DNA from: Stentor roeselii
Lineage: Eukaryota; Ciliophora; Heterotrichea; Heterotrichida; Stentoridae
DNA length: 64,000 nt
Reading direction: 5' to 3'
NCBI GenBank assembly: GCA_006503475.1
Contig: RSEH01000032.1
Coordinates: 62,001 to 126,000 of the forward strand
The notes under the pieces are model-generated. The model ran no database searches. It was not told the DNA's origin and worked only from the letters and a program-made list of their open reading frames with translations. Below are positions 1 through 64,000 of the stretch, in pieces. A program made the position numbers and the translations under genes. Within the stretch, counting starts at the first letter, position 1; each line of letters opens with the position of its first letter.

Positions 1-807
1 TGGAATTTCGAAGAAACTAATTAATTATAGATTTATCTGATTAACACTTAAATATTTTGAGCTTCAATTACAACTTACATTTAAAGTACATATCAGAACT
101 TTTAATTATTTGATGCTTTAAGCTTTTCGTTATGCACCCTACCTACTTTTGAAGGTTTGGCGTGTCTAGCTATCATAAACTTAATATATTTTATGTTGCT
201 TGTTTGAATAAATAGAAGTTCATGGAATAGTTTTAGATATTATGACTCTAAGACTCTCTATGTTCACCATTTGAATAGCTTGTAGTTCATGGAGTTGTAC
301 TTATCAATACCTTTATTGAGTTGAAACTTAATTAATAATTCTATAACGTTCCTTACTGTAATATTTAATAGCGCTTCTATAAGGGAGATAATATTCTGAT
401 TTCAAATTATTCAGAAATCCTTATTTTGAATATTTTCTATTTCTCTTAGAAATTAACAGTAATATTTACATTTCGCAAAGTACCTTATCAATTCAAACTA
501 TTATCATTCTCACTAATTCTATCATGACAAAATTACTATTTTCTTTAAATTTTCATTCTTTATTGAACTAAGTCTCCCAAGTAATAGAGTTCTTTTCATT
601 GATTAAATTAAAGATATACCGAAAGCATTAATACTCTGATGTTACGCTTTATATCTAATTTTTTATAATAAAAACTTTTCTCTGAATTTGGATTGGGTAA
701 AAATGGCTGAGTCCACCCCCAATATTTACAAATAATCTAAAAGAAATACCTCGAATTTAACTGCCCCAGTAACACCTTAATTTTCAAACTAACTAATTCA
801 TACTAAC
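1..807. other. Intergenic DNA, nothing recognised
   Basis: This AT-rich stretch has no open reading frame of useful length on either strand. It ends with the 3' flank of the leftward RING gene that stops at 808. I see no RNA gene, repeat or relic in it. Confidence 0.6.
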
Positions 808-1878
808 CTAAAAATATTGAGTCTTACACACAGGACAAAATTTGTAATATCCAAGAGCAACAGCCTCATAAGCACATTTTCCGTGAAACGCGTGGCCACA
901 AGGTAATACTCTAGTTTCCACTTCTCTGCTAAACAAAGTAGAGCAAAACAAGCAGACCTCTTGTCCAAGATATTTTCCAGTTTCATCAAGAATGACTAAT
1001 TTTACCTCATTGATGAAATTATGAACATCGATGACTCTTCCAGGAGCCTGATTTGGAGGTAAAGGGTTTTGAGGATAAGGCTGATAAACTGGGTACGCAG
1101 GATTAGGTTGATTATAAAAAACTGGAGCAGGCACTGGGTTGATAACAACTCCTGGAGTATGAACTACTGCATTTGTCTGATGAACAACTAAGTTCTGTGC
1201 AGGCGTGTGATGATTTCTTCTGAACCTCACCCACCATCTTCTTCGAATGCAGCAAGTGACACAGATGACGATGCTGAATAGAGATTACAAGATCAAGAAG
1301 ACTATACTAATCACGACTCCAATGATAGTACCTGCAATGCTTGAACTGGAACTACTGTCTTTTTCGCAATCGTGGTTTTTTAGGGTATAGCTTGATTTGC
1401 ATTCGTAGCAATAATCGTAATCATAACAGTCTTTGCAGCCGTCACTACACTCAAAACAGTATCCAGATGATAGGTAATACCCGTAGTAGCAACCGGTGCA
1501 GCTTCCGGAATAACAATAATTGCAGTTTGAATCACAGTAAAGACTTCTTTCATTTTTTTCATTCGAGTCTTTCAAACATTCAAATGGCTCGAAGCAGATA
1601 CAGTCTGAGAAACAGTCCGCCTCGCAAAAACTATTTGACAAATGATACCCGTTTTTGCATGTCAGGCATTCTTTTTCCATATTCTGCACTTCGCAGTTGG
1701 ATATCTTGAAGTTGTTTGAGGAGCCTGAGAATTTACATCCTGAACTTGATAAATCGTAAAAAGAAGCACATTGAAGACAGAGTTCAGCAGAGGATGGAGA
1801 ACAATAATCACAATTTTCTACATGGCATAAGTTCGCTTCAGTTTGAACTAAAGAGATTATCAGAGCAGCAGAAAACAT
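808..1878 (-). CDS. Single-pass membrane protein: Cys-rich ectodomain, TM, cytosolic RING-H2
   Basis: Removing a 15-nt intron (1274-1288) joins two adjacent frames into one 351-residue protein. Residues 1-15 look like a signal peptide. Residues 18-170 carry dense Cys pairs spaced as in furin-like or growth-factor-receptor-type repeats common in ciliate surface proteins. A Ser run precedes a transmembrane helix at about 180-206, followed by a basic CIRRRWW stop-transfer stretch. A Pro-rich linker leads to a C3H2C3 RING at about 304-346 (C, C, C, H, H, C, C, C all present, ending CPVC). By family knowledge the RING suggests a membrane E3 ubiquitin ligase. The overall plan recalls PA-TM-RING ligases but with a Cys-rich instead of a PA ectodomain. 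The start follows ATATAAATG. The ligase role is inference. Confidence 0.85.
1274..1288 (-). other. 15-nt spliceosomal intron
   Basis: On the minus strand the sequence is GTAATCTCTATTCAG, with GT and AG ends and length 15. Unspliced it brings in an in-frame TAA. Removed, it fuses the end of a transmembrane helix to its basic cytosolic flank and keeps a single frame through to the RING finger. Introns of 15-16 nt are known from heterotrich ciliates such as Stentor. Confidence 0.9.
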
Positions 1879-2044
1879 TTATATGAGAAAATAATCATTT
1901 TAAGGATGATTGAATTTTATGAGTTTTCAGAATTAAAAGAATTTAACAGTGAAAAAGAGTTTTATAGCCTCAATACCAGCAACCATATCCTAAAAAGACT
2001 TCAAAGCCAAGCCGAAACATGCTACCCGAAAATCTAAAATTCAA

Positions 2045-2290
2045 TTACTTTAAATTATTAAAACTAAGAATACTGACTCTCCAATCATATTTATCTTCCA
2101 AGGCAATAAAATCAGAGACGCATTTACCATGAAAGGCATCCACAAGCAAGACTAAAGTTTCCACATCTTAAAAGATCTCTAAATACAAAACAAGTAAATC
2201 TTCCAGAGTATTTTTCTCTTCATCAAGAATGAGAAGTTTGAATTTATCATAAAATGATCAGAATTGATAACTTTTAATGAATTATGATAA
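2045..2290 (-). pseudogene. Decayed copy of the RING-protein C-terminus
   Basis: Minus-strand translation gives KVINSDHF, then after a frame change DKFKLLILDEEKNTLEDLL, then DVETLVLLVDAFHGKC and a stop. This follows the live gene's RVIDVHNF, NEVKLVILDETGKYLGQ and EVETRVLPCGHAFHGKC in the same order and spacing. Most zinc-binding Cys are gone, and there is an in-frame stop and one frame shift. It lies in the same orientation upstream of the live gene, so it is probably an old tandem duplicate. No trace of the matching ectodomain was found further upstream. Confidence 0.75.
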
Positions 2291-3097
2291 TTAAGTTCAA
2301 CTTAAGTAGAGATCTAAATTTTTATCCTTATAATTTTCAGGGTGTTAAATAATGTAAAAGTTCCCTCTCATGAAAGAAGGTATAGATTTGGTTTAATTAT
2401 AAGGAAAAATTCTAAGAAAAAGGGAATTTCTCTCACTGGACACCAAACGGAAATATTCAATTTATAAATTTAAAAATACTTCAGCTTATGGAAATAATAG
2501 TGCACATTTAATAAAAGTAGTTTGTATTCATGTTTTTAAGGATACTGGAGATTTGCTTCCGGGTCTGAGTTTAAAACTTAAACACCGGATACTCAATCAT
2601 TTTCTTTACTTTCAACATTTTACCATTTTGAATGAACATTTAAATTTGTTAAAATAACAGCTCATGAACTTTAATCAAGTGATTCTTGTTTCGAAATAGA
2701 GTGATCCTTGTTAATCTAAATAAATATCGTTTATAAAGAATATAAATTGAATGGACTCCTTTAGTAAAAAGTTCTCAAGAATGAATAAATAATAAAAAGT
2801 ATTTCTTTCTTTTGTATCCTAGATTTATTTGCCTAAAGACTCAATGTTAAAGAACTAATCCTTTATAAATTTTATTATAAGTATTGAAAACATGTTAAAT
2901 TAAAAATTCAGTCTCTTGTTATTCGAGTTATCTTTAGTAAATTTTCCATGTATCTAAGTAATAGACCTTATTTGATAAAAATAATTCAACCTGAGCAAAT
3001 ACAAAGAATTATTTAATATTATTCTTTTTCTCTCATTCTGTTTAGTAATAGTATCTTAGAAATTCAAATTGAAATCGATAATTGTTTAGGTTTAGAC
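2291..3097. other. Intergenic DNA, nothing recognised
   Basis: No coding frame stands out. A GGATACT string appears twice (about 2541 and 2587) around a slightly GC-richer patch. The ectodomain half of the decayed RING gene could have been here, but I cannot see it. Confidence 0.5.
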
Positions 3098-3310
3098 ATG
3101 GCCAAACCTGGCGAATTTATTATAAATATGAGTGAGACGATAGAGTGCAAGAGAATTTACAAGTGTGTGTGTCAAGAACAAGCCATCAATGGTCTTTTGC
3201 TAAAGTCGCATCTACTTAAGCCTTTGATTCATATCATCAAAAGGATAAGTATCAGCGATGAAAAATATAGGAAAGACCAAATCTTCAATCAAGCTAATAA
3301 AGTCTTATAA
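3098..3310 (+). other. Short ORF overlapping the start of the WD40 gene
   Basis: This 70-residue frame ends inside the first 53 bases of the WD40 gene, in another frame. It may be the true N-terminus joined by a splice or a frame slip: its Cys/His spacing and the string KRISISDEKY faintly recall the B-box and following segment of the WD40 family further right. No GT-AG intron of 15-16 nt in the overlap would join the frames; a 22-nt one at 3249-3270 would. It could also be spurious. Confidence 0.3.
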
Positions 3311-5152
3311 TGTTACAATTACCAAAAAATTAAATAACTCGACTTTAGATATTGAAAATTTTGGACTTAAGATTGATTCTAAATTTCATAATCTAGATTT
3401 TGCATCTAAAAATGCACGAACATATAGAAAATATTCAAATATAAGCTTTATGCACCATAGGAACTCATCTCTTCATTCAAAAGAAAATAAGGAAATAAAC
3501 CTTCTCTTCAATAAACTTCAACTAAAACAAACAACCAAATTAAAAAACCTAAAAAAAAAATCAAAATCCGAACTAAATAGACTATTCAAAACCCTTAATT
3601 ATGAAATTAAATCAATTTCAATCTCAAAAGACTTTAAAACCCTAATCATAGGAAGCAAAACAGGAAAAATAACAATATGGAATTTAAAAACATCATCAAT
3701 AATCTGCTCACTTTCTCATCACGACTCCGAAGTTCGAGCATTATCAATAAGCAAGTCTTCCAAGTTCCTTTTATCAGGTTCTTTCGACTCAAGAATCTGT
3801 TTCTGGAGTCTTCAAAAAAAAAGTCTAAAGACTTGCCTTGAAACATTTCATTATTTGATCACTTGTCTTGATATTTCTGAAGATTTGAAAATATTTTTAA
3901 GTGGATGCACAAAAGGGTTTATTGGAGTTTGGAGTATTGAGAAACGTATTTTGCTTTATCGAATTTCTTCAGGTTTAGAGGTGTTTTTTGTATCTTTCAT
4001 TGTTAATGATCGATCTTTTGTCTTCACAAGCTTTTGTGGGTTGATTCAAAAGATTGAATTGGAAAAAGAGGTTCAAGAGAAAGGAAGAAGGTTTAGGAAT
4101 TATATGTGGTCTTATATTGTGGCTCAGGATGATAAAATGATTTTAACTGGACATGAAGATGGATTTATTCAGGTCGTTAGATTAGAAAGTATTCAACTTG
4201 TGGAGATTTTAAAGGCCCATTCAGCTGATGTGTTTGTTTTGGATTTTTGTCATGAATCTCGAAGATTTGTTTCTGGATCTGGTGATAGGACTATTAAAGT
4301 TTGGGATTTTGAATCGCTTTCATTACTGAAAACTCTCAATCACTTTACAGGAGAAGTAAGATGTCTCAATGTAACAACCGAAAAAATTTACTCAAGTGAT
4401 GGTGACTTCGAAGCCGAATCATTTGACTTCGCATCAAATAAATCAGAAAAATTAATTGGAAAAGGTTCCTATCGATTTAAATGCTTTGCAATATCTCTAA
4501 AATTCAAGCTAATTGCCTTTGGTTCTGAAAACATTCGTCTGGTTAGTTTAAAAAAAATTCTGAGATTTGTCGCAAATCATTTAAAAGTGAAATAAAATGC
4601 ATGAGATTTGTGAATTCAGAAATAATCTGTGCATTCGAAGGTGGTTTTTTTCTTAGAATTGAAACTCCCACATTACAAGTGAAGTCAAAGTACTTCCTAG
4701 AACAATCTTCAATAATTTTTATCAGAATAGACAAAAAACAGGAGATTTTAGCATATTCAACAGAAAATAAATCAATATTAAGAAACTTAAAAAGTTCTGT
4801 TAACTTTTTGACTCATAACAAAAAGATTTCAGATGGAAAGTTCATTGAAAAGAATTTTATATTTGTGGATTCAGGGAATAATGTTTATGTTAGTTATAAT
4901 TGCGAGATAATTCAGAAAATTGCACAGAATGTTGATGGTTGTCAAATATATTGGTACAGTTCTTTAAGGAATATTGTTGTTAAGTTATATTATACTGGGT
5001 ATTCTTTGATAAGTACAAATTTACCAAATTTAAGGGAAACGAAAAAATGCTTGAAAGATTTAAGAGATTTAGATAATAAAAAGGATTATCTGATGAGTCT
5101 TGAGGATATTATTTTATCATCAGTTAAATTTAGAGCTGATCGAATAGATTAG
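3258..5152 (+). CDS. WD40-repeat protein, divergent (one frame slip)
   Basis: The first frame (3258-4595, 445 aa) has a basic, probably helical N-terminus (about 1-110) followed by WD40 blades with clear GS...D..I.IW or VWD endings, for example SGSGDRTIKVWDFES. A second frame (4601-5152, 183 aa) continues with degenerate beta-propeller-like sequence. The two frames can be linked at a run of eight A at 4550-4557: with one more A the reading passes straight into the second frame, which is open upstream to that run. So this is most likely one gene of about 630 codons carrying a homopolymer slip, either real or a sequencing error. WD40 propellers are protein-binding scaffolds; the partner is unknown. 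It is a distant relative of the B-box WD40 genes at 10-26 kb. Confidence 0.65.
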
Positions 5153-6194
5153 ATAAATATTAGATAAATCAGGAGTAGTTATTAAGAAAAGTTTAAGATC
5201 TATAAAATATAATAAATCATTTATTATGATTTAACTTGGTAAGTCTTAAATTTTGGTTTTCATGTAAGATATTTTTATGATACTCGAGAAGTTAGAATTT
5301 AAAGGCCTGCCCATCATTAAAGACTGAGTATTATAACTACTTCAGACAATAAAACTGAAATCAAAGAGTCAATTATAAAACTCAAAAGCTATTCAATGTT
5401 AAGATCTTTAAAAATTTTAATTTATAGCAATAGACTAGGTCTAATTAGAATGGTTTAAAAATTTAAGTGATATCAAAATAATAATTTTATTCTTTCATCA
5501 TTACTATTCTATCAAAAGAGGTTCCAAGTCAAATGAAAAGAATACAAAAAAACCTTTAAATTAATGTAACCTTAGGCAGGTACATCGATGAAATTGATTT
5601 AGGGTTTAAGTATTAATAAAAAAGATAAAATTTCAAATTATATTCTTGAAAGCATTTCAAATTTATACACTTAAATAGAGGTGAATACTGCTGAAGAATA
5701 CTAACATCTATTCATATTCAAGAAAGTAACTTAACAAACTTGTATAGAATTGAAAGTCCTTCGCTAGATAAATTGAAGATTAATGAATAAAAGAATAATA
5801 GTTTCATTTTAAGATAAGGGTTTGGAAAGGAACAAGATTATTGAATATATATGATGCGCATTAATAATAAATGTATAGAGGATAATTTTTAAATAGGATT
5901 GAATAATTTAGAGAAATAGATGTATTGGATTTATGTTAAATCTGAAGAAGATTTAAGTCTTCGATAAACGGTTATAATAGATTGAAATCGTTTTTGGCTA
6001 TTAGATAGAGTCAAAAACGAAAAGGTTTGAAAAGTCTGAAATAATATTTTTAATATTTACAAAAGCCTTTCTAAAAAAGTTTGATCAAATTGAAGGTAAA
6101 ATTCTTTTCATTGAAAAGAATCTCATCAAAATGATAAAAATTTCATTTTCATCTTTCATGAGTTCTGGAAAAATGGATATAATATAGAATAAAT
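5153..6194. other. Intergenic DNA, nothing recognised
   Basis: About 1 kb of AT-rich DNA separates the WD40 gene from the polytopic membrane protein. I saw no convincing coding relic, repeat or RNA gene. Confidence 0.5.
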
Positions 6195-9100
6195 ATGAGA
6201 GACACCAAAATATTGTCAAAAGCGATAAATCTAACATTGTTCCTTATAGGCACAATAATTTTCTACTCAATATCAAATCCAAAGAACTCTGAGTACACTT
6301 TACCAATGATTCTATCTCTAAACATCTCATTGCTAGTCTCCCTTCTCTATTCATTATTCAATTCAAAATTCGATCCCTACTTAAAAAAAAATCCATTTCT
6401 CACCCTCTACACTCCAGAAAACTCTGAATTCCAAAAGTTTTCCCTAAGCAAACTAGGTCTAGCATCTCTTCTCATCTTCACTTTCCTCTCCAGTACAATT
6501 CTGTCATTTTCCCAAACATCTTGGTCCTGTTTTTTTTTCTTCGCAAGTCCTCCATCAATCTACTTGATCCACCTTTTAGAATTTTCTCTTCAACCGAATC
6601 CAATTCGTTTATTTTATTTCGTAACACCCTTATTATTAATCCTAGGACTGTTAATCCTGTTCTTTTCAGAGACCCCTTTAGAAGACTTCTCTAAAATCAA
6701 GATAATTTTAGGGTTTTTGACTACCTTCGGCATTATTTTAACTGGAGTGCTTTATCATTTAGTGTTAAATTGTAAGACTTCTAAGATTTTAGCATCTTTG
6801 ACGACTTTTGTACTTTTTATTATTCTTGCTGTGGGACTTGCGAATGGAAGTGAGAAGAATGATAAAGAAACAGTGAATCTTTGCTTGTTTTTCGCAGTTG
6901 GGGTTCCAATGGTGCTGATTATTTCAAGTGTTTATATAAGATATGATATCAGTGCAGAGTTGAAAAATTCGATTTTTTTAGTGCTTTGGACTTGTTTTTA
7001 TGTGCCTTGCATGGCTTTAGTATCTTTCAACCAGTTGTCTGGAGAACAGGATCATTTAAGTGATGTTGTAAATTTCTCGTTTTTGGCATTTGCTGGGTTT
7101 TCCTTGGTTTTTGAAACTTTAGCTAGAATTCTAAAAAGTGATAGAAGAGAGATGAAGATGGTCTTGGTTTTATGTCTTGTTGTTTTACCATTTAGTATTG
7201 CTGCAGGGTTTATTGGAGTTCATGAGTTTCCAAAGGGCTGTACATTTATTTTAGTTGTTTTAGGCTTTATTGGCGTTGCTTTTCTCTTGATACTTGTTCT
7301 GATAAAGTTTATTTTTGAATCTTTCATGATGTTAAGAATAGATTTTTCTTCGCAAGTTGAAAAAATTTTATGGTTTGATGATAAAATTGTCTTGATTTTT
7401 TCAGTCATTTGGAAATTGTTGTATTTTTTTTCGATGACTTTTTTAACTCGGAGAATTTATTTGTTTGATTTTGAAGGACTTGATTTTGAGTTGTGGCTGG
7501 TGAGTCAAGGATTGATTATTGTTGTTCTTGCAGCAGGACATAGCATTTTATTAGAAAATATCAACTTTTTTATAATGGAAATAGGACATGCATACCCTTC
7601 AGTTAGAAAACATGCAATAATAAATCAGATTATACCTTCGATGTTGCAAGAAAATTATAAAACATTATTAAGAAATATTCAAATTGGGATTGTCATATTT
7701 TTCAATTTATGTGAAATCACAAGTTTTGCTTGTTTTGCAGTATCAAGAGCTATTTACTTTATTGTAATTTTTAACATCATCACAGTTTTTTTGTTTCTTT
7801 TAGGACTTGAAGCAAAATTCAAGACTTGGAATCATGGAAGTAAAATTTCTTCAGAGTTCTTGGTCTTCATCTGGAGTTGCATTTATGTTCCATTTGTTTG
7901 TGGACCTTCAGTTATTTTAAAAACTTCTCATGGCGATAGCTTTGACAATACTTCATCATTGATGATTTTTTTTATAATATTATGTTTTTGTTTGCAACTA
8001 GGGCTGATATCAGGGGAAATCTATGAAAAACTCAGTTCTTCAAAATATGTTAAAATGATTTCGTATTTAGAACAAAAGAAATATTCAATAAACAGCAGAA
8101 ATTTTTTTATCGAAGATTTTATTAATGGAAATAGAAGGCTTTTAGAAAATATTAAAGATATTGAAAATTATGAAAAAAGACATTCATCTAGTGTATGCAA
8201 CATATGTATAAACAATAAAATTCATGAAGTTTCTAATAATCATTATGATTATAATCATTCTGAGCTCTTGAGAATACTATTACTTAAACAGAAAATTAGC
8301 GATAGTGATTCAGAGGATTCACTAAACGAAGATGAGGCTGGACCCAACCAAGAAGAAAAAAAGGATAATGAACGACTAATAATTACAAGAGAAACAATGA
8401 ATTCATATCGAAACTTATTCCGAGTGCCTGAAGGTCAAACTCAAGTAAAAAATGCTGATTTTAATAATGCTGTTTTCAATGTGTATAGAGAACAAATGAC
8501 AAATTTAGGAAAAAATAAAAATGATTTAAGTCTAATATTTTTACAAGTGACTCATAATGTTGGAAGACGAGTGCAAGTTCAACTTAATACTAACTTCATT
8601 AAAAGAATCCTAAGAGGTTTATCAATCTTGATATATCAAAGTAATAATGAAGAAACAATGGCAAGAGTTCAAAAAGAACTACTTGAGAGAAGAAATAGAA
8701 TTGAGTACGAAGAAAATATAGAGGATCAACCTGAAGAACATCAAATAATTCATTCCTCAAACATTTTGATATCAATTTCTAAAATTTATCTTAGAGTAAA
8801 TATCGAAACTAAAAACCTTATTGACCTTCTAGTTCCATATTATTTAATGAAGGTTCAACAAGAATTATTAGAAGAAGAAGAAAGAGTAGCTCTCGATATA
8901 ATAAAAAATGAAGTATTGAATCTTCCTTCAGATTCAATCGATTCTAGTTTTCAAGTTATTCAACTGCTCTTTTTTGCATCTATTTTCAATATGTACTCTC
9001 TTTCTTCTGTTGCTCTTACTCGTGAAATTAGTTGGGCTGGGTCGAAAATATCTTTATCGTCTGGAGTTGTTCCATCTGAAAGTAGCTGGACAGTCTCAAT

Positions 9101-9914
9101 GATCCTAACCTTTACTTTAATATTCTTATTTTTTCTATCAACTCTAGTTTTATTTCTAATGATCAAGAAAAACAAAACAAATGAAACTATAAGAAAATGG
9201 GGAAAATCATTGATGATTGTTATAGCTTCAGGAATGCTCGTTGAAATTCTGATCTTTTTACTATCAAACCTGATTTGTGAAGAAACAGAAGGCAATTCCC
9301 ACATGCAAAACAATGAAGAAATAGAATGTTTTGGGTCAAATCATATAGGAATAATCATCGTTTCTATCATTTCATTCATTATTTACTTTCTATTAGTCCA
9401 AGTCTTCTACCCTAGCTTTTACAAGTTATGTGAAAACTCAGAACATTACTTTAACATCGAAATTTACTCCAAAATGATTTATTCAGCAATTGCAAGTTGC
9501 ATCAGTAAAGAACTACTCGGCTTTAAACTTGTCTTATCGCTAGTCTTAGCTTTGATTTTAACAGTTCATTCAGTTTATCGCATAAATTCAGGAAAATGTG
9601 TGATTTCCAAGTTTAAAAAAGATCTTATCGAGTATTTGATTGTTATTTGGATTTACTTCTGGGCGTTACTTGTTTATTATGAAGTTATTGAAAATAGTGC
9701 CTTTGCTATTTTGATTGTGACGATTATTTTGTATTCGGCTTATGCACAAATCAAATATATTATTAATCTATTGAAAAATATTAAGATTTGCTGTGTTTTT
9801 ATAGTAAATCGTTTGAGATGCTGTAGGAGAAGGACTGAGCAGGTTCAAAATTTACCTGAAGAATGTAATCCAATCAATCCAAATAATCAGACCAAACTTT
9901 CCATAAGAACTTAA
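6195..9914 (+). CDS. Large polytopic membrane protein, family not recognised
   Basis: The 1239-residue protein has roughly twenty hydrophobic segments. They form an N-terminal block (about 10-620) and a C-terminal block (about 930-1200). Between them lies a charged, mostly soluble region (about 625-925) rich in Asp, Glu and Asn, with a CxxC pair (VCNIC) and long predicted helices. No transporter or channel signature is visible to me. The start lies in an A-rich context. The frame is uninterrupted over 3.7 kb, which argues for function. Nucleotide use switches from C/A-rich at the 5' end to G/T-rich near 6720 and back near 9290. Function unknown. Confidence 0.85.
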   Translation: MRDTKILSKAINLTLFLIGTIIFYSISNPKNSEYTLPMILSLNISLLVSLLYSLFNSKFDPYLKKNPFLTLYTPENSEFQKFSLSKLGLASLLIFTFLSSTILSFSQTSWSCFFFFASPPSIYLIHLLEFSLQPNPIRLFYFVTPLLLILGLLILFFSETPLEDFSKIKIILGFLTTFGIILTGVLYHLVLNCKTSKILASLTTFVLFIILAVGLANGSEKNDKETVNLCLFFAVGVPMVLIISSVYIRYDISAELKNSIFLVLWTCFYVPCMALVSFNQLSGEQDHLSDVVNFSFLAFAGFSLVFETLARILKSDRREMKMVLVLCLVVLPFSIAAGFIGVHEFPKGCTFILVVLGFIGVAFLLILVLIKFIFESFMMLRIDFSSQVEKILWFDDKIVLIFSVIWKLLYFFSMTFLTRRIYLFDFEGLDFELWLVSQGLIIVVLAAGHSILLENINFFIMEIGHAYPSVRKHAIINQIIPSMLQENYKTLLRNIQIGIVIFFNLCEITSFACFAVSRAIYFIVIFNIITVFLFLLGLEAKFKTWNHGSKISSEFLVFIWSCIYVPFVCGPSVILKTSHGDSFDNTSSLMIFFIILCFCLQLGLISGEIYEKLSSSKYVKMISYLEQKKYSINSRNFFIEDFINGNRRLLENIKDIENYEKRHSSSVCNICINNKIHEVSNNHYDYNHSELLRILLLKQKISDSDSEDSLNEDEAGPNQEEKKDNERLIITRETMNSYRNLFRVPEGQTQVKNADFNNAVFNVYREQMTNLGKNKNDLSLIFLQVTHNVGRRVQVQLNTNFIKRILRGLSILIYQSNNEETMARVQKELLERRNRIEYEENIEDQPEEHQIIHSSNILISISKIYLRVNIETKNLIDLLVPYYLMKVQQELLEEEERVALDIIKNEVLNLPSDSIDSSFQVIQLLFFASIFNMYSLSSVALTREISWAGSKISLSSGVVPSESSWTVSMILTFTLIFLFFLSTLVLFLMIKKNKTNETIRKWGKSLMIVIASGMLVEILIFLLSNLICEETEGNSHMQNNEEIECFGSNHIGIIIVSIISFIIYFLLVQVFYPSFYKLCENSEHYFNIEIYSKMIYSAIASCISKELLGFKLVLSLVLALILTVHSVYRINSGKCVISKFKKDLIEYLIVIWIYFWALLVYYEVIENSAFAILIVTIILYSAYAQIKYIINLLKNIKICCVFIVNRLRCCRRRTEQVQNLPEECNPINPNNQTKLSIRT

Positions 9915-10199
9915 AATTAGAATAATAATAGATTCATAATCATCATTATACTGAGAGGAATGGTCTTATAGTATTAGAGAAAAATATGATTTTTCAAATA
10001 TAAATTATTTTTGATGAGATTTTTGATTTGTGGATATATCTTTTTCTTGTGAATAGATTTTAAATATAATTTAAAAGTTGCAGGTTTTTATTAAATTAAG
10101 GTTATTGTTAAATTTATGATCTTTTTATTATTTCAAACTTTTTCTTTGATTTTATGAATCAACTATAAATGAAGACTTAAATAATTGATGAAGAATTAT

Positions 10200-12155
10200 T
10201 AGAGACTGTAAATAGCTAATTTTGTAAAATTGATAAAAATACAAATTTTGATGTAAAGATATAGTAGCTGATTAATTTTAATCGATATTCCTCTATTATG
10301 TGTTTAGAAATTTTAAAATTTTTCTATATTCACATTATTAAAGATGCATCTAAAATAGACAAATCTTATTAAACCAGTTTGAACTCTTAATTCTAATGAT
10401 TTGATTTTTTTTATAAATGAGTTTTGCGTTACTGAAGCAACGAATATTGTTTTAATAATTTTCTTAAGCGTTACTTCTGTTGATAGATTCTAAGGTTGGT
10501 TTAAAGAGATTGCTTTTTATTGAATACCTTTGATTTAACGATAATATTTTTTTAGTTCTTTTTATTATAAAATTTTTGATTAAGTATTTGATTAGTATTA
10601 AAATACTTCAAAACTTCAAGATAAATCATTGATACCTTTATCTTGGAAAAAAATTATATAAATAAATATCGAATTTCGATGTCTGACTATTTCTAATGAC
10701 GGTCAGTTTTTTGGTTACTGGATCTAATGATAGTTGTATAAGAATATTGCATACTGAAAGTAAAAAAATATCTCTTGTCTTAATAAGTATAAAGATCTTG
10801 TAATTTGTCTTCATTGTCTCCTGATGGTTCTTTAATTCTTACAAGGTCTAAAAATAGGACGATGATTTTATAGTATTTTTCAGACGAAAGAATAAATAGA
10901 TTATTTCTTTGCTATAGTAAAAATTACTTGAAGTTGATTATTTTTGGTGGTTTGAGTGTATTGATCTTTTAGCAAATTGATTCATATGAATTCTTGAAAA
11001 ATATGATTTTTTGATGAAGATTAAGATGTGCCAAAAGAATGCCTATTATGTATTTTTTGTAGTTATTGGAATAGATTATCTAGTTTTTGATATAATTTCC
11101 TGAGCCCATTAATATTCAATAAATACTACTTACAATGAGGATGTATATTCAGTAGGTATTAGTAGTGATTTTAATATGATATATGCTGCTACCGGAAAAA
11201 TAATTAAATTTCTTCAGTGAATGAAACTGAGCCTTTTGGAATAATATATAGTCATTTTTAAACTTTAACTTCAGTATCGCTTACAAATAATGATAAATAT
11301 TGATATAAGGATCTGAAGATTATACTATCATTTTATGGTCTCTCTAAACAAAAATAATTCATCAATTCTATTTCCATATACAAAATTTTATAATGTAATC
11401 TATTTGATGATTTAATTTATCAATTCTCTGAAGATAATTCAATAGGTATAGCTAGAATATCATCTTTGTCTTTAATATCTATTATAACACTGAAAGAAAT
11501 CAATTGTTGAGGTCATTTTTTAAGCTGAATTGGTTATTTCAATGTCCTTTTTTCAATTTGTATTAAGCAACAATTTTCGAATTTTAGGTGAAGATTCTAG
11601 CTAAAAACTCAACACTTGCATTCTCCATCTATGAATATATTGATAAAATCATCAAAAGGGAATCCAGATAATTAAATACTTTGGAATTTAAAAACCATTA
11701 CAAAGATAAGTGCTCAAGAAGGACATAATAATCCTGTTCTCTGTGCTGATATCTCTAATGATGAGATTTATTCAATTTCAAATGATAATAATTGGACTTT
11801 TTTATATGGGAAACTTTTAAATTACTCTAAAGAATTCACTTTTTATAAGCATTAGGATACTTTTAAATTTTGTAAAATTTAGGAAATTTCAAAGATTGCA
11901 ACTTATAGCGGCCTTGATGGAATGCTCTGTATTGGGATGTTATAAATAAAGTCCTCAATTCACTTTTAGAAGAAAATTTAAAACTAATAGGAAAGATTAG
12001 GGTAACTGAAGATGATGTATATTTTTTTCAAATTGATTATATTAAGACATTTATTTGGAATATTATGAAACGAAGGTTGTGCAAGGAATAAGAAATACAA
12101 GGAATTAAAGTCTTGGCTGATTTCCTATTAAGAAATAGAAGCTCCAAATTCTAAA
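10200..12155 (+). pseudogene. Ancient relic of a B-box/WD40 gene
   Basis: Fragments in all three frames follow the order of the intact paralogue at 24178. First comes a possible B-box trace near 10206-10290. Then ISNDGQ and TGSNDSCIRI (about 10694), SPDGSLIL and SKNRTMIL (about 10830), RISSLSL (about 11455), ILWNLKTITKISA (about 11680), then ADISNDEIYSIS (about 11745), and near the end QIDYIKTFIWNI (about 12040) followed by a decayed form of the family's acidic C-terminus. The overall length matches the live genes (about 1.95 against 2.06 kb). Many stops and frame shifts are present, so it is long dead. The WD half is convincing; the exact 5' end is a guess. Confidence 0.75.
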
Positions 12156-12318
12156 AAAATTTAAATACTTAAAGTTCAAGCATTGATAAATACAAAACGA
12201 TACTAATCAAGATTTATTCACTTTCCAATTCCTTCTTAATAATAATTCCAATTTAAAAAAAGACTGAATCTCTCATATGAAAATAAACTCTTGGATTAAT
12301 AAATAAATCTGTTTTAAA

Positions 12319-13767
12319 ATACCAAGTCCCAAAAAGCCTAATTCATAAAAATATTCCATTTAAACCCTACTAAATAATTTATTCTGAAATAAACGATATC
12401 ACCTTTTCTTTCCAAATCTTCTTCCAATTCTCTCTCATTAAAGCAAACCAAAATATATCAGCTCTATCCGTCCTATAAACACACCAATCAATTCCATGAA
12501 CCTCCAACTGAAATCCCAATTTTTCAGCAAAGGCAACAGATCGATAGTTTTTATTACAGCACTTCCATTCCACCCTTCTCCATCCATGATTAAAAGCATG
12601 TTCTAGTAAAAGAAATACGGCTTCAGTGCAACACCCAGTTCTTTGAACAGCAGGAGAAACCCACACGACTCCAATTTCGACTTTTTTGTCAATTGGCGAG
12701 TTGTAAGTGTAAGCGAGTGAACCCACTGGCAAGTTTGAAGAAAGCTCAAAGATTGTAAAGACTAAAGTGGCTGGTCTTGAAATGAAGTCTCTGTAAAATG
12801 ATTTCATTTCTTCTGAGGAGATAAAAGGACCGAGGAACATGTATTTCCAGAGAAGTTCCACACTGTCGTAGATTTCGAATGACTTTTTTTTGAATTTGAA
12901 TGGCTTTCCACAGGTAATTTCAAATAAGTATTCAATATCTCGGTCTATGTCCATTGGCAAAAGCTTTACGAATTTTCCAAATAACTCAACAGGTAATGGT
13001 TTTTGGTTCAATCCTTCCATTTTATAAAGTCTTAACTAGCATAATATTAGAAGTAATATAAGACTGGAATAATTCTTTATATTTTCAATATAACTCTTGA
13101 GCCTCCTTTAATAAATCACATTAAATGTTTGATTCTTTTGAAGTTTTACAGAGTTTCTAGTCTTCAATTTTTAAATAATAAATTTTTACCTAAAATTATT
13201 TGCTAATAACATGTATGTATCAGAAATCCTGATAATTCCTGATATCGTTTTAAATATCAAAGTGTTCATTATTTTACGATATTCAGAACATTTACTCTAC
13301 TGAAATCGATATTATTTTAAAACTTTAAAAGCTTCATTACTTAATACTCAAACTGTTTCTAAAACCTAAAACTATTGGATTTTTATCCAAAAGCTAAAAA
13401 TTTTACTATCGATCTGTAATATTAACACAAAGTCTATAATTGTTCCTTTTCTTCATCAGGAAAAAATCTTACTATCTATATTTCTGTAAAATTCATTAAA
13501 TTTCATAAGCCTGGAGTCTTTAACAGAATATTAGATTTTGTTAATATAGGAATTGAAAAATATTATCAGAAATAACTTATTCGACTATGAAAAATGAAGT
13601 CACGTAAAAATTAAAACAATACGGTGATGCTTATCATATGGAGTGATAAAATTATCAAGATTATAACTATATTCCAGGAACTTAAACTGGGTAAATTTAA
13701 AAAAAAATATGAATTTTTTCAAAGTTATAAGCCTTGATTCTTGTTGAGCTTTTTATTTCCTTGATAA
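12319..13767. repeat. Tandem segmental duplication, unit 1
   Basis: A unit of about 1.45 kb, holding the first acetyltransferase gene plus its 3' flank and roughly 750 bp of upstream DNA, is repeated immediately to the right. Non-coding parts still align along their length (for example the strings around 13060-13170 and 14515-14625), so the duplication is fairly recent. Boundaries are approximate. Confidence 0.85.
12379..13020 (-). CDS. GNAT-family N-acetyltransferase (RimJ/RimL-like), copy 1
   Basis: The 213-residue protein has the GNAT core. A beta4 strand VGVVWVSP-like stretch at 117-123 is followed by the acetyl-CoA loop QRTGCC (126-131) and a helix; then comes VEWKCCNKNYRSVAFAEKLGF (150-170), the typical beta5-alpha4 element of RimL-type enzymes that acetylate N-termini or small amines. 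The substrate cannot be read from the sequence. The usual second Gly or Ala of the Q/RxxGxG/A loop is Cys here. Upstream of the start is TTTATAAAATGG. A close paralogue follows at 13832. Confidence 0.85.
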   Translation of the reverse strand: MEGLNQKPLPVELFGKFVKLLPMDIDRDIEYLFEITCGKPFKFKKKSFEIYDSVELLWKYMFLGPFISSEEMKSFYRDFISRPATLVFTIFELSSNLPVGSLAYTYNSPIDKKVEIGVVWVSPAVQRTGCCTEAVFLLLEHAFNHGWRRVEWKCCNKNYRSVAFAEKLGFQLEVHGIDWCVYRTDRADIFWFALMRENWKKIWKEKVISFISE

Positions 13768-15225
13768 GTGATTAGTACCAAGTTCCAAAAAAGCCGAATT
13801 CAAAAATATCCATTTAAAACCTCCTAAATAATTATTCTAAAATCAACGATTTCACCTTATCTTTCCAAATCCTCTCCCAATCCTCTCTCATCAAGGCAAA
13901 CCAAAATCCATCAGCTCTATCCGTCCTATAAACACACCAATCAACTGCATTAATCTCCAACTGAAATCCCATTTTTTCAGCAAATCGAACAGATCGATAG
14001 TTGCTAGTGCAGCACTTCCATTCCACCCTTCGCCATCCATGATTAAAAGCATGTTCTAGTAAAAGAAATACGGCTTCAGTGCAACACCCAGTTCTTTGAA
14101 CAGCAGGAGAAACCCATACGACTCCAATTTCGACTTTTTTGTCAAGTGGTGAATTGCAAATGTAAGCAAGTGAACCCACTGGCAAATTTGAAGAAAGCTC
14201 AAAGATTGTAAAGACTAAAGTGGCTGGTCTTGATATGAAGTCTCTGTAAAATGATTTCATTTCTTCTGAGGAGATGAAAGGGCCGAGAAACATGTATTTC
14301 CAGAGGATTTCTAGACTGTCGAAGCTTTCGAATGACTTGTTTTTGAATGTGAATGGCTTTCCACAGGTAATTTCAAATAAGTATTCAATATCTCGGTCGA
14401 TGTCCATTGGAAGAAGCTTTACGAATTTTCCAAATAATTCAACAGGTTCTGGTTTATCATTCAAGCCTTCCATTATTTATCAAGTCTTATCTAGTATCAT
14501 ATTTAAAGCACTATAAGACTGGAATAATTCTTTATATTCTCAATATAACTCTTGAGCCTTCTTGAATAAATCACATTAAATGTTTGATTCTTTTGAAGTT
14601 TTACAGAGTTTTTAGTCTTCAATTCTTAAATAATAAATTGTTGACCTAAAATTATTTACTAATGATATGTATCTACCAGAAATCCTGATAATTCGTGATA
14701 TCGTTTTAAATATCAAAGTGTTCATTATTTACGATATTTAGAACATTTACTCTACTGAAATCGGTATTATTTTAAAACTTTAAAGGTTCATTACTTCATA
14801 CCCAAACTGTTTCTAAAACCTAAAACTATTGATTTTTTTCGAAAAACTAAAAATTTTACTATCGATCTGTAATATTAACACAAATTTTATAATTGTTCCT
14901 TTTCTTCATCAGAGAAAAATCTTAGTATCTATATTAGTGTAAAATCCATTAAATTTCATAAGCTTAGAGTCTTTTACAGAATATCAGAACTTAGTTAATA
15001 TAGGAATTGAAACACATTATGAGAAATAACTTATCCGACTCTGAAAAATGAAGCCACGTAAAAATTAAAACAATATTTTGATTTTTTAATAAGAAGTGAT
15101 AAATTATCTAAATTATAAACATATTCAAGGAACTTAAACTGAGTATATTAAAAATAAAAACATGAATTTTCCAAAGTGATAAGGCTTGATTCTTGTTGAT
15201 TTTTTTATTTTCCTGATTATTGATT
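13768..15225. repeat. Tandem segmental duplication, unit 2
   Basis: This is the second copy of the roughly 1.45-kb unit. It begins with the same 3' flank (CCAAGTTCC near 13770, CCAAGTCCC near 12322) and ends near 15225, where both copies share a CTTGATTCTTGTTGA string followed by TGATT. Coding and non-coding parts look similarly diverged, apart from one nearly identical block inside the genes. Confidence 0.85.
13832..14473 (-). CDS. GNAT-family N-acetyltransferase, copy 2
   Basis: The 213-residue paralogue of the gene at 12379 has the same length and the same QRTGCC acetyl-CoA loop. Differences cluster in the N-terminal 60 residues and in the segment after the core (INAVDW in place of VHGIDW). 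The block 14046-14143 matches 12593-12690 almost base for base, including silent sites, which suggests recent gene conversion or strong constraint. Both copies are intact and so both are probably expressed. Substrate unknown. Confidence 0.85.
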   Translation of the reverse strand: MEGLNDKPEPVELFGKFVKLLPMDIDRDIEYLFEITCGKPFTFKNKSFESFDSLEILWKYMFLGPFISSEEMKSFYRDFISRPATLVFTIFELSSNLPVGSLAYICNSPLDKKVEIGVVWVSPAVQRTGCCTEAVFLLLEHAFNHGWRRVEWKCCTSNYRSVRFAEKMGFQLEINAVDWCVYRTDRADGFWFALMREDWERIWKDKVKSLILE

Positions 15226-16320
15226 CCTGGTAAATCATAGCTATTTTTATTGCTCTAAGAGATGAAATTCTGCATATGAAAATTATCTCTAGATTTATTT
15301 GAAAAATTGTATAAGAGGTTTAATTAGTAGCAAATGAAAATTTTATAATTTTATAGTATAACTGGAATTAAATATTCAAATATAAACAAATCCAAAACAA
15401 TAAAAATCCTTAAGGAAATTTGCTAAAATTCTATAACTTAACTCTTATTAGATAAGCTGAATAGAAAGTACTTTTGACCTAAAAGTAAAATATCTGGTCC
15501 TATATGGAAATTTGTTAACTAATTTCTTACTAAGGTGTCGAATACTCAAATCTATAAATAGAACCATTGATAAGCTAGACATAATAGTAGCTTGCCCATG
15601 TTTCTATGATAAGCATTCTTCAAATCATCTTGATATATAAAATAATTAAATTAGCCATCAGATGGGCTCTCCTTACTGAAATATAATGAGAAGCATCAAA
15701 CAGACAAGCATAAACCAGGATACCCTATTAATAAGGTAAAAGACTCTGAGAATACCTTTATATATATCTTTGAAATGCTTCTTTTTTATGAATAATGAAA
15801 GTATTACCATATAGTTCAAATCTAATAAAATAATGTAAAAGACTTTAGAAATTTTAAAAATCATTGAATTTTTAATCAAAATTACTAATTAAATTTTAGA
15901 ATTCATCCTTTTGTTAATCTTAAGAACTATCTCATGGTTCTAATGAAAGAAATCGGAGTAATTCAATAATCAATAATAGTTTCTTTGTAAAGTTCTATAG
16001 GTTGGGTTAATATTCTATTAAAGTAAGAAATTATTTAGTTTTAAACAAATGCATATGTAAAAATTTGTATCTCTAATTACTTAAGGTGATTTATTGAAAC
16101 CTGCTATATTTACTAAATTTATCTTATGTCTCTAATTCTAAAACTATTATATCTGCTTCTGAATACGACTCATTCAGCATTTCCTGTAAATCTTTGAAAT
16201 TCATAAAATTTATAATTCAGTTGTTTTGAAGTTGATTATAGTTAAGTAGATTAAGATTGAGAAATGATTCTTAGATTCAATTTCTTAAGATTTCATATAT
16301 AATCACAATGGCTTGATAAG
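15226..16320. other. Intergenic DNA, possible trace of WD40 sequence
   Basis: The stretch is mostly featureless and AT-rich. Near 16125-16185 one frame reads SNSKTIISASEYDSFSI, which resembles a WD40 blade edge of the neighbouring family, but it is too short to call. A 68-codon leftward frame at 15673-15879 is hydrophobic and looks like chance. Confidence 0.4.
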
Positions 16321-16321
16321 T

Positions 16322-16339
16322 GTCTACAATTTGAACATT
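16322..16339 (+). promoter_or_regulatory. Conserved upstream element of the B-box WD40 family
   Basis: GTCTACAATTTGAACATT lies 18-35 bases before the start of the WD40 gene. Near-identical strings precede the two sister genes (24135-24151, and 23679-23693 on the minus strand) at comparable distances. Conservation in three promoters points to a core promoter or initiator-type element. Confidence 0.65.
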
Positions 16340-16356
16340 ATCAAAATTTCTTATAA

Positions 16357-18408
16357 ATGGATTGTTCTGATTGTAAGAATCGGGCTTGCTTTCTGTGTGA
16401 CTGCAAAAATATCTACTTTTGTGAAAGTCACATTGTTAATCACTTGAAATTAAATGGTCATCACAACTTACTAAATTTAAAGATCATCTTAAACCAAAAT
16501 GAAAAATATCTTCTTGACAAGGAAATCGATTCAAGAATAACTTTTCTGATAACATTACAACAAGATATCACAAAAAAAACAAAAAAAATAATAGAAAATA
16601 TTAATAAGAAGCATAATTCAGTAATAAATGAACTAAATAAAATCATAGAAAACTATAAAACTCTTAAAAAGACTCATGAATTCGAAAGACCTCAATATGA
16701 AGATATTCAATCAATACTTAAATCAAAAATGACAATAAATTATTCAAATACTTTTACAATAAATCAAGCGATAGATGATTATTATTCAAAAATAATTCAT
16801 GAAATTATAATAGACAATATCCAAGCAAGAAGAGTAGCAAAGCATGAATTTTTTAAAAAATATTGTTCAGATTTTTATTGCATGGCTATTTCTAAGGATG
16901 GAAAAACTCTTGCAACTGGATCACATGACAGTTGTATTAGGATTTGGGATACTCAGAGAAAAGAAGTGGGGACATGTTTTACTCGTCATAAAGATTTGGT
17001 AAGCTCTTTGGCATTTTCTCCTGATGATTCTTTAATAGCCTCTGGCTCCTCTGATAGAACAGTGATTCTATGGAATTTGACTGATAAAAAATTAATAGAA
17101 ATTACCTAGGACACACTGGAGAAGTTACAATGGTTTTATTTAAGTAACTCTGATTTTATAATATCCGGAAGTTCTGAAAATGAATTGATGTTATGGCGAA
17201 CTAGTTCCGATAATGTTTTTAAGAGAATAATTGTTGATGGAAAGATAAGATGTGGCATAATTATTGGAAATAATACCCTGGCTTTAGGAATTGCTTCTAA
17301 TTTAAATTTTTGGAATATATCGGTATTTGAACCAGAATCATTGAAATTTTCTGTTGAATGTGATATTAATTACTTAGCATATTGTGAAAAAAATAGTTTA
17401 CTCGCTGTAGCAGTGAAAGAAAATATAAATATTTTATCAATTAGACAAAATAAAACCATAGTAACCTTTTCAGGACATAGAGATTATGTAAATTCGATTT
17501 CAATTAGTGTAGATGATGATATTTTGGTTTCAGGTTCAAAAGATTCTTATATAATTATATGGTCGCTAACAAAAAAATGCTTGTTATCTAAGATTAGTAA
17601 TCACAATATGCCAATTAATGATGTTAAAATACACAAAGGCTTGCTATTCATAGCATCTGAATTTTGCAGTATCGGAATAGTTTTTTTATCAAATTTATCA
17701 TTAATCTCAAATTTTAGCTTAAAACAATTTGATAATAAAACTCAATATGCAAGAAATAATTTAGTTTCTTTCGGTCATTATGAAGATCTTCATCTATTCA
17801 ATATAAACAAAAATGAAAACACTATATTTAAGGGTCATTCTTGATTAATAATTAGTAGTTTCATTTCTCTGTCAATGAAATTATTAATAAGCTCATCCAA
17901 AGGATATAAAAATAACTTAATTCTTTGGGACTTAAGCACATTATCAATGATCACAATCATGAAAGGACATGGAAATTCAGTTTACTGTGTCGATATCTCT
18001 AATAATGATTTATTTGCTATTTCAGGAGATTATAACGGGACTGTGATTTTATGGAGTCTCTTAAATATCCCTCAAAAATTCATTTTGCAAAGGAGTGGAG
18101 AAATCGTATTTTCTGTCAAGTTTTCCAAAACTTCGAAATTTGCTGCTTCTAGTGGGTTTGATAAAAAATTTTATGTTTGGGATATTGAAAAAAAAAATTT
18201 GAATGCTATTTTTGATCAGAATGTTGATTATATAAGGAATATATGGGGAAGTGATGATGATAAATATTTTCTGTATCAGCAGCAATTTCGTAAAGTTGTG
18301 ATTTGGAATATCGATAAAAAGAAAGTAGATCAAGTACTAGAGAATCAGAATGAATTAATGAATTGGGTTGAAAATTATATTGATTTAGAATTAGAATTAG
18401 AATTTTAA
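16357..18408 (+). pseudogene. B-box/coiled-coil/WD40 gene, recently broken copy
   Basis: The sequence aligns end to end with the intact paralogue at 24178: B-box-like Cys/His cluster (residues 1-40), coiled coil, then WD40 blades. It is interrupted in two places. Near 17104 and 17148 two compensating single-base indels move about 45 bases out of frame and bring in a TAG (17107-17109). At 17842-17844 there is an in-frame TGA within the blade beginning FKGHS. No 15-16-nt GT-AG intron explains either break. The promoter element and TATAAATGG start context are retained, so decay is recent. If the breaks were sequencing errors the gene would be whole. Confidence 0.75.
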
Positions 18409-19327
18409 GTAATATTTTCAGTTAGACGAATTATAAAATAATCTTAATGGATATTGATACAGTATTAAAATTTAGATTAGGAAAACACATCAATATTACA
18501 AATTTTTATTGAATACCTTCAATTTATTTTGGAATGATTCAATAGTTATTTTGATCTATGATGAATGACTCTTACAAAAAATTAAATACTAGTTATTGAA
18601 AATATATTATATGAACTAGCCACTCACTTTTCTTTAGTCTTGTATTATTGATACCAATTTGGGTTTCTAAAGTTGATGAGAATTTTTTATTATTATATTA
18701 CATATAAGATAATCAAATTTTATCAGTAATGGGAAAATTAATTATATACTATGTGTTTATATTAGATTGAATAAGTAATTATTCCCATACTTTGATTGAT
18801 ATCAACTGAGATTTTCAAAATTTGTAGTATTTATAGAAAATTAGAAAAATTTAGGTTTATTGGAAGGGTCTTCATTCAAATTGGATTTATTATTTGACAT
18901 ATTAATGTCATTCTAATCTTTATTTTGAAATAGGGTATAAGGGTTATCATTTCGTCTACATTATTTATGATATCTTTATTAAAAATCAATAAAGATATAA
19001 TTTTAATTTATATATTTCTTAATATTAGATCTTGTAGAAATATTTGAAATATCCTAACAAGTTCCTCACTCCCAAGGTATATTCTCAATGTGTAACTAAA
19101 GACTAATACTTTATACTATAATTTAAGATAATGCCATACTTTGGTACATTATTAAATTGTTAGATTAATATATTATCTATTATTAAATCATCGACCTTTC
19201 TCAATCTTTTAATACTATAGTATTAGCCTTTCGACATAAACTTTCTAGCTAAAAACAGATACAAAATAATATCTTTTTATGAAAAATAACTTGGTATAAA
19301 AATCTCTATAAATTAAATGCCTTGAGA
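18409..19327. other. Intergenic DNA, nothing recognised
   Basis: Very AT-rich DNA follows the broken WD40 gene. No frame, repeat or relic was recognised. Confidence 0.5.
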
Positions 19328-19379
19328 GGTCAAATGACACCTTGGGACCTTAAATGTCTACAAATAGACACATTTGACC
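19328..19379. repeat. Nested inverted repeat (hairpin) before the 19.4-kb relic
   Basis: GGTCAAATG at 19328-19336 is the reverse complement of CATTTGACC at 19371-19379. Inside it, TGTCTA (19355-19360) and TAGACA (19365-19370) form a perfect 6-bp stem with a CAAA loop. The hairpin ends 32 bases before the first ATG of the decayed reading frame that follows. I found no matching copy at the far end of that island, so a terminal-repeat role is not shown. Confidence 0.7.
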
Positions 19380-19411
19380 CTAAAATGGCAATTTTTACCA
19401 CTATTTATTAA

Positions 19412-20612
19412 ATGGAAAATTCAAACGAAGAAAGGAAGGAAAGCATGGTATAGTATATCAGAAAGGGAGTGACAATCAACGATAAATAAATGATAGAGGA
19501 GATTGCACAAGATGATGGCTATTTGAAAAAACTACTCTCAGAAATAATTAAATTCTGATGCATCAATAGATGAGATGAAAAAAATATCTATTAGTAAATG
19601 AAATAGGAGTTCAAAGAAACATACAAAATTTCATAGAATTCAAAAATCAACATAAAAAAGCCAAAAATTTCACTTATATCGAGCCAAAACCTAATTTCAC
19701 CATAGACTAGAACAAGCCAAGAAAAATCAGTAAGATAAAAAGATTAGACCAGGCATTACTTTATTATTTATTATTTCAAACAAACAGAAAAATAATTAGC
19801 AACTACATAACCAAAGCACTAAAAAATATGAAAAAATAATAAATAAAGATGGCTGGTTTGAGAAGAGAAAATTCTCATACGGAAAGGGGAACATGAAATC
19901 CAGACCCTGAATAACAAAATATCTAAGCTACGAGATCAGCCTATCATATTAAAGTAACTATGAAAGTACCGATGAGGCAGAAGCGAAGCGGCACATAAAT
20001 TCTTTAAATCTTAAAAAACCGGAATAATATCAATGATTAAAGATTAATACGTCAATTATAAGATGGCTCTATGCACCAAATATGAAAAGTATGGACTACT
20101 TCTGGCTCCTAATAAAGGCTCTTTATGGAAGGTTATACAGAATCGTAAACAATGATCATGCATGAAATTTTTTATATATGTCATCGTTTCAAGCAGCATT
20201 CATTCAATCACTTCAGTGAAGTCGAACATGGATTCTTCGTATTCGATATTACCATTGATAAAAATACTGAACTGAAGAAAACTGGAAAAATCTAATAGAA
20301 TGTTGCAGGGTGCTCGATATAAAACATATATATGGAAGTTAATACTTTCCAATCACTATAATATGAATATCCAAAACAAATATCTGCCCATTCAGAAGCA
20401 TAGAAAATCCAACCATTTCAAATGAAGCAATTAAAAAAATTGCATATATTAAACTACCAGAAATACCTTTAATAAAAAATCAGGAGTATAATCTCATCGG
20501 AAGAATAGGAAGAATTTTAGGATAATTTCATAATGATGAAGAGTATGAAAAGAAGAAGAGAACGAGAAGAAGAGGCAGAATAGAAAAGAAGACAATCAAT
20601 AAGAAAAAGTAA
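19412..20612 (+). pseudogene. Decayed protein-coding island of unknown family
   Basis: This 1.2-kb stretch has no long frame, yet successive segments in different frames read like ordinary soluble protein: GVTINDK and MIEEIAQDDGYLKKLL near the start, FTYIEPKPNFTID, KDGWFEKRKFSYGKG, NTSIIRWLYAPNMKSMDYF, HFSEVEHGFFVFDITIDK, and a basic tail with EEYEKKKRTRRRG at the end. It is broken many times: at least three frame changes and about a dozen stops, mostly TAA and TAG where Gln would fit. Base composition is less AT-rich than the flanks. I do not recognise the family. It could be a decayed host gene or a relic of a mobile element. Confidence 0.55.
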
Positions 20613-21584
20613 ACACTTTACGAGCAATGATAATTTTATCGTGAAATTTATGTGATGAAGTTCATAAGTGATAGCCACAGAGATTACCATTGATTAATAA
20701 ATTAAAACAATCATTGATTTTTACTGAGTTTTTCGAGTTTTCAAACATTTCTATAAGATATTAAATAAATTAACGCAATTGAAAAATTAATAGGAAGATA
20801 ATATGAGTTTTAGCTAATTTTCTATAAAAAATAATTTTCTCAAGTGATTGAAGCCTTAAAGCTGAAATTTGCTACTACGTTTATTTCTCCAATCCTGTAT
20901 CAATAATCTGCCTCCTGCCGATGCCTCTATGATACATACCAACACTCTTATTATTTGGCTTTAGATTCCGGATCCTTCGAGTTTATTAAAACGTATATAC
21001 TATAGAACTCCGCTAGGTTCTAGTCAATATTAAATTCAAGATTTCTTTCAAAATTTTTGGATTATCAGAACTTAAATTTTTTTAAATGTTGAATGTCATA
21101 TAGTTTGAATGTGCTTCTAAAATATTTTAAATGATTTTCAACTGGTTTTTACTAAATGATTTAGTTATAATTATTTCAACTTTTGATTCTTAAATCCAAG
21201 GCTATTCCGAATATTATATAAATGACTAACAATTACAAAAATATTATAAGTGGATAACAGAAAATTACTTATATGATTTTTTTAGGTAGAATAATAAATC
21301 AAATTACCACTTTTATTTAATATAGCTGCAAGAATAAAATATAAATTTATTCGATTTTCGGTTTGTTTTTCTATGAATATCTAATAAGAATCAAGTGATC
21401 AGAAACCTGAAAATCTTGAATATTCCTAGTTTCAATTGCTTAAATGCTTTAATAAATACTTAAAGGCATGAATCGTTCTGATAACTTGAAACAATAATAG
21501 CTTTAATAAGATCTATTTATATCCCTTATCAACATTTTTTTGTACTCTAAAAATTAAATCTTTCCTAAACTACCTCTAAATTAA
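20613..21584. other. Intergenic DNA, weak WD40-like patch
   Basis: Mostly AT-rich. A GC-richer patch at about 20870-21010 reads ADASMI and TLIIWL in one frame, reminiscent of a WD40 blade end, but it is too short and too interrupted to call. The rest is featureless. Confidence 0.4.
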
Positions 21585-23649
21585 CTAAAAATCTAAAATA
21601 AATTCAGCTTCTAATTCTTTATACTCACTAAGAAAACAATTTAATTCACTTTCATTTTTCAGTTCTCTCTCTAACCAAACTTCATTAATATTCCAAATAA
21701 ATTTTTCACCGTGCTTGATCTGATAAACAAAATATTTAAAATCATCACTTAACCAAATTTTCCTTATAGGATATTGATTCTGATCTATAACAGCAACCAA
21801 TTGTTTATCTCTGAGATTCCAAACGCAAAATCTTTTATCTTTTCCTCCAGAAGCTGCGTATTTAGAATCTTTATCAAACTTTATACATGTTACCATATCT
21901 TCATGACCTTTGAAAGTAATTTCTTTATTTAGATTGGTAATATTGAATAAAACGATTATTCCACTTACATCTCCTGAAATTCCATATAGATCATTATTAG
22001 ATATATCAATACAAGATACTGAATCATAATGAGCGTCCAAAGCACAGATCATAGATAATGACTTAAGATCCCATAAAATTAAGTTTTTTGAATTTCCTGA
22101 TGATGAACTGATCAATAAATTCATTGATAAAGAAATGTAAACAGTATTTACAAAATTTTCATGCCCTTTCAAAACAATAATATCATCATAATTTTTCTCA
22201 TCACATATCAAAATGTCCTCATTGAAGCCAAAAGCTATCAAATTTTTTCTAAAATGTTGAGAATAAGAATTATACCCATGCAATTTTATAAATGATTCAA
22301 AAGATAGAGTTGATATTCTCGTAATACCGATTCTATCATCATTTGCTCCTGAAAAAATAAAATCTCCATGAGTCTTGACAATCATTATATAATCTGTATG
22401 GAAACAAAATTTTTGGATTAGTGAATAAGTTTTTAGAGACCATAAGATTATAGTTGAATCCTGAGAGCCAGAAGCTAAATAATTATCATCTTTTGTTATT
22501 GATAATGAATTAACTGAGTCAGTGTGCCCATTTAATGTAGCTTCGAGGTTTTCATTCCGAATTGAATAAATTAAAATGTTCTTAATGGCAGCTACAGCGA
22601 CAATTTCACAATCATTTGTAACATCTAGTGCTAAAATAATTTCTAAGTCAGGAATAATCAGTGACATTTTCGAACTCAAATTTGTAACATCCAAAATATC
22701 AACATAATTACCTATTGCTAAAACACAGAAATCATTATATTTTATCGTTGCACATAATAAATAACTATAAACAAATTTTTTTTATTAATTCATTAGAATC
22801 AGTTCTCCATAGCATCAGTTCCATATTCAAACTACCAGATAATATAAATGTTGATTCATTTGTGAGTAAAACAAAACTTATTTCTTTTGAATGACCAGAG
22901 TACGATCTTATAATATTTTTTTCTTTAAAACTCCACAAAATTATTGTTCTATCCCAAGAGCCTGAAACAAATAAATTATTATCAAGAGACAAATCAAGGC
23001 AGGTCACCTTACTTTTATGATTTGTAAGACATGAGATTAGTGTATGAGTAGGAAGATCCCAGATTCTGATGCAGCTATCATCAGAACCTGCTATTAAAGT
23101 ATTTCCATCACTTGAAATAGCCATACAAATAAAACTTGAGCAGTACTTTTTTAAAAAATTTAATTTTCTAATCTTGGTAGTTTCTACTTCGTCACTTGTA
23201 ATATCATAGAGCTGCTTTGAATAAAATGCATCAATTTCTCTTTTAACTGAACGAGTATTTATATAATTTAAAGAGAGTTTAGAGTTAATGATTGATCGTA
23301 TTTCATTAATATTTGAAGTTTTTATATTTTTTGTATTTTTTAATTCTATGTAATGTTTTAGGAGATTATTGATTTCTTGTAAAGTTTTTTTACTTTTTTC
23401 TTCTATAATTTTAATTAGATGTACAGCATTTTTGATAATTTTTTGCTCAATCTGTATTAAAGTTTTGATTCTTGCATTTAGTTCTTTTTCAAGAAGGATT
23501 TTATCATTTGAATCTAGTTTAATACTTAAATTTTCTAAATCATGCTTGAGGTTTAGCTTCAAGTGGTTAACAATATCGATATCACAAAGGTAGGTGCTAT
23601 TACAGTGACAGAAGAAAGAAGGGTTATATTTACAATCGAAACAATCCAT
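21585..23649 (-). CDS. B-box/coiled-coil/12-blade WD40 protein, one A-run frame slip
   Basis: Two leftward frames (23649-22765, 294 aa; 22694-21585, 369 aa) together match the intact 687-residue paralogue at 24178 throughout. They meet at a run of eight A (eight T on the plus strand, 22776-22783). With seven A the frame would run on from KK into YSYLLCATIKYNDFCVL, the expected blade 4. No other defect is visible. Domains: B-box-like CxxC...C.C...CDID cluster (1-37), coiled coil (about 50-135), then WD40 blades. It is either functional with a sequencing error, or a very young pseudogene. It lies head to head with the intact copy, 528 bp apart. The family's role is presumably scaffolding or ubiquitin-related, by analogy with TRIM proteins; that is inference. 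Confidence 0.75.
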
Positions 23650-23678
23650 TTATAATCCAAGAATTAAATTCTTTTAGA

Positions 23679-23693
23679 ATGTTAATTGTAGAC
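23679..23693 (-). promoter_or_regulatory. Conserved upstream element of the WD40 family (leftward gene)
   Basis: On the minus strand this reads GTCTACAATTAACATT, 30-45 bases before the start codon at 23649. It matches the elements at 16322 and 24135. Confidence 0.65.
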
Positions 23694-24134
23694 AAATCTG
23701 AAAATTACATATATATTATCTCTATATAAACACTAAAGCTTAATTTTATAATTATGCATTTGAGTGAACTTCAGAAAGTTAATTTTTAAGTGTATTTAGA
23801 AGAATCAGAGATATTTTGATTACGGAAAGAATATTTGATATAGATCGAATTACATAGGCAAACTCTTTTTTTTTTTCAGATTATCGGTCAAATTTCTTGC
23901 TAATAAAGAGTTCTTTAGTAACTTTATTAGCGAGAAATGAGATAAATAATGATATACAAAATAATTTTACCTAAGTTATTGAATTTGTTTGATCAATTCT
24001 TTTCTTTAAACATAATCCTCTAACTTTCTCAATAAACTTAGATCTTACCTTTGTGAGGTTTATAATAAGGCTAAACTTTCGAAATTAAGCTTTGAAGTTT
24101 ATACTTTGTTTATAATTACTATAATTTTCAAAGT

Positions 24135-24151
24135 GTCTACAATTTAACATT
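24135..24151 (+). promoter_or_regulatory. Conserved upstream element of the WD40 family (rightward gene)
   Basis: GTCTACAATTTAACATT lies 27-43 bases before the start codon at 24178 and matches the elements before the two paralogues at 16357 and 23649. The spacing and orientation are kept, which supports a promoter function. Confidence 0.65.
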
Positions 24152-24177
24152 CTAAGAAATATAAACTTGGATTATAA

Positions 24178-26241
24178 ATGGATTGTTCAGATTGTAAAAA
24201 TAAGCCTTCTTTCTTATGTCGCTGTAGTAACACCTACCTATGTGATATCCATGTTCTTAACCACTTGAAACTGAACCTCAAGCATGATTTAGAAAATTTG
24301 AAAATTACTATAGACTCAAATGATAAAATTCTTCTTGATAAAGAACTAGATGAAAGAATCATTACTTTAACACAGCTTGAGCAGAAAATTATCGAAAAAA
24401 CTAAATATATAATTAAGAAAATAGAAGAAAAAAGTAATTATGCTATAAAAGAAATAAATGGTACCATAAATCATTACAAACACTTAAAAACTATAAAAGA
24501 TATAGAAAAATCCAATATTGATGAAATAAATTCAATCATTTACTCAAAACTTTCATTAAATTATTTAAATACTAATTCGTTAATTAAAGCAATTGAAACA
24601 TTTTACTCTAGAAATTTCTATAATTTTGTAAGTCACAATGTGGAAACTAGTATAAATATAAAAATTAAATTTTTAGAAAAACACTGTTCAGTATTTAGTT
24701 GTCTAGCTATTTCAAACGATGAGAAAACTTTAATATCAGGGTCTAGTGATAGCTCTATACGTATATGGGACCTTCAAACAAAATCTTTGATCTCATGTCT
24801 TACAAATCATAAAAGTAAGGTAACCTGTCTCTCATTGTCACTTGATAATGATTTGTTTGTCTCAGGCTCTTGCGATAGAACAATCATTTTGTGGAGTTTA
24901 AATGAAAAAAGTTTTAAAAGATTGTATTGTGGCCATTCAGAAACATTAAATTTTGTTCTACTCACAAATGACTCAACATTTATATTATCTGGTAGTCGCA
25001 ATATGGAACTAATGCTGTGGAAAACTGAAAGTAATGAATTATTAAAAAAAATTATAGTTCATGATTATCTATCATGTGCAACAATAAAATCCAATAATTT
25101 CTGTGTTTTAGGAATCGGTAATTCTTTTGAGGTTTGGGATATTAATAATTTGAGCTCAAAATTATCAATTGGCCCTGAAATAGAATATATAACATTAATA
25201 GATGTTACTAGCGATTGTGAAACTGCTGCATTAGTTGTAGATAATGATACTTTAATATATTCAATTAGTAAAAAAGTAATCTTAGGTAGACTTACTGGAC
25301 ACTCTGACTCAGTCAATTCAATATCAATAACATACGATGATAAGATTTTAGTATCTGGGTCTTCAGATGAAACAATTATGTTATGGTCTCTTATAGATTA
25401 CTCTATTATACATCAATTTTTTTTACATACAGATGAAGTATATTTTGTTAAAACTTCTGGAGATTTAATTTATTCAGGTGGAAATGATGATAAAATCGTC
25501 ATAACTAGAATATCATCTCTATCTCTTGAATATATTCTAGAATTGCATGGATATAATTCTAATACTCAACATTTTATAAAAAATTTAACAGCTTTTGGCC
25601 TATATAATGATATTTTGATATGTGATGAAGAATATCCTGATGATACTATTGTTTTGAAAGGCCATGAAAATTTTGTAAATACTGTTTACATTTCTCAATC
25701 AATGAATTTATTGATCAGTTCATCATCAGGAAATTCAAAAAACTTAATACTATGGGATCTTAAATCATTGTCTATGATCTGTCCTTTGGAAGCTCATTTT
25801 GATTCGGTAATTTGTACTCAAATATCCAATAATGATCTATACGCAATTTCAGGAGATGTAAGTGGAACAATCGTTTTATGGAATATTACCGATTTAAATA
25901 AAGAAGTTACTTTTGAAGGTCATGAAGATACAGTAGCATGTGTAAAGTTTGATAAAGATTCTAAATACGCAGCTTCTGGAGGAAATGATAAAAAATTTTG
26001 CGTTTGGAATGTCAGAGATAAACAATTGGTTACTGTTATAGATCAGCATCAAAATTTTATAAGAAAAATTTTTTTGAGCGATGATTCTAAATATTTTGTG
26101 TATCAGATCAATCACGCTGAACAATTTATTTGGAATATTAATGAAGTTCGGTTAGAGAGAGAACTGAAAAATGAAAGTGAATTAAATTGTTTTCTTAGTG
26201 AGTATAAAGAATTAGAAGCCGAATTTATTTTAGATTTTTAG
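24178..26241 (+). CDS. B-box/coiled-coil/12-blade WD40 protein, intact family member
   Basis: This 687-residue protein is the only fully open member of the local family. Residues 3-36 hold a B-box-like zinc-binding pattern (C3, C6, C14, C16, C22, H25, H29, H36). Residues about 45-135 are charged and probably coiled-coil. From about 170 onward twelve WD40-type blades can be counted, several with clear GH...D...IW signatures (SGSSDSSIRIWDL, SGSCDRTIILWSL) and others degenerate; twelve blades could form two propellers. The C-terminus is acidic. The order B-box, coil, propeller recalls TRIM-type proteins without a RING. WD40 propellers bind partners; the partner here is unknown. The start follows GGATTATAAATGG. 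Confidence 0.9.
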   Translation: MDCSDCKNKPSFLCRCSNTYLCDIHVLNHLKLNLKHDLENLKITIDSNDKILLDKELDERIITLTQLEQKIIEKTKYIIKKIEEKSNYAIKEINGTINHYKHLKTIKDIEKSNIDEINSIIYSKLSLNYLNTNSLIKAIETFYSRNFYNFVSHNVETSINIKIKFLEKHCSVFSCLAISNDEKTLISGSSDSSIRIWDLQTKSLISCLTNHKSKVTCLSLSLDNDLFVSGSCDRTIILWSLNEKSFKRLYCGHSETLNFVLLTNDSTFILSGSRNMELMLWKTESNELLKKIIVHDYLSCATIKSNNFCVLGIGNSFEVWDINNLSSKLSIGPEIEYITLIDVTSDCETAALVVDNDTLIYSISKKVILGRLTGHSDSVNSISITYDDKILVSGSSDETIMLWSLIDYSIIHQFFLHTDEVYFVKTSGDLIYSGGNDDKIVITRISSLSLEYILELHGYNSNTQHFIKNLTAFGLYNDILICDEEYPDDTIVLKGHENFVNTVYISQSMNLLISSSSGNSKNLILWDLKSLSMICPLEAHFDSVICTQISNNDLYAISGDVSGTIVLWNITDLNKEVTFEGHEDTVACVKFDKDSKYAASGGNDKKFCVWNVRDKQLVTVIDQHQNFIRKIFLSDDSKYFVYQINHAEQFIWNINEVRLERELKNESELNCFLSEYKELEAEFILDF

Positions 26242-26636
26242 TTAATTTAGAAGGTAGTTTAGAAAAAATTTAGTTCTCAGACTAAAAAAAATAGTAAGGA
26301 TAAAGATAGTTTGATAATTAAATCCCTTAATTCAATAAGAAATTAATAATAGAATCATGATTAAATATCCAAAAAAACCATAAAACTTTAAGCAACCTAA
26401 AATCTCAATACAAACCTAAAAAATCAAAATATTTAAAAGTTTCTTAATACTAAATCTTTCAAACAGCCATCTTAATAATATCTTTCAATACATCTATTCA
26501 AATTTTAGCTAAATCCAAAAGAGTCAATATAATCTTTCTCTTCTCTCTATGATCTAATAATCAATCATATATCACAATAAAATAAAATTCCTTCAAATTC
26601 AAAATGACTATTAAACTAATAAACTAACTGAACTAA
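26242..26636. other. Convergent 3' intergenic region
   Basis: The 395 bp lie between the 3' ends of the WD40 gene and the leftward Ser-repeat gene. The sequence is AT-rich with no coding frame or clear repeat. It presumably holds both polyadenylation regions. Confidence 0.5.
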
Positions 26637-28874
26637 CTAATGTTGAACCATCGACCCCATAGGGACATTGGCAGGATAAGCCATAGGAGCATATGGATAA
26701 TAAGGCTGTGCATGAACTGGTGGTCTTTGAATGACTCTTTCATAGTTCTTCGCCGCTCTATACAGCTTGAAAGCCAAGAAGATCAGCATCGAGTAAAAGA
26801 CAAAAAGAATGACTCCAAATATTCCTGAGCATTCACCATCTTTTGAACTCTTTCTATCGCGAGAATGACAGTCTTCTCTATCATGAGTAGGTTTGTGCCC
26901 GTCAGGTTTAGGCTTGTGATTCGGTCCATTGTCGTTACGCCCTTCATTCAAGTCGCCACTTTCACTGCTCTGGTCTCCACCTGCACCTGAAACAGATTGG
27001 CTCTTGGCGCTGCCCTTGCTTGATGAGGAGCTGCCTGAAGAAGAGCTGCCTGATGAACTGCCTGATGAGTTGCTCTTTGAACCTGAATTCGACACACTTT
27101 GTGACCCGGAGCTTGAAACACTTTGAGAGTCCGAATTTGAGTCTTCTTTTCCGTTCTCAGCTGATGATGAGCTGCTTCTGCTTGAAACAGATGCACTGTT
27201 GCTTACTGATCCAGAACTACTTCTGCTTGAAACAGATCCACTGTCACTTATTGATCCTGAATTGCTTCCGCTTGAAACAGACCCACTGTTGCTTATTGAT
27301 CCAGAACTACTTCTGCTTGAAATAGATCCGCTGTTGCTTATTGATCCAGAACTACTTCCGCTTGAAACAGATCCGCTGCCACTTATTGATCCTGAACTAC
27401 TTCTGCTTGAAACAGATCCACTGTCACTCAAAGAACCTGAACTACTTCTGCTTGAAATAGATCCACTGTTGCTTATTGATCCAGAATTGCTTCTGCTTGA
27501 AATAGATCCGCTGTCGCTTATTGATCCTGAATTGCTTCCGCTTGAAACAGATCCACTATCGCTTATTGATCCAGAACTACTTCTGCTTGAAATAGATCCG
27601 CTGTTGCTTATTGATCCTAAATTGCTTCTGCTTGAAATAGATCCGCTGTCGCTTATTGATCCTGAATTGCTTCCGCTTGAAATAGATCCACTGTCGCTTA
27701 TTGATCCTGAACTACTTCTGCTTGAAACAGATCCACTGTTGCTTATTGATCCAGAACTACTTCTGCTTGAAATAGATCCACTGTCACTCAAAGAACCTGA
27801 ACTACTTCTGCTTGAAATAGATCCACTGTCGCTTATTGATCCTGAATTGCTTCCGCTTGAAATCGATCCACTGTCGCTTATTGATCCTGAACTACTTCTA
27901 CTTGAAACAGATCCGCTGTTGCTTATTGATCCTGAACTACTTCTGCTTGAAACTGAAGCGCTTTCATTAGAGTTCTGAGCACTGCCTGATTCGGAGCCAC
28001 TTTGACTTGAAACTTCACTATGGCCACTCTTTGAACTTTGAGCGTCGTTTTCACTCTGCGAGCCGGTACTGGATCGACTTCCGCTGGCACTTTGAGAGCC
28101 ACTACTTCGGCTTGAGCTTCTGCTGGCTTGACTGGCACTATCTTGGCTATCTAATACTTCATTATCTCTTTCATTTCCATGCTCTTGATTGTCACCATCA
28201 AAGTCATCATCGCTACCCTGACTTCTAGTTTCATCATTTTCACGTTCCTCTCCTTCACTATCACCATAACATCCCCCTCTAAGCACTCTAACTTTCTTTC
28301 CCCCTTTAGTCCCTCTTTTCTGATACCTCCTTGCACGTCTCATATCTTTCGAAGAAACGACTCCAAAAGCGAAAAGACTTAAAATCGCTGAAGCAATTAA
28401 AAGTTTCAAGTAATTCATGGCAGCCTCTGAAGTCTTCGTCTTCGCTGCTTTAAGTCCAGCATTCGCTGTGAAAGTGATCAACATGAAAAGAGCCAGGCGG
28501 AAAATGACGTAAAACTTGTCAGAATTACGAGGAGCGTCTTCTGGAGGGTAAAACAAGTCGTAAGCCCATGCCAGGTGAATCACGATGTTCACGGATAGGA
28601 GAAGGGCTGAAAGGATTTTCACCCACTTTGCCCAGCAGTTTAAAGACTTTTGAGCCTCTTCTACCTCTGGGTTCGAGTTGCTTTGGAAGGACATTAGAAT
28701 CGGCTGAGGAGCTGGTGGGGCTGATGGCATCATTTGAACTGGTTGGGGTGAGACTGGGATTGAGACCGGGGCGTACTGTAGTCGGCCATCAGATCCGAGA
28801 ACTAAGTTGCCTTGCTGAGCAGGCAACGCAGGATATATTCTTGCTCTGTCTTGCATTTCCATTTTATAAGACAT
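26637..28874 (-). CDS. Membrane protein with long Ser/Gly tandem repeat
   Basis: The 745-residue protein starts with a Pro-rich segment, then three hydrophobic segments (about 85-110, 125-145, 157-178). A basic stretch and an acidic linker follow, then a Ser-rich region of about 330 residues that includes seventeen 15-residue repeats. Near the C-terminus are one more transmembrane helix (FGVILFVFYSMLIFLAFKLY) and a Tyr/Pro-rich tail. The Ser/Gly loop between membrane segments may be a mucin-like or phosphorylated spacer. Homology is not recognised. A second possible start, ATG at 28862, lies inside TATAAAATGG, the start context of many genes here, so the protein may begin four residues later. 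Confidence 0.8.
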   Translation of the reverse strand: MSYKMEMQDRARIYPALPAQQGNLVLGSDGRLQYAPVSIPVSPQPVQMMPSAPPAPQPILMSFQSNSNPEVEEAQKSLNCWAKWVKILSALLLSVNIVIHLAWAYDLFYPPEDAPRNSDKFYVIFRLALFMLITFTANAGLKAAKTKTSEAAMNYLKLLIASAILSLFAFGVVSSKDMRRARRYQKRGTKGGKKVRVLRGGCYGDSEGEERENDETRSQGSDDDFDGDNQEHGNERDNEVLDSQDSASQASRSSSRSSGSQSASGSRSSTGSQSENDAQSSKSGHSEVSSQSGSESGSAQNSNESASVSSRSSSGSISNSGSVSSRSSSGSISDSGSISSGSNSGSISDSGSISSRSSSGSLSDSGSISSRSSSGSISNSGSVSSRSSSGSISDSGSISSGSNSGSISDSGSISSRSNLGSISNSGSISSRSSSGSISDSGSVSSGSNSGSISDSGSISSRSNSGSISNSGSISSRSSSGSLSDSGSVSSRSSSGSISGSGSVSSGSSSGSISNSGSISSRSSSGSISNSGSVSSGSNSGSISDSGSVSSRSSSGSVSNSASVSSRSSSSSAENGKEDSNSDSQSVSSSGSQSVSNSGSKSNSSGSSSGSSSSGSSSSSKGSAKSQSVSGAGGDQSSESGDLNEGRNDNGPNHKPKPDGHKPTHDREDCHSRDRKSSKDGECSGIFGVILFVFYSMLIFLAFKLYRAAKNYERVIQRPPVHAQPYYPYAPMAYPANVPMGSMVQH
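27186..27950 (-). repeat. Coding minisatellite: 17 units of 45 bp
   Basis: Seventeen in-frame 45-bp units encode SS(R/G)S(S/N)SGSISxSGS(I/V)-type 15-mers. Units 1-3 and 5-7 have identical residues, which reveals a higher-order period of four units (180 bp) and recent expansion by unequal exchange. An eighteenth partial unit degenerates into the downstream Ser-rich sequence. The perfect in-frame period keeps the opposite strand open too, giving a spurious 259-codon antisense frame. Confidence 0.95.
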
Positions 28875-29364
28875 CAGAAATGTTATGGCTATTTATTCAA
28901 CACTAAAAACACTATAAAATCTGAATGATTTTTCAGTTCGACTTTCATTCGGAAAAGAACGACTATTAAGAAAATGTTTATTCAGAAAAATAATGGGTAA
29001 TATTTTTAAATTTTTCATAGAGTTACATTCTCGAAACTTTTATTAGTTTAAAGATTTTTTTTTATTTTTGAAGGAGGGTTAAAGACCGAGAGGATTTTGA
29101 ATAAAAACTAAAAGAAAAGCCTTATTTTCATCGAGACTATTGAAATATTATCGAATTAGAAATCAACTGATCTTAGTTTTATGTTCTAAATATTTATATA
29201 ATAAGTTGATTTTTTACTACTTGTACGGCTTGATTCGAACATTTTGATTCGAACATTTTGATTCGAACATTTTTTGAATATGATACTTTGATCATCATGG
29301 AATTAAAGTTTTTAGATTTATATTAAATTATACTTTTCGCTAAAGTGTACTGTTTTCGATAAAA
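28875..29364. other. Divergent intergenic region
   Basis: The 490 bp lie between the start of the Ser-repeat gene and a small rightward gene. Apart from the triple 14-bp repeat at 29232-29273 it holds nothing recognisable. Confidence 0.5.
29232..29273 (+). repeat. Three perfect tandem copies of GATTCGAACATTTT
   Basis: Three exact 14-bp copies lie about 90 bp upstream of the small gene at 29365. The GATTCGAAC core resembles the TpsiC/B-box part of tRNA genes and is also a near-palindrome (TTCGAA). No tRNA fold surrounds it. It may be a clustered transcription-factor site. Confidence 0.85.
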
Positions 29365-29676
29365 ATGTTTAAAGATTTCGGCATCGGCGATGTTATTTTA
29401 CGCTTCGGTGAACTGAGTAGCCTTGACCAAGTATCAAAGGAAATTTTAATCAATAACGTCACCTGGAAAATTAAAGTAACTGACTCAAAGATTGAAATAA
29501 GCCAGGTTGATGACTTGATGTTCGAAGACAGTGACTCGACTACTTATGATGGGAAAAAAAGTTCAGAAAGTCCGAATTTCGAAGATTTTTCTGAAAATTC
29601 TTCACCCTTATTAGAAGGACACATCGAAAAGCCTTATGTAAGTTTATATAAGCATTGTTCTCATCGGTATTTGTAA
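29365..29676 (+). CDS. Small acidic protein, unknown
   Basis: The frame encodes 103 residues, or 98 if the probable 15-nt intron at 29638-29652 is removed. The first half, MFKDFGIGDVILRFGELSS to VTWKIKV, looks like a compact beta-rich fold. The second half is acidic and Ser-rich and probably disordered. No family is recognised. It lies between a leftward membrane-protein gene and a leftward gene whose 3' end is at 29814. Confidence 0.6.
   Translation: MFKDFGIGDVILRFGELSSLDQVSKEILINNVTWKIKVTDSKIEISQVDDLMFEDSDSTTYDGKKSSESPNFEDFSENSSPLLEGHIEKPYVSLYKHCSHRYL
29638..29652 (+). other. Probable 15-nt intron (in frame)
   Basis: GTAAGTTTATATAAG has consensus GTAAG and AG ends and exactly the length of the intron at 1274-1288. 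Because 15 is a multiple of three and it holds no stop, the frame does not prove splicing. Transcript data would settle it. Confidence 0.5.
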
Positions 29677-29813
29677 TTTTAACTCTAATATAAGAAATAT
29701 CTAAAAATCATAAGAAAAGCTTAATCTTTCCTCAATATGCAAAATGACTCAAATATTTCATTTCGTACTTCATCTACAATAAACTATTATTACTTAATTC
29801 ATTTTGATAGTAT

Positions 29814-30260
29814 TCATTCATCATTTTCTTGGTTCACGTTAGGCAATCTAAACACTTTTATCGGCTTTCTCGCTTTTCTGGGCCTTGGGGGCTTTAGTAT
29901 TTTTAATTCTGTGATGTTTCCATTGATCCAAGGCGGATCTGAGATGCTAGAACTAAGTTTTACTGAGTTTTTTCTAACTTTTACTTTTTCTGTGTCTCTT
30001 GATGGGCTGGCGTTTCTACTGTTTCCAGAACTTACAGTGCTCAAGTGACTCAGACTTGAATTACTTCTAGATAAACTGCCCTGACCTCTGACAGTCCTAA
30101 TTCGAAACCTATTCACTTCACTAGTATTCCCAAAGCAATTACAAGGAATATTATCCTTCCAAGCAGAAATCCCAGTATCAAACCTATCCTTATCCTCAAA
30201 CATCCACTCAAACCTATCCGACTCCAGAGCCAAAACCTCAACCAGATCTTTTTCAGTCAT
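29814..30260 (-). CDS. Small basic/Ser-rich protein, unknown
   Basis: The 148-residue protein has an acidic N-terminal helix-like part, a CNCFG motif near residue 40, a Ser-rich middle (RSNSSLSHLSTVSSGNSR) and a basic Pro/Lys/Arg tail (KPPRPRKARKP). It looks largely disordered. It begins only 17 bp after the stop of the same-strand coiled-coil gene at 30278-30970, with a TTATAAATG start context. Function unknown. Confidence 0.65.
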   Translation of the reverse strand: MTEKDLVEVLALESDRFEWMFEDKDRFDTGISAWKDNIPCNCFGNTSEVNRFRIRTVRGQGSLSRSNSSLSHLSTVSSGNSRNASPSRDTEKVKVRKNSVKLSSSISDPPWINGNITELKILKPPRPRKARKPIKVFRLPNVNQENDE

Positions 30261-30277
30261 TTATAATTCTTAATTAT

Positions 30278-30970
30278 TTAATTATCCTGCTCATCCTTCC
30301 AAAACTTCCAAAATTCCCAACTATATCTATTTGAGCGATTCTGATCATTGAACCTTTTAATAATCATCTCCTTCTGAGTCTCAGCTTCGGCATACATAAC
30401 ATTAACACAAATAAGTTGATTTTTCAATTCTTCTATTTCCTTCAAACTTTCCAACAACTTAGAGTCCAATTCAAAGATCTTCTGTATAAGACTTTCATTT
30501 CCTGAATTATTTGATAAAAGTTTGTTAGTTTCTTGAAGCTGGTAAATTATTTCTGTCTTCTGGTTTAAGTTTTTTTCGAGATCTCTGTTTTTTTCTGAGA
30601 GTTCTTGAATTTTCAATGAAAATGAAGGGATTTCTTCAAGTTTTAACTGGAGAGTCTTTAGTTCTGACTTTAGGTCAGAGTTTTCTTGTTCTAAGTCTGA
30701 GTTGAGTTGATGCAGGTCTTTTATTTCTTGCTCGTATTCTTCTATGGCCTCTTCTTTTTCTTTTACCATTGAATCGTTGAGGGACTGAAGACGTTTTATT
30801 GTCTCGATGTGAAGGTCTTGGTCAGTGTCGACGCTTGAGTATTTTCCAGTTTGTTCTGAAGTTAAAGACTCGTTTATGTCTTCGGGTTTACTTTGGACTG
30901 TCATGATTTCTGGCAAGTCATCACTGTCGATGTCTGCTGAAAGTTGTGTCAGGACTCGGAGACTTTCCAT
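30278..30970 (-). CDS. Coiled-coil protein
   Basis: The 230-residue protein is strongly heptad-like from about residue 55 to 205 (Leu/Glu/Lys/Gln rich), with an acidic N-terminus and a short Trp/Phe-rich tail (SWEFWKFWKDEQ). Coiled coils of this kind occur in cytoskeletal or basal-body proteins, but nothing specific can be said. It may share a promoter region of 256 bp with the F-box gene at 31227. Confidence 0.7.
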   Translation of the reverse strand: MESLRVLTQLSADIDSDDLPEIMTVQSKPEDINESLTSEQTGKYSSVDTDQDLHIETIKRLQSLNDSMVKEKEEAIEEYEQEIKDLHQLNSDLEQENSDLKSELKTLQLKLEEIPSFSLKIQELSEKNRDLEKNLNQKTEIIYQLQETNKLLSNNSGNESLIQKIFELDSKLLESLKEIEELKNQLICVNVMYAEAETQKEMIIKRFNDQNRSNRYSWEFWKFWKDEQDN

Positions 30971-31226
30971 GAAATTATTTATTTAGATTTGAGATTTTAG
31001 AAGATGAGGAAGAGGATTTTTTAGGTTTTGATAAGGAAGAGGTTTAAGGGTAAAAATGAGGGTTTTTTGAGTTTTTATGATTTTTCAGGATTTTTTTATT
31101 TGAGTTGGTATTTTCAGCAGGGTTGATAAATAATTCTTTTATTTTGAAAGATAATCAATTAAAGTCTTGAAGAGTTTTAAACTAAAAGCCTCAATGAAAG
31201 GCAGTTAATTTAATAAGCCCCCCATA

Positions 31227-32408
31227 ATGTACGACTACCATTACGGCACCTCAACCAAGAAATTTCGTCAAGAAATCGACTCAATGAAGCCGAAGCAAGA
31301 GCAGGTGAAGTCGAGTCAGTTGAAAATGATATCAGATATTATGAAGTATCTTCATGGATTGGATGTGATTTCTCTGAGTCTTGTGAATAAGACGTGGTAT
31401 TCCGCAAGTTGGAGTAGTTCTTTATGGGAAGATCTGTCCTACTCAATCGGTCGATCAGATCGAATCCAAGTCCTAATGGAGTTATCAGAGTCAAAACTCC
31501 GAACCTACGAGCGTCGTCTAAAGAAAAACGACCTTTCCGAGTTATTCCCAAACGAAGAAATCCGTGAAACTCTTCAATGGAAATTCGTATACGGTCAGTT
31601 ACTTTACAACACCTGCTGCGAATGTGGACAACACGAGAACAAATTACGTTTCCTTCCAATTCTCCAGCGATCCATGTGTTTCTCATGTGCAAAACTTCCG
31701 AAATACGGAATGATTTCTCTCGACAACGTTGAAATCGAACATCACATTTCACGTCGTCAAATAAATGAAAGTCAAATCGAAGGTCTTCGAGTTCCAGACC
31801 CAAACGAGGCAGGTAAACAAATGTTTGTTTATTACATTTTCGATATCCTCAGACTTAAAAAGACCCTCGAAGCTGAATCAAGAGAAGACGGCCTCATTCG
31901 AAACGAGCTTCAAGAGCGAAGAAGGACTGAAATGATTTATGTGATGAAAAAAGAAGGCTTTTTTGATGATTTTATTTATTTGTGCCTTGATACTGAAGGC
32001 AGTCTTGCACATAATTATGTTTTGGGTAAGTCAAAAATGCCTGCAAGTAAAATTGTGAAAAAACTTTACTCGAAGTTTGAAAAGTGGAAAGATGCTGAAC
32101 ATGATGATGATCCTTTACCTGAACCTGAAGCGATTTTACCTTTGAAAAGGCCGAAAGTTGTTTTGAGTAATGAGGAGAAGAGTAAGAGGAAGCAGGAACT
32201 GGTTGAAAGACTTTTGGTTATGGGAGTCTCTACTGATGATATTGGACTTGAAGACCCCGATAGTGTTGCAAATGCTTTTATTGATGGAAGGACTAAAGAG
32301 GACCTGGGACCTGTCGCTGGAGCTATTTGGAGAGAACATCGACCTGTTTTTAATGGAATCTCTTTTAGACATCTTTATGAGGAAAGAATGTCACAAATCA
32401 GGGACTAG
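31227..32408 (+). CDS. F-box-like protein with CxxC zinc motif
   Basis: Residues about 33-75 look like an F-box (LKMISDIMKYLHGLDVISL, then LVNKTWY and LWEDL), the SKP1-binding motif of SCF ubiquitin ligases. Residues about 131-153 hold two CxxC-type pairs (CCECG and CFSC) that could bind zinc. The C-terminal half is helical and charged. The frame is intact over 393 residues. Its stop is 33 bp from that of the convergent LZTR1-like gene. Recruitment of a substrate to an SCF complex is inferred. Confidence 0.7.
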   Translation: MYDYHYGTSTKKFRQEIDSMKPKQEQVKSSQLKMISDIMKYLHGLDVISLSLVNKTWYSASWSSSLWEDLSYSIGRSDRIQVLMELSESKLRTYERRLKKNDLSELFPNEEIRETLQWKFVYGQLLYNTCCECGQHENKLRFLPILQRSMCFSCAKLPKYGMISLDNVEIEHHISRRQINESQIEGLRVPDPNEAGKQMFVYYIFDILRLKKTLEAESREDGLIRNELQERRRTEMIYVMKKEGFFDDFIYLCLDTEGSLAHNYVLGKSKMPASKIVKKLYSKFEKWKDAEHDDDPLPEPEAILPLKRPKVVLSNEEKSKRKQELVERLLVMGVSTDDIGLEDPDSVANAFIDGRTKEDLGPVAGAIWREHRPVFNGISFRHLYEERMSQIRD

Positions 32409-32441
32409 GTTAATTAGTTTTACATTAGTACTTAAAATACA

Positions 32442-34826
32442 TTAAAACTTTATCAGCGGAAGCATCAGAGGCTTGTTGTTGTCTTCGAGAACGTTCGAAA
32501 AGTTTAGACCTGCCACGAATAAACCGCTTTTTCGGTTGTAGTTCACTAATGAACTCATCCTGCTTTTGCCCCTTCTACTACTTCCAAAACCCTTAATAAA
32601 AAATTCAGGTTTTTCAATCTGATCCTTCGCAACATGAGTTAAACTTTTATAACTTCTCGGTTTTCTTCTGATATACTTTTCCGTATCTTTCCTTTCAGTC
32701 ATCTGCAGACTTCCTCCAGCTTTACACCCTCGAATCTTGAGTGGGACTCTAGGTTTTAACTTAAGAAGATGCTGATGATAAACGACTGATTCATTTTGAG
32801 AACTTGCTCCATAGTCCACTGAGTTTAAAGTGCTATAACTTTTAACTACTACCTTTTGAGAGACTTTCAATGATTGAAACAACTGCCCTGAGACCATGAC
32901 AGGATCTGAACAAATGACTTGAGAATCTTCAGGTTTTTCAAATTTTACCATGAATAAGTCGCTTGGCATGCTAAGATTTTGCTTTCGCTTTGAATGGCAA
33001 GGGACGTATTTGCTTAGTTCTTCTTGAGCTTCTTCACTTATTGATTGGGATTCTTTTCTGATTGAGGACCTGTCGAATTGACGGAGGATGAAGTTCACGC
33101 AGTAGCTTTTTAGTTGTGAGGTGTTGAATAAACAGGAGATGTCTAACATTTGGAAGGCGTTGCTGCAGTCTATTAGCTTCCAAATTGTGATTTCTGTTAT
33201 CCGCTTTAGACTTTCTAGTTGTAAGAAGTTTGTTGACTTTAGAAGTTCTCGACCTAGGTCCAAACTGAATCCTTTGTCATTGAACAGAGGCGCAAATTTA
33301 TCTGAATACATCCATTCCACAATTATTTCAAACGCTTTTGCATCTAGATCTGGGAAACAACTTGAATTTAATTGAGACTCTTTCATTCCAGAATCAAATA
33401 AAGCTTTAAAATAACCACAGCGAGCATAGAGGACCAGTTTGTGAAGCTTGAAGATAGTTGTTTGAACTTGAACTATGTAGTCACTTAGCTTGGCCTCTTC
33501 GCGCAGATGAGCCAGGTCACTTGCAAGACTTGATTCTGGAAGAATTTCATTTGGGTTATAGATCAACTTGCGGCAGATACTACGAAGCCCCCGAACTTCA
33601 AGTTTTTTACTCAATTCAATCAAGTCCTCAACACAATCCTTCGTAATTTTTTCCTTATTCAAATCACAATAAAGATACTCACAAAACAACTTCAACGCAT
33701 TTTTGCTACATTTTCCAATATTAACCCCTACAATTCCTCCATTATCCTCAATTAAAGGGTTAGCCTTCAATATCTGACTATAAAGCGATTTACATCGAGC
33801 CTTAACAATCAAAGAATGAACAGAGCAGCTTCCAGCAGAACAATAAAGAACAACATCTTTCCAAAAGCTGCTATTTAAAGCAATTCTAAAATCTTCATGA
33901 AGACTAGAAAAAGCTGAAGTTTCCAAGATATGCAATTCATTAGTATCCCTAGAGCCGTTATACCCTCCAAACAAATACAACTGTGAATTAATCACAACCA
34001 TTGTATGAGCATTTCTCGCAGAAGGTGTATGTCCAGAGCACGCTTCAGGTAAGAACCAAGTAAAACTTTCCACATCTAAAGCGACAACATCAGCTAAAAT
34101 AAATTTTCCATTATACCCTGCATAAATAATGATATGTTTGTTAAAAAGTACTGCACTGTGATACCCTCTAACACCTGGAGGATTATTTAAAACTGGACTT
34201 TTCCATTTTAGGTCTTTTTCAGGGTCGATTATGAATAAATTGTTTTTCCAGGACTTTCCGTCGAACCCGCCAAAAATGAATAAAGATTGACCGACGACTG
34301 TCATTGAATGGCCGCAAAGCTCTGGACGGGGACCTTTAGTTTGAATGAAACTCCACTCGAAGGATCTTGTGTCGAGTTTGTGTAAATCACCGGTGGCTAA
34401 ACCGTTCCAACCTCCGTGAATGTAAAGAGTTTCACCTATATTTGCCATTGTTAGACCTTCTTTACTGGATGGTGGATGACCTGATGTTTCAGGAATTTTC
34501 CATCGAAAGTCGATTAGGTCTAAGAAGATTAAGTCTGATAACCAGGATGAACCGTTGTAACCTCCGAATATGAAAAGATGCTTTCCGATTACTACTGATG
34601 CGTGGTATTGACGTGGCTGCGATAAAGGTCCTGAAGTACTTGGCTGACTCCAGACCAGGCTTCTAGTATCAAACTGATGCAGGTCGTTTAGCCATCTCTT
34701 TCCGTCATAACCTCCAAATATAAAGATATAGTTGTTATAAACATTCATCGTATGCCCGCATCTTCCACAAGGCAAATGGAGAAATGAATATCGACATCCG
34801 ATCGCAGGTGGGTGTACCCAAGCCAT
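32442..34826 (-). CDS. LZTR1-like Kelch-BTB-BTB protein
   Basis: The 794-residue protein has six Kelch repeats in residues about 20-310 (FGGYDG, FGGYNG, HGGWNG, FGGFDG, YAGYNG, FGGYNG, each followed by a Trp strand). BTB/POZ 1 with a short BACK-like helix region covers about 318-425, and BTB 2 with a BACK-like region about 440-600. A basic low-complexity tail of about 190 residues follows. This order matches animal LZTR1, a CUL3 adaptor for RAS-family GTPases; the tail is extra. A CUL3-adaptor role here is inference from architecture. Its start is 42 bp from the divergent membrane-protein gene at 34869. Confidence 0.85.
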   Translation of the reverse strand: MAWVHPPAIGCRYSFLHLPCGRCGHTMNVYNNYIFIFGGYDGKRWLNDLHQFDTRSLVWSQPSTSGPLSQPRQYHASVVIGKHLFIFGGYNGSSWLSDLIFLDLIDFRWKIPETSGHPPSSKEGLTMANIGETLYIHGGWNGLATGDLHKLDTRSFEWSFIQTKGPRPELCGHSMTVVGQSLFIFGGFDGKSWKNNLFIIDPEKDLKWKSPVLNNPPGVRGYHSAVLFNKHIIIYAGYNGKFILADVVALDVESFTWFLPEACSGHTPSARNAHTMVVINSQLYLFGGYNGSRDTNELHILETSAFSSLHEDFRIALNSSFWKDVVLYCSAGSCSVHSLIVKARCKSLYSQILKANPLIEDNGGIVGVNIGKCSKNALKLFCEYLYCDLNKEKITKDCVEDLIELSKKLEVRGLRSICRKLIYNPNEILPESSLASDLAHLREEAKLSDYIVQVQTTIFKLHKLVLYARCGYFKALFDSGMKESQLNSSCFPDLDAKAFEIIVEWMYSDKFAPLFNDKGFSLDLGRELLKSTNFLQLESLKRITEITIWKLIDCSNAFQMLDISCLFNTSQLKSYCVNFILRQFDRSSIRKESQSISEEAQEELSKYVPCHSKRKQNLSMPSDLFMVKFEKPEDSQVICSDPVMVSGQLFQSLKVSQKVVVKSYSTLNSVDYGASSQNESVVYHQHLLKLKPRVPLKIRGCKAGGSLQMTERKDTEKYIRRKPRSYKSLTHVAKDQIEKPEFFIKGFGSSRRGKSRMSSLVNYNRKSGLFVAGLNFSNVLEDNNKPLMLPLIKF

Positions 34827-34868
34827 TTTTATCTAAACATCTAAAGAAAATGTTAAAATTTATAAATT
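34827..34868. promoter_or_regulatory. 42-bp bidirectional promoter region
   Basis: Only 42 bases separate the start codons of the leftward LZTR1-like gene and the rightward membrane-protein gene. All are AT-rich, with AATTTATAAATTATG next to the rightward start. Both transcripts must begin within or very near this gap, so 5' leaders are a few bases to about 30 bases long. Confidence 0.6.
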
Positions 34869-35468
34869 ATGGACGTGACAACAGATCTAAAAGAAGGCCT
34901 CCTCACCCGAGGCTTCATTACAGGAGCAGGGGACTGGGAAAATGATGAGTTTTATGATTTTGAGCCTTTAGATAGTGGAACTTATGTCACTTATAGGTTC
35001 GTTCATGAGAAACGAAAGATGGAAAGGATAAAAAATGATAAGTTCCCTGATATGGGAGTTGATGAAAAGGTTTTAGATCATTTGGTTGAAGATGAATTGA
35101 AGAAATATCTGAACTTTCCTTCTTTTTGGCTTAGGTTTTTAGCTACTTTTTTGTTTGTTGCTGCGATTTTGGTTGTCACTGTTGTGTTGGTTATGATTTG
35201 GTCTATGCTTATTTTGGATTTGGTGTTTTTCTCGCTTGCGATTTTTATACTTAAAAGATGTATCATGCTTTTCTGGGTTGTTAGAGTCGCGATTATCAAT
35301 AAAGGGTACTTCACCAACTTACGAAAAGAAATCAAAAAACTGAATAACAAGAACTTTAAAGGCCACTCAGATCTCGAACCCTATTTCAAAGAAACCAACC
35401 TCGAATTCACTTTAAACCTTTCAGAACTTCAACTAAAGGTAAAAAAACTTGAACAGAAGTTTGAATAG
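34869..35468 (+). CDS. Two-TM membrane protein, module A1
   Basis: The 199-residue protein has an acidic N-terminal half, two closely spaced transmembrane helices (about 86-112 and 113-138) and a conserved cytosolic motif after them, VVRVAIINKGYFTNLRKEIKKLN. The gene at 36324 is a clear paralogue (VKIINKANFSNLKREITRLN). It is followed after 10 bp by a second small membrane protein, and the same order repeats once. Family not recognised. Confidence 0.75.
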   Translation: MDVTTDLKEGLLTRGFITGAGDWENDEFYDFEPLDSGTYVTYRFVHEKRKMERIKNDKFPDMGVDEKVLDHLVEDELKKYLNFPSFWLRFLATFLFVAAILVVTVVLVMIWSMLILDLVFFSLAIFILKRCIMLFWVVRVAIINKGYFTNLRKEIKKLNNKNFKGHSDLEPYFKETNLEFTLNLSELQLKVKKLEQKFE

Positions 35469-35478
35469 TTAATTAATT

Positions 35479-36072
35479 ATGAGTGATCAACAAGCCATTT
35501 CCTTTTCCATTCAAAAAACTCTTTCTGAGAAGACTTTACCGCCCTTAGAAGACGTCTCCCGCACTGAAAACTCATTCATCGACAATGAAGTGTCAATTAA
35601 AACTCAAAAACCTGATCTTCAAGTCAAGTGTTCAGAAAAAGGAGATAAAAATTCATTGAAAGAAGAATGGAAAATCATGAAAGTTGCCTTAACTATCAGG
35701 GTGTTAATGTTACTTAAAGTCCTTTTTCAGATTCCTTGCATGGTTTTTTACCCTGTTTATTGTTTTTCACTCTTTCCTGACTTCGTGAGTTATTGTGGAG
35801 CGAGAAATTTAGTCAAGAAGGTCCTGGGCTTTGCTTTAATTTTAACTGGAATTTTATTTGTTTTTAGAAGCTACTTTATGTATTATTTTGTGAGAATTGA
35901 GGAAAAAAATATCAATGCGCAGGTTATTGTTTGTTTGTTTGTTTTTATTCATTGTATGGAAATCACTCAAATTGTATTAATTGGCTTTATTGTGATTCGA
36001 ATCAATGGAAAAAACAAGGTTTGGGTTGAAAAGATTGCAAGTGATTCTAGAAATCGATTTAAATATCTATGA
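35479..36072 (+). CDS. Three-TM membrane protein, module B1
   Basis: The 197-residue protein has a hydrophilic N-terminus of about 65 residues, then three or four hydrophobic segments (about 68-92, 110-132, 143-168) and a basic tail. Its start is 10 bp after the stop of module A1, too close for an independent promoter of normal size. The gene at 37102 has the same length class and topology and sits in the matching position of the second module. It stops at TGA. Confidence 0.7.
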   Translation: MSDQQAISFSIQKTLSEKTLPPLEDVSRTENSFIDNEVSIKTQKPDLQVKCSEKGDKNSLKEEWKIMKVALTIRVLMLLKVLFQIPCMVFYPVYCFSLFPDFVSYCGARNLVKKVLGFALILTGILFVFRSYFMYYFVRIEEKNINAQVIVCLFVFIHCMEITQIVLIGFIVIRINGKNKVWVEKIASDSRNRFKYL

Positions 36073-36323
36073 AAAGAATAATTTTGAATTATTTAATAAA
36101 ATTCAAGAAATTTTAACAACTTTTATTGAATTTCCTAAATTTCCTCATCCAAATCCTTCATTTTCCTAAAAATAAAGATTTCTTTCATTTTCTTAAAAAT
36201 AAAATCAGTTCTCCTTCAAATCTTCCATAATCCTAAAATCAAAAACTACCAGCTTGATTTTCTCACAAATCCAAATTTTTTCCTTTTAAGTTCTGTAGTA
36301 ATAAATCCTTCTTTATATAATAA

Positions 36324-36902
36324 ATGACTTCTAAAGTTGAAGCCAGTTCCAAACTACTTGAATTCAATGAAGAACATCATATCATGGACGATGACCTCGA
36401 CCTTCCTGCCACTGAAGGTCTCGGCTTGCTTTTCAAATACGATGAAAGCCAGAAAAAGTTCATCATGTCAGAAAGATCTTCAATGACTGAAAGCGTTTTA
36501 GGTGGATTTCCTGAATCTGAATTGGAAGAAGACTTGAAAAATATCATCAATAATCCGAAAAATCTCAACTCTCCTTCTTGGGTTAGAGTATTTTTGGTTT
36601 CTTTCTTGATTTTTTCTGTTTTTCTTGTTATTTTAATGTTTTTCGTTGTTTTTTGGGCTATTTCGGTACTTGACCTCGTTTTTTTGGCTCTAAGTGTTTA
36701 TTTAATTAGAGATTTGGCTAAGTTCTGCTGGATCATGAGGGTGAAAATTATAAACAAGGCAAATTTTTCGAATTTGAAGAGAGAAATCACGAGGTTGAAT
36801 CAAAAATACTCACTTTATCAACTTGAGTGGACTTTGAATGAGAATGGTGAATGGATACAGCTTTGCAAGTTGAATACTTACATAAACTTACTAATTAAAT
36901 AA
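36324..36902 (+). CDS. Two-TM membrane protein, module A2
   Basis: The 192-residue paralogue of the gene at 34869 matches it from the transmembrane pair (SPSWVRVFLVSFLIF against FPSFWLRFLATFLFV) through INKANFSNLKREI. The N-terminal acidic part has diverged but keeps its character. The start follows ATATAATAAATG. Confidence 0.75.
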   Translation: MTSKVEASSKLLEFNEEHHIMDDDLDLPATEGLGLLFKYDESQKKFIMSERSSMTESVLGGFPESELEEDLKNIINNPKNLNSPSWVRVFLVSFLIFSVFLVILMFFVVFWAISVLDLVFLALSVYLIRDLAKFCWIMRVKIINKANFSNLKREITRLNQKYSLYQLEWTLNENGEWIQLCKLNTYINLLIK

Positions 36903-37101
36903 CCTCACAATATAATAAACATCGACGATTTTCTAAAAGCCACTCGCAGAAGTTCAAATATTCTCAGTTATTAAGTAATATGAACTATTTTCCTAATTCT
37001 TTAAATCCCCTATTCATAATTTCCTTCAAAAAATTATTATCTATTTTGAATAAAAATTTCAATATTTTCACAAAACATTCTCCCAAGAATAATTTAATCT
37101 A

Positions 37102-37626
37102 ATGGCAGAAACCATTCAAGTCACAACCGAAAAACAACCCATAATCTACATTGAAACTGAAATCGAATCACCAACATCAAGAAAGCCAAGACCAAGTCCA
37201 TTAATAATCCCTTCAAAGCATCAAGAACTCCTCAACCTTTCTTCACAACTAAAAAAACCCAGTCGAAAACTCTTGATAATGATAATCATCCGTTCTTTTT
37301 TCACCTTAACATTTTCCAAAATTATTTCAATTCCTTTCTTCTGGTTATTTCCAATAATTCCAGGAGAAATACTCGGTCTTTTATCAGCAAAATATTTAAA
37401 TTACCTGCTGTGCATAGGTTATTGCTTTAGCCTAATTTTTACTATAATGCTAAAAGTAGGAGGAATATTTTATTCAGTGATTCTTTTGACATCATCACCA
37501 CCTGAAGACTTTTCTTTACTTTTTCTCCTTTTTTTAACTTTTTCTATCCTTTTAGATTTATTTCAAATCTACCTAAACCTACTTTTTTCTAAAGAAATTC
37601 AAAAAACAAATCAAGGTTTTTTTTAA
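37102..37626 (+). CDS. Multi-TM membrane protein, module B2
   Basis: The 174-residue protein has a hydrophilic N-terminus with Pro/Arg/Lys, then hydrophobic segments at about 54-78, 88-120 and 132-160. Sequence similarity to the gene at 35479 is weak by eye, but length, topology and position after an A-type gene agree. It is probably a fast-evolving duplicate. Confidence 0.65.
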   Translation: MAETIQVTTEKQPIIYIETEIESPTSRKPRPSPLIIPSKHQELLNLSSQLKKPSRKLLIMIIIRSFFTLTFSKIISIPFFWLFPIIPGEILGLLSAKYLNYLLCIGYCFSLIFTIMLKVGGIFYSVILLTSSPPEDFSLLFLLFLTFSILLDLFQIYLNLLFSKEIQKTNQGFF

Positions 37627-37704
37627 CTCAATCATAAACTATTCAACATTAATTAATCCTCCGAGGTCCCTCCAAGCATAAAAAACCTTTGGCACAAGTT
37701 TAAG

Positions 37705-38349
37705 CTAAATAAAAAATACCTTCAAAAAGTCCTCAACAACCTCATCATACTTGCTATTTAAAAAAACAGCTTCAAAAGCCTTTCTTTTCAACTTCCTCTG
37801 ATAAAAGTCTTCAAAAAGCTGAGAAAGTTCAAAGCTAGAACAATAATAACTCATCATCCCATTCAACCCTTTTTCTAAAGTTTTTCTCCTCCAGTGGGCC
37901 TCAGCCTTGGCTGAGGCTTGAAAATCAGGAATTTCTTGCAAGACTTGTAAAATTTCTTTATTTTTAGAACAGTTGAAGTGAATTTTAAGTCCTTCCAGGA
38001 CTTTAAAAAGGGTTTTTATCTTAACGAATTGTGAAAGCTTTTCTTTTTGATGAATAAAAAGTGACTTTAACACCTCAAATGTTGGTCTTAGTTTAGAAAA
38101 AGCTGTAATTCTTCGAATTTTCTCGAAACCGTCGACGAGGTTGACTGATGTTTGTCTTAGTACCTCGAGGTAAGCGATTTGACTTAAGGATTTCGTGTGA
38201 TTCATCTTTTTTGGAAGACTTACGAGCTTTGAACGGATCATTGGTTTTTTTGTCACTGGGGAATTTCGAGGGAGTCGGGATTTTTCAGGAGTTTTTATTG
38301 GACTTGTTGAACCTTTTTTCACTTCTTTTGCAGTTCTTGAGGCATTCAT
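37705..38349 (-). CDS. Basic helical protein, possibly Sfi1-like
   Basis: The 214-residue protein has a basic Ser/Pro/Lys N-terminus (1-50) and then helical sequence with repeated bulky residues, for example AHWRRKTLEKGL and FYQRKLKRKAFEAVF. These resemble the centrin-binding repeats of Sfi1-type proteins, but the repeats are few and imperfect. If so it would bind centrin at basal bodies or contractile fibres; that is speculative. Confidence 0.55.
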   Translation of the reverse strand: MNASRTAKEVKKGSTSPIKTPEKSRLPRNSPVTKKPMIRSKLVSLPKKMNHTKSLSQIAYLEVLRQTSVNLVDGFEKIRRITAFSKLRPTFEVLKSLFIHQKEKLSQFVKIKTLFKVLEGLKIHFNCSKNKEILQVLQEIPDFQASAKAEAHWRRKTLEKGLNGMMSYYCSSFELSQLFEDFYQRKLKRKAFEAVFLNSKYDEVVEDFLKVFFI

Positions 38350-38732
38350 TTTAATTATGTTAGGATTGGGTAAGGGATGAATTTTTTATGGGAGAAGGAA
38401 GGGTTTGAAGGAAGGTTTTTAGAGGGTTTAGGATTTTTTAGGGTTTTAGGATTTTTTAGGGTTTTATGGGAGGAAAATAGTATTGTTTGATGTTTATGGA
38501 TAGTTGATATTCAAATTTTTATTAAGAGGAAGAATTGTTTGGATTATTTGATTAGAAGTTGAAGATATTGAAAAAGTATTAAAACAAGAATACCTGGTTT
38601 AATGAATAATGAATTGAAAAATTTATTTAGAAGAAATAAAAACACATCAAAAGAAAAATCTTAAAAACTTAACAATAACCCAAATCTTCTAAAATAAAAC
38701 AATTCTATAATCCTTTCCATAAATCGCCAAAA
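38350..38732. other. Divergent intergenic region with TTTTAGGG-like stretch
   Basis: The part nearest the leftward gene (about 38400-38470) is G/T-rich, with several TTTTAGG or TTTTAGGG strings on the plus strand. The half nearest the rightward gene turns A/C-rich. No coding frame. Confidence 0.55.
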
Positions 38733-39566
38733 ATGTCCTTGAACCCAGTAGAACCATTCTCAAAACTACTAAAAAGCCTATCCGAAAACTTCAGCTTCGA
38801 AAAGCTTTCAAACTCACGACAATCCCATCTCTACTTTTCCCTTCTCACCTCATTAGACTCAATGAAGAGCCTTCTTCCATCAAGTGACTTTCTCGAGATT
38901 CTAAAATCCAAGTCAAAATGCAATTTCTGCTTAGAAAACGGAATCGAAATATTCAGCGAGTGCAGTCACGGGTTCTGCACAGACTGTCTTGAAAGTAACC
39001 AAGATTCATTAACCTGCCCAATATGCGAAAATTACTTGATTCCAACGAAAAGTCTTCAAAATTTCACCCAATGTGTCTCATGCGACTCTTACCTTCGCAA
39101 GGAAATGTTTTACAGTGATAGTCTTTGTCATCCTCACTGTAAACTTTGCATTAGTCTCAATCTTTCTTCAGGAAATCTCAAATGCGTTGTTTGTGTTAAA
39201 ACATTGAAATTGAACCCTGAGACTTATTATCAATGTTTTGGATGTGGAAAAAAACTTGGATTTTTTAACTCGAATTATCTTTGCAGGGTTCATTCTTTTT
39301 GTATTCAGTGCTTTTGTGAAGGTATTCAGGAGAAAAAATGTATCAAGTGCTGTAGGAATCTTGAATGTCGTGTTGAAAATGAAGCTAAAGCTATCGCTAA
39401 TCCAAGTTGTAAAAAGTGTAAAACAAGTAAACATGCAAGTTTATTCATTGTTAAAAGCTGTTGTAATGATAAATATTGTATCGCTTGTCAACTTAGCTTT
39501 GGAGAAGGGAAATGCCTTGGTTGTCAGAAGAGGTTGGATAAAAGCAACTTTTCTAATTTTAGATGA
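38733..39566 (+). CDS. RING finger plus Cys-rich repeats protein
   Basis: The 277-residue protein has a helical N-terminus. A RING-like domain covers residues about 63-100 (CNFC, CSHGFC, DC, CPIC). Three or more further Cys-rich segments to the C-terminus have paired CxxC motifs (CVSC, CKLC, CVVC, CFGC, CIQC, CIKC, CKKC, CLGC). The pattern suggests several zinc-binding modules in series. A ubiquitin-ligase role is suggested by the RING only. It ends at TGA just before a G/T-rich repeat tract. Confidence 0.75.
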   Translation: MSLNPVEPFSKLLKSLSENFSFEKLSNSRQSHLYFSLLTSLDSMKSLLPSSDFLEILKSKSKCNFCLENGIEIFSECSHGFCTDCLESNQDSLTCPICENYLIPTKSLQNFTQCVSCDSYLRKEMFYSDSLCHPHCKLCISLNLSSGNLKCVVCVKTLKLNPETYYQCFGCGKKLGFFNSNYLCRVHSFCIQCFCEGIQEKKCIKCCRNLECRVENEAKAIANPSCKKCKTSKHASLFIVKSCCNDKYCIACQLSFGEGKCLGCQKRLDKSNFSNFR

Positions 39567-39735
39567 AATTTTTAGGATTTTTTAGGATTTTTTAGGGTTT
39601 TTTAGAAATTTTTAGAGTTTTAGGGTTTTGAGGGTTTTTTAGGGTTTTTAGGGTTTTTTAGGGGTTTTAGGGTTTTTTAGAATTTTTTTAGGGTTTTTTA
39701 GGATTTTTTTAGGGTTTTTTAGGATTTTAGAGATG
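39567..39735 (+). repeat. Degenerate TTTTTTAGGG tract between convergent genes
   Basis: About 170 bp consist almost only of T, G and A in irregular repeats of TTTTTTAGG, TTTTTAGGG and TTTTAGGG, filling the whole gap between the stop codons of two convergent genes. It resembles telomere-type repeats (TTTTAGGG in green algae, TGTTAGGG reported for Stentor) but is irregular and internal. It may be a transcription-end or G-rich structural element. Confidence 0.8.
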
Positions 39736-39737
39736 GT

Positions 39738-40748
39738 TTAAGGGATGTATTTGAATGATGCGCTTATCACTTGGACTAACTCTTTGTTGTTTGTTCGAAG
39801 TTCCCCGGATCTCGATAAAAAGTCGCCGATGATGGAAAATGTTCCTATTTTTAAAAAACCTTCCTCGAGATTTAGGAAAAAATCGATTTGGTAACCAGCT
39901 GAATTTGAAACTAAAGAAGAAGGACGAGGACTACTAAAAACTTTCCTATTTCCAGAGAAAATCTTTAAAGCGCTTTCAAAGTCTTCTAAAATTTCTCTAG
40001 AAGACTCTTCAAAAGACTTCAAATCACAAAAACTTATAAAACTCAATTTTTCAAACTGCTTTAATTTTGTGTTACCTGAAAAATAAACACCTTGTGCAAG
40101 GATTTTCAATGAAAAGGGAAGTTTTTCTTTGTAATATGAAAGTAAAACTGCTTCTAGAGGCGATTTTAAAAGAGTTTTCGGCTTCTTTGCTGGAATTATT
40201 AAGCAAGGCTTGAATGGGAAGACCTTTCGGAAAAAGGAATGAAGGACAAGAGATGGGGTTTGTAGTAAAAGGTATCCTTTTTGTTGGCCAAATGACAGAA
40301 ATTCAGAAAAAATTCGATGTTTTAATAGAAGATCTTCGTCTTTTAAAGATTTTTCGATTAATTTCGAAGTTATTTTTGAATATATTGAGTTATTTTCTGG
40401 AACTTCTTGAATTATTAAGTTACCGATGGAGCTTAAGGCTTCATTTAAAGATTTTTTTAAGGTTTTTTCTTGTTCTTCTAAAGATTTTCTTTCGAGTTCT
40501 AAAGAATTGTTTTGGATTGAAATCAATTTTGCCGATTCTTGGTCGGTTTTCCAAAGTTTCTTGATTTTAGAGTTGTTTGAATTTATCTTGAAGTTGGTTT
40601 CATCTAGTTTTTGTTTTGATTCTCGCCATAATAAATCGAGTTTTACTACTTTTTCAGTTGCTTTGGAAGATCTTTGACGATGTTGCTCACTTTTGATGAT
40701 TTTTTCTAAAGTTTCTTGGCTTCGAAAGAGTTTTAGGTCTAGTCCCAT
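39738..40748 (-). CDS. Seryl-tRNA-synthetase-like protein, probably inactive
   Basis: The 336-residue protein opens MGLDLKLFRS and has a long antiparallel coiled coil (20-105) ending ALSSIGNLIIQEVP, the tRNA-binding arm and linker of eukaryotic SerRS. The catalytic part is recognisable in order: GYLLLQTP (158-165), PLEAVLLSYYKEKLPFSLKI (197-216, where SerRS has the SEQPI segment), QFEKLSFISF (231-240), and IDFFLNLEEGF, then GDFLSRSGELR (308-318). The protein is about 110-150 residues shorter than cytosolic SerRS. The motif 2 Arg-x-Glu is replaced (YFSGN) and the motif 3 Arg is absent, so ATP binding and aminoacylation look lost. A tRNA- or partner-binding role is inferred, as in known SerRS-like pseudoenzymes. 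Confidence 0.75.
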   Translation of the reverse strand: MGLDLKLFRSQETLEKIIKSEQHRQRSSKATEKVVKLDLLWRESKQKLDETNFKINSNNSKIKKLWKTDQESAKLISIQNNSLELERKSLEEQEKTLKKSLNEALSSIGNLIIQEVPENNSIYSKITSKLIEKSLKDEDLLLKHRIFSEFLSFGQQKGYLLLQTPSLVLHSFFRKVFPFKPCLIIPAKKPKTLLKSPLEAVLLSYYKEKLPFSLKILAQGVYFSGNTKLKQFEKLSFISFCDLKSFEESSREILEDFESALKIFSGNRKVFSSPRPSSLVSNSAGYQIDFFLNLEEGFLKIGTFSIIGDFLSRSGELRTNNKELVQVISASFKYIP

Positions 40749-41362
40749 TAGGAATTATTCTTCATAATTTTTTTAGATAAAGTTTTAAAATTTGAGAGAA
40801 AATGGAAATAAGGAATAATCAAGATTTTTGATTTAGATTTGAAAAATTTAAGGATTTTTATTGTTAAGTTCTAGGTACACCTGATAGGTTAGTCAAATAA
40901 TTTTTTAATAAGAAATTATTGGTTTTGGTGTTGATAAGGAATTCGATGTAATGAGAGGGTATAAATCGATGGATTTAAGGAAATAGTAGAAGTCTTATAA
41001 TTAGTAAATGATAATAATTTTGAGATCAATTATTTTGAAGAAGATGAACTACAATTTTATAAATCCTTGTTAGAAAAATGTCTTAATTATTAAAGATTTT
41101 GGAGTTACTATTTTAGTTTATTTATTCGAAAACTGAACAAGTGATAAAACTAATAAAGACTGAGAATTTTTTAAATTTTGCTAATCTTTGAATAATTATT
41201 CCAACATTTCCATATACATCCAACCTTTCCAAAGCCAACCCTCTTGACTCCACCCGATCCAAATTTAAAAAAACCAAAGATCCACCCCAAAAAAACCTCT
41301 TCCAAATCATCACCAATGTCCACTTTTCCCCATCTAAAAAAAACCAATGGAAACGCTTATAA
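40749..41362. other. Divergent intergenic region, nothing recognised
   Basis: The 614 bp lie between the SerRS-like gene and the secreted protein. The left half is G/T-rich and the right half (from about 41200) is C/A-rich, in line with the composition before other genes. A 97-codon leftward frame at 41122-41415 overlaps the next gene's start and looks like chance. Confidence 0.5.
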
Positions 41363-41959
41363 ATGCAAAAGTTATTCTTAACTCTTCTGCTAACAATGCA
41401 AGTTCTGACTTCCATCTGTCCAAACCACGCAAACCGAATCCTTCGCTTTTACGTAGCAAGTGACTTGACCGACAAAGTGAAAGGCCCAGTGACTCCAGCC
41501 GGTGCGAACGCGGTGGAGATGCCAACTCACCCAGCCTGGACGTGCAAAAATCCAGGTTCATTATGGATCTGGGAGTCGAATCCAGTATCAAACGAAGCAG
41601 TAGACCAGACAGTTCAGTTTTACAAAGAATTTTTCATTCCAGGCATTCCAGTCTTCGGCTCATTGGTGGTCTGCGCTGATAACAATGTTTGGTCGTATAT
41701 CAACGGGCAATCTTTTGGATGTGACACTTTGACTGGCAGCTTCTGGGCTGGAAGTGAAAAGACTTGTGATGTGCTCTCGAAACTCACCTCTGGGTTTAAT
41801 TATCTGAACTTTACTGTCACTAATATTGGAATACCTGGAACTGTCTCAGGAAAAGGAGTCAATCCGGCGGGTCTTAGGTATAAACTCACGGTTTCTTATA
41901 GTGTTGATGATGATGGAGTCACTGATATTGATGATGTTGATGATTATGATGATAATTAG
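41363..41959 (+). CDS. Secreted protein with galactose-binding-like beta-sandwich
   Basis: The 198-residue protein begins with a signal peptide (MQKLFLTLLLTMQVLTSIC). It then reads like a jelly-roll carbohydrate-binding domain: LWIWES, a strand with VVCADNNVWSYINGQSFG (about 102-119), a LTSGFNYLNFTVTN strand (about 140-153) and NPAGLRYKLTVSY (about 165-178). The A/ADN...v.iNG...L..G.N...v...N...NPAG pattern is typical of galactose-binding-like domains. The end is an acidic Asp-rich tail of about 20 residues, possibly calcium-binding. It probably acts outside the cell or in a secretory granule. TATAAATG precedes the start. Confidence 0.75.
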   Translation: MQKLFLTLLLTMQVLTSICPNHANRILRFYVASDLTDKVKGPVTPAGANAVEMPTHPAWTCKNPGSLWIWESNPVSNEAVDQTVQFYKEFFIPGIPVFGSLVVCADNNVWSYINGQSFGCDTLTGSFWAGSEKTCDVLSKLTSGFNYLNFTVTNIGIPGTVSGKGVNPAGLRYKLTVSYSVDDDGVTDIDDVDDYDDN

Positions 41960-41988
41960 GTTATAGAGAGAAAAATAGTTAGGAAATA

Positions 41989-42258
41989 TTATACACTGCT
42001 CAGCTTACGACGTTTTAGTAAAGAACTGCTCAGGGATAAAGTTATTTTTGGAGATTGACCGGTTGAGGGGTCTTGGGATTTTAATTCGATGTAAGGTGAC
42101 CTTTGGAGCTTTATTTGGAATAATGAGCCTTGCCTTGGTTGGTCTTGGTCTCGAGGCATCTGTAAGGGTGATATGCTGGAAATTTGCTCTAGAACTTTTA
42201 CTACTCGAGGATGAATGATTTTTTTTGCTAGGAAAACTGTTTTAGGGTATTCGTTCAT
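41989..42258 (-). CDS. Small basic protein, unknown
   Basis: The 89-residue frame is convergent with the secreted-protein gene (29 bp between stops). It has a TTATAATG start context and a hydrophobic first third (TVFLAKKIIHPRVVKVLEQI), then a Gln/Pro/Ser-rich basic part. It is short, but the codon composition is gene-like and the spacing fits the compact layout. No homology recognised. Confidence 0.5.
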   Translation of the reverse strand: MNEYPKTVFLAKKIIHPRVVKVLEQISSISPLQMPRDQDQPRQGSLFQIKLQRSPYIELKSQDPSTGQSPKITLSLSSSLLKRRKLSSV

Positions 42259-42639
42259 TATAACAAAAACTTACTTATCTGACATTTGCGCTAAGCGTTT
42301 CATGTCGAAATATCAATTTTTTTAATCATTCGAAAACCCCGGAATTTTTAAAATACTTAAATTTAAATCCGAAACCTTTTTTTAATAAATCTCTAAACAA
42401 CTCTCCAAACAAAAAACTCACAATCCCAAAAAAAAATCAAAAGATTCTATCACTTTTCACTTAAAAATAAAAAAAGAAAAACTAAAAATAAAGAACTCCC
42501 AATGATCAAAACCAAAAAATTTTCAATAAAAATTTTATAAGAAAATGATTAAATAATTCTTTCAATATCAGAATCCCTTCAAGACAAAAAAAATCCTAAT
42601 CAATCTTCTGAAATTTTCAAATCTTCCCATCGAATAGTA
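42259..42639. other. Divergent intergenic region, C/A-rich
   Basis: The 381 bp are markedly poor in G on the plus strand toward the next start. No coding frame, repeat or RNA gene was seen. Confidence 0.5.
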
Positions 42640-43071
42640 ATGGAAAACGTGAAAGACAAACTCGGGTATCTCAGTTTCGCTGAAAAAAGTTGGGAAGTCC
42701 TCGACAACTCTCTTCATATTTTACGTGATGTAAAGCTGAGATTCTGTAAATGTTGTCAAAACTGTTTCGACCAAGAAGAGGTTTCTCTACCCGAGTGGCA
42801 TTCAAAGCGTTCATCATGTCTTTTACCATGTCAGTCATTTCACAACTCGATCTTCGACGTGTTCACTTCGAAGTTCAGTGCAAGTCGCGATATTTCCTTG
42901 AAATGTGTTTATTCCTGTCAATCTGAATACGCAACTTCGAAGTTTGGAGAAGAAGATCAGACGATATGTGAGGAAAAATGTTATGAAACCTTTTGGAAGA
43001 GCCAGAAACAGATAAATGAAGAACTTCGAGTGGAATATGAAAAAGTGTTTTTTAAGAAGTTTAACAAATAG
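42640..43071 (+). CDS. FAM136A-like (DUF842) twin-CX3C protein
   Basis: The 143-residue protein has two consecutive pairs of CX3C motifs: CCQNC and CLLPC separated by 17 residues, then CVYSC and CEEKC separated by 16. An N-terminal helix and a helical C-terminus frame them. Human FAM136A has the same length (138 residues) and the same four-CX3C arrangement, and is a mitochondrial intermembrane-space protein. Such motifs form disulfide-linked helical hairpins as in small Tim chaperones, imported by the MIA pathway. The start follows a C/A-rich leader. Confidence 0.75.
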   Translation: MENVKDKLGYLSFAEKSWEVLDNSLHILRDVKLRFCKCCQNCFDQEEVSLPEWHSKRSSCLLPCQSFHNSIFDVFTSKFSASRDISLKCVYSCQSEYATSKFGEEDQTICEEKCYETFWKSQKQINEELRVEYEKVFFKKFNK

Positions 43072-43147
43072 TAGTTGTTTTTAGTGAATTGTTGAATAGT
43101 TATCATATTTGAATAGAGAAGGTAAAAAGTATGGCTTATATTTTCTA

Positions 43148-43879
43148 ATGGGATGCACTGCTTCGGACCGTGTTGGGAATGAACTTGAAGAAATTATTTG
43201 TGAAGCTTTGGATGGACTTTCTTTTAAAAAAATCTCTTGTTTGAAGGTTTTGGATAATTTTAAGGGAGGTTCTAATCAACTTAGAATGGACTTCAAGGAG
43301 GTAGAGATGATCATGGAAAATTTAAAAATTTCATCTGATACTCTAATGTTTTTAGAGGGCCTTTTGAAGGGTTTGAAATTTAGTCAACAGAAACTGCTGA
43401 GTCTGTTTATTTTACTTGGATCAGATGATAAACCTGAAAAAATTGGCTTTTTGTTTAACCTTTATGCAAACCAGCTCAAACTTAAACTACTCAAAAGCGA
43501 AGCTGAATTAATGATAAGCCACTTGCTTCATATACATCTAAACATAATCCCCTCATTCTCCCTGATAAACAAAGCTAAAACAAATGAAAATAAAAAAACT
43601 TTGCAGAAGTATATTTCAATTCTTTCTCTTTTCAACAACTCCCTCCTTCGACTTTTCACACTTCGTCTGTTTTCAGATAAGTCTGAAATAAGTTTTATTG
43701 ATTTTCTCTCTAAAATAATATCAAGCCCCAAACTTCTCCTCCTGCTTCAAGGTTCAAAACTTCGAAAGTTTTGTTTGAAAATTTTCAGAAGATTGAAAGT
43801 TGATTCTTTTTGCACTCCTGTAAAAGAAACTAGTCAACTTCAAGTAGAAAAGACTAAAAAACTCTTGAGTATTTCTTAA
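43148..43879 (+). CDS. Helical protein with N-myristoylation-type start MGC
   Basis: An upstream ATG exists at 43109, but the one at 43148 gives MGCTASDRVG, a good N-myristoylation plus palmitoylation signal, so I choose it (243 residues). The rest is predominantly helical and Leu/Lys-rich. A possible EF-hand-like stretch begins GSDDKPEKIGFLF. No family is recognised; membrane anchoring is inferred. Confidence 0.65.
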   Translation: MGCTASDRVGNELEEIICEALDGLSFKKISCLKVLDNFKGGSNQLRMDFKEVEMIMENLKISSDTLMFLEGLLKGLKFSQQKLLSLFILLGSDDKPEKIGFLFNLYANQLKLKLLKSEAELMISHLLHIHLNIIPSFSLINKAKTNENKKTLQKYISILSLFNNSLLRLFTLRLFSDKSEISFIDFLSKIISSPKLLLLLQGSKLRKFCLKIFRRLKVDSFCTPVKETSQLQVEKTKKLLSIS

Positions 43880-44766
43880 GAATGCAATAACAAATAATTT
43901 AGGATTTTCTGTAGATTTTAGTTAATTTCTTAAAGTAACAGCTTTCAATTTTAAGGTTTTGAAAATAAAGGTCTTTGTATTTATAATTGAAAGTTTTGAC
44001 ATAGAGTGAAAGAATTTGAAAGGTTTAGTTATTAGATAAATTAAGTAAAATAGGTTAGCATAAAAAATTATGTTTATTTTAATTAGGCAGAATAAAGTTA
44101 TCTTTAGATTTGAATAATGCAGAATAGTGGATTATAAAAATTTGTTTGAATTAAGAGGCTTTGAGTTTTAAGAGATTTTTTATTTTTACTTGAAGATATT
44201 ATTAGAATTTTAGAATGTGATTTTTTTATGATCATTAAATATTGGTGTTTAGGGTTTATTGATCATATTTTATCAAAAGCCACTTCTATTGGGTTTATTC
44301 AGCTTTTGGAATGGTTAATGTGATTTATTATGTAAAATAATGACAGGTGAAATTCATCTATTTTATGGATATTATAATTTTTATATATATTTTTGGAATT
44401 TCAAAACATTCTCCTCATTGATCTGAAAACTTTTCTGCATTCAAAACTCAATTTTCCTTATAATACGAAATCAGTAAAGATTATCTCTGTTTATCTAATT
44501 CCTAAAATCATCTTACTAACTTTAAAATAGTTAATAAAATCATAAGTCATCTTAATCATCACACCCTAAAGCTCTATTAGCAAACTTAATCTCCAAAAAC
44601 AAAATTCTCAAACTCAAATAAAATTTTCTGAAAACGAATCCAAAAAGTAATCAAATTCTCAAAAATAAACTCCTTATCTAAAATTTTTAATTTCAATCCA
44701 AGCCCCTTCATCACCACTTCAATCAACACATCTAAATCTATTACTCTTTAATCCCCAATCAAACCC
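43880..44766. other. Convergent intergenic region, nothing recognised
   Basis: The 887 bp lie between the 3' ends of two convergent genes. The left part is G/T-rich and the right part (from about 44400) is C/A-rich, so each matches the sense-strand composition expected after its gene. No coding relic seen. Confidence 0.55.
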
Positions 44767-45549
44767 TTAATTTTTAACAAACTTAGCTTGAATCCATACC
44801 CTAAACATAGTTTTTTCCCTTTTTCTATTCCTGACAACCCTACAATGATATTCATTTTCAACAACAGTAAACCCTTCAAAAATCCTTTCCAAATCCACTT
44901 TAGTGAAATAAAAGACCCTAGTCCCATCAGTCTTCAAATAAAACCCTTCCTTTAACTTCTTATTTTTCTTTTCAACGAACCTCATCTGAGCGAGGTCATA
45001 TTTCGCATAGTCTCTGAAGAAAAAGAACCCTCCAGGTGTTAACGAAGTACTTGCATTCAAAATAGCTTCACGGTGCTTTTCAGGGGCAACGGCACTCAAG
45101 ACAAATAACATTAAAACTCCTTGACACTCTTCAGTGAAAGGAGCGCTTGATGTGATGTCGCAAACTGAAGTTTTTATGCGAAGAGGGTCAAAACTTTCAC
45201 TGAGGGTCAAGAGTTTTATTGCTTCGGAGGAAAAGTCGCTTACTTGAGCGCAAAGTGATGGAAATTCTGAGAGAAGAGGGAAAATCGCGTTACCGACACC
45301 ACAGCCGACCTCTTGTAAGACCGACATTGATCCAATCTCCGGAAAGACTTTTGCAAGATAATGACGATCTTTGTAGAAGTTGACTGTGTTATGCTTGTAG
45401 AAAATATTCCACATTTTTGAAGCTTGTTCTTCAAATTTGTTATAGATGAATGCGGAGAGTGTGGAAGTGTCTTCAGAAAGTTTCGACTCAGCTTCTTGGA
45501 TCATTTCTTCTGTTAATTCAAAGGTTTCGAATTGAGAAGAGTCTTCCAT
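44767..45549 (-). CDS. METTL6/METTL2-type tRNA m3C methyltransferase
   Basis: The 260-residue protein has a class I methyltransferase fold. The SAM-binding loop is LQEVGCGVGNAIFPLL (78-93). Before it, WNIFYKHNTVNFYKDRHYL (47-65) matches the family signature WxxFYxxNxxxFFKDRHWL of METTL2, METTL6 and METTL8 enzymes, which make 3-methylcytidine at tRNA position 32. Later strands, LMLFVLSAVAPEKH and LTPGGFFFFRDY(A)KYD, also match. Length agrees with METTL6 (about 280). Interestingly, METTL6 works with SerRS in animals, and a SerRS-like gene lies 4 kb away. It is probably cytosolic. Confidence 0.9.
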   Translation of the reverse strand: MEDSSQFETFELTEEMIQEAESKLSEDTSTLSAFIYNKFEEQASKMWNIFYKHNTVNFYKDRHYLAKVFPEIGSMSVLQEVGCGVGNAIFPLLSEFPSLCAQVSDFSSEAIKLLTLSESFDPLRIKTSVCDITSSAPFTEECQGVLMLFVLSAVAPEKHREAILNASTSLTPGGFFFFRDYAKYDLAQMRFVEKKNKKLKEGFYLKTDGTRVFYFTKVDLERIFEGFTVVENEYHCRVVRNRKREKTMFRVWIQAKFVKN

Positions 45550-45992
45550 TATAAATAAGAGGAAAAAGGAATTTAATCAAGACTTATTTTAAGGGATTTC
45601 AGTTAGATTTGATGATAAATTTGAAAATTTCGAGTATCTTGACTTGAAAGTACTTCTTTATGTAAACTTTTGAAGAGTGACTGAAATATTTTGAAGGCTT
45701 AAAAATTCCTGAAAACTGGAGAAGTTTCTGGAATGGCTTGAAATACTAGGAATAAACAAAATAAACCTTTAAATAAAGGTTTAATAAGTTTACTTAAAAT
45801 ATAAATGATTTCAAATCCGAAAGACTAAAACCTTAAATAAAAGTATTTCACAGGGACCAAGTCATCAACCTTACCCTTTCCAACTCACTTCTCGAACCCA
45901 GTAATAGCAACTGCCCATACCTCTACAAATCAACCAAATCATTCCATTTAATAGCCATTAATCCTTCTCCTTTTCAACCCATCCCAATAAAA
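45550..45992. other. Divergent intergenic region
   Basis: The 443 bp lie between the methyltransferase and the gene at 45993. Composition switches from G/T-rich near the leftward start to C/A-rich near the rightward start. Nothing else recognised. Confidence 0.5.
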
Positions 45993-46955
45993 ATGAACTT
46001 CAAACTTCCTGATCTATCAATCCGAGGCCGAAGTCCAACAAATTACTTCTTAAAATCCAAGAACCCTCGTCCAATTTCCTCATTTTCCACGATCAAGCCA
46101 AGACTCGAATCAAACTCTCCTCTTCGAAAAGACTCAAACGAGTCAATTTTCAACATCCGAACGATTTCAGACGATGTGAACTCAGCAAAGTCCTCTCAAA
46201 GTTCAGTCCTGGGCAAACTAAACACGCTTCTTGTCGAACTCGACAAAAAATCCTTGAAAAAAAGCGTGCGTCCTCGACTAATCAAAAATAAGCAAAAGAT
46301 GTACAAAGATGTGACAAAAGCGATGTTTAACTTGACTAATACTACTAAAAATAAAATTCAAGCAACAGCTGCTGCTTCTTTATTTATAAGTCTTGGATAT
46401 ACTTCGAATTATGATGTCTTGGCTAATGTTCTTAAAAGTGTTTTTCCGGCTGAGACTTTCGCTGTTGTTAGTTTCGGCAAAAGTGACTTGATGGGAATTT
46501 TTGAGGACTTGAAAATTGATAATATTTTAAGGGTCATGATTGCAGAGTTCAAAAATGATGATGTTGAAAAAGATGAGGAATTTGATTACTTGGTTGCTGT
46601 TGTTCATCGATGGTGGGTCAAATTGGATGTATCGAAAAATGGATTCGTTGCTAGTGAGGATATTTGCAAGTTTTTGATACAGGAAAATATGTTTGATAGT
46701 TCAGTGGAATTGAAAAAAGTGTTTCATAAATCTGCACCTTTTCTAAACTTCCAACAATTTTTTACGATTTTCGGTAAACCTCTCTTTAAGTTTCTCTTAT
46801 TAAGGCTGTGTGACGATGGAGTCCAACTCAACGGTCTTCCAGCTGACATCCTAATAAACGAAAAACGGAGAAAGATGATACTAAACGGTATAATCGGTCA
46901 AGGTCGTGGACTAGATCCCACATTAAAATACTCTCCTCCCCCAAGGCCATCCTAA
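45993..46955 (+). CDS. Protein with EF-hand-like segments, unknown
   Basis: The 320-residue protein has a basic Ser/Pro-rich disordered N-terminus (1-90), then a helical domain. It contains one EF-hand-like segment, KLDVSKNGFVASEDICKFL (about 211-229), and a C-terminal Pro-rich tail. The EF loop lacks some acidic ligands, so calcium binding is uncertain. The next gene starts 21 bp after its stop on the same strand. Confidence 0.6.
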   Translation: MNFKLPDLSIRGRSPTNYFLKSKNPRPISSFSTIKPRLESNSPLRKDSNESIFNIRTISDDVNSAKSSQSSVLGKLNTLLVELDKKSLKKSVRPRLIKNKQKMYKDVTKAMFNLTNTTKNKIQATAAASLFISLGYTSNYDVLANVLKSVFPAETFAVVSFGKSDLMGIFEDLKIDNILRVMIAEFKNDDVEKDEEFDYLVAVVHRWWVKLDVSKNGFVASEDICKFLIQENMFDSSVELKKVFHKSAPFLNFQQFFTIFGKPLFKFLLLRLCDDGVQLNGLPADILINEKRRKMILNGIIGQGRGLDPTLKYSPPPRPS

Positions 46956-46976
46956 TTCCACTAAATTAATAATAAC

Positions 46977-48101
46977 ATGGGTCCAAAACTGACTCACGCC
47001 TCAGCCGACGATTCTTCAAACCTATCAAAATCAAAATTCCTTCAAGAAAGACGAAAAAATCGTAAAGTCGTGATATCAAATCTAATAAAGCGAGTTCTTT
47101 CCTCACCATTAAACCCTCAAGACCCAATTTGTTTACCCGAGTCAGTCCTTATCTCAATTTTCGAATACATCCCTTACGACACAGTGACTCTTTTAAGTGT
47201 TTCAGCGACTTGGTACTTTCGTTGGAGTGAAGTGATTGAACACTGCTTTAATCCTATCGAGTCAGGCTTCGCGAATATGCACTCTCATTTGATTACTTTT
47301 AAAAAAAGCTTTCTTTATTACAACAAGATACAAGCCAGTGGAAGGGAAGGCTTTCGAGTTGACCGGGTCCTTGTCGCTGAAGTCTTGCCGATATTAAAGG
47401 GATATACAATGAAACTTAGATATACTTATAAGTATTACAAGTCTGAAATCGCTTATTCTGCTGAGTTTAAAATTGATTGTGTTGATAAAGGAAAAAGAAT
47501 CTTGTGGGTTCATCGTGATGAAGCTAGAAATCAGGGAAAAGATGAAAATGTTAAAGCTTATTCTCAACAGGTTCCTAGGGTTTGTGTTGGAGATAATATT
47601 GAAGTTTGTATCAATTTACTTTCTCTGTTTGGATTGTTGAGGCTTGGGAGTATCGCTTGGCAACCTCCTATTTTGCAGAACTCGAAAGTTATGTTGAAAA
47701 GTTTGAGTTTGGAAAGTGAGGATGAAATTGTTAGGAAAAAATTGCATCTTTTTAAGGTTTCTAGGGTTTGTGAAGTTGAAATTAACTGCTCGGAATGGTA
47801 TGATTCGAAGTATTATCCTGTTAATAAACAGGCATCTTCATTAGAAGGACTATCACCTTTTCTGAAACTTTTAAAGTTTGAGTTTACAGGTTGCGAAGTA
47901 GTGACTTCCAAATTAACCTTCCGAGCAGAAACCCCAGGAGTAGTTCCTGAAAGTCTTTCAACCATAGGTATCTGGGTTGAAGTAGTCAACCCGAATTCAG
48001 AAGTCCGTCTTGAAGTTCGAAGACTGGGACTATTGTACGATAGACAAGTGCCAATAAGACTAAGGGTTGGTGATGAACTTGTAGTGTATGTAAGTAGATA
48101 A
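46977..48101 (+). CDS. F-box protein with beta-rich C-terminal domain
   Basis: The 374-residue protein has an F-box at about 45-85 (LPESVLISIFEYIPYDTVTLLSVSATWY). The rest looks beta-rich, with alternating hydrophobics and two related segments (RILWVHRDEARNQ and similar). The F-box predicts binding to SKP1 in an SCF ubiquitin ligase; the substrate is unknown. The N-terminal MGPK could be myristoylated, but this is weak. It starts 21 bp after the preceding stop. Confidence 0.7.
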   Translation: MGPKLTHASADDSSNLSKSKFLQERRKNRKVVISNLIKRVLSSPLNPQDPICLPESVLISIFEYIPYDTVTLLSVSATWYFRWSEVIEHCFNPIESGFANMHSHLITFKKSFLYYNKIQASGREGFRVDRVLVAEVLPILKGYTMKLRYTYKYYKSEIAYSAEFKIDCVDKGKRILWVHRDEARNQGKDENVKAYSQQVPRVCVGDNIEVCINLLSLFGLLRLGSIAWQPPILQNSKVMLKSLSLESEDEIVRKKLHLFKVSRVCEVEINCSEWYDSKYYPVNKQASSLEGLSPFLKLLKFEFTGCEVVTSKLTFRAETPGVVPESLSTIGIWVEVVNPNSEVRLEVRRLGLLYDRQVPIRLRVGDELVVYVSR

Positions 48102-48136
48102 TTCTATTAAATCCTCTAAAATTAACTATCTCTGAA

Positions 48137-48270
48137 ATAATCATCTCTAAAATAATCATCTAAAATTTCATCATCTAAAATTTTCATCATCTAAAATTTT
48201 CATCATCTAAAATTTCATCATCTAAAATTTTCATCATCTAAAATTTCATCATCTAAAATTTTCATCATTT
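48137..48270 (+). repeat. Minisatellite, ATCATCTAAAATTT(T)C units
   Basis: About seven tandem copies of a 16-17-bp unit fill the gap between two same-strand genes and end 14 bp before the next start codon. Units alternate between three and four T in a regular manner, suggesting a 33-bp higher-order period. It occupies most of the 183-bp gap, so it must overlap the promoter or the short leader. Confidence 0.9.
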
Positions 48271-48284
48271 CTCAACTCTTATAA

Positions 48285-49172
48285 ATGACTCACCCTCCGA
48301 AAAAACCAGAAAAACTAAAAAAAATCGAAGAAGCTACATTTTTCCTAAGAAATCTCGAAGCCACCAATCCAAAAAAAAAAATTCAAAGTGAAAACTTACA
48401 AGAAAAATCCTTACTCCAAAAATACATCGAGAGCAAAAAACAACAATCAGAAATCGAGATAAACGATCGAAAGACTTACATCGATTCAAGAAAAACCGAG
48501 TTAAAACAAAAGAAATACGGAATTCCTCCTTCAGAAACTCGAATTTACCCTACTTCAGACCGTGAAGTTCCAAAACTTTCCCTAAAAATCAATAAACTCC
48601 TTCATCAGATAAAAAACCAAGAAGAAGAAATCAAAGCAAAACAAGTCCAAATCGAAAAACTCAGAAAACCTGAAAAAAAATTCAAAAATAACTACGTCGA
48701 ATCATTAAAAACTTTAGAAGATCAGCTAAAAGTAAAGGAATCCGAGTTATACCTTCTGAAATACTACCAAAACAACAGAGATAACCATGAAAAAATAGAA
48801 GAATTGATGAAAACTCTTAATCCTCTCATTATTCCAGAAGATTCTCTTATTTCAAGTCAAAATCTTTGGCTTGAAAGCGGGTCTCAAGTCGGTCGATCTC
48901 TTCAAAAAAACTACGAAAAAATCAAAAAAATCGATGAAGAAATCGAAAATGCTGAAAAAATTCTTAATATGCCTGAAGAAGACCTTTTGGCTGAAATAAG
49001 AGAAAGACGTGAGAAAGAGATGGAAATAGTTCATGCGAAGTTTCAGAGGAAAAAGGAAAAAAAACTCAGAGATCTCGGATTTCTTTGGGAAAAAGAATTG
49101 CAAAGCTTGAAAAGTGTTTTAAATGACTTGAAGCAGAAGAGTAGTCTTGTTTATTTGAGACAGATTAAGTGA
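48285..49172 (+). CDS. Long coiled-coil protein
   Basis: The 295-residue protein is rich in Lys, Glu, Gln and Leu, with heptad-like sequence over most of its length (about 90-190 and 215-290). A short break near residue 190 has Pro and Gly. It opens in a TTATAAATG context right after the minisatellite. It is likely a structural or cytoskeletal protein; no family recognised. Confidence 0.7.
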   Translation: MTHPPKKPEKLKKIEEATFFLRNLEATNPKKKIQSENLQEKSLLQKYIESKKQQSEIEINDRKTYIDSRKTELKQKKYGIPPSETRIYPTSDREVPKLSLKINKLLHQIKNQEEEIKAKQVQIEKLRKPEKKFKNNYVESLKTLEDQLKVKESELYLLKYYQNNRDNHEKIEELMKTLNPLIIPEDSLISSQNLWLESGSQVGRSLQKNYEKIKKIDEEIENAEKILNMPEEDLLAEIRERREKEMEIVHAKFQRKKEKKLRDLGFLWEKELQSLKSVLNDLKQKSSLVYLRQIK

Positions 49173-49794
49173 AAATTCGGGAAGTGAAGAAATTAATTTG
49201 GGTGTTTAAGAGTTTTTAGGTAGAAAGTAGAAAATTTTGGATTTTTTGAGTATTTGGAGAAGGCCTTGGTGAAAATATCAATAAAATTTTATTTGCTTAA
49301 TTTATGAGCAAGAACTTTGAAGGTTTGGTGATAGTCAAGAGGATTAATAACTTGCACTTAGGTGTGTTGAGAGCTGGGTATTGACAGTGTTGCTTTATTT
49401 TTTGATTCTTTTTTGAAAATTCCCTTTTCATTTCCTAATATAGTCAATTCTATATGATGAGAATACATTTCTGATTTAATATCGAATCAAAGACTATTGA
49501 TCTAAAACTACTACAACAAATTTCCACAAAAATAGATAAAACCACCAATTTACCTAAAAGTATTTAAAAACCCAAACACCATCCTAATTCCCTAAAATTT
49601 CATAAATACCAAAAACCCTCCTCATCAAAACCCTTAAAAACCTTCCAAAATAACCACCCAAAAAAAAAAACTCAAACTCTCTAACCCTTTCATAAATTTC
49701 CAACCCATTCCTTAAAACTCTCTAAAACCTGTCTAATCCCCAACCCAATCCCTCAAAACTGTAACAATTCCAAATTCTTTCATGATCCATATAA
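49173..49794. other. Intergenic DNA with sharp composition switch
   Basis: The first 270 bp are G/T-rich. From about 49440 to the next start the plus strand becomes C/A-rich and nearly G-free. No gene or relic seen. Confidence 0.55.
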
Positions 49795-50208
49795 ATGGAG
49801 TTCAAGTGCTATTACTCAGATTGCTCAAGAAGCTACAACTCGAAATACAACCTAAAGCGCCACATAAATACGAACCATTTATGTCTGAAAAATTATCCAT
49901 GCGACCAATGCGGAAGAATCTTCGCCAGTAAGAAAAACGTGATGAAGCACAAAGTCAGTCACAGCGACATCGTCCTCGACTCAGGTCCGAAGCCGAAAGC
50001 TTTGAAAAATTTGCAAGGTTTAGACTTAAACGTGGAAATCCAGCCAATAGTCCTTAGCCGGCTTTATGTCGACGTGATTCCTTGTTTATTGAACCCTGTT
50101 TCTAATAAACAAAGTCTACCGTCTTTAGCACCTGTTGACCTTTGTAGAATCAGTCATCAGTCAAATGGAAAAATCCCTTTGCTTCCTATTCTGCTTGATC
50201 ATATATAG
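49795..50208 (+). CDS. Two-finger C2H2 zinc-finger protein, copy 1
   Basis: The 137-residue protein starts directly with two classical C2H2 fingers: CYYSDCSRSYNSKYNLKRHINTNH (5-28) and CDQCGRIFASKKNVMKHKVSH (36-56). A less conserved linker and a C-terminal segment shared with copy 2 follow (SNKQSLPSLAPVD and IPLLPILLDHI). Two fingers can bind DNA or RNA; the targets are unknown. The start lies in TATAAATGGAG, identical in copy 2. Ends at TAG. Confidence 0.85.
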   Translation: MEFKCYYSDCSRSYNSKYNLKRHINTNHLCLKNYPCDQCGRIFASKKNVMKHKVSHSDIVLDSGPKPKALKNLQGLDLNVEIQPIVLSRLYVDVIPCLLNPVSNKQSLPSLAPVDLCRISHQSNGKIPLLPILLDHI

Positions 50209-51693
50209 GGGAGAGGGGAAGAAGATAGTTAGTTAGTTATTAGGAAGAGTTTAGGACTAGTTGGACTTTTTAATGGATTTTTGTTGATTTGGGTTAAGTA
50301 GGAAGATTTTTGGATGAGTTGACTTGGTTTGGATGATTTCGGAATTTGGAATTTTTTGATGATTTTTTTTGAAGTGGGTTTTATGTTTTGGTTGTTTTGG
50401 AACTGGAGGACTTGGGCTTTGAAGAGATTTAAATTTTCATTACTTGGGACTATGGATTTCTATCAATTAAATCATTGAAAAGGGATAGCTTGATGACTGA
50501 AGGGAATAAGAGGATTATAATGGTGCAGGGGATTAACGGGATTTAGGGTTATTGTTGGGTTTTATATTTAGTTGAGGAGAGAGACTATGAGGTATTGTTT
50601 GGTTAAGGTCAGGCTAAATAGGAATTGAATTGAATGATTTTTGTATTTTCTAGAATTGGATATTTTGGAATGCTTGATTGAGTTGATGTGTTTTTTAATT
50701 GTTAAATTATTTTGGATGGGTTTTAATGTTTAGTAGTTTTAGAGAAGGTTTTGATATTTTTTGTTTATAAGGATCTAAATTTTTAAATTTGGCTAGCTTT
50801 TAAGAATGGAATTATTTGAAATGTTTATGAAATAGAATCGCTGGATGTTATGTTTCAGAGCTTTTTTCATAAATCGTTTAAAGTACTTGAAATGGAGGTC
50901 AATAGAGAATCCAATTTTTAAGGATCTAGAATTAAAAAAAAGTAGGTAATCGAATGAGGATCAAATGATTAGATTTATATAACCTGTAATTAGCTCGAAG
51001 CTTTCAGATTAATAAGTGATATGATTCAGATTTTAATGGAAGGTCATAAAATTATAGAAGTCACAAGAGTCAGATTTTTTTTATTGATTTTAATGTAGAA
51101 AGAATATAGAAGCAAATAAATCAGGAATTCGAGAGCTAAGTCGAATTATTCATCTAAATAATGGAAAAATTCAAAGATAATAGAAGTATCTATCATTAAT
51201 TGGAATTTAACGATAAGTCAAGATATTGCCAGGAGTCTTACTTAATATTAATTTGATTTTAAAGTTATCAATAGTTTATTCAAATGCTAAAATTTTCTAT
51301 TGGAATTAAAATTACATCAACTCAGTTGAAATAGTTACGATTTGCATCCAAAAGTGAAATAAAATTATCTAAATTTTAATTTAATTCCATTAGAAAACCT
51401 TAATTTTTTAGCAAATCCAAAGGATTTATTCAATAGCAATTCGCAGGTTAAATTATGTAATTTTGAACCAATCCCTAGATGAAATCAGTAAATGCACATA
51501 TCTTTGAATGAAATGCTTAAGCCAAAATAAACATTTACCAAATTACTGCTTCTTTTTATCCCAACATCTCCTCACCCAAAAACAAAAAATCATTTTCCCA
51601 AACCGACCTACCGTTCAAAATTCCCTAAAATCCCTTAACCATCGCCCATTCCATGAACCCGATCAATAAAATCTTCCATTCACAACCTTATAA
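50209..51693. other. Spacer between the zinc-finger duplicates
   Basis: The 1.5 kb begins strongly G/T-rich, becomes AT-rich and ends C/A-rich before the second copy. No coding frame is visible. It was probably part of the original tandem duplication, but the spacer has diverged beyond recognition by eye. Confidence 0.5.
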
Positions 51694-52110
51694 ATGGAGT
51701 TCAAATGCTATTACCAAGATTGCTCAAGGAGCTACAATTCTAAATACAACTTGAAGCGTCACATAAACACGAATCACTTATGCTTGAAGTCCTACCCTTG
51801 CGACCAATGCGGAAGAGTTTTCGCAAGCAAGAAGAACGTGCTGAACCATAAAGCCAGCCACAATGACATCGTCCTTGAAGGCAGTTTAAACCTAAAAGGA
51901 AGAAGACGAAAGAAGAACAAGTCTTTGTTAGTCGAAATACAACCAATTCTTCTCAGTCGTCTTTACATTGAAGAAAATCCACGCAACATTTACAACCCAG
52001 TTATCAACAAACAAAGCCTTCCGTCATTGGCACCTGTTGACGTGTGTCGGAAGAATCATCAGTCTGGTGGGAAAATTCCACTTTTACCTGTTTTAATCGA
52101 CCACATCTGA
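51694..52110 (+). CDS. Two-finger C2H2 zinc-finger protein, copy 2
   Basis: The 138-residue paralogue of the gene at 49795 has nearly identical fingers and the same C-terminal SLPSLAPVD...IPLLPVLIDHI. The linker differs and is more basic here (KGRRRKKNK). It stops at TGA where copy 1 stops at TAG, so both codons are stops in this organism. Confidence 0.85.
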   Translation: MEFKCYYQDCSRSYNSKYNLKRHINTNHLCLKSYPCDQCGRVFASKKNVLNHKASHNDIVLEGSLNLKGRRRKKNKSLLVEIQPILLSRLYIEENPRNIYNPVINKQSLPSLAPVDVCRKNHQSGGKIPLLPVLIDHI

Positions 52111-52478
52111 GTTGTAACCGAAGAGTTAGCCTAGGAAATTAGATAATTTTTGGCATTTTATATTAGGAGAAATAGGGAAATGGAACTTCAAGAATTTATT
52201 GAATGGGTTTAGGAATTTTTTTGAGGGGATTTTGATTTGGTATTTAAAAAGTTGGAATTTGAGAAAGGTGATTTTTATGGAGTTTAATTTGTTGAGGGAT
52301 AATGTTGACAATTGATAATAATGGTTTTATTGTCGCATTGAAAATAGGAAAAGAGGTTTTTGCCTTTTTTTCGATGATTTTTTAGAGTTTTAGAGGAAAG
52401 TCTGGTATTAAACCGGTTTTTCTTATTAATAGTTAAATATATTGAAAGAGTTTAAAGCTAATAGAACTAGTTAGAGGA
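52111..52478. other. Convergent intergenic region, G/T-rich
   Basis: The 368 bp lie between the stops of zinc-finger copy 2 and the leftward gene. No coding frame on the plus strand; a 61-codon leftward frame here looks like chance. Confidence 0.5.
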
Positions 52479-54011
52479 TTACTTAGGGTTGAGCTCAGGT
52501 GGTTTAAACTTTGAAAACCTATCCTTTTCCAAGATACCTCCAATTAAATCCCTTCCAAAGCTATAAGTAGCTCGAATTTCATAATCAACCTTATCAATGA
52601 CAGAAGTACTAACTTTCACATCACTGATATAATCACTGTTGATCTGAGCCCGACTAACCACGACCCCCTCTTCAATTTCCTCATTCAACATCAAAAGCAC
52701 TCGATTAGTCAAACAAGCCAATTCCGGAACATGAAAGTCCTGAATGACCATTTCAAGTTTATTTGTCAAGACATAAGTCTCAGTCCTTCCACAAAGCATT
52801 AAAAAGTTCCCACAAGTGGATAACCCGACACTTCGATACAAAGTCGGAACAATCTGAACTTTACTAGTTTCATTCGCAGTTTTCCCAAAAGAAAAAAAAT
52901 GAAGATTTCCTTTCCCATCAACAAAAACCACTTCTTTACTAAGTCTTAAAATAGCAGCTGAAGTGATTTTTTCGATATTTTCAGAGAAAATGTCAACTTT
53001 TGACTTAATCTCTATTTTTCTCTCACGTTCGAAGGCGAAAAAGGCCATTCGAAGTTTATTGTGAATGAAAAGAAGGTCTTCACGAGTAGAGCCTTCACAA
53101 AGAATAGTGGAAGAGTCTTCTAAGTTGTTTTCAAAGATGGAAACTATGAAGTTGTCGTTAAAGGCAATGAATATCATGTTGCTCTGCTCGAAGGACAAGG
53201 TGATCATCACGGTTGAAGGCGAAATTTGAGAAACTTGTTGAAGTTTAATTGGTTCTTTATCGAACATCTTTTCAAAGCAGACCATCCAAGGACTGAATCG
53301 GTCTTTTTCGTTGATTTCTTTCATTAGGACTGTCACTCGGACTGGGGAGATCGACTCGATTATTTGGATTAAGTGAGATTCTAATTGGGCTTTGGTGAAG
53401 GCTAATGCTCTTTCGAAACGATGGTTGAAGTCGTTTATCACTTTTTGGATGTAGTCGATCAGGCTCGATTCGAGAGTTTGGCTGTAGTCCAGGATGAAGG
53501 GCTTGAAGGAAGATATGAAAAGTTCTACGAATTCGGTGAAGATTAGGCTTTTCTTTTGGATCACTTTCGTCATGTATACATTTATCTCGTATTCTAGGTC
53601 TAAGTCGCTTAATAAGAAACGCTTCACTTTGGGTTGAAATGAAAAGGATTGTTTAGTCGTATTCACGATCTCAAGAGCTTTTTCTCTCTGAAGGTCAATA
53701 ATTTCATTGTGAAACGAAGAATATTGTTCAATCACATAGCTGATCAAATCATTGTCTACAATTTTAATGTTCCTAATAAAAAGTCGTAAAGCCTTTATGA
53801 GATCTTTAGTCAGGTTTTGCAGTTCGTTTGTATTCCCCCTTTCGACCTTGAAAAAGTCGATGGTGAACTTCTTTATTATTCCTAGAAACTGAGATTTTCC
53901 TTCATCTGGGTAGTCTTCTTCGGTTTGCTGAATTTTCCAAAGGTAAATGCTATTCATCGCATTGCATATCAAGGCGTCCTTTAGAGTTAGTGGCTCTTGA
54001 TCAGCTAACAT
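52479..54011 (-). CDS. Helical plus beta-propeller-like protein, unknown
   Basis: The 510-residue protein has a helical N-terminal half (about 1-230) with long amphipathic stretches. The C-terminal half consists of regular hydrophobic strands, such as STVMITLSFEQSNMIFIAFNDNFIVSIF and STCGNFLMLCGRTETYVLT, resembling WD40-like blades without the W-D signature. It may be a scaffold. No family recognised. The reading frame is intact. Confidence 0.7.
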   Translation of the reverse strand: MLADQEPLTLKDALICNAMNSIYLWKIQQTEEDYPDEGKSQFLGIIKKFTIDFFKVERGNTNELQNLTKDLIKALRLFIRNIKIVDNDLISYVIEQYSSFHNEIIDLQREKALEIVNTTKQSFSFQPKVKRFLLSDLDLEYEINVYMTKVIQKKSLIFTEFVELFISSFKPFILDYSQTLESSLIDYIQKVINDFNHRFERALAFTKAQLESHLIQIIESISPVRVTVLMKEINEKDRFSPWMVCFEKMFDKEPIKLQQVSQISPSTVMITLSFEQSNMIFIAFNDNFIVSIFENNLEDSSTILCEGSTREDLLFIHNKLRMAFFAFERERKIEIKSKVDIFSENIEKITSAAILRLSKEVVFVDGKGNLHFFSFGKTANETSKVQIVPTLYRSVGLSTCGNFLMLCGRTETYVLTNKLEMVIQDFHVPELACLTNRVLLMLNEEIEEGVVVSRAQINSDYISDVKVSTSVIDKVDYEIRATYSFGRDLIGGILEKDRFSKFKPPELNPK

Positions 54012-55613
54012 TAAAATTATTGAATTAAAGTATCTTAGAGTGAATATTGATCATTTTTTAGAATTTAATTATTAGGTTAAGTTTTATTTAAAGAATTTGT
54101 TTGGATGGAAGGTTGATTGGAATCTTTACAATTTTAAGTAATATGGAATATTTGAATAAGGATAGTTTCTAAAAATCTTTAGAAATGAGATATTATTAAA
54201 GAAATCGATTTTTTAAATATTATGAGTAAAAGCAGGCTTCATCTGGTATTTAAAGTATCGTATGTCGGGATTCTTATTAACGAGAATTATTAATTATTAT
54301 CATGATTAGAATAATTAGTTTTAGGTTTATTTGAATCTGTCATTTCTGCTTACAAATAATTTTAACATCTATTCTCGATGCAGAGACTAAAAGTATCGGA
54401 ACATTATTCTATATTAGATGAAAGCACAGAATTCGATCATCACATGAAGATACTGCGTTTTTAAAGTTATCATAAAACATTGACACAAAGATATGAATTT
54501 TATGAGTAATAAAAACAATATTTAGATCAATTCACAATAAATCAAAATTTCATCATTCTATGTCTATATTTCAGTTTTATCATCTTATTACAATTTAAGT
54601 TCCTCTAGATTAAGGGGATTAAATTTTTTCTTTACCTTCTACCAACTAATCAAGAAATCCTTTGATGGAGAGATGCAAGTGTAACCAGTTCAAAAATCTT
54701 AAATTCTGAGGAATTATTAATTTTTTTAGTTTCTTATCAAGAATTTATTGAATGATAGAAAAATTTAGATGATTTCTTAGAAGGGTTAAATGAGATCTTT
54801 TCTTAACTGTAAATTTAAGAGGGCATCTTGATATTTCTAAAATTCTCATAATTCTTTTGATATAGAGAATATTTATTTTGAATTCATTAATATCATGGAT
54901 ACTCTTTAGTTGAAATAAATTATTCTTTATTTTTCACTGATAAACTAATATGAAATCTTGTAAATAATCCAAAAATAAATTATTCTTAAAAATCTTAGAC
55001 TCGAAGCTTTGCTCTATGTTGAATTTCCGCGTTTTTTATTCTAAAATAAATCAAGGGAGATTAACTAAATGGATAAATATTTCAAATTATCAAGTAAATA
55101 ATTTTTGGATGTAGAAAGATCCTTAAAGTAAATCAAATTTAAGTAAGTTTCTTTTTTTTTCATCGATATTAAATTTTAAGTTATATTCATTTCGAAATAG
55201 TGTAAAAATCGTTTCAAGTTGTAGTATTTTGCTGTGATATTTTGAATTTAGATGGTGATCTGAATAATGATGACAAATTTGATATTTGATCTCCAAAGAA
55301 AAGTAATCATTTATATGAAATGGATTGTTAATTATTTTCGATAAAACAACTTAATTGTATAGTAAATGAGACCAATTTAGAACTCAGAAAGATAAATTTT
55401 AATGAACGGCCAAACTCATCAAGCCTTCTAATTAAAATATTTAAAATTCATAATATTTGATCCAAACTCCTTAAAATTCATTAAAAATTACTTATATTTG
55501 TCTAATTCATTTCAAAAAATTTTGATCAAATTTATATAAAAAAACATTAAACTAAAATCTCGATCTAAAACCATTTTTCAATTTCCAATATGGCATATAA
55601 TAAATAAAACGAT
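54012..55613. other. Long intergenic region, nothing certain
   Basis: The 1.6 kb of AT-rich DNA lie between the starts of two divergent genes. A short string near 55240 reads NLDGDLNNDDKFDI and recalls an EF-hand loop, so a CDPK relic is conceivable, but I could not find kinase motifs with it. Confidence 0.45.
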
Positions 55614-57023
55614 ATGGGAAGCCCAAATTCAAAAATTGACTCAAAAAATTTGTCCAAATCAGATGAAAACTCAAAAATTTCTCTCAAAAGTTTCATCAAA
55701 ACATCTTCGGAAAGTCCTTCAACCAAATTTCGAAAGCTCGGCAAGTTAGGAAAAGGATCATTCGCCTCAGTCTTCAAATGTCTTAACAAACAAACCCAAA
55801 CCATCTGTGCCTTAAAATGCATAAAAAAATCCCTAGTATCACCAACTATGTCAGACTCATCATACAAAACAAAAGAAGCAGCAATAATGCGTAAACTCGA
55901 CCATCCAAACATAATCAAATGTTACGAAATGCTAGAAAACTCAAAATATTTAATGATATCAGAGGAACTAAATGAAAACGGTACCTTAAAAGATTATTTT
56001 TTAGTTCAATCAGTGAATCCTTCACTTCTAGCTTTGATTACCAAACAGCTGTTATCAGCTTTGGCCTACATTCACAATAAAGGAATTGTGCACCGTGATA
56101 TTAAGCCTGAAAATGTATTCATAACGAAAGATCGTCAGGTAAAACTTGGTGATTTTGGATGTGCTGATGTTTTAAATCAAGAAAAAACACTTAAAGGACA
56201 GGCTGGGACTTTGACTTATATGGCTCCTGAAATTTTTAATGGAAGTTATGATGAGAAAGTTGATATTTGGAGTCTTGGAGTCCTTTTGTTGTTTGCTGTG
56301 ATTGGAAAACCGATCATTTTAGGAAATAATAAAAAGGAAGTTATTGAAAATATTCCTCTTATTCATGAATATTGTCAAGAAAGTAATAAAGTTTTCATGT
56401 TTTCGAATGGATTTTTAGATTTTATTCAAGGTTTGATTACTGTGGACCCGAAATATAGGTTATCAGCGCTTGAAGCTTTGAACCATCCCTGGCTTAAGAA
56501 GTTTGGAAAATTTGATGAAAAAGTACATTCAGATATCTCTTTTAAAATGAAAAACTTGGTAACAAAAAATACACTAGAAAAAACTCTTTCTATCTACATT
56601 AATTCATTTTACCTACAAAATGAATCACTTGAACTTTACAAATATTTCAATGCAATTGATACAGATGGGGACGGGATGATTAATCGCAAGGAAATGCAAG
56701 AAGAACTTAAGATTCACTTCAATGAAAATCAGGCAAAAAACATTTCAAATGAATTCTTTGATTGTTATGATATGAATAAGAACGGAGTGATTGACTACAG
56801 CGAATTCATCACAGCACTTTCAAGCAAAGAATTAGTTTTCAATAAAAGAAATGTTGAAAATCTTTTCAAGCTGATTGACAAAAACAGGAAAGGATTCATA
56901 ACAGTTGATGATCTTCAGAACTTTACTGGAGTAAATCATCGATTTTTGTTTCCTGATTTTAAAGATTTTTGGAAAACTGAAAAAAAAATTACTTTGGTAG
57001 AATTTAAACAACTTTTACTTTAA
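55614..57023 (+). CDS. CDPK-like Ser/Thr kinase with EF-hands, copy 1
   Basis: The 469-residue protein begins MGSPNSK (possible N-myristoylation). Kinase domain about 39-296: glycine loop LGKGSFASV (44-52), Lys68 in CALK, Glu89 in helix C, HRDIKPEN (161-168), DFG (181-183), MAPE (204-207). Three EF-hand loops: DTDGDGMINRKE (350-361), DMNKNGVIDYSE (387-398), DKNRKGFITVDD (423-434, weak); a fourth is degenerate. All catalytic residues are present, so it should be an active calcium-regulated kinase at membranes. Segment 225-240 (LLFAVIGKPIILGNN) diverges from the usual GxxPF. Confidence 0.9.
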   Translation: MGSPNSKIDSKNLSKSDENSKISLKSFIKTSSESPSTKFRKLGKLGKGSFASVFKCLNKQTQTICALKCIKKSLVSPTMSDSSYKTKEAAIMRKLDHPNIIKCYEMLENSKYLMISEELNENGTLKDYFLVQSVNPSLLALITKQLLSALAYIHNKGIVHRDIKPENVFITKDRQVKLGDFGCADVLNQEKTLKGQAGTLTYMAPEIFNGSYDEKVDIWSLGVLLLFAVIGKPIILGNNKKEVIENIPLIHEYCQESNKVFMFSNGFLDFIQGLITVDPKYRLSALEALNHPWLKKFGKFDEKVHSDISFKMKNLVTKNTLEKTLSIYINSFYLQNESLELYKYFNAIDTDGDGMINRKEMQEELKIHFNENQAKNISNEFFDCYDMNKNGVIDYSEFITALSSKELVFNKRNVENLFKLIDKNRKGFITVDDLQNFTGVNHRFLFPDFKDFWKTEKKITLVEFKQLLL

Positions 57024-57656
57024 TAATATAGTTTAAGTATTCGAATATTTCAAATAGACTGTGATAGGAAGTGACTCTATGTTTAATTTCAAATAAGAAA
57101 ACTTTAAAATGGTTTCATTTTATCAAATATGTCAGAAAACCTTAAAGAGTATTGTGAACTTCGAATTCACTTTTTAAGATCGATCTCTTATAATTAGATC
57201 TCAAATTTCCTAAAATAGTTTCCTTGTTTATTAAGTTAACCAAATCCTAATACATTCCTAATCATTCAGTCTAATAAGAGATTTCACGTTCCTCCAACCT
57301 ATTGTCTTTACTTGAGCATCAGCTTTTCATTTCTCCTCCGTTTAGGTATTTCTCGAGGTTTGTTCTTCACCAGCATCATAAAAATCTATTCAAAATTCCT
57401 AATTCTCACATTCAGACTTAAAAAATCTTTAACCTGGCTTCGAAAATCAAAAACTTTACATGAGTCAAATCAATTCACATAAACTCTTAACACAATCAAC
57501 AAATGAATATTTTCCGTCCCAATATAAAATTAATCCTAATCCACTTTAAACCTTTTCTCTAAACCCTTCACCCAAAACAAGTAAAAATTCGATGAAATTT
57601 AACTCAACACGATATCAAAACTTCCATATTGATTTTTGAATATAAAAAATAAAACC
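57024..57656. other. Intergenic DNA before CDPK copy 2
   Basis: The stretch is AT-rich, turning C/A-rich toward the next start. The last 36 bp are a conserved block shared with CDPK copy 3. Nothing else recognised. Confidence 0.5.
57621..57656 (+). promoter_or_regulatory. Conserved 36-bp promoter/leader block of CDPK copy 2
   Basis: The 36 bases directly before the start codon match those before CDPK copy 3 (61092-61127) with a single T/C difference, while sequence further upstream has diverged. Core strings are CTTCCATATTGATTTT and GAATATAAAAAATAAAACC. Such sharp conservation suggests the core promoter plus a short leader. The block contains an upstream ATG in frame (57636), seven codons before the MGCGF start. 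Confidence 0.7.
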
Positions 57657-59069
57657 ATGGGCTGTGGATTCTCGTCAAAGAATACAAAAAATTCGATCAA
57701 ATCGGTGAAATCAAAGATTTCTTTGGAGAAATTCATTCGATTCTCATCGGAAAACCCCGATATGAAGTACAAAAGAGAGTCAAAACTTGGACAAGGGGCT
57801 TTTTCTTATGTCTTTCAAGCGATCGATAGGACCACAAATCGAAGAGTTGCCTTGAAATTTATCAATAAGGAATTGATTTCAGCGAGCATGAAGGATAAAG
57901 ACTTCAAGCTCAAAGAGGCTGCGATTCTGAGAAGCCTTGATCATCCTAATATAATCAAGTGCTTTGAAGTATATGAAATGGCTGATAATTTAGTGATTTC
58001 GGAAGAGCTCATTCAAAACGGAACCCTTCTTGACCATATCAGAGGCATGACTTCAAAATTACAGCCAGTTCAAGTCGCTTTATTAACATGCCAAATTTTA
58101 TCAGCTCTGGCTTATTGCCATGAGAGACAAATCGTGCATCGAGACATAAAACTCGAAAACATCTTCGTAACAAAAGACTTGCAAGTAAAAGTCGCTGATT
58201 TCGGGTGTTCAGAACTTTTAAACCGAGACCACACAGTAAAAGGTCTTTACGGAACAATCATGTACATGGCTCCAGAGATATTCGCTGGGTCCTACAATGA
58301 AAAAGTAGATTTATGGAGCTTAGGAATCATTTTGTATATGCTTGTCGTTGGCCGTGCACCTTTTTCAATTAAAAACAAAGAACAATTAATAAAAAACATT
58401 GGAACGATTCCTTTTTTATTGAAACTTTGCCCAGAAATCCAAGCATTTTCTCCAGGATTTAAAGATTTCATTCAAGGACTTCTAGAAATCGACCAGGCCA
58501 AACGATTATCAGCCATGCAAGCCTTGAGCCATCCTTGGATCAGACAGTTTTTAAAGACTGATCTGGAAGTGCATACAAATTTTTCAAGTATATTAAAAAA
58601 CATTCAAAGAAAGTCTTTTATTCAAAAAACGATGTCTATTTACATTAATTCTTTTTGTACTACTCAAAATTCATTTGAAACTTATAAATATTTTAAAGCT
58701 ATCGATCAGGACGGTAATGGAATGATTGATAGAAGAGAACTTGAAGAAGAACTGAAATTAAATCATAATGACTCTGAAGCGAAAACTATAGCAGCTGAAT
58801 TTTTCAAGGATTATGACTTGAATCAAAATCATTTTATTGATTACAGTGAGTTTGCAACTGCTGTCGGTTGCAACCAAACTGTTCTTAACGATGAAAACAT
58901 TGAAAAAGTATTTAACGCTGTTGATAAGTATCGCAAGGGGTATGTCACTGTTGGTGATCTTCAAGATTTTACCGGAGTTGATTATAACTGTTTGCTTGAC
59001 GAGTTGAACGGTTCAGGGAGAAAAGAAAATCAAATGAAACTAGAGGAGTTTAAAGAACTTTTACATTAA
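57657..59069 (+). CDS. CDPK-like Ser/Thr kinase with EF-hands, copy 2
   Basis: I place the start at 57657 (MGCGFSSK, myristoylation plus Cys3 palmitoylation) rather than an in-frame ATG at 57636, because copy 3 starts with the same MGCGF and lacks the upstream ATG. 470 residues. Glycine loop LGQGAFSYV (44-52), Lys67, HRDIKLEN (161-168), DFG (181-183), MAPE (204-207). EF loops: DQDGNGMIDRRE (350-361), DLNQNHFIDYSE (387-398, His at the usual Gly), DKYRKGYVTVGD (423-434, weak). Predicted active, calcium-regulated, membrane-anchored. Confidence 0.9.
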   Translation: MGCGFSSKNTKNSIKSVKSKISLEKFIRFSSENPDMKYKRESKLGQGAFSYVFQAIDRTTNRRVALKFINKELISASMKDKDFKLKEAAILRSLDHPNIIKCFEVYEMADNLVISEELIQNGTLLDHIRGMTSKLQPVQVALLTCQILSALAYCHERQIVHRDIKLENIFVTKDLQVKVADFGCSELLNRDHTVKGLYGTIMYMAPEIFAGSYNEKVDLWSLGIILYMLVVGRAPFSIKNKEQLIKNIGTIPFLLKLCPEIQAFSPGFKDFIQGLLEIDQAKRLSAMQALSHPWIRQFLKTDLEVHTNFSSILKNIQRKSFIQKTMSIYINSFCTTQNSFETYKYFKAIDQDGNGMIDRRELEEELKLNHNDSEAKTIAAEFFKDYDLNQNHFIDYSEFATAVGCNQTVLNDENIEKVFNAVDKYRKGYVTVGDLQDFTGVDYNCLLDELNGSGRKENQMKLEEFKELLH

Positions 59070-59975
59070 TTTATTACATTATTCTAGTAAAAATATTATA
59101 TATCAACTTCTAAGATATGATCTAGTTTCGAAATTCTATTATTTTTCGAAAAGTAAGGAACTCAAAGAATATTCATTGAAGATTAATAGGAGCAAACACA
59201 AAGATCTCTTGTGAAACTTTGTACTCTTATTATTCATCTTTTCTATTTCGATAAAAAGTTTCATTCATTGAAATATTATTAAGATCGCCTCCTCTTCATT
59301 TTCTAAACTATATAATATATGAATACAATAATATCATAGATCATATTTAAAAATCCATAATTTAACTTTTATTTTTATTCCACCATCTCAGTAATATCTC
59401 AATCTTAACAGTCTCTTCCTATGTTCTTACAAAAATTTTTATAACAAGAATTATATTTTGTGTTAAATTTATTATTTGAAATTTGCAAGTAAGTGTTTGA
59501 AGTAGAAATTTGGATTTGAAGATATTAAATTCATATACTGAAATTGTTAAAGTAGACATTAATAGAAAATGAATAGAAAATGTTAAAACTAGAGTTTGTT
59601 CTAAGTAACTGCAATAATGTCATTATAATAAATTTTAAAGTATTAGTAGAAGTGCATAGTAGTGATTTCAAAACTATTTGCTTACAAATAAACGAATAGA
59701 ATTAATTAGCTCAATTTTCCGGTAATATAAAATAATTGGAATCAACCAACTAGAACATAAAAATAAATTTATATAAAACTTTTGTTTCAAAATGAATTTG
59801 TCTATTTTTTAATGCTCTTATAATAATCTCTATGCTTAAAGGATTTATTTTAAAATAATACCCTCATGCTTTGATTATTAAATTATTATAATTTCGTTAA
59901 TATTGTATTACAAAACAAATGAAATATCAATTGTAAACACAAATTTAGATGGTAATATATTATAAAAAATTGTCT
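59070..59975. other. Intergenic DNA, nothing recognised
   Basis: The 900 bp of AT-rich DNA between CDPK copy 2 and a kinase relic would correspond to the lost N-terminal lobe of that relic, but no kinase motif can be made out here. Confidence 0.5.
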
Positions 59976-60506
59976 AGGATCACCCTGAATGTTAAAATTA
60001 TGATCAAATAAGTGAATTAAAAGAATCATCCACTGTGATTCTATGTCTAAGAGCTAATTTATATTAACCACCTGAGGAAGTGCTTTTGATGTGATAAAGT
60101 GTTAAATTTGAACAAGGCCTTGATAGCTAAGACTTAAAATTGATTTATTTCAATCATAATATTGATGAGAAGTATTATGATGAGCAACTAGTATATGAGT
60201 CTTAGAGTATTTTCTTTTTTTTTGGGATTGAATCCAATATTTCATGTGAATTTTAGATTTCATTAAAATAGATTCGGTTGATCCAATACAAATATTTTTT
60301 AATACTTTGTATAATTTTACACAAATATTTTTTCATCGGAAGAAATACATGGTTAAATACTTAAAAGTAAGCAAGATATGTTTAATCACATTGAAGATCT
60401 TCAAAACTTAACTATAGACGACAATTGAATCTCTTTCGTAAACTTGAAAATTTGAAAGAATAATCGAAAGATCAATTTAGAAGGATTTAAGTTTTTATGC
60501 CTTTAA
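59976..60506 (+). pseudogene. Relic of a fifth CDPK gene
   Basis: Pieces in CDPK order are visible: DHP near 59978; then DNA aligning with the YDEKVDIWSLG region near 60170-60215; ILDFI...VDP near 60255-60283 (live: FLDFIQGLITVDP); IEDLQNLT near 60391 (live: VDDLQNFTG); and RKINLEGFKFLCL followed by TAA at 60504-60506 (live C-terminus: KKITLVEFKQLLL). Large deletions, stops and frame shifts separate them, and the catalytic HRD and DFG segments are missing. Its end coincides with the family's normal stop. It is closest to copy 1 at 55614. Confidence 0.75.
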
Positions 60507-61127
60507 TTAAAGATAAAAATGTGAGAATTTTTGAAAAAGTGATTATTTTATTATTAGTGAATAGAGGCTGATGCTTTTTCCTTAAGAAAGGTAATATTAT
60601 AATTATTTCATAATAAAAATATGTAAAAGAAAACCTTTTGTAATATAATTGAACCTGAATTCTTCTAAGAAAATAGATAATTCATCATTACTTAAAGACC
60701 CTTTGGATAATTTGACATAACTCAAAAAATCATCAGGGTTAGATCAAATTTCAAAATCTCACTTTTCCAATTATTCTAGTAACCATTATCATCCTATCTC
60801 ACATAAAATTCTTCCAATTTTCATTACTTTAATTTGAAAAAAATCAATTTTCATAAATAATTCATATTAAACTTTAAAATCTCTAAAAGAACTAAGCTCC
60901 GACTAATCAAGCCAAGACCGAAACTTTAGTTCGACCTTCAACAATTCCATTAACTTCATCATAAGAAAATTTCAAATGAATACTTTGAAAACATCTAAAT
61001 TCAATTATTATAGTTCAAATTAAATGCCCTTCAAAAAACCTTAGATCTAAGTAAGTGAAAATTCCATGAAAACAACTAACACCTAAAACAACTTCCATAT
61101 TGATTTTCGAATATAAAAAATAAAACC
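60507..61127. other. Intergenic DNA before CDPK copy 3
   Basis: The stretch is AT-rich and becomes C/A-rich after about 60700. The final 36 bp (61092-61127) are a conserved promoter block. No other feature seen. Confidence 0.5.
61092..61127 (+). promoter_or_regulatory. Conserved 36-bp promoter/leader block of CDPK copy 3
   Basis: The block is almost identical to 57621-57656 and sits in the same position directly before the start codon. The single T to C change removes nothing from the AT-rich core. Confidence 0.7.
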
Positions 61128-62540
61128 ATGGGCTGTGGATTCGGATCAAAGAATACAAAAAAATCGATCAAATCGTCGGAATCAAAAATATCTTTGGAGA
61201 ATTTTATTCGACTTTCATCAGAAGACCCTGATATTAAGTACAAAAGAGAGTCAAAACTGGGACAAGGGTCTTTTTCTTATGTTTTTCAAGCGGTCAACAG
61301 GACCACCAATCAAAAAGTTGCCTTGAAATTTATTAGTAAGGAATTGATTTCAGCAAGCATGAAGGATAAAGACTTCAAACTTAAAGAAGCTGCGATTCTG
61401 AGGAGCCTTGATCATCCAAATATAATCAAGTGCTTTGAAGTATATGAAGTTGCTAATTACTTAGTGATTTCAGAAGAGCTCATTCAAAACGGAACCCTTC
61501 TAGATCATATCAAAGGCATGACTTCAAAACTGCAGCCTCTTCAAATTGCATTATTAACAAGCCAAATTTTATCAGCTCTGGCTTATTGCCATGAGAGACA
61601 AATCGTGCATCGAGACATAAAACTCGAAAACATCTTCGTAACAAAAGACTTACAAGTAAAAGTCGCTGATTTCGGGTGTTCAGAACTTTTAAACCGAGAC
61701 CACACAGTAAAAGGTCTGTTTGGAACAATCATGTACATGGCTCCAGAGATATTCGCAGGGTCCTACAATGAAAAAGTAGATTTATGGAGCTTAGGAATCA
61801 TTTTGTTCATGCTCGTCGTTGGCCGTCCACCTTTTTCAATGAAAAACAAAGAACAATTAATAAAAAATATTGGAACGATTCCTTTTTTATTAAAACTTTG
61901 CCCAGAAATCCAAGCATTTTCTCCTGGATTTGAAAATTTTATGCAGGGACTTCTAGAAATCGACCAGGCCAAACGATTATCAGCCATGAATGCTTTGAGT
62001 CATCCTTGGCTGAAACAATTTTTAAAACCTGATCTTGATGTTCACTCGAAGTTTTCAATGGCATTAAAGAAAATGCAAAGAAAGACTATTATTCAAAAAA
62101 CAATGTCTATGTACATCAATTATTTTTGTGATTTATCAGAATCGTTTGAAACTTATAATTATTTTAAAGCGATTGACCAGGACGGTAATGGAATGATTGA
62201 TAGAAGAGAACTTGAAGAAGAACTGAAATTAAGTCATAATGACTTTGAATCAAAAACTTTAGCAGCTAAATTTTTCAAGGATTATGATTTAAATCAAAAT
62301 CATTTTATTGATTACAGTGAGTTTGCAACTGCTGTCGGTTGCAACCAAACTGTTCTTAATGATGAAAACATTGAAAAAATATTTAATACTGTTGATAAGT
62401 GTCGCAAGGGGTATGTCACTGCGGGAGATCTTCAAGATTTTACCGGAGTTGACTATCACTGTTTGCTTGATGAGTTAAACGGATCAGGGATAAATGAAAA
62501 TCTAATGAGATTAGATAAATTTAAACAAATTTTACAATAA
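61128..62540 (+). CDS. CDPK-like Ser/Thr kinase with EF-hands, copy 3
   Basis: The 470-residue close paralogue of copy 2 begins MGCGFGSK. All catalytic motifs are kept (LGQGSFSYV, ALKF, HRDIKLEN, DFG, MAPE), as is the same EF-hand series, including DLNQNHFIDYSE and a weak third loop. Differences concentrate after the kinase domain (about 300-345) and at the very C-terminus. A stretch of roughly 250 bp around HRD-DFG-MAPE is nearly identical to copy 2 at silent sites. Its stop is 17 bp from that of the convergent copy 4. Confidence 0.9.
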   Translation: MGCGFGSKNTKKSIKSSESKISLENFIRLSSEDPDIKYKRESKLGQGSFSYVFQAVNRTTNQKVALKFISKELISASMKDKDFKLKEAAILRSLDHPNIIKCFEVYEVANYLVISEELIQNGTLLDHIKGMTSKLQPLQIALLTSQILSALAYCHERQIVHRDIKLENIFVTKDLQVKVADFGCSELLNRDHTVKGLFGTIMYMAPEIFAGSYNEKVDLWSLGIILFMLVVGRPPFSMKNKEQLIKNIGTIPFLLKLCPEIQAFSPGFENFMQGLLEIDQAKRLSAMNALSHPWLKQFLKPDLDVHSKFSMALKKMQRKTIIQKTMSMYINYFCDLSESFETYNYFKAIDQDGNGMIDRRELEEELKLSHNDFESKTLAAKFFKDYDLNQNHFIDYSEFATAVGCNQTVLNDENIEKIFNTVDKCRKGYVTAGDLQDFTGVDYHCLLDELNGSGINENLMRLDKFKQILQ

Positions 62541-62557
62541 TTTATTGCATTATCCTA

Positions 62558-63967
62558 TTAATTTTGTATTTCCAAAAGTAACTCCTTGAAATCTTCATAA
62601 AATATCTTCGATTTCTCACCAATCCCTAAAATTTCACCAAAATCCCTAATTCCGAAAAACCTCAAAATTTGTTTTTTAGTCAAAAACCCTTTCGATTTGC
62701 AATCAATTTCCCTAAAAACTTTTCTCACAAACTTTTCACAAAACACTTCATGTTTCTCACAAGCAGCAAGAGCAAATTCAGTAAATTCAATAATTCCATT
62801 ATGATTCAAGTCAAATTCCTTAAAAAACTCTTCAACCTGTTTTCTCCCTCCAATAAAATTTTCCATAAGTTCACTTTTATCAATAGTTCCATTTCCATCT
62901 TTATCAATTTCTTTAAAAAACTGTTGCACATCATAAAAAAACCTTGAGTCCAAAACCTTCCAAATGACGAAAACCGCGAAATTTTTTTGAAGTTTATTCA
63001 TTTTGCAAGGACTCATCAAATTTGTCGTCATTTTCGAAAAATCTTTTTTTTTCTTTTTTTCTTTATTCAAGTTTTTTTCAATCCACAAATGTTTCAAAGC
63101 GTCTTTCGCTGAAAGTCGCTCTTTCGTGTCAGTCTTCAACATTCCATCCAAAAGACTGAATAAATCTTCGTCAATATCTTGAACTTCGTGCCAATTATAA
63201 AAAAGTGGCCCGATTTTCGCTTTTTTAAGCATTTCTTCAGAGTTCTTCGCATGGTAAGGCGGCTTTCCAAAGACAATCATGTAAAAAAGGACTCCACAGC
63301 TCCAGACATCAGCTTTTTGGTTGTATTCCTCATGAAAGACTTCTGGAGCCATATAAAGTAAGGTCCCGGCAGCGCCTTTAGTTGTTTTTCCCTTGTTTAA
63401 AATGACTGCGAGGCCGAAATCAGCGAGTTTTAACTGAAGGTGAGAATAACTTGAGACGAAAACGTTTTCAAGTTTTGCATCTCGATGAATAACTCCTCGA
63501 TCGTGGCAGTAGACGAGAGCTGATAGGACTTGTGACATGATATCGGCCATGGCTTTGCTTGTTAGTCTTGGAACTGTTTCTAGGTAGTCGATTAAAGTAC
63601 CGCCTGCCATGAATTCAGAGGACATTATTAGATGTTTGTTTTTTTCATAGACTCCGAAACATTTGATTATGTTTGGATGGTCCAGCTCGCTTAAGATTTT
63701 CGCTTCTGATAATTTGAATAACTTGTCTTTCATACTTGAAGATAAGGATGTTCTAGGGACTACCTTCAGAGCCCTTCTGGACTTTAAAGGACTTTCACAT
63801 AAAAAGACTGATGAAAATGCTCCAGAGCCTAATCTTCGTACGACTTGGCTAGTCTCAGTTGATTGATCAGTTCGGACTTTGATAAAACAAGAAAAGCACA
63901 TTGAAGACTCTTGCTTTGAATAAGAATTCGAAGAATTTTGTATCTTAGAAGGGAATCCACAGCCCAT
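62558..63967 (-). CDS. CDPK-like Ser/Thr kinase with EF-hands, copy 4
   Basis: The 469-residue, more diverged member begins MGCGFPSK with further Cys at 24 and 27. Kinase motifs: LGSGAFSSV (46-54), Lys68 in RALK, HRDAKLEN (161-168), DFG (183-185), MAPE (206-209), GKPPYHAKN. A Lys-rich linker (302-308) precedes EF loops DKDGNGTIDKSE (355-366), DLNHNGIIEFTE (386-397) and DCKSKGFLTKKQ (422-433, weak). Predicted active and membrane-anchored. Transcribed toward copy 3, with only 17 bp between stops. Confidence 0.9.
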   Translation of the reverse strand: MGCGFPSKIQNSSNSYSKQESSMCFSCFIKVRTDQSTETSQVVRRLGSGAFSSVFLCESPLKSRRALKVVPRTSLSSSMKDKLFKLSEAKILSELDHPNIIKCFGVYEKNKHLIMSSEFMAGGTLIDYLETVPRLTSKAMADIMSQVLSALVYCHDRGVIHRDAKLENVFVSSYSHLQLKLADFGLAVILNKGKTTKGAAGTLLYMAPEVFHEEYNQKADVWSCGVLFYMIVFGKPPYHAKNSEEMLKKAKIGPLFYNWHEVQDIDEDLFSLLDGMLKTDTKERLSAKDALKHLWIEKNLNKEKKKKKDFSKMTTNLMSPCKMNKLQKNFAVFVIWKVLDSRFFYDVQQFFKEIDKDGNGTIDKSELMENFIGGRKQVEEFFKEFDLNHNGIIEFTEFALAACEKHEVFCEKFVRKVFREIDCKSKGFLTKKQILRFFGIRDFGEILGIGEKSKIFYEDFKELLLEIQN

Positions 63968-64000
63968 TTTGAATTATTTATTGCTATTCTATTTTGATAT

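What the first reader, a model, noticed from the sequence alone, without database searches (positions are those of the whole stretch)
808..1878. Cys-rich receptor-like ectodomain fused to a cytosolic RING-H2 across a 15-nt intron
Splicing one 15-nt intron turns two apparently separate frames into a single-pass membrane protein: signal peptide, furin-like Cys repeats, TM, Pro-rich linker, RING-H2. This would be a membrane E3 ligase whose outer domain differs from the usual PA domain, i.e. a possible receptor-type ligase. An annotator ignoring tiny introns would split it and miss the link.
Basis: partly seen in the sequence, partly recalled or inferred. Interest (0 to 1): 0.75.

Follow-up and report, generated by a model that had tools for sequence, protein, structure and literature searches.

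The report
Furin-repeat membrane RING ubiquitin ligase, ciliate
A ciliate gene interrupted by one 15-base intron appears to encode a single-pass membrane protein with an outer cysteine-rich, furin-like domain and an inner ubiquitin-ligase RING domain; the build is sensible but its job is untested.

Summary
On the minus strand, 1878..808, one 15-nt GTA...A10...AG intron (1288..1274) removes a TAA and joins two open frames into a 351-residue protein. It fits the published Stentor coeruleus rule. Of 9007 stop triplets in the window, 31 are spanned by such a motif; of 3 stops with at least 100 open codons on both sides, only this one is. The second frame has no Met, and the intron splits one transmembrane helix. 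The RING-H2 passes Pfam's cut-off. A profile of four outer Cys repeats finds R-spondin-2's furin repeat (E 2.7e-5); two column-permuted controls do not, though single-sequence searches of the ectodomain find nothing firm. No PA domain was found. Upstream lies a decayed copy of the RING end.

Best reading: a type I membrane E3 whose furin-like ectodomain binds a partner that its cytosolic RING ubiquitinates. Anatomy well supported; splicing, ligase activity and receptor role inferred. Analogues: PA-TM-RING proteins, ZNRF3/RNF43 with R-spondin, plant ATLs. New variant of a known kind.

The parts
808..1878 (-). whole gene, two exons, 351-aa product
1289..1878 (-). exon 1 (signal peptide, ectodomain, first part of TM)
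1834..1878 (-). putative signal peptide, aa 1-15; cleavage after TEA is inferred
   Evidence: read by eye from the translation; no signal-peptide program was available
1732..1833 (-). furin-like repeat A, aa 16-49
1624..1695 (-). furin-like repeat B, aa 62-85
1456..1536 (-). furin-like repeat C, aa 115-141
1366..1437 (-). furin-like repeat D, aa 148-171
1246..1335 (-). transmembrane segment, aa 182-206, split by the intron
   Evidence: Kyte-Doolittle 19-residue maximum 3.34 at aa 188-206
1274..1288 (-). 15-nt intron GTAATCTCTATTCAG, phase 2, holds the in-frame TAA
   Evidence: rule from PMC9505925
808..1273 (-). exon 2 (rest of TM, basic stop-transfer, linker, RING, stop TAG)
964..1245 (-). 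basic juxtamembrane stretch and proline-rich linker, aa 207-300
826..954 (-). RING-H2, aa 304-346, C-x2-C-x14-C-x1-H-x2-H-x2-C-x12-C-x2-C
   Evidence: Pfam PF13639 E 1.8e-7, 31.8 bits over cut-off 27.3; PDB RNF13 E 3.2e-5; pattern
2064..2275 (-). decayed second copy of the pre-RING and RING end, down to the stop codon
   Evidence: tblastn E 4.9e-4; local DNA alignment score 107.5, best of 200 shuffles 45.5

Best explanation
The gene makes a type I single-pass membrane RING-H2 ubiquitin ligase. A signal peptide delivers the four-repeat furin-like (R-spondin-type) ectodomain to the lumen or cell surface; one transmembrane helix and a basic stop-transfer stretch leave a proline-rich linker and a C-terminal RING-H2 in the cytosol. 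The ectodomain binds a soluble ligand or the outer part of another membrane protein; the RING recruits an E2 charged with ubiquitin and tags that partner (or itself) for endocytosis and vacuolar breakdown. Shown by sequence: the joined frame, the intron motif, the repeats, the transmembrane segment, the RING ligands. Inferred: splicing in the cell, location, E2 binding, the partner, and the outcome.
For: Intron fits 15 nt, GUA, A10, AG (rule); 31 of 9007 stop triplets are spanned by such a motif. Exon 2 has no Met. One TM helix is completed only across the junction (hydropathy maximum 3.34). Ectodomain aa 17-180 has 25 acidic and 11 basic residues, and aa 208-222 after the TM have 5 basic and 0 acidic: N-out, C-in. 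RING-H2 above Pfam's cut-off with all eight zinc ligands, the CPxC proline and a basic residue after the last Cys (K347); that these two matter for E2 use is recalled. The repeat profile finds R-spondin-2 at E 2.7e-5; 0 of 2 permuted profiles do. The neighbouring copy has decayed (stop and indels) while this one is open over 351 codons, which suggests it is kept by selection.
Against: No transcript. No relative found in viral contigs or prokaryote genomes, so no conservation test; those are not where a ciliate relative would be expected. Exon 2 has no positive codon-usage score (-2.4). The RING lacks the Trp that ATLs have after the sixth ligand (rule). The ectodomain as a single sequence finds no furin-like family: Pfam VSP at E 0.18 and 0.072 only, PDB one unrelated chain at E 0.85; of the 4 repeats scanned singly, one matches VSP at E 0.011 and one Furin-like_2 at E 0.78. 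Structure models are poor (mean pLDDT 45.2 and 43.4).
Confidence: 0.62

Rival explanations
1. A spliced single-pass protein, as above, but with no ligand: an outer domain for luminal recognition of cargo in sorting or membrane quality control rather than a receptor, or a RING that acts as a scaffold.
For: Membrane RING proteins are known from the secretory and endocytic compartments (PMC4021871, start of abstract, passages); no ligand is known here.
Against: Nothing tested here separates this from the receptor-like reading.
Confidence: 0.27
2. The TAA is a nonsense mutation in a decaying gene, and the 15-nt motif is a coincidence; the locus is a pseudogene like its neighbour.
For: A decayed copy of the RING end lies 185 bases upstream, and a WD40 paralogue in the same window carries two in-frame stops at 17107 and 17842. 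Exon 2 has a codon-usage score slightly below zero.
Against: Those two stops are not spanned by any GT-N11-AG 15-mer; this one is, with GTA and A10; 31 of 9007 by chance. No frameshift or other stop in 351 codons, all RING ligands and the repeats intact.
Confidence: 0.06
3. Two separate genes: a Cys-rich membrane or secreted protein ending at TAA 1287..1285, and a separate RING protein.
For: The frame does end there if no splicing occurs.
Against: No Met at all in the second frame; each half carries part of one hydrophobic segment.
Confidence: 0.03
4. TAA is read through or is a sense codon here, so the 15 bases are translated and the fused protein has five more residues in the TM.
For: 15 is a multiple of three, so read-through stays in frame.
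Against: If TAA were a sense codon, many long frames would be joined across TAA; of 3 stops with 100 open codons on both sides only this one is TAA, and at 60 codons 4 of 8 are. The exact intron motif would be unexplained.
Confidence: 0.02

Closest known systems
PA-TM-RING family (RNF13, RNF128/GRAIL, RNF130/Goliath; plant RMR, placed here from recall)
   Same: Signal peptide, outer domain, TM, cytosolic RING-H2 (PMC4021871, passages); RNF13's RING is the best PDB hit (E 3.2e-5)
   Different: The outer domain is furin-like repeats; no PA domain hit to E 1
ZNRF3/RNF43 with R-spondin
   Same: Membrane RING E3 whose outer side works with R-spondin furin repeats; R-spondin-2 is the best PDB match of the repeat profile
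   Different: There the furin repeats are a secreted ligand acting in trans (PMC3905715, abstract and passages); here they are in the same chain as the RING, and the only similarity to these ligases that was found is the RING (ZNRF3 RING E 0.023)
Plant ATL RING-H2 ligases, including one with a Cys-rich GUB_WAK_bind domain (VviATL144)
   Same: Membrane RING-H2 family, in that case with a Cys-rich domain as well (PMC5133618, passages); that this domain lies outside the membrane is inferred
   Different: ATL ligand spacing and Trp are not met; the Cys-rich domain is of another family (no such hit)
Cys-rich furin-like surface proteins of protists (Giardia VSP; Tetrahymena mating-type proteins)
   Same: CxxC-rich outer repeats; VSP is the only Pfam hit of the ectodomain (E 0.072)
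   Different: Those lack a cytosolic RING (recalled; PMC3608545 seen only in the search listing)

Membership tests
Stentor-type tiny intron | 15 or 16 nt, GUA start, branch A at 10 (15-nt class), AG end | tested here: met
   GTAATCTCTATTCAG, against PMC9505925 (passages)
Stentor-type tiny intron | removed from mRNA | not testable with these tools
   no RNA reads held
RING-H2 E3 ligase | eight ligands C3H2C3 in RING spacing; Pfam cut-off | tested here: met
RING-H2 E3 ligase | ubiquitin transfer with an E2 | not testable with these tools
   needs a bench test
PA-TM-RING | protease-associated outer domain | tested here: not met
   no PA family among Pfam hits to E 1; definition from PMC4021871 (passages)
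PA-TM-RING | TM followed by RING-H2 | tested here: met
Furin-like repeat (R-spondin type) | repeat profile matches known furin repeats | tested here: met
   R-spondin-2 E 2.7e-5; 13 of the 21 sequences listed to E 10 are R-spondins; 0 of 2 permuted profiles find one
Furin-like repeat (R-spondin type) | Pfam furin-like cut-off | tested here: not met
   no furin-like family among hits to E 10 for the 165-aa ectodomain; 1 of 4 single repeats matches PF15913 at E 0.78
Plant ATL | fixed RING-H2 spacing and Trp three residues after ligand 6 | tested here: not met
   12 residues between ligands 6 and 7, ATL-type pattern false; no Trp there; rule from PMC3161093 (passages)
ZNRF3/RNF43 | ectodomain that binds R-spondin Fu1 | tested here: inconclusive
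   no PA-like hit; the fold was not resolved; binding not testable

The most novel reading that the evidence does not exclude
One gene gives a receptor and its decoy by regulated retention of the 15-nt intron: splicing makes the furin-repeat RING ligase, while retention ends the chain after a Ser-rich stretch and a short hydrophobic tail (a truncated TM, or a GPI-type signal; the likeness to a GPI signal is recalled and untested), leaving an ectodomain without RING that competes for the same partner.
Probability: 0.04. Interest if true: 0.75.

Novelty: new variant of a known kind. Interest (0 to 1): 0.42.

Why it matters
If true, it shows a membrane ubiquitin ligase outside animals and plants with furin-like repeats, the module that in vertebrate R-spondins controls ZNRF3/RNF43 from outside, built into the same chain as the RING. 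In Stentor, where gene knock-down by RNAi exists (PMC7830263 and PMC13254835, title and start of abstract in the listing), that would be a single candidate gene linking an outer signal to ubiquitination.

Tried and rejected
TAA read as a sense codon was rejected: long frames in the window end in TAA, TAG and TGA, and few long frames are joined across TAA (kept as a rival at 0.02). My first scan for coding-flanked introns gave zero at every length because the cut-off was too strict, and it printed an exon 2 score in the wrong frame; redone. A general excess of 15-nt GT-AG introns over other lengths is not visible in this window: with at least 25 open codons each side there are 7 cases at 15 nt against 6 at 12 and 11 at 18, and with at least 50 there are 2 at 15 nt, of which the one with positive codon scores on both sides is 53061-53075, not this intron. 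So the case rests on the match to the published rule and on this one site. One other candidate with GTA and A10, 37719..37705, was seen in that census and not followed.

Searches for relatives gave no match in viral contigs, and in genome contigs 7 pattern matches with 0 of 7 confirmed. Rfam and tRNA scans gave nothing. Single-sequence structure models were too poor to search with, so no fold search was run. The ectodomain and linker were sought beside the decayed RING copy and not found: exon 1 scored 38 and the linker 22.5, against best shuffles of 47 and 37. The stretch searched (1890-3090) was chosen after the copy had been seen by eye and by tblastn. Paper searches for a ciliate RING with a furin-like or cysteine-rich outer domain showed none by title and abstract start in their listings (20, 15, 15 and 2 rows shown of 33, 565, 95 and 2 papers), which is not proof of absence. 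The C-x2-C-x3-[YF]-x-L-x4-C pattern was drawn from the sequence itself, so its 0 of 100000 shuffles is after the fact; the looser C-x2-C-x10-C pattern, 5 occurrences, was reached by 17 of 100000. The repeat units for the profile were also cut by eye. The label B-box in my note is a guess by eye and not borne out by the rows shown.

Full report
What is there. The gene runs on the minus strand from the ATG at 1878 to the TAG at 810..808. A TAA directly precedes the ATG in frame, so the start is fixed unless there is a further upstream exon. Without splicing the frame ends at TAA 1287..1285; removing the 15 bases 1288..1274, GTAATCTCTATTCAG, gives 351 residues. Long frames in the window end in TAA, TAG and TGA, and 38 frames of at least 150 codons exist under the standard stops. 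With the tiny intron this points to Stentor; the species is inferred, and no genome is held for the window.

Is the intron real? In Stentor coeruleus 8173 of 8806 annotated introns are 15 nt; in 8005 introns the branch A is at position 10 of a 15-nt intron, and the first three bases GUA are stringently conserved (PMC9505925, passages). The candidate has all of these. Of 9007 stop triplets in the window, both strands, 31 (0.34%) are spanned by a GTA...A10...AG 15-mer whose removal leaves no stop at the junction. Of 3 stops with at least 100 open codons on both sides, only this one is spanned; the other two, 17107 and 17842, sit in a WD40 paralogue whose relative at 24178-26238 is open throughout. 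With at least 75 open codons it is 1 of 4, with 60 1 of 8, and with 50 2 of 28 by any GT-AG 15-mer and 1 of 28 by the canonical form. Two features of the protein support the join independently: the second frame has no methionine, so it cannot begin alone at ATG, and the intron lies inside a hydrophobic segment that is completed only by splicing. Retention of a 3n intron that carries an in-frame stop can still be caught by nonsense-mediated decay (review of Paramecium, PMC11334263, passages), so the TAA itself is unremarkable.

Against this: 15-nt GT-AG segments with in-frame stops are not more common here than other lengths, and exon 2 in the spliced frame has a codon-usage score of -2.4, better than the other frames (-58.9, -32.1) but not positive, while exon 1 has +21.1. 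The window shows few introns, and a census in 64 kb has little power.

The protein. Residues 1-15 look like a signal peptide (by eye). The ectodomain has 26 cysteines between residues 18 and 171, with four units C-x2-C-x3-[YF]-x-L-x4-C at 34, 71, 127 and 157. Searched as a single sequence it finds no furin-like family: Pfam gives Giardia VSP at E 0.072, below cut-off, and the PDB one unrelated chain at E 0.85. A profile built from the four units finds R-spondin-2 furin repeats in the PDB at E 2.7e-5; of 21 sequences listed to E 10, 7 are R-spondin-2 (E 2.7e-5 to 0.032), 6 are R-spondin-1 (E 0.1 to 0.21) and 8 are other proteins (E 0.22 and up). Two profiles with the cysteine columns kept and the other ungapped columns permuted find no R-spondin (best E 1.2 and 0.14, other proteins). 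So the similarity is more than cysteine spacing. The transmembrane segment is aa 182-206; the residues after it are strongly basic, and the ectodomain is acidic, which fits RING inside. Aa 208-300 hold 14 prolines, then follows a RING-H2 with all eight ligands, 31.8 bits against a Pfam cut-off of 27.3, closest in the PDB to RNF13. Structure models from single sequences were poor; only the last part of exon 1 (aa 131-197, block means 54 to 83) shows strands and a helix at the membrane segment, which is compatible with furin repeats but no proof.

A second copy. At 2275..2064, same strand, lies a stretch colinear with the pre-RING and RING end down to the stop codon, with an in-frame stop and indels (tblastn E 4.9e-4; DNA score 107.5 against at most 45.5 in 200 shuffles). 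No linker or ectodomain could be found beside it. This looks like a tandem duplicate in decay. It makes the openness of the present gene more telling, and suggests a family with gene gain and loss.

How it most likely works. By anatomy it is a type I membrane ligase: the outer furin repeats bind something, and the inner RING brings ubiquitin to it. [quoted passage not shown] Here the furin module is in cis. That is an analogy, not descent: the only similarity to those ligases that was found is the RING, and furin-like repeats are widespread (recalled). Whether the ectodomain senses a ligand, picks a membrane substrate or recognises luminal cargo cannot be told from sequence.

What is known. 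PA-TM-RING proteins share the layout but are defined by a PA domain (PMC4021871, passages), which was not found here. Plant ATLs share TM and RING-H2, and one grapevine member has a cysteine-rich GUB_WAK_bind domain (PMC5133618, passages); the ATL spacing and Trp are not met here. I therefore file it as a new variant of single-pass membrane RING-H2 ligases and not as a member of either family. My paper searches showed no description of this combination in ciliates, in open-licence papers only and only in the rows listed; public databases of predicted ciliate proteins, which may well hold similar entries, could not be searched.

Noticed in passing
2064-2275 (minus): Decayed tandem copy of the RING end, colinear to the stop codon.
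   Followed up: yes
16357-18405 (plus): WD40 paralogue with two in-frame stops (17107, 17842), 292 identical of 690 aligned columns with the open gene at 24178-26238; neither stop lies in a 15-nt GT-AG segment.
   Followed up: partly
21588-23649 (minus): Apparently another member of the same WD40 family, split into two overlapping frames, so probably frameshifted (only 21588-22781 was scanned).
   Followed up: no
37705-37719 (minus): GTATTTTTTATTTAG, a second canonical 15-nt candidate intron at the end of a 226-codon frame, adding 21 codons.
   Followed up: no
55608-63973: Cluster of protein kinases with EF hands (calcium-dependent kinase type): three scanned with Pfam (55608, 61104, 62561), a fourth at 57633 similar by its start.
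   Followed up: no
12382-13035 and 13835-14476 (minus): Tandem pair of GNAT acetyltransferase genes.
   Followed up: no
49795-50205 and 51694-52107 (plus): Two C2H2 zinc-finger genes, near-identical in the starts shown (Pfam for the first only).
   Followed up: no
6183-9911 (plus): Open frame of 1243 codons with no Pfam match listed to E 10.
   Followed up: no
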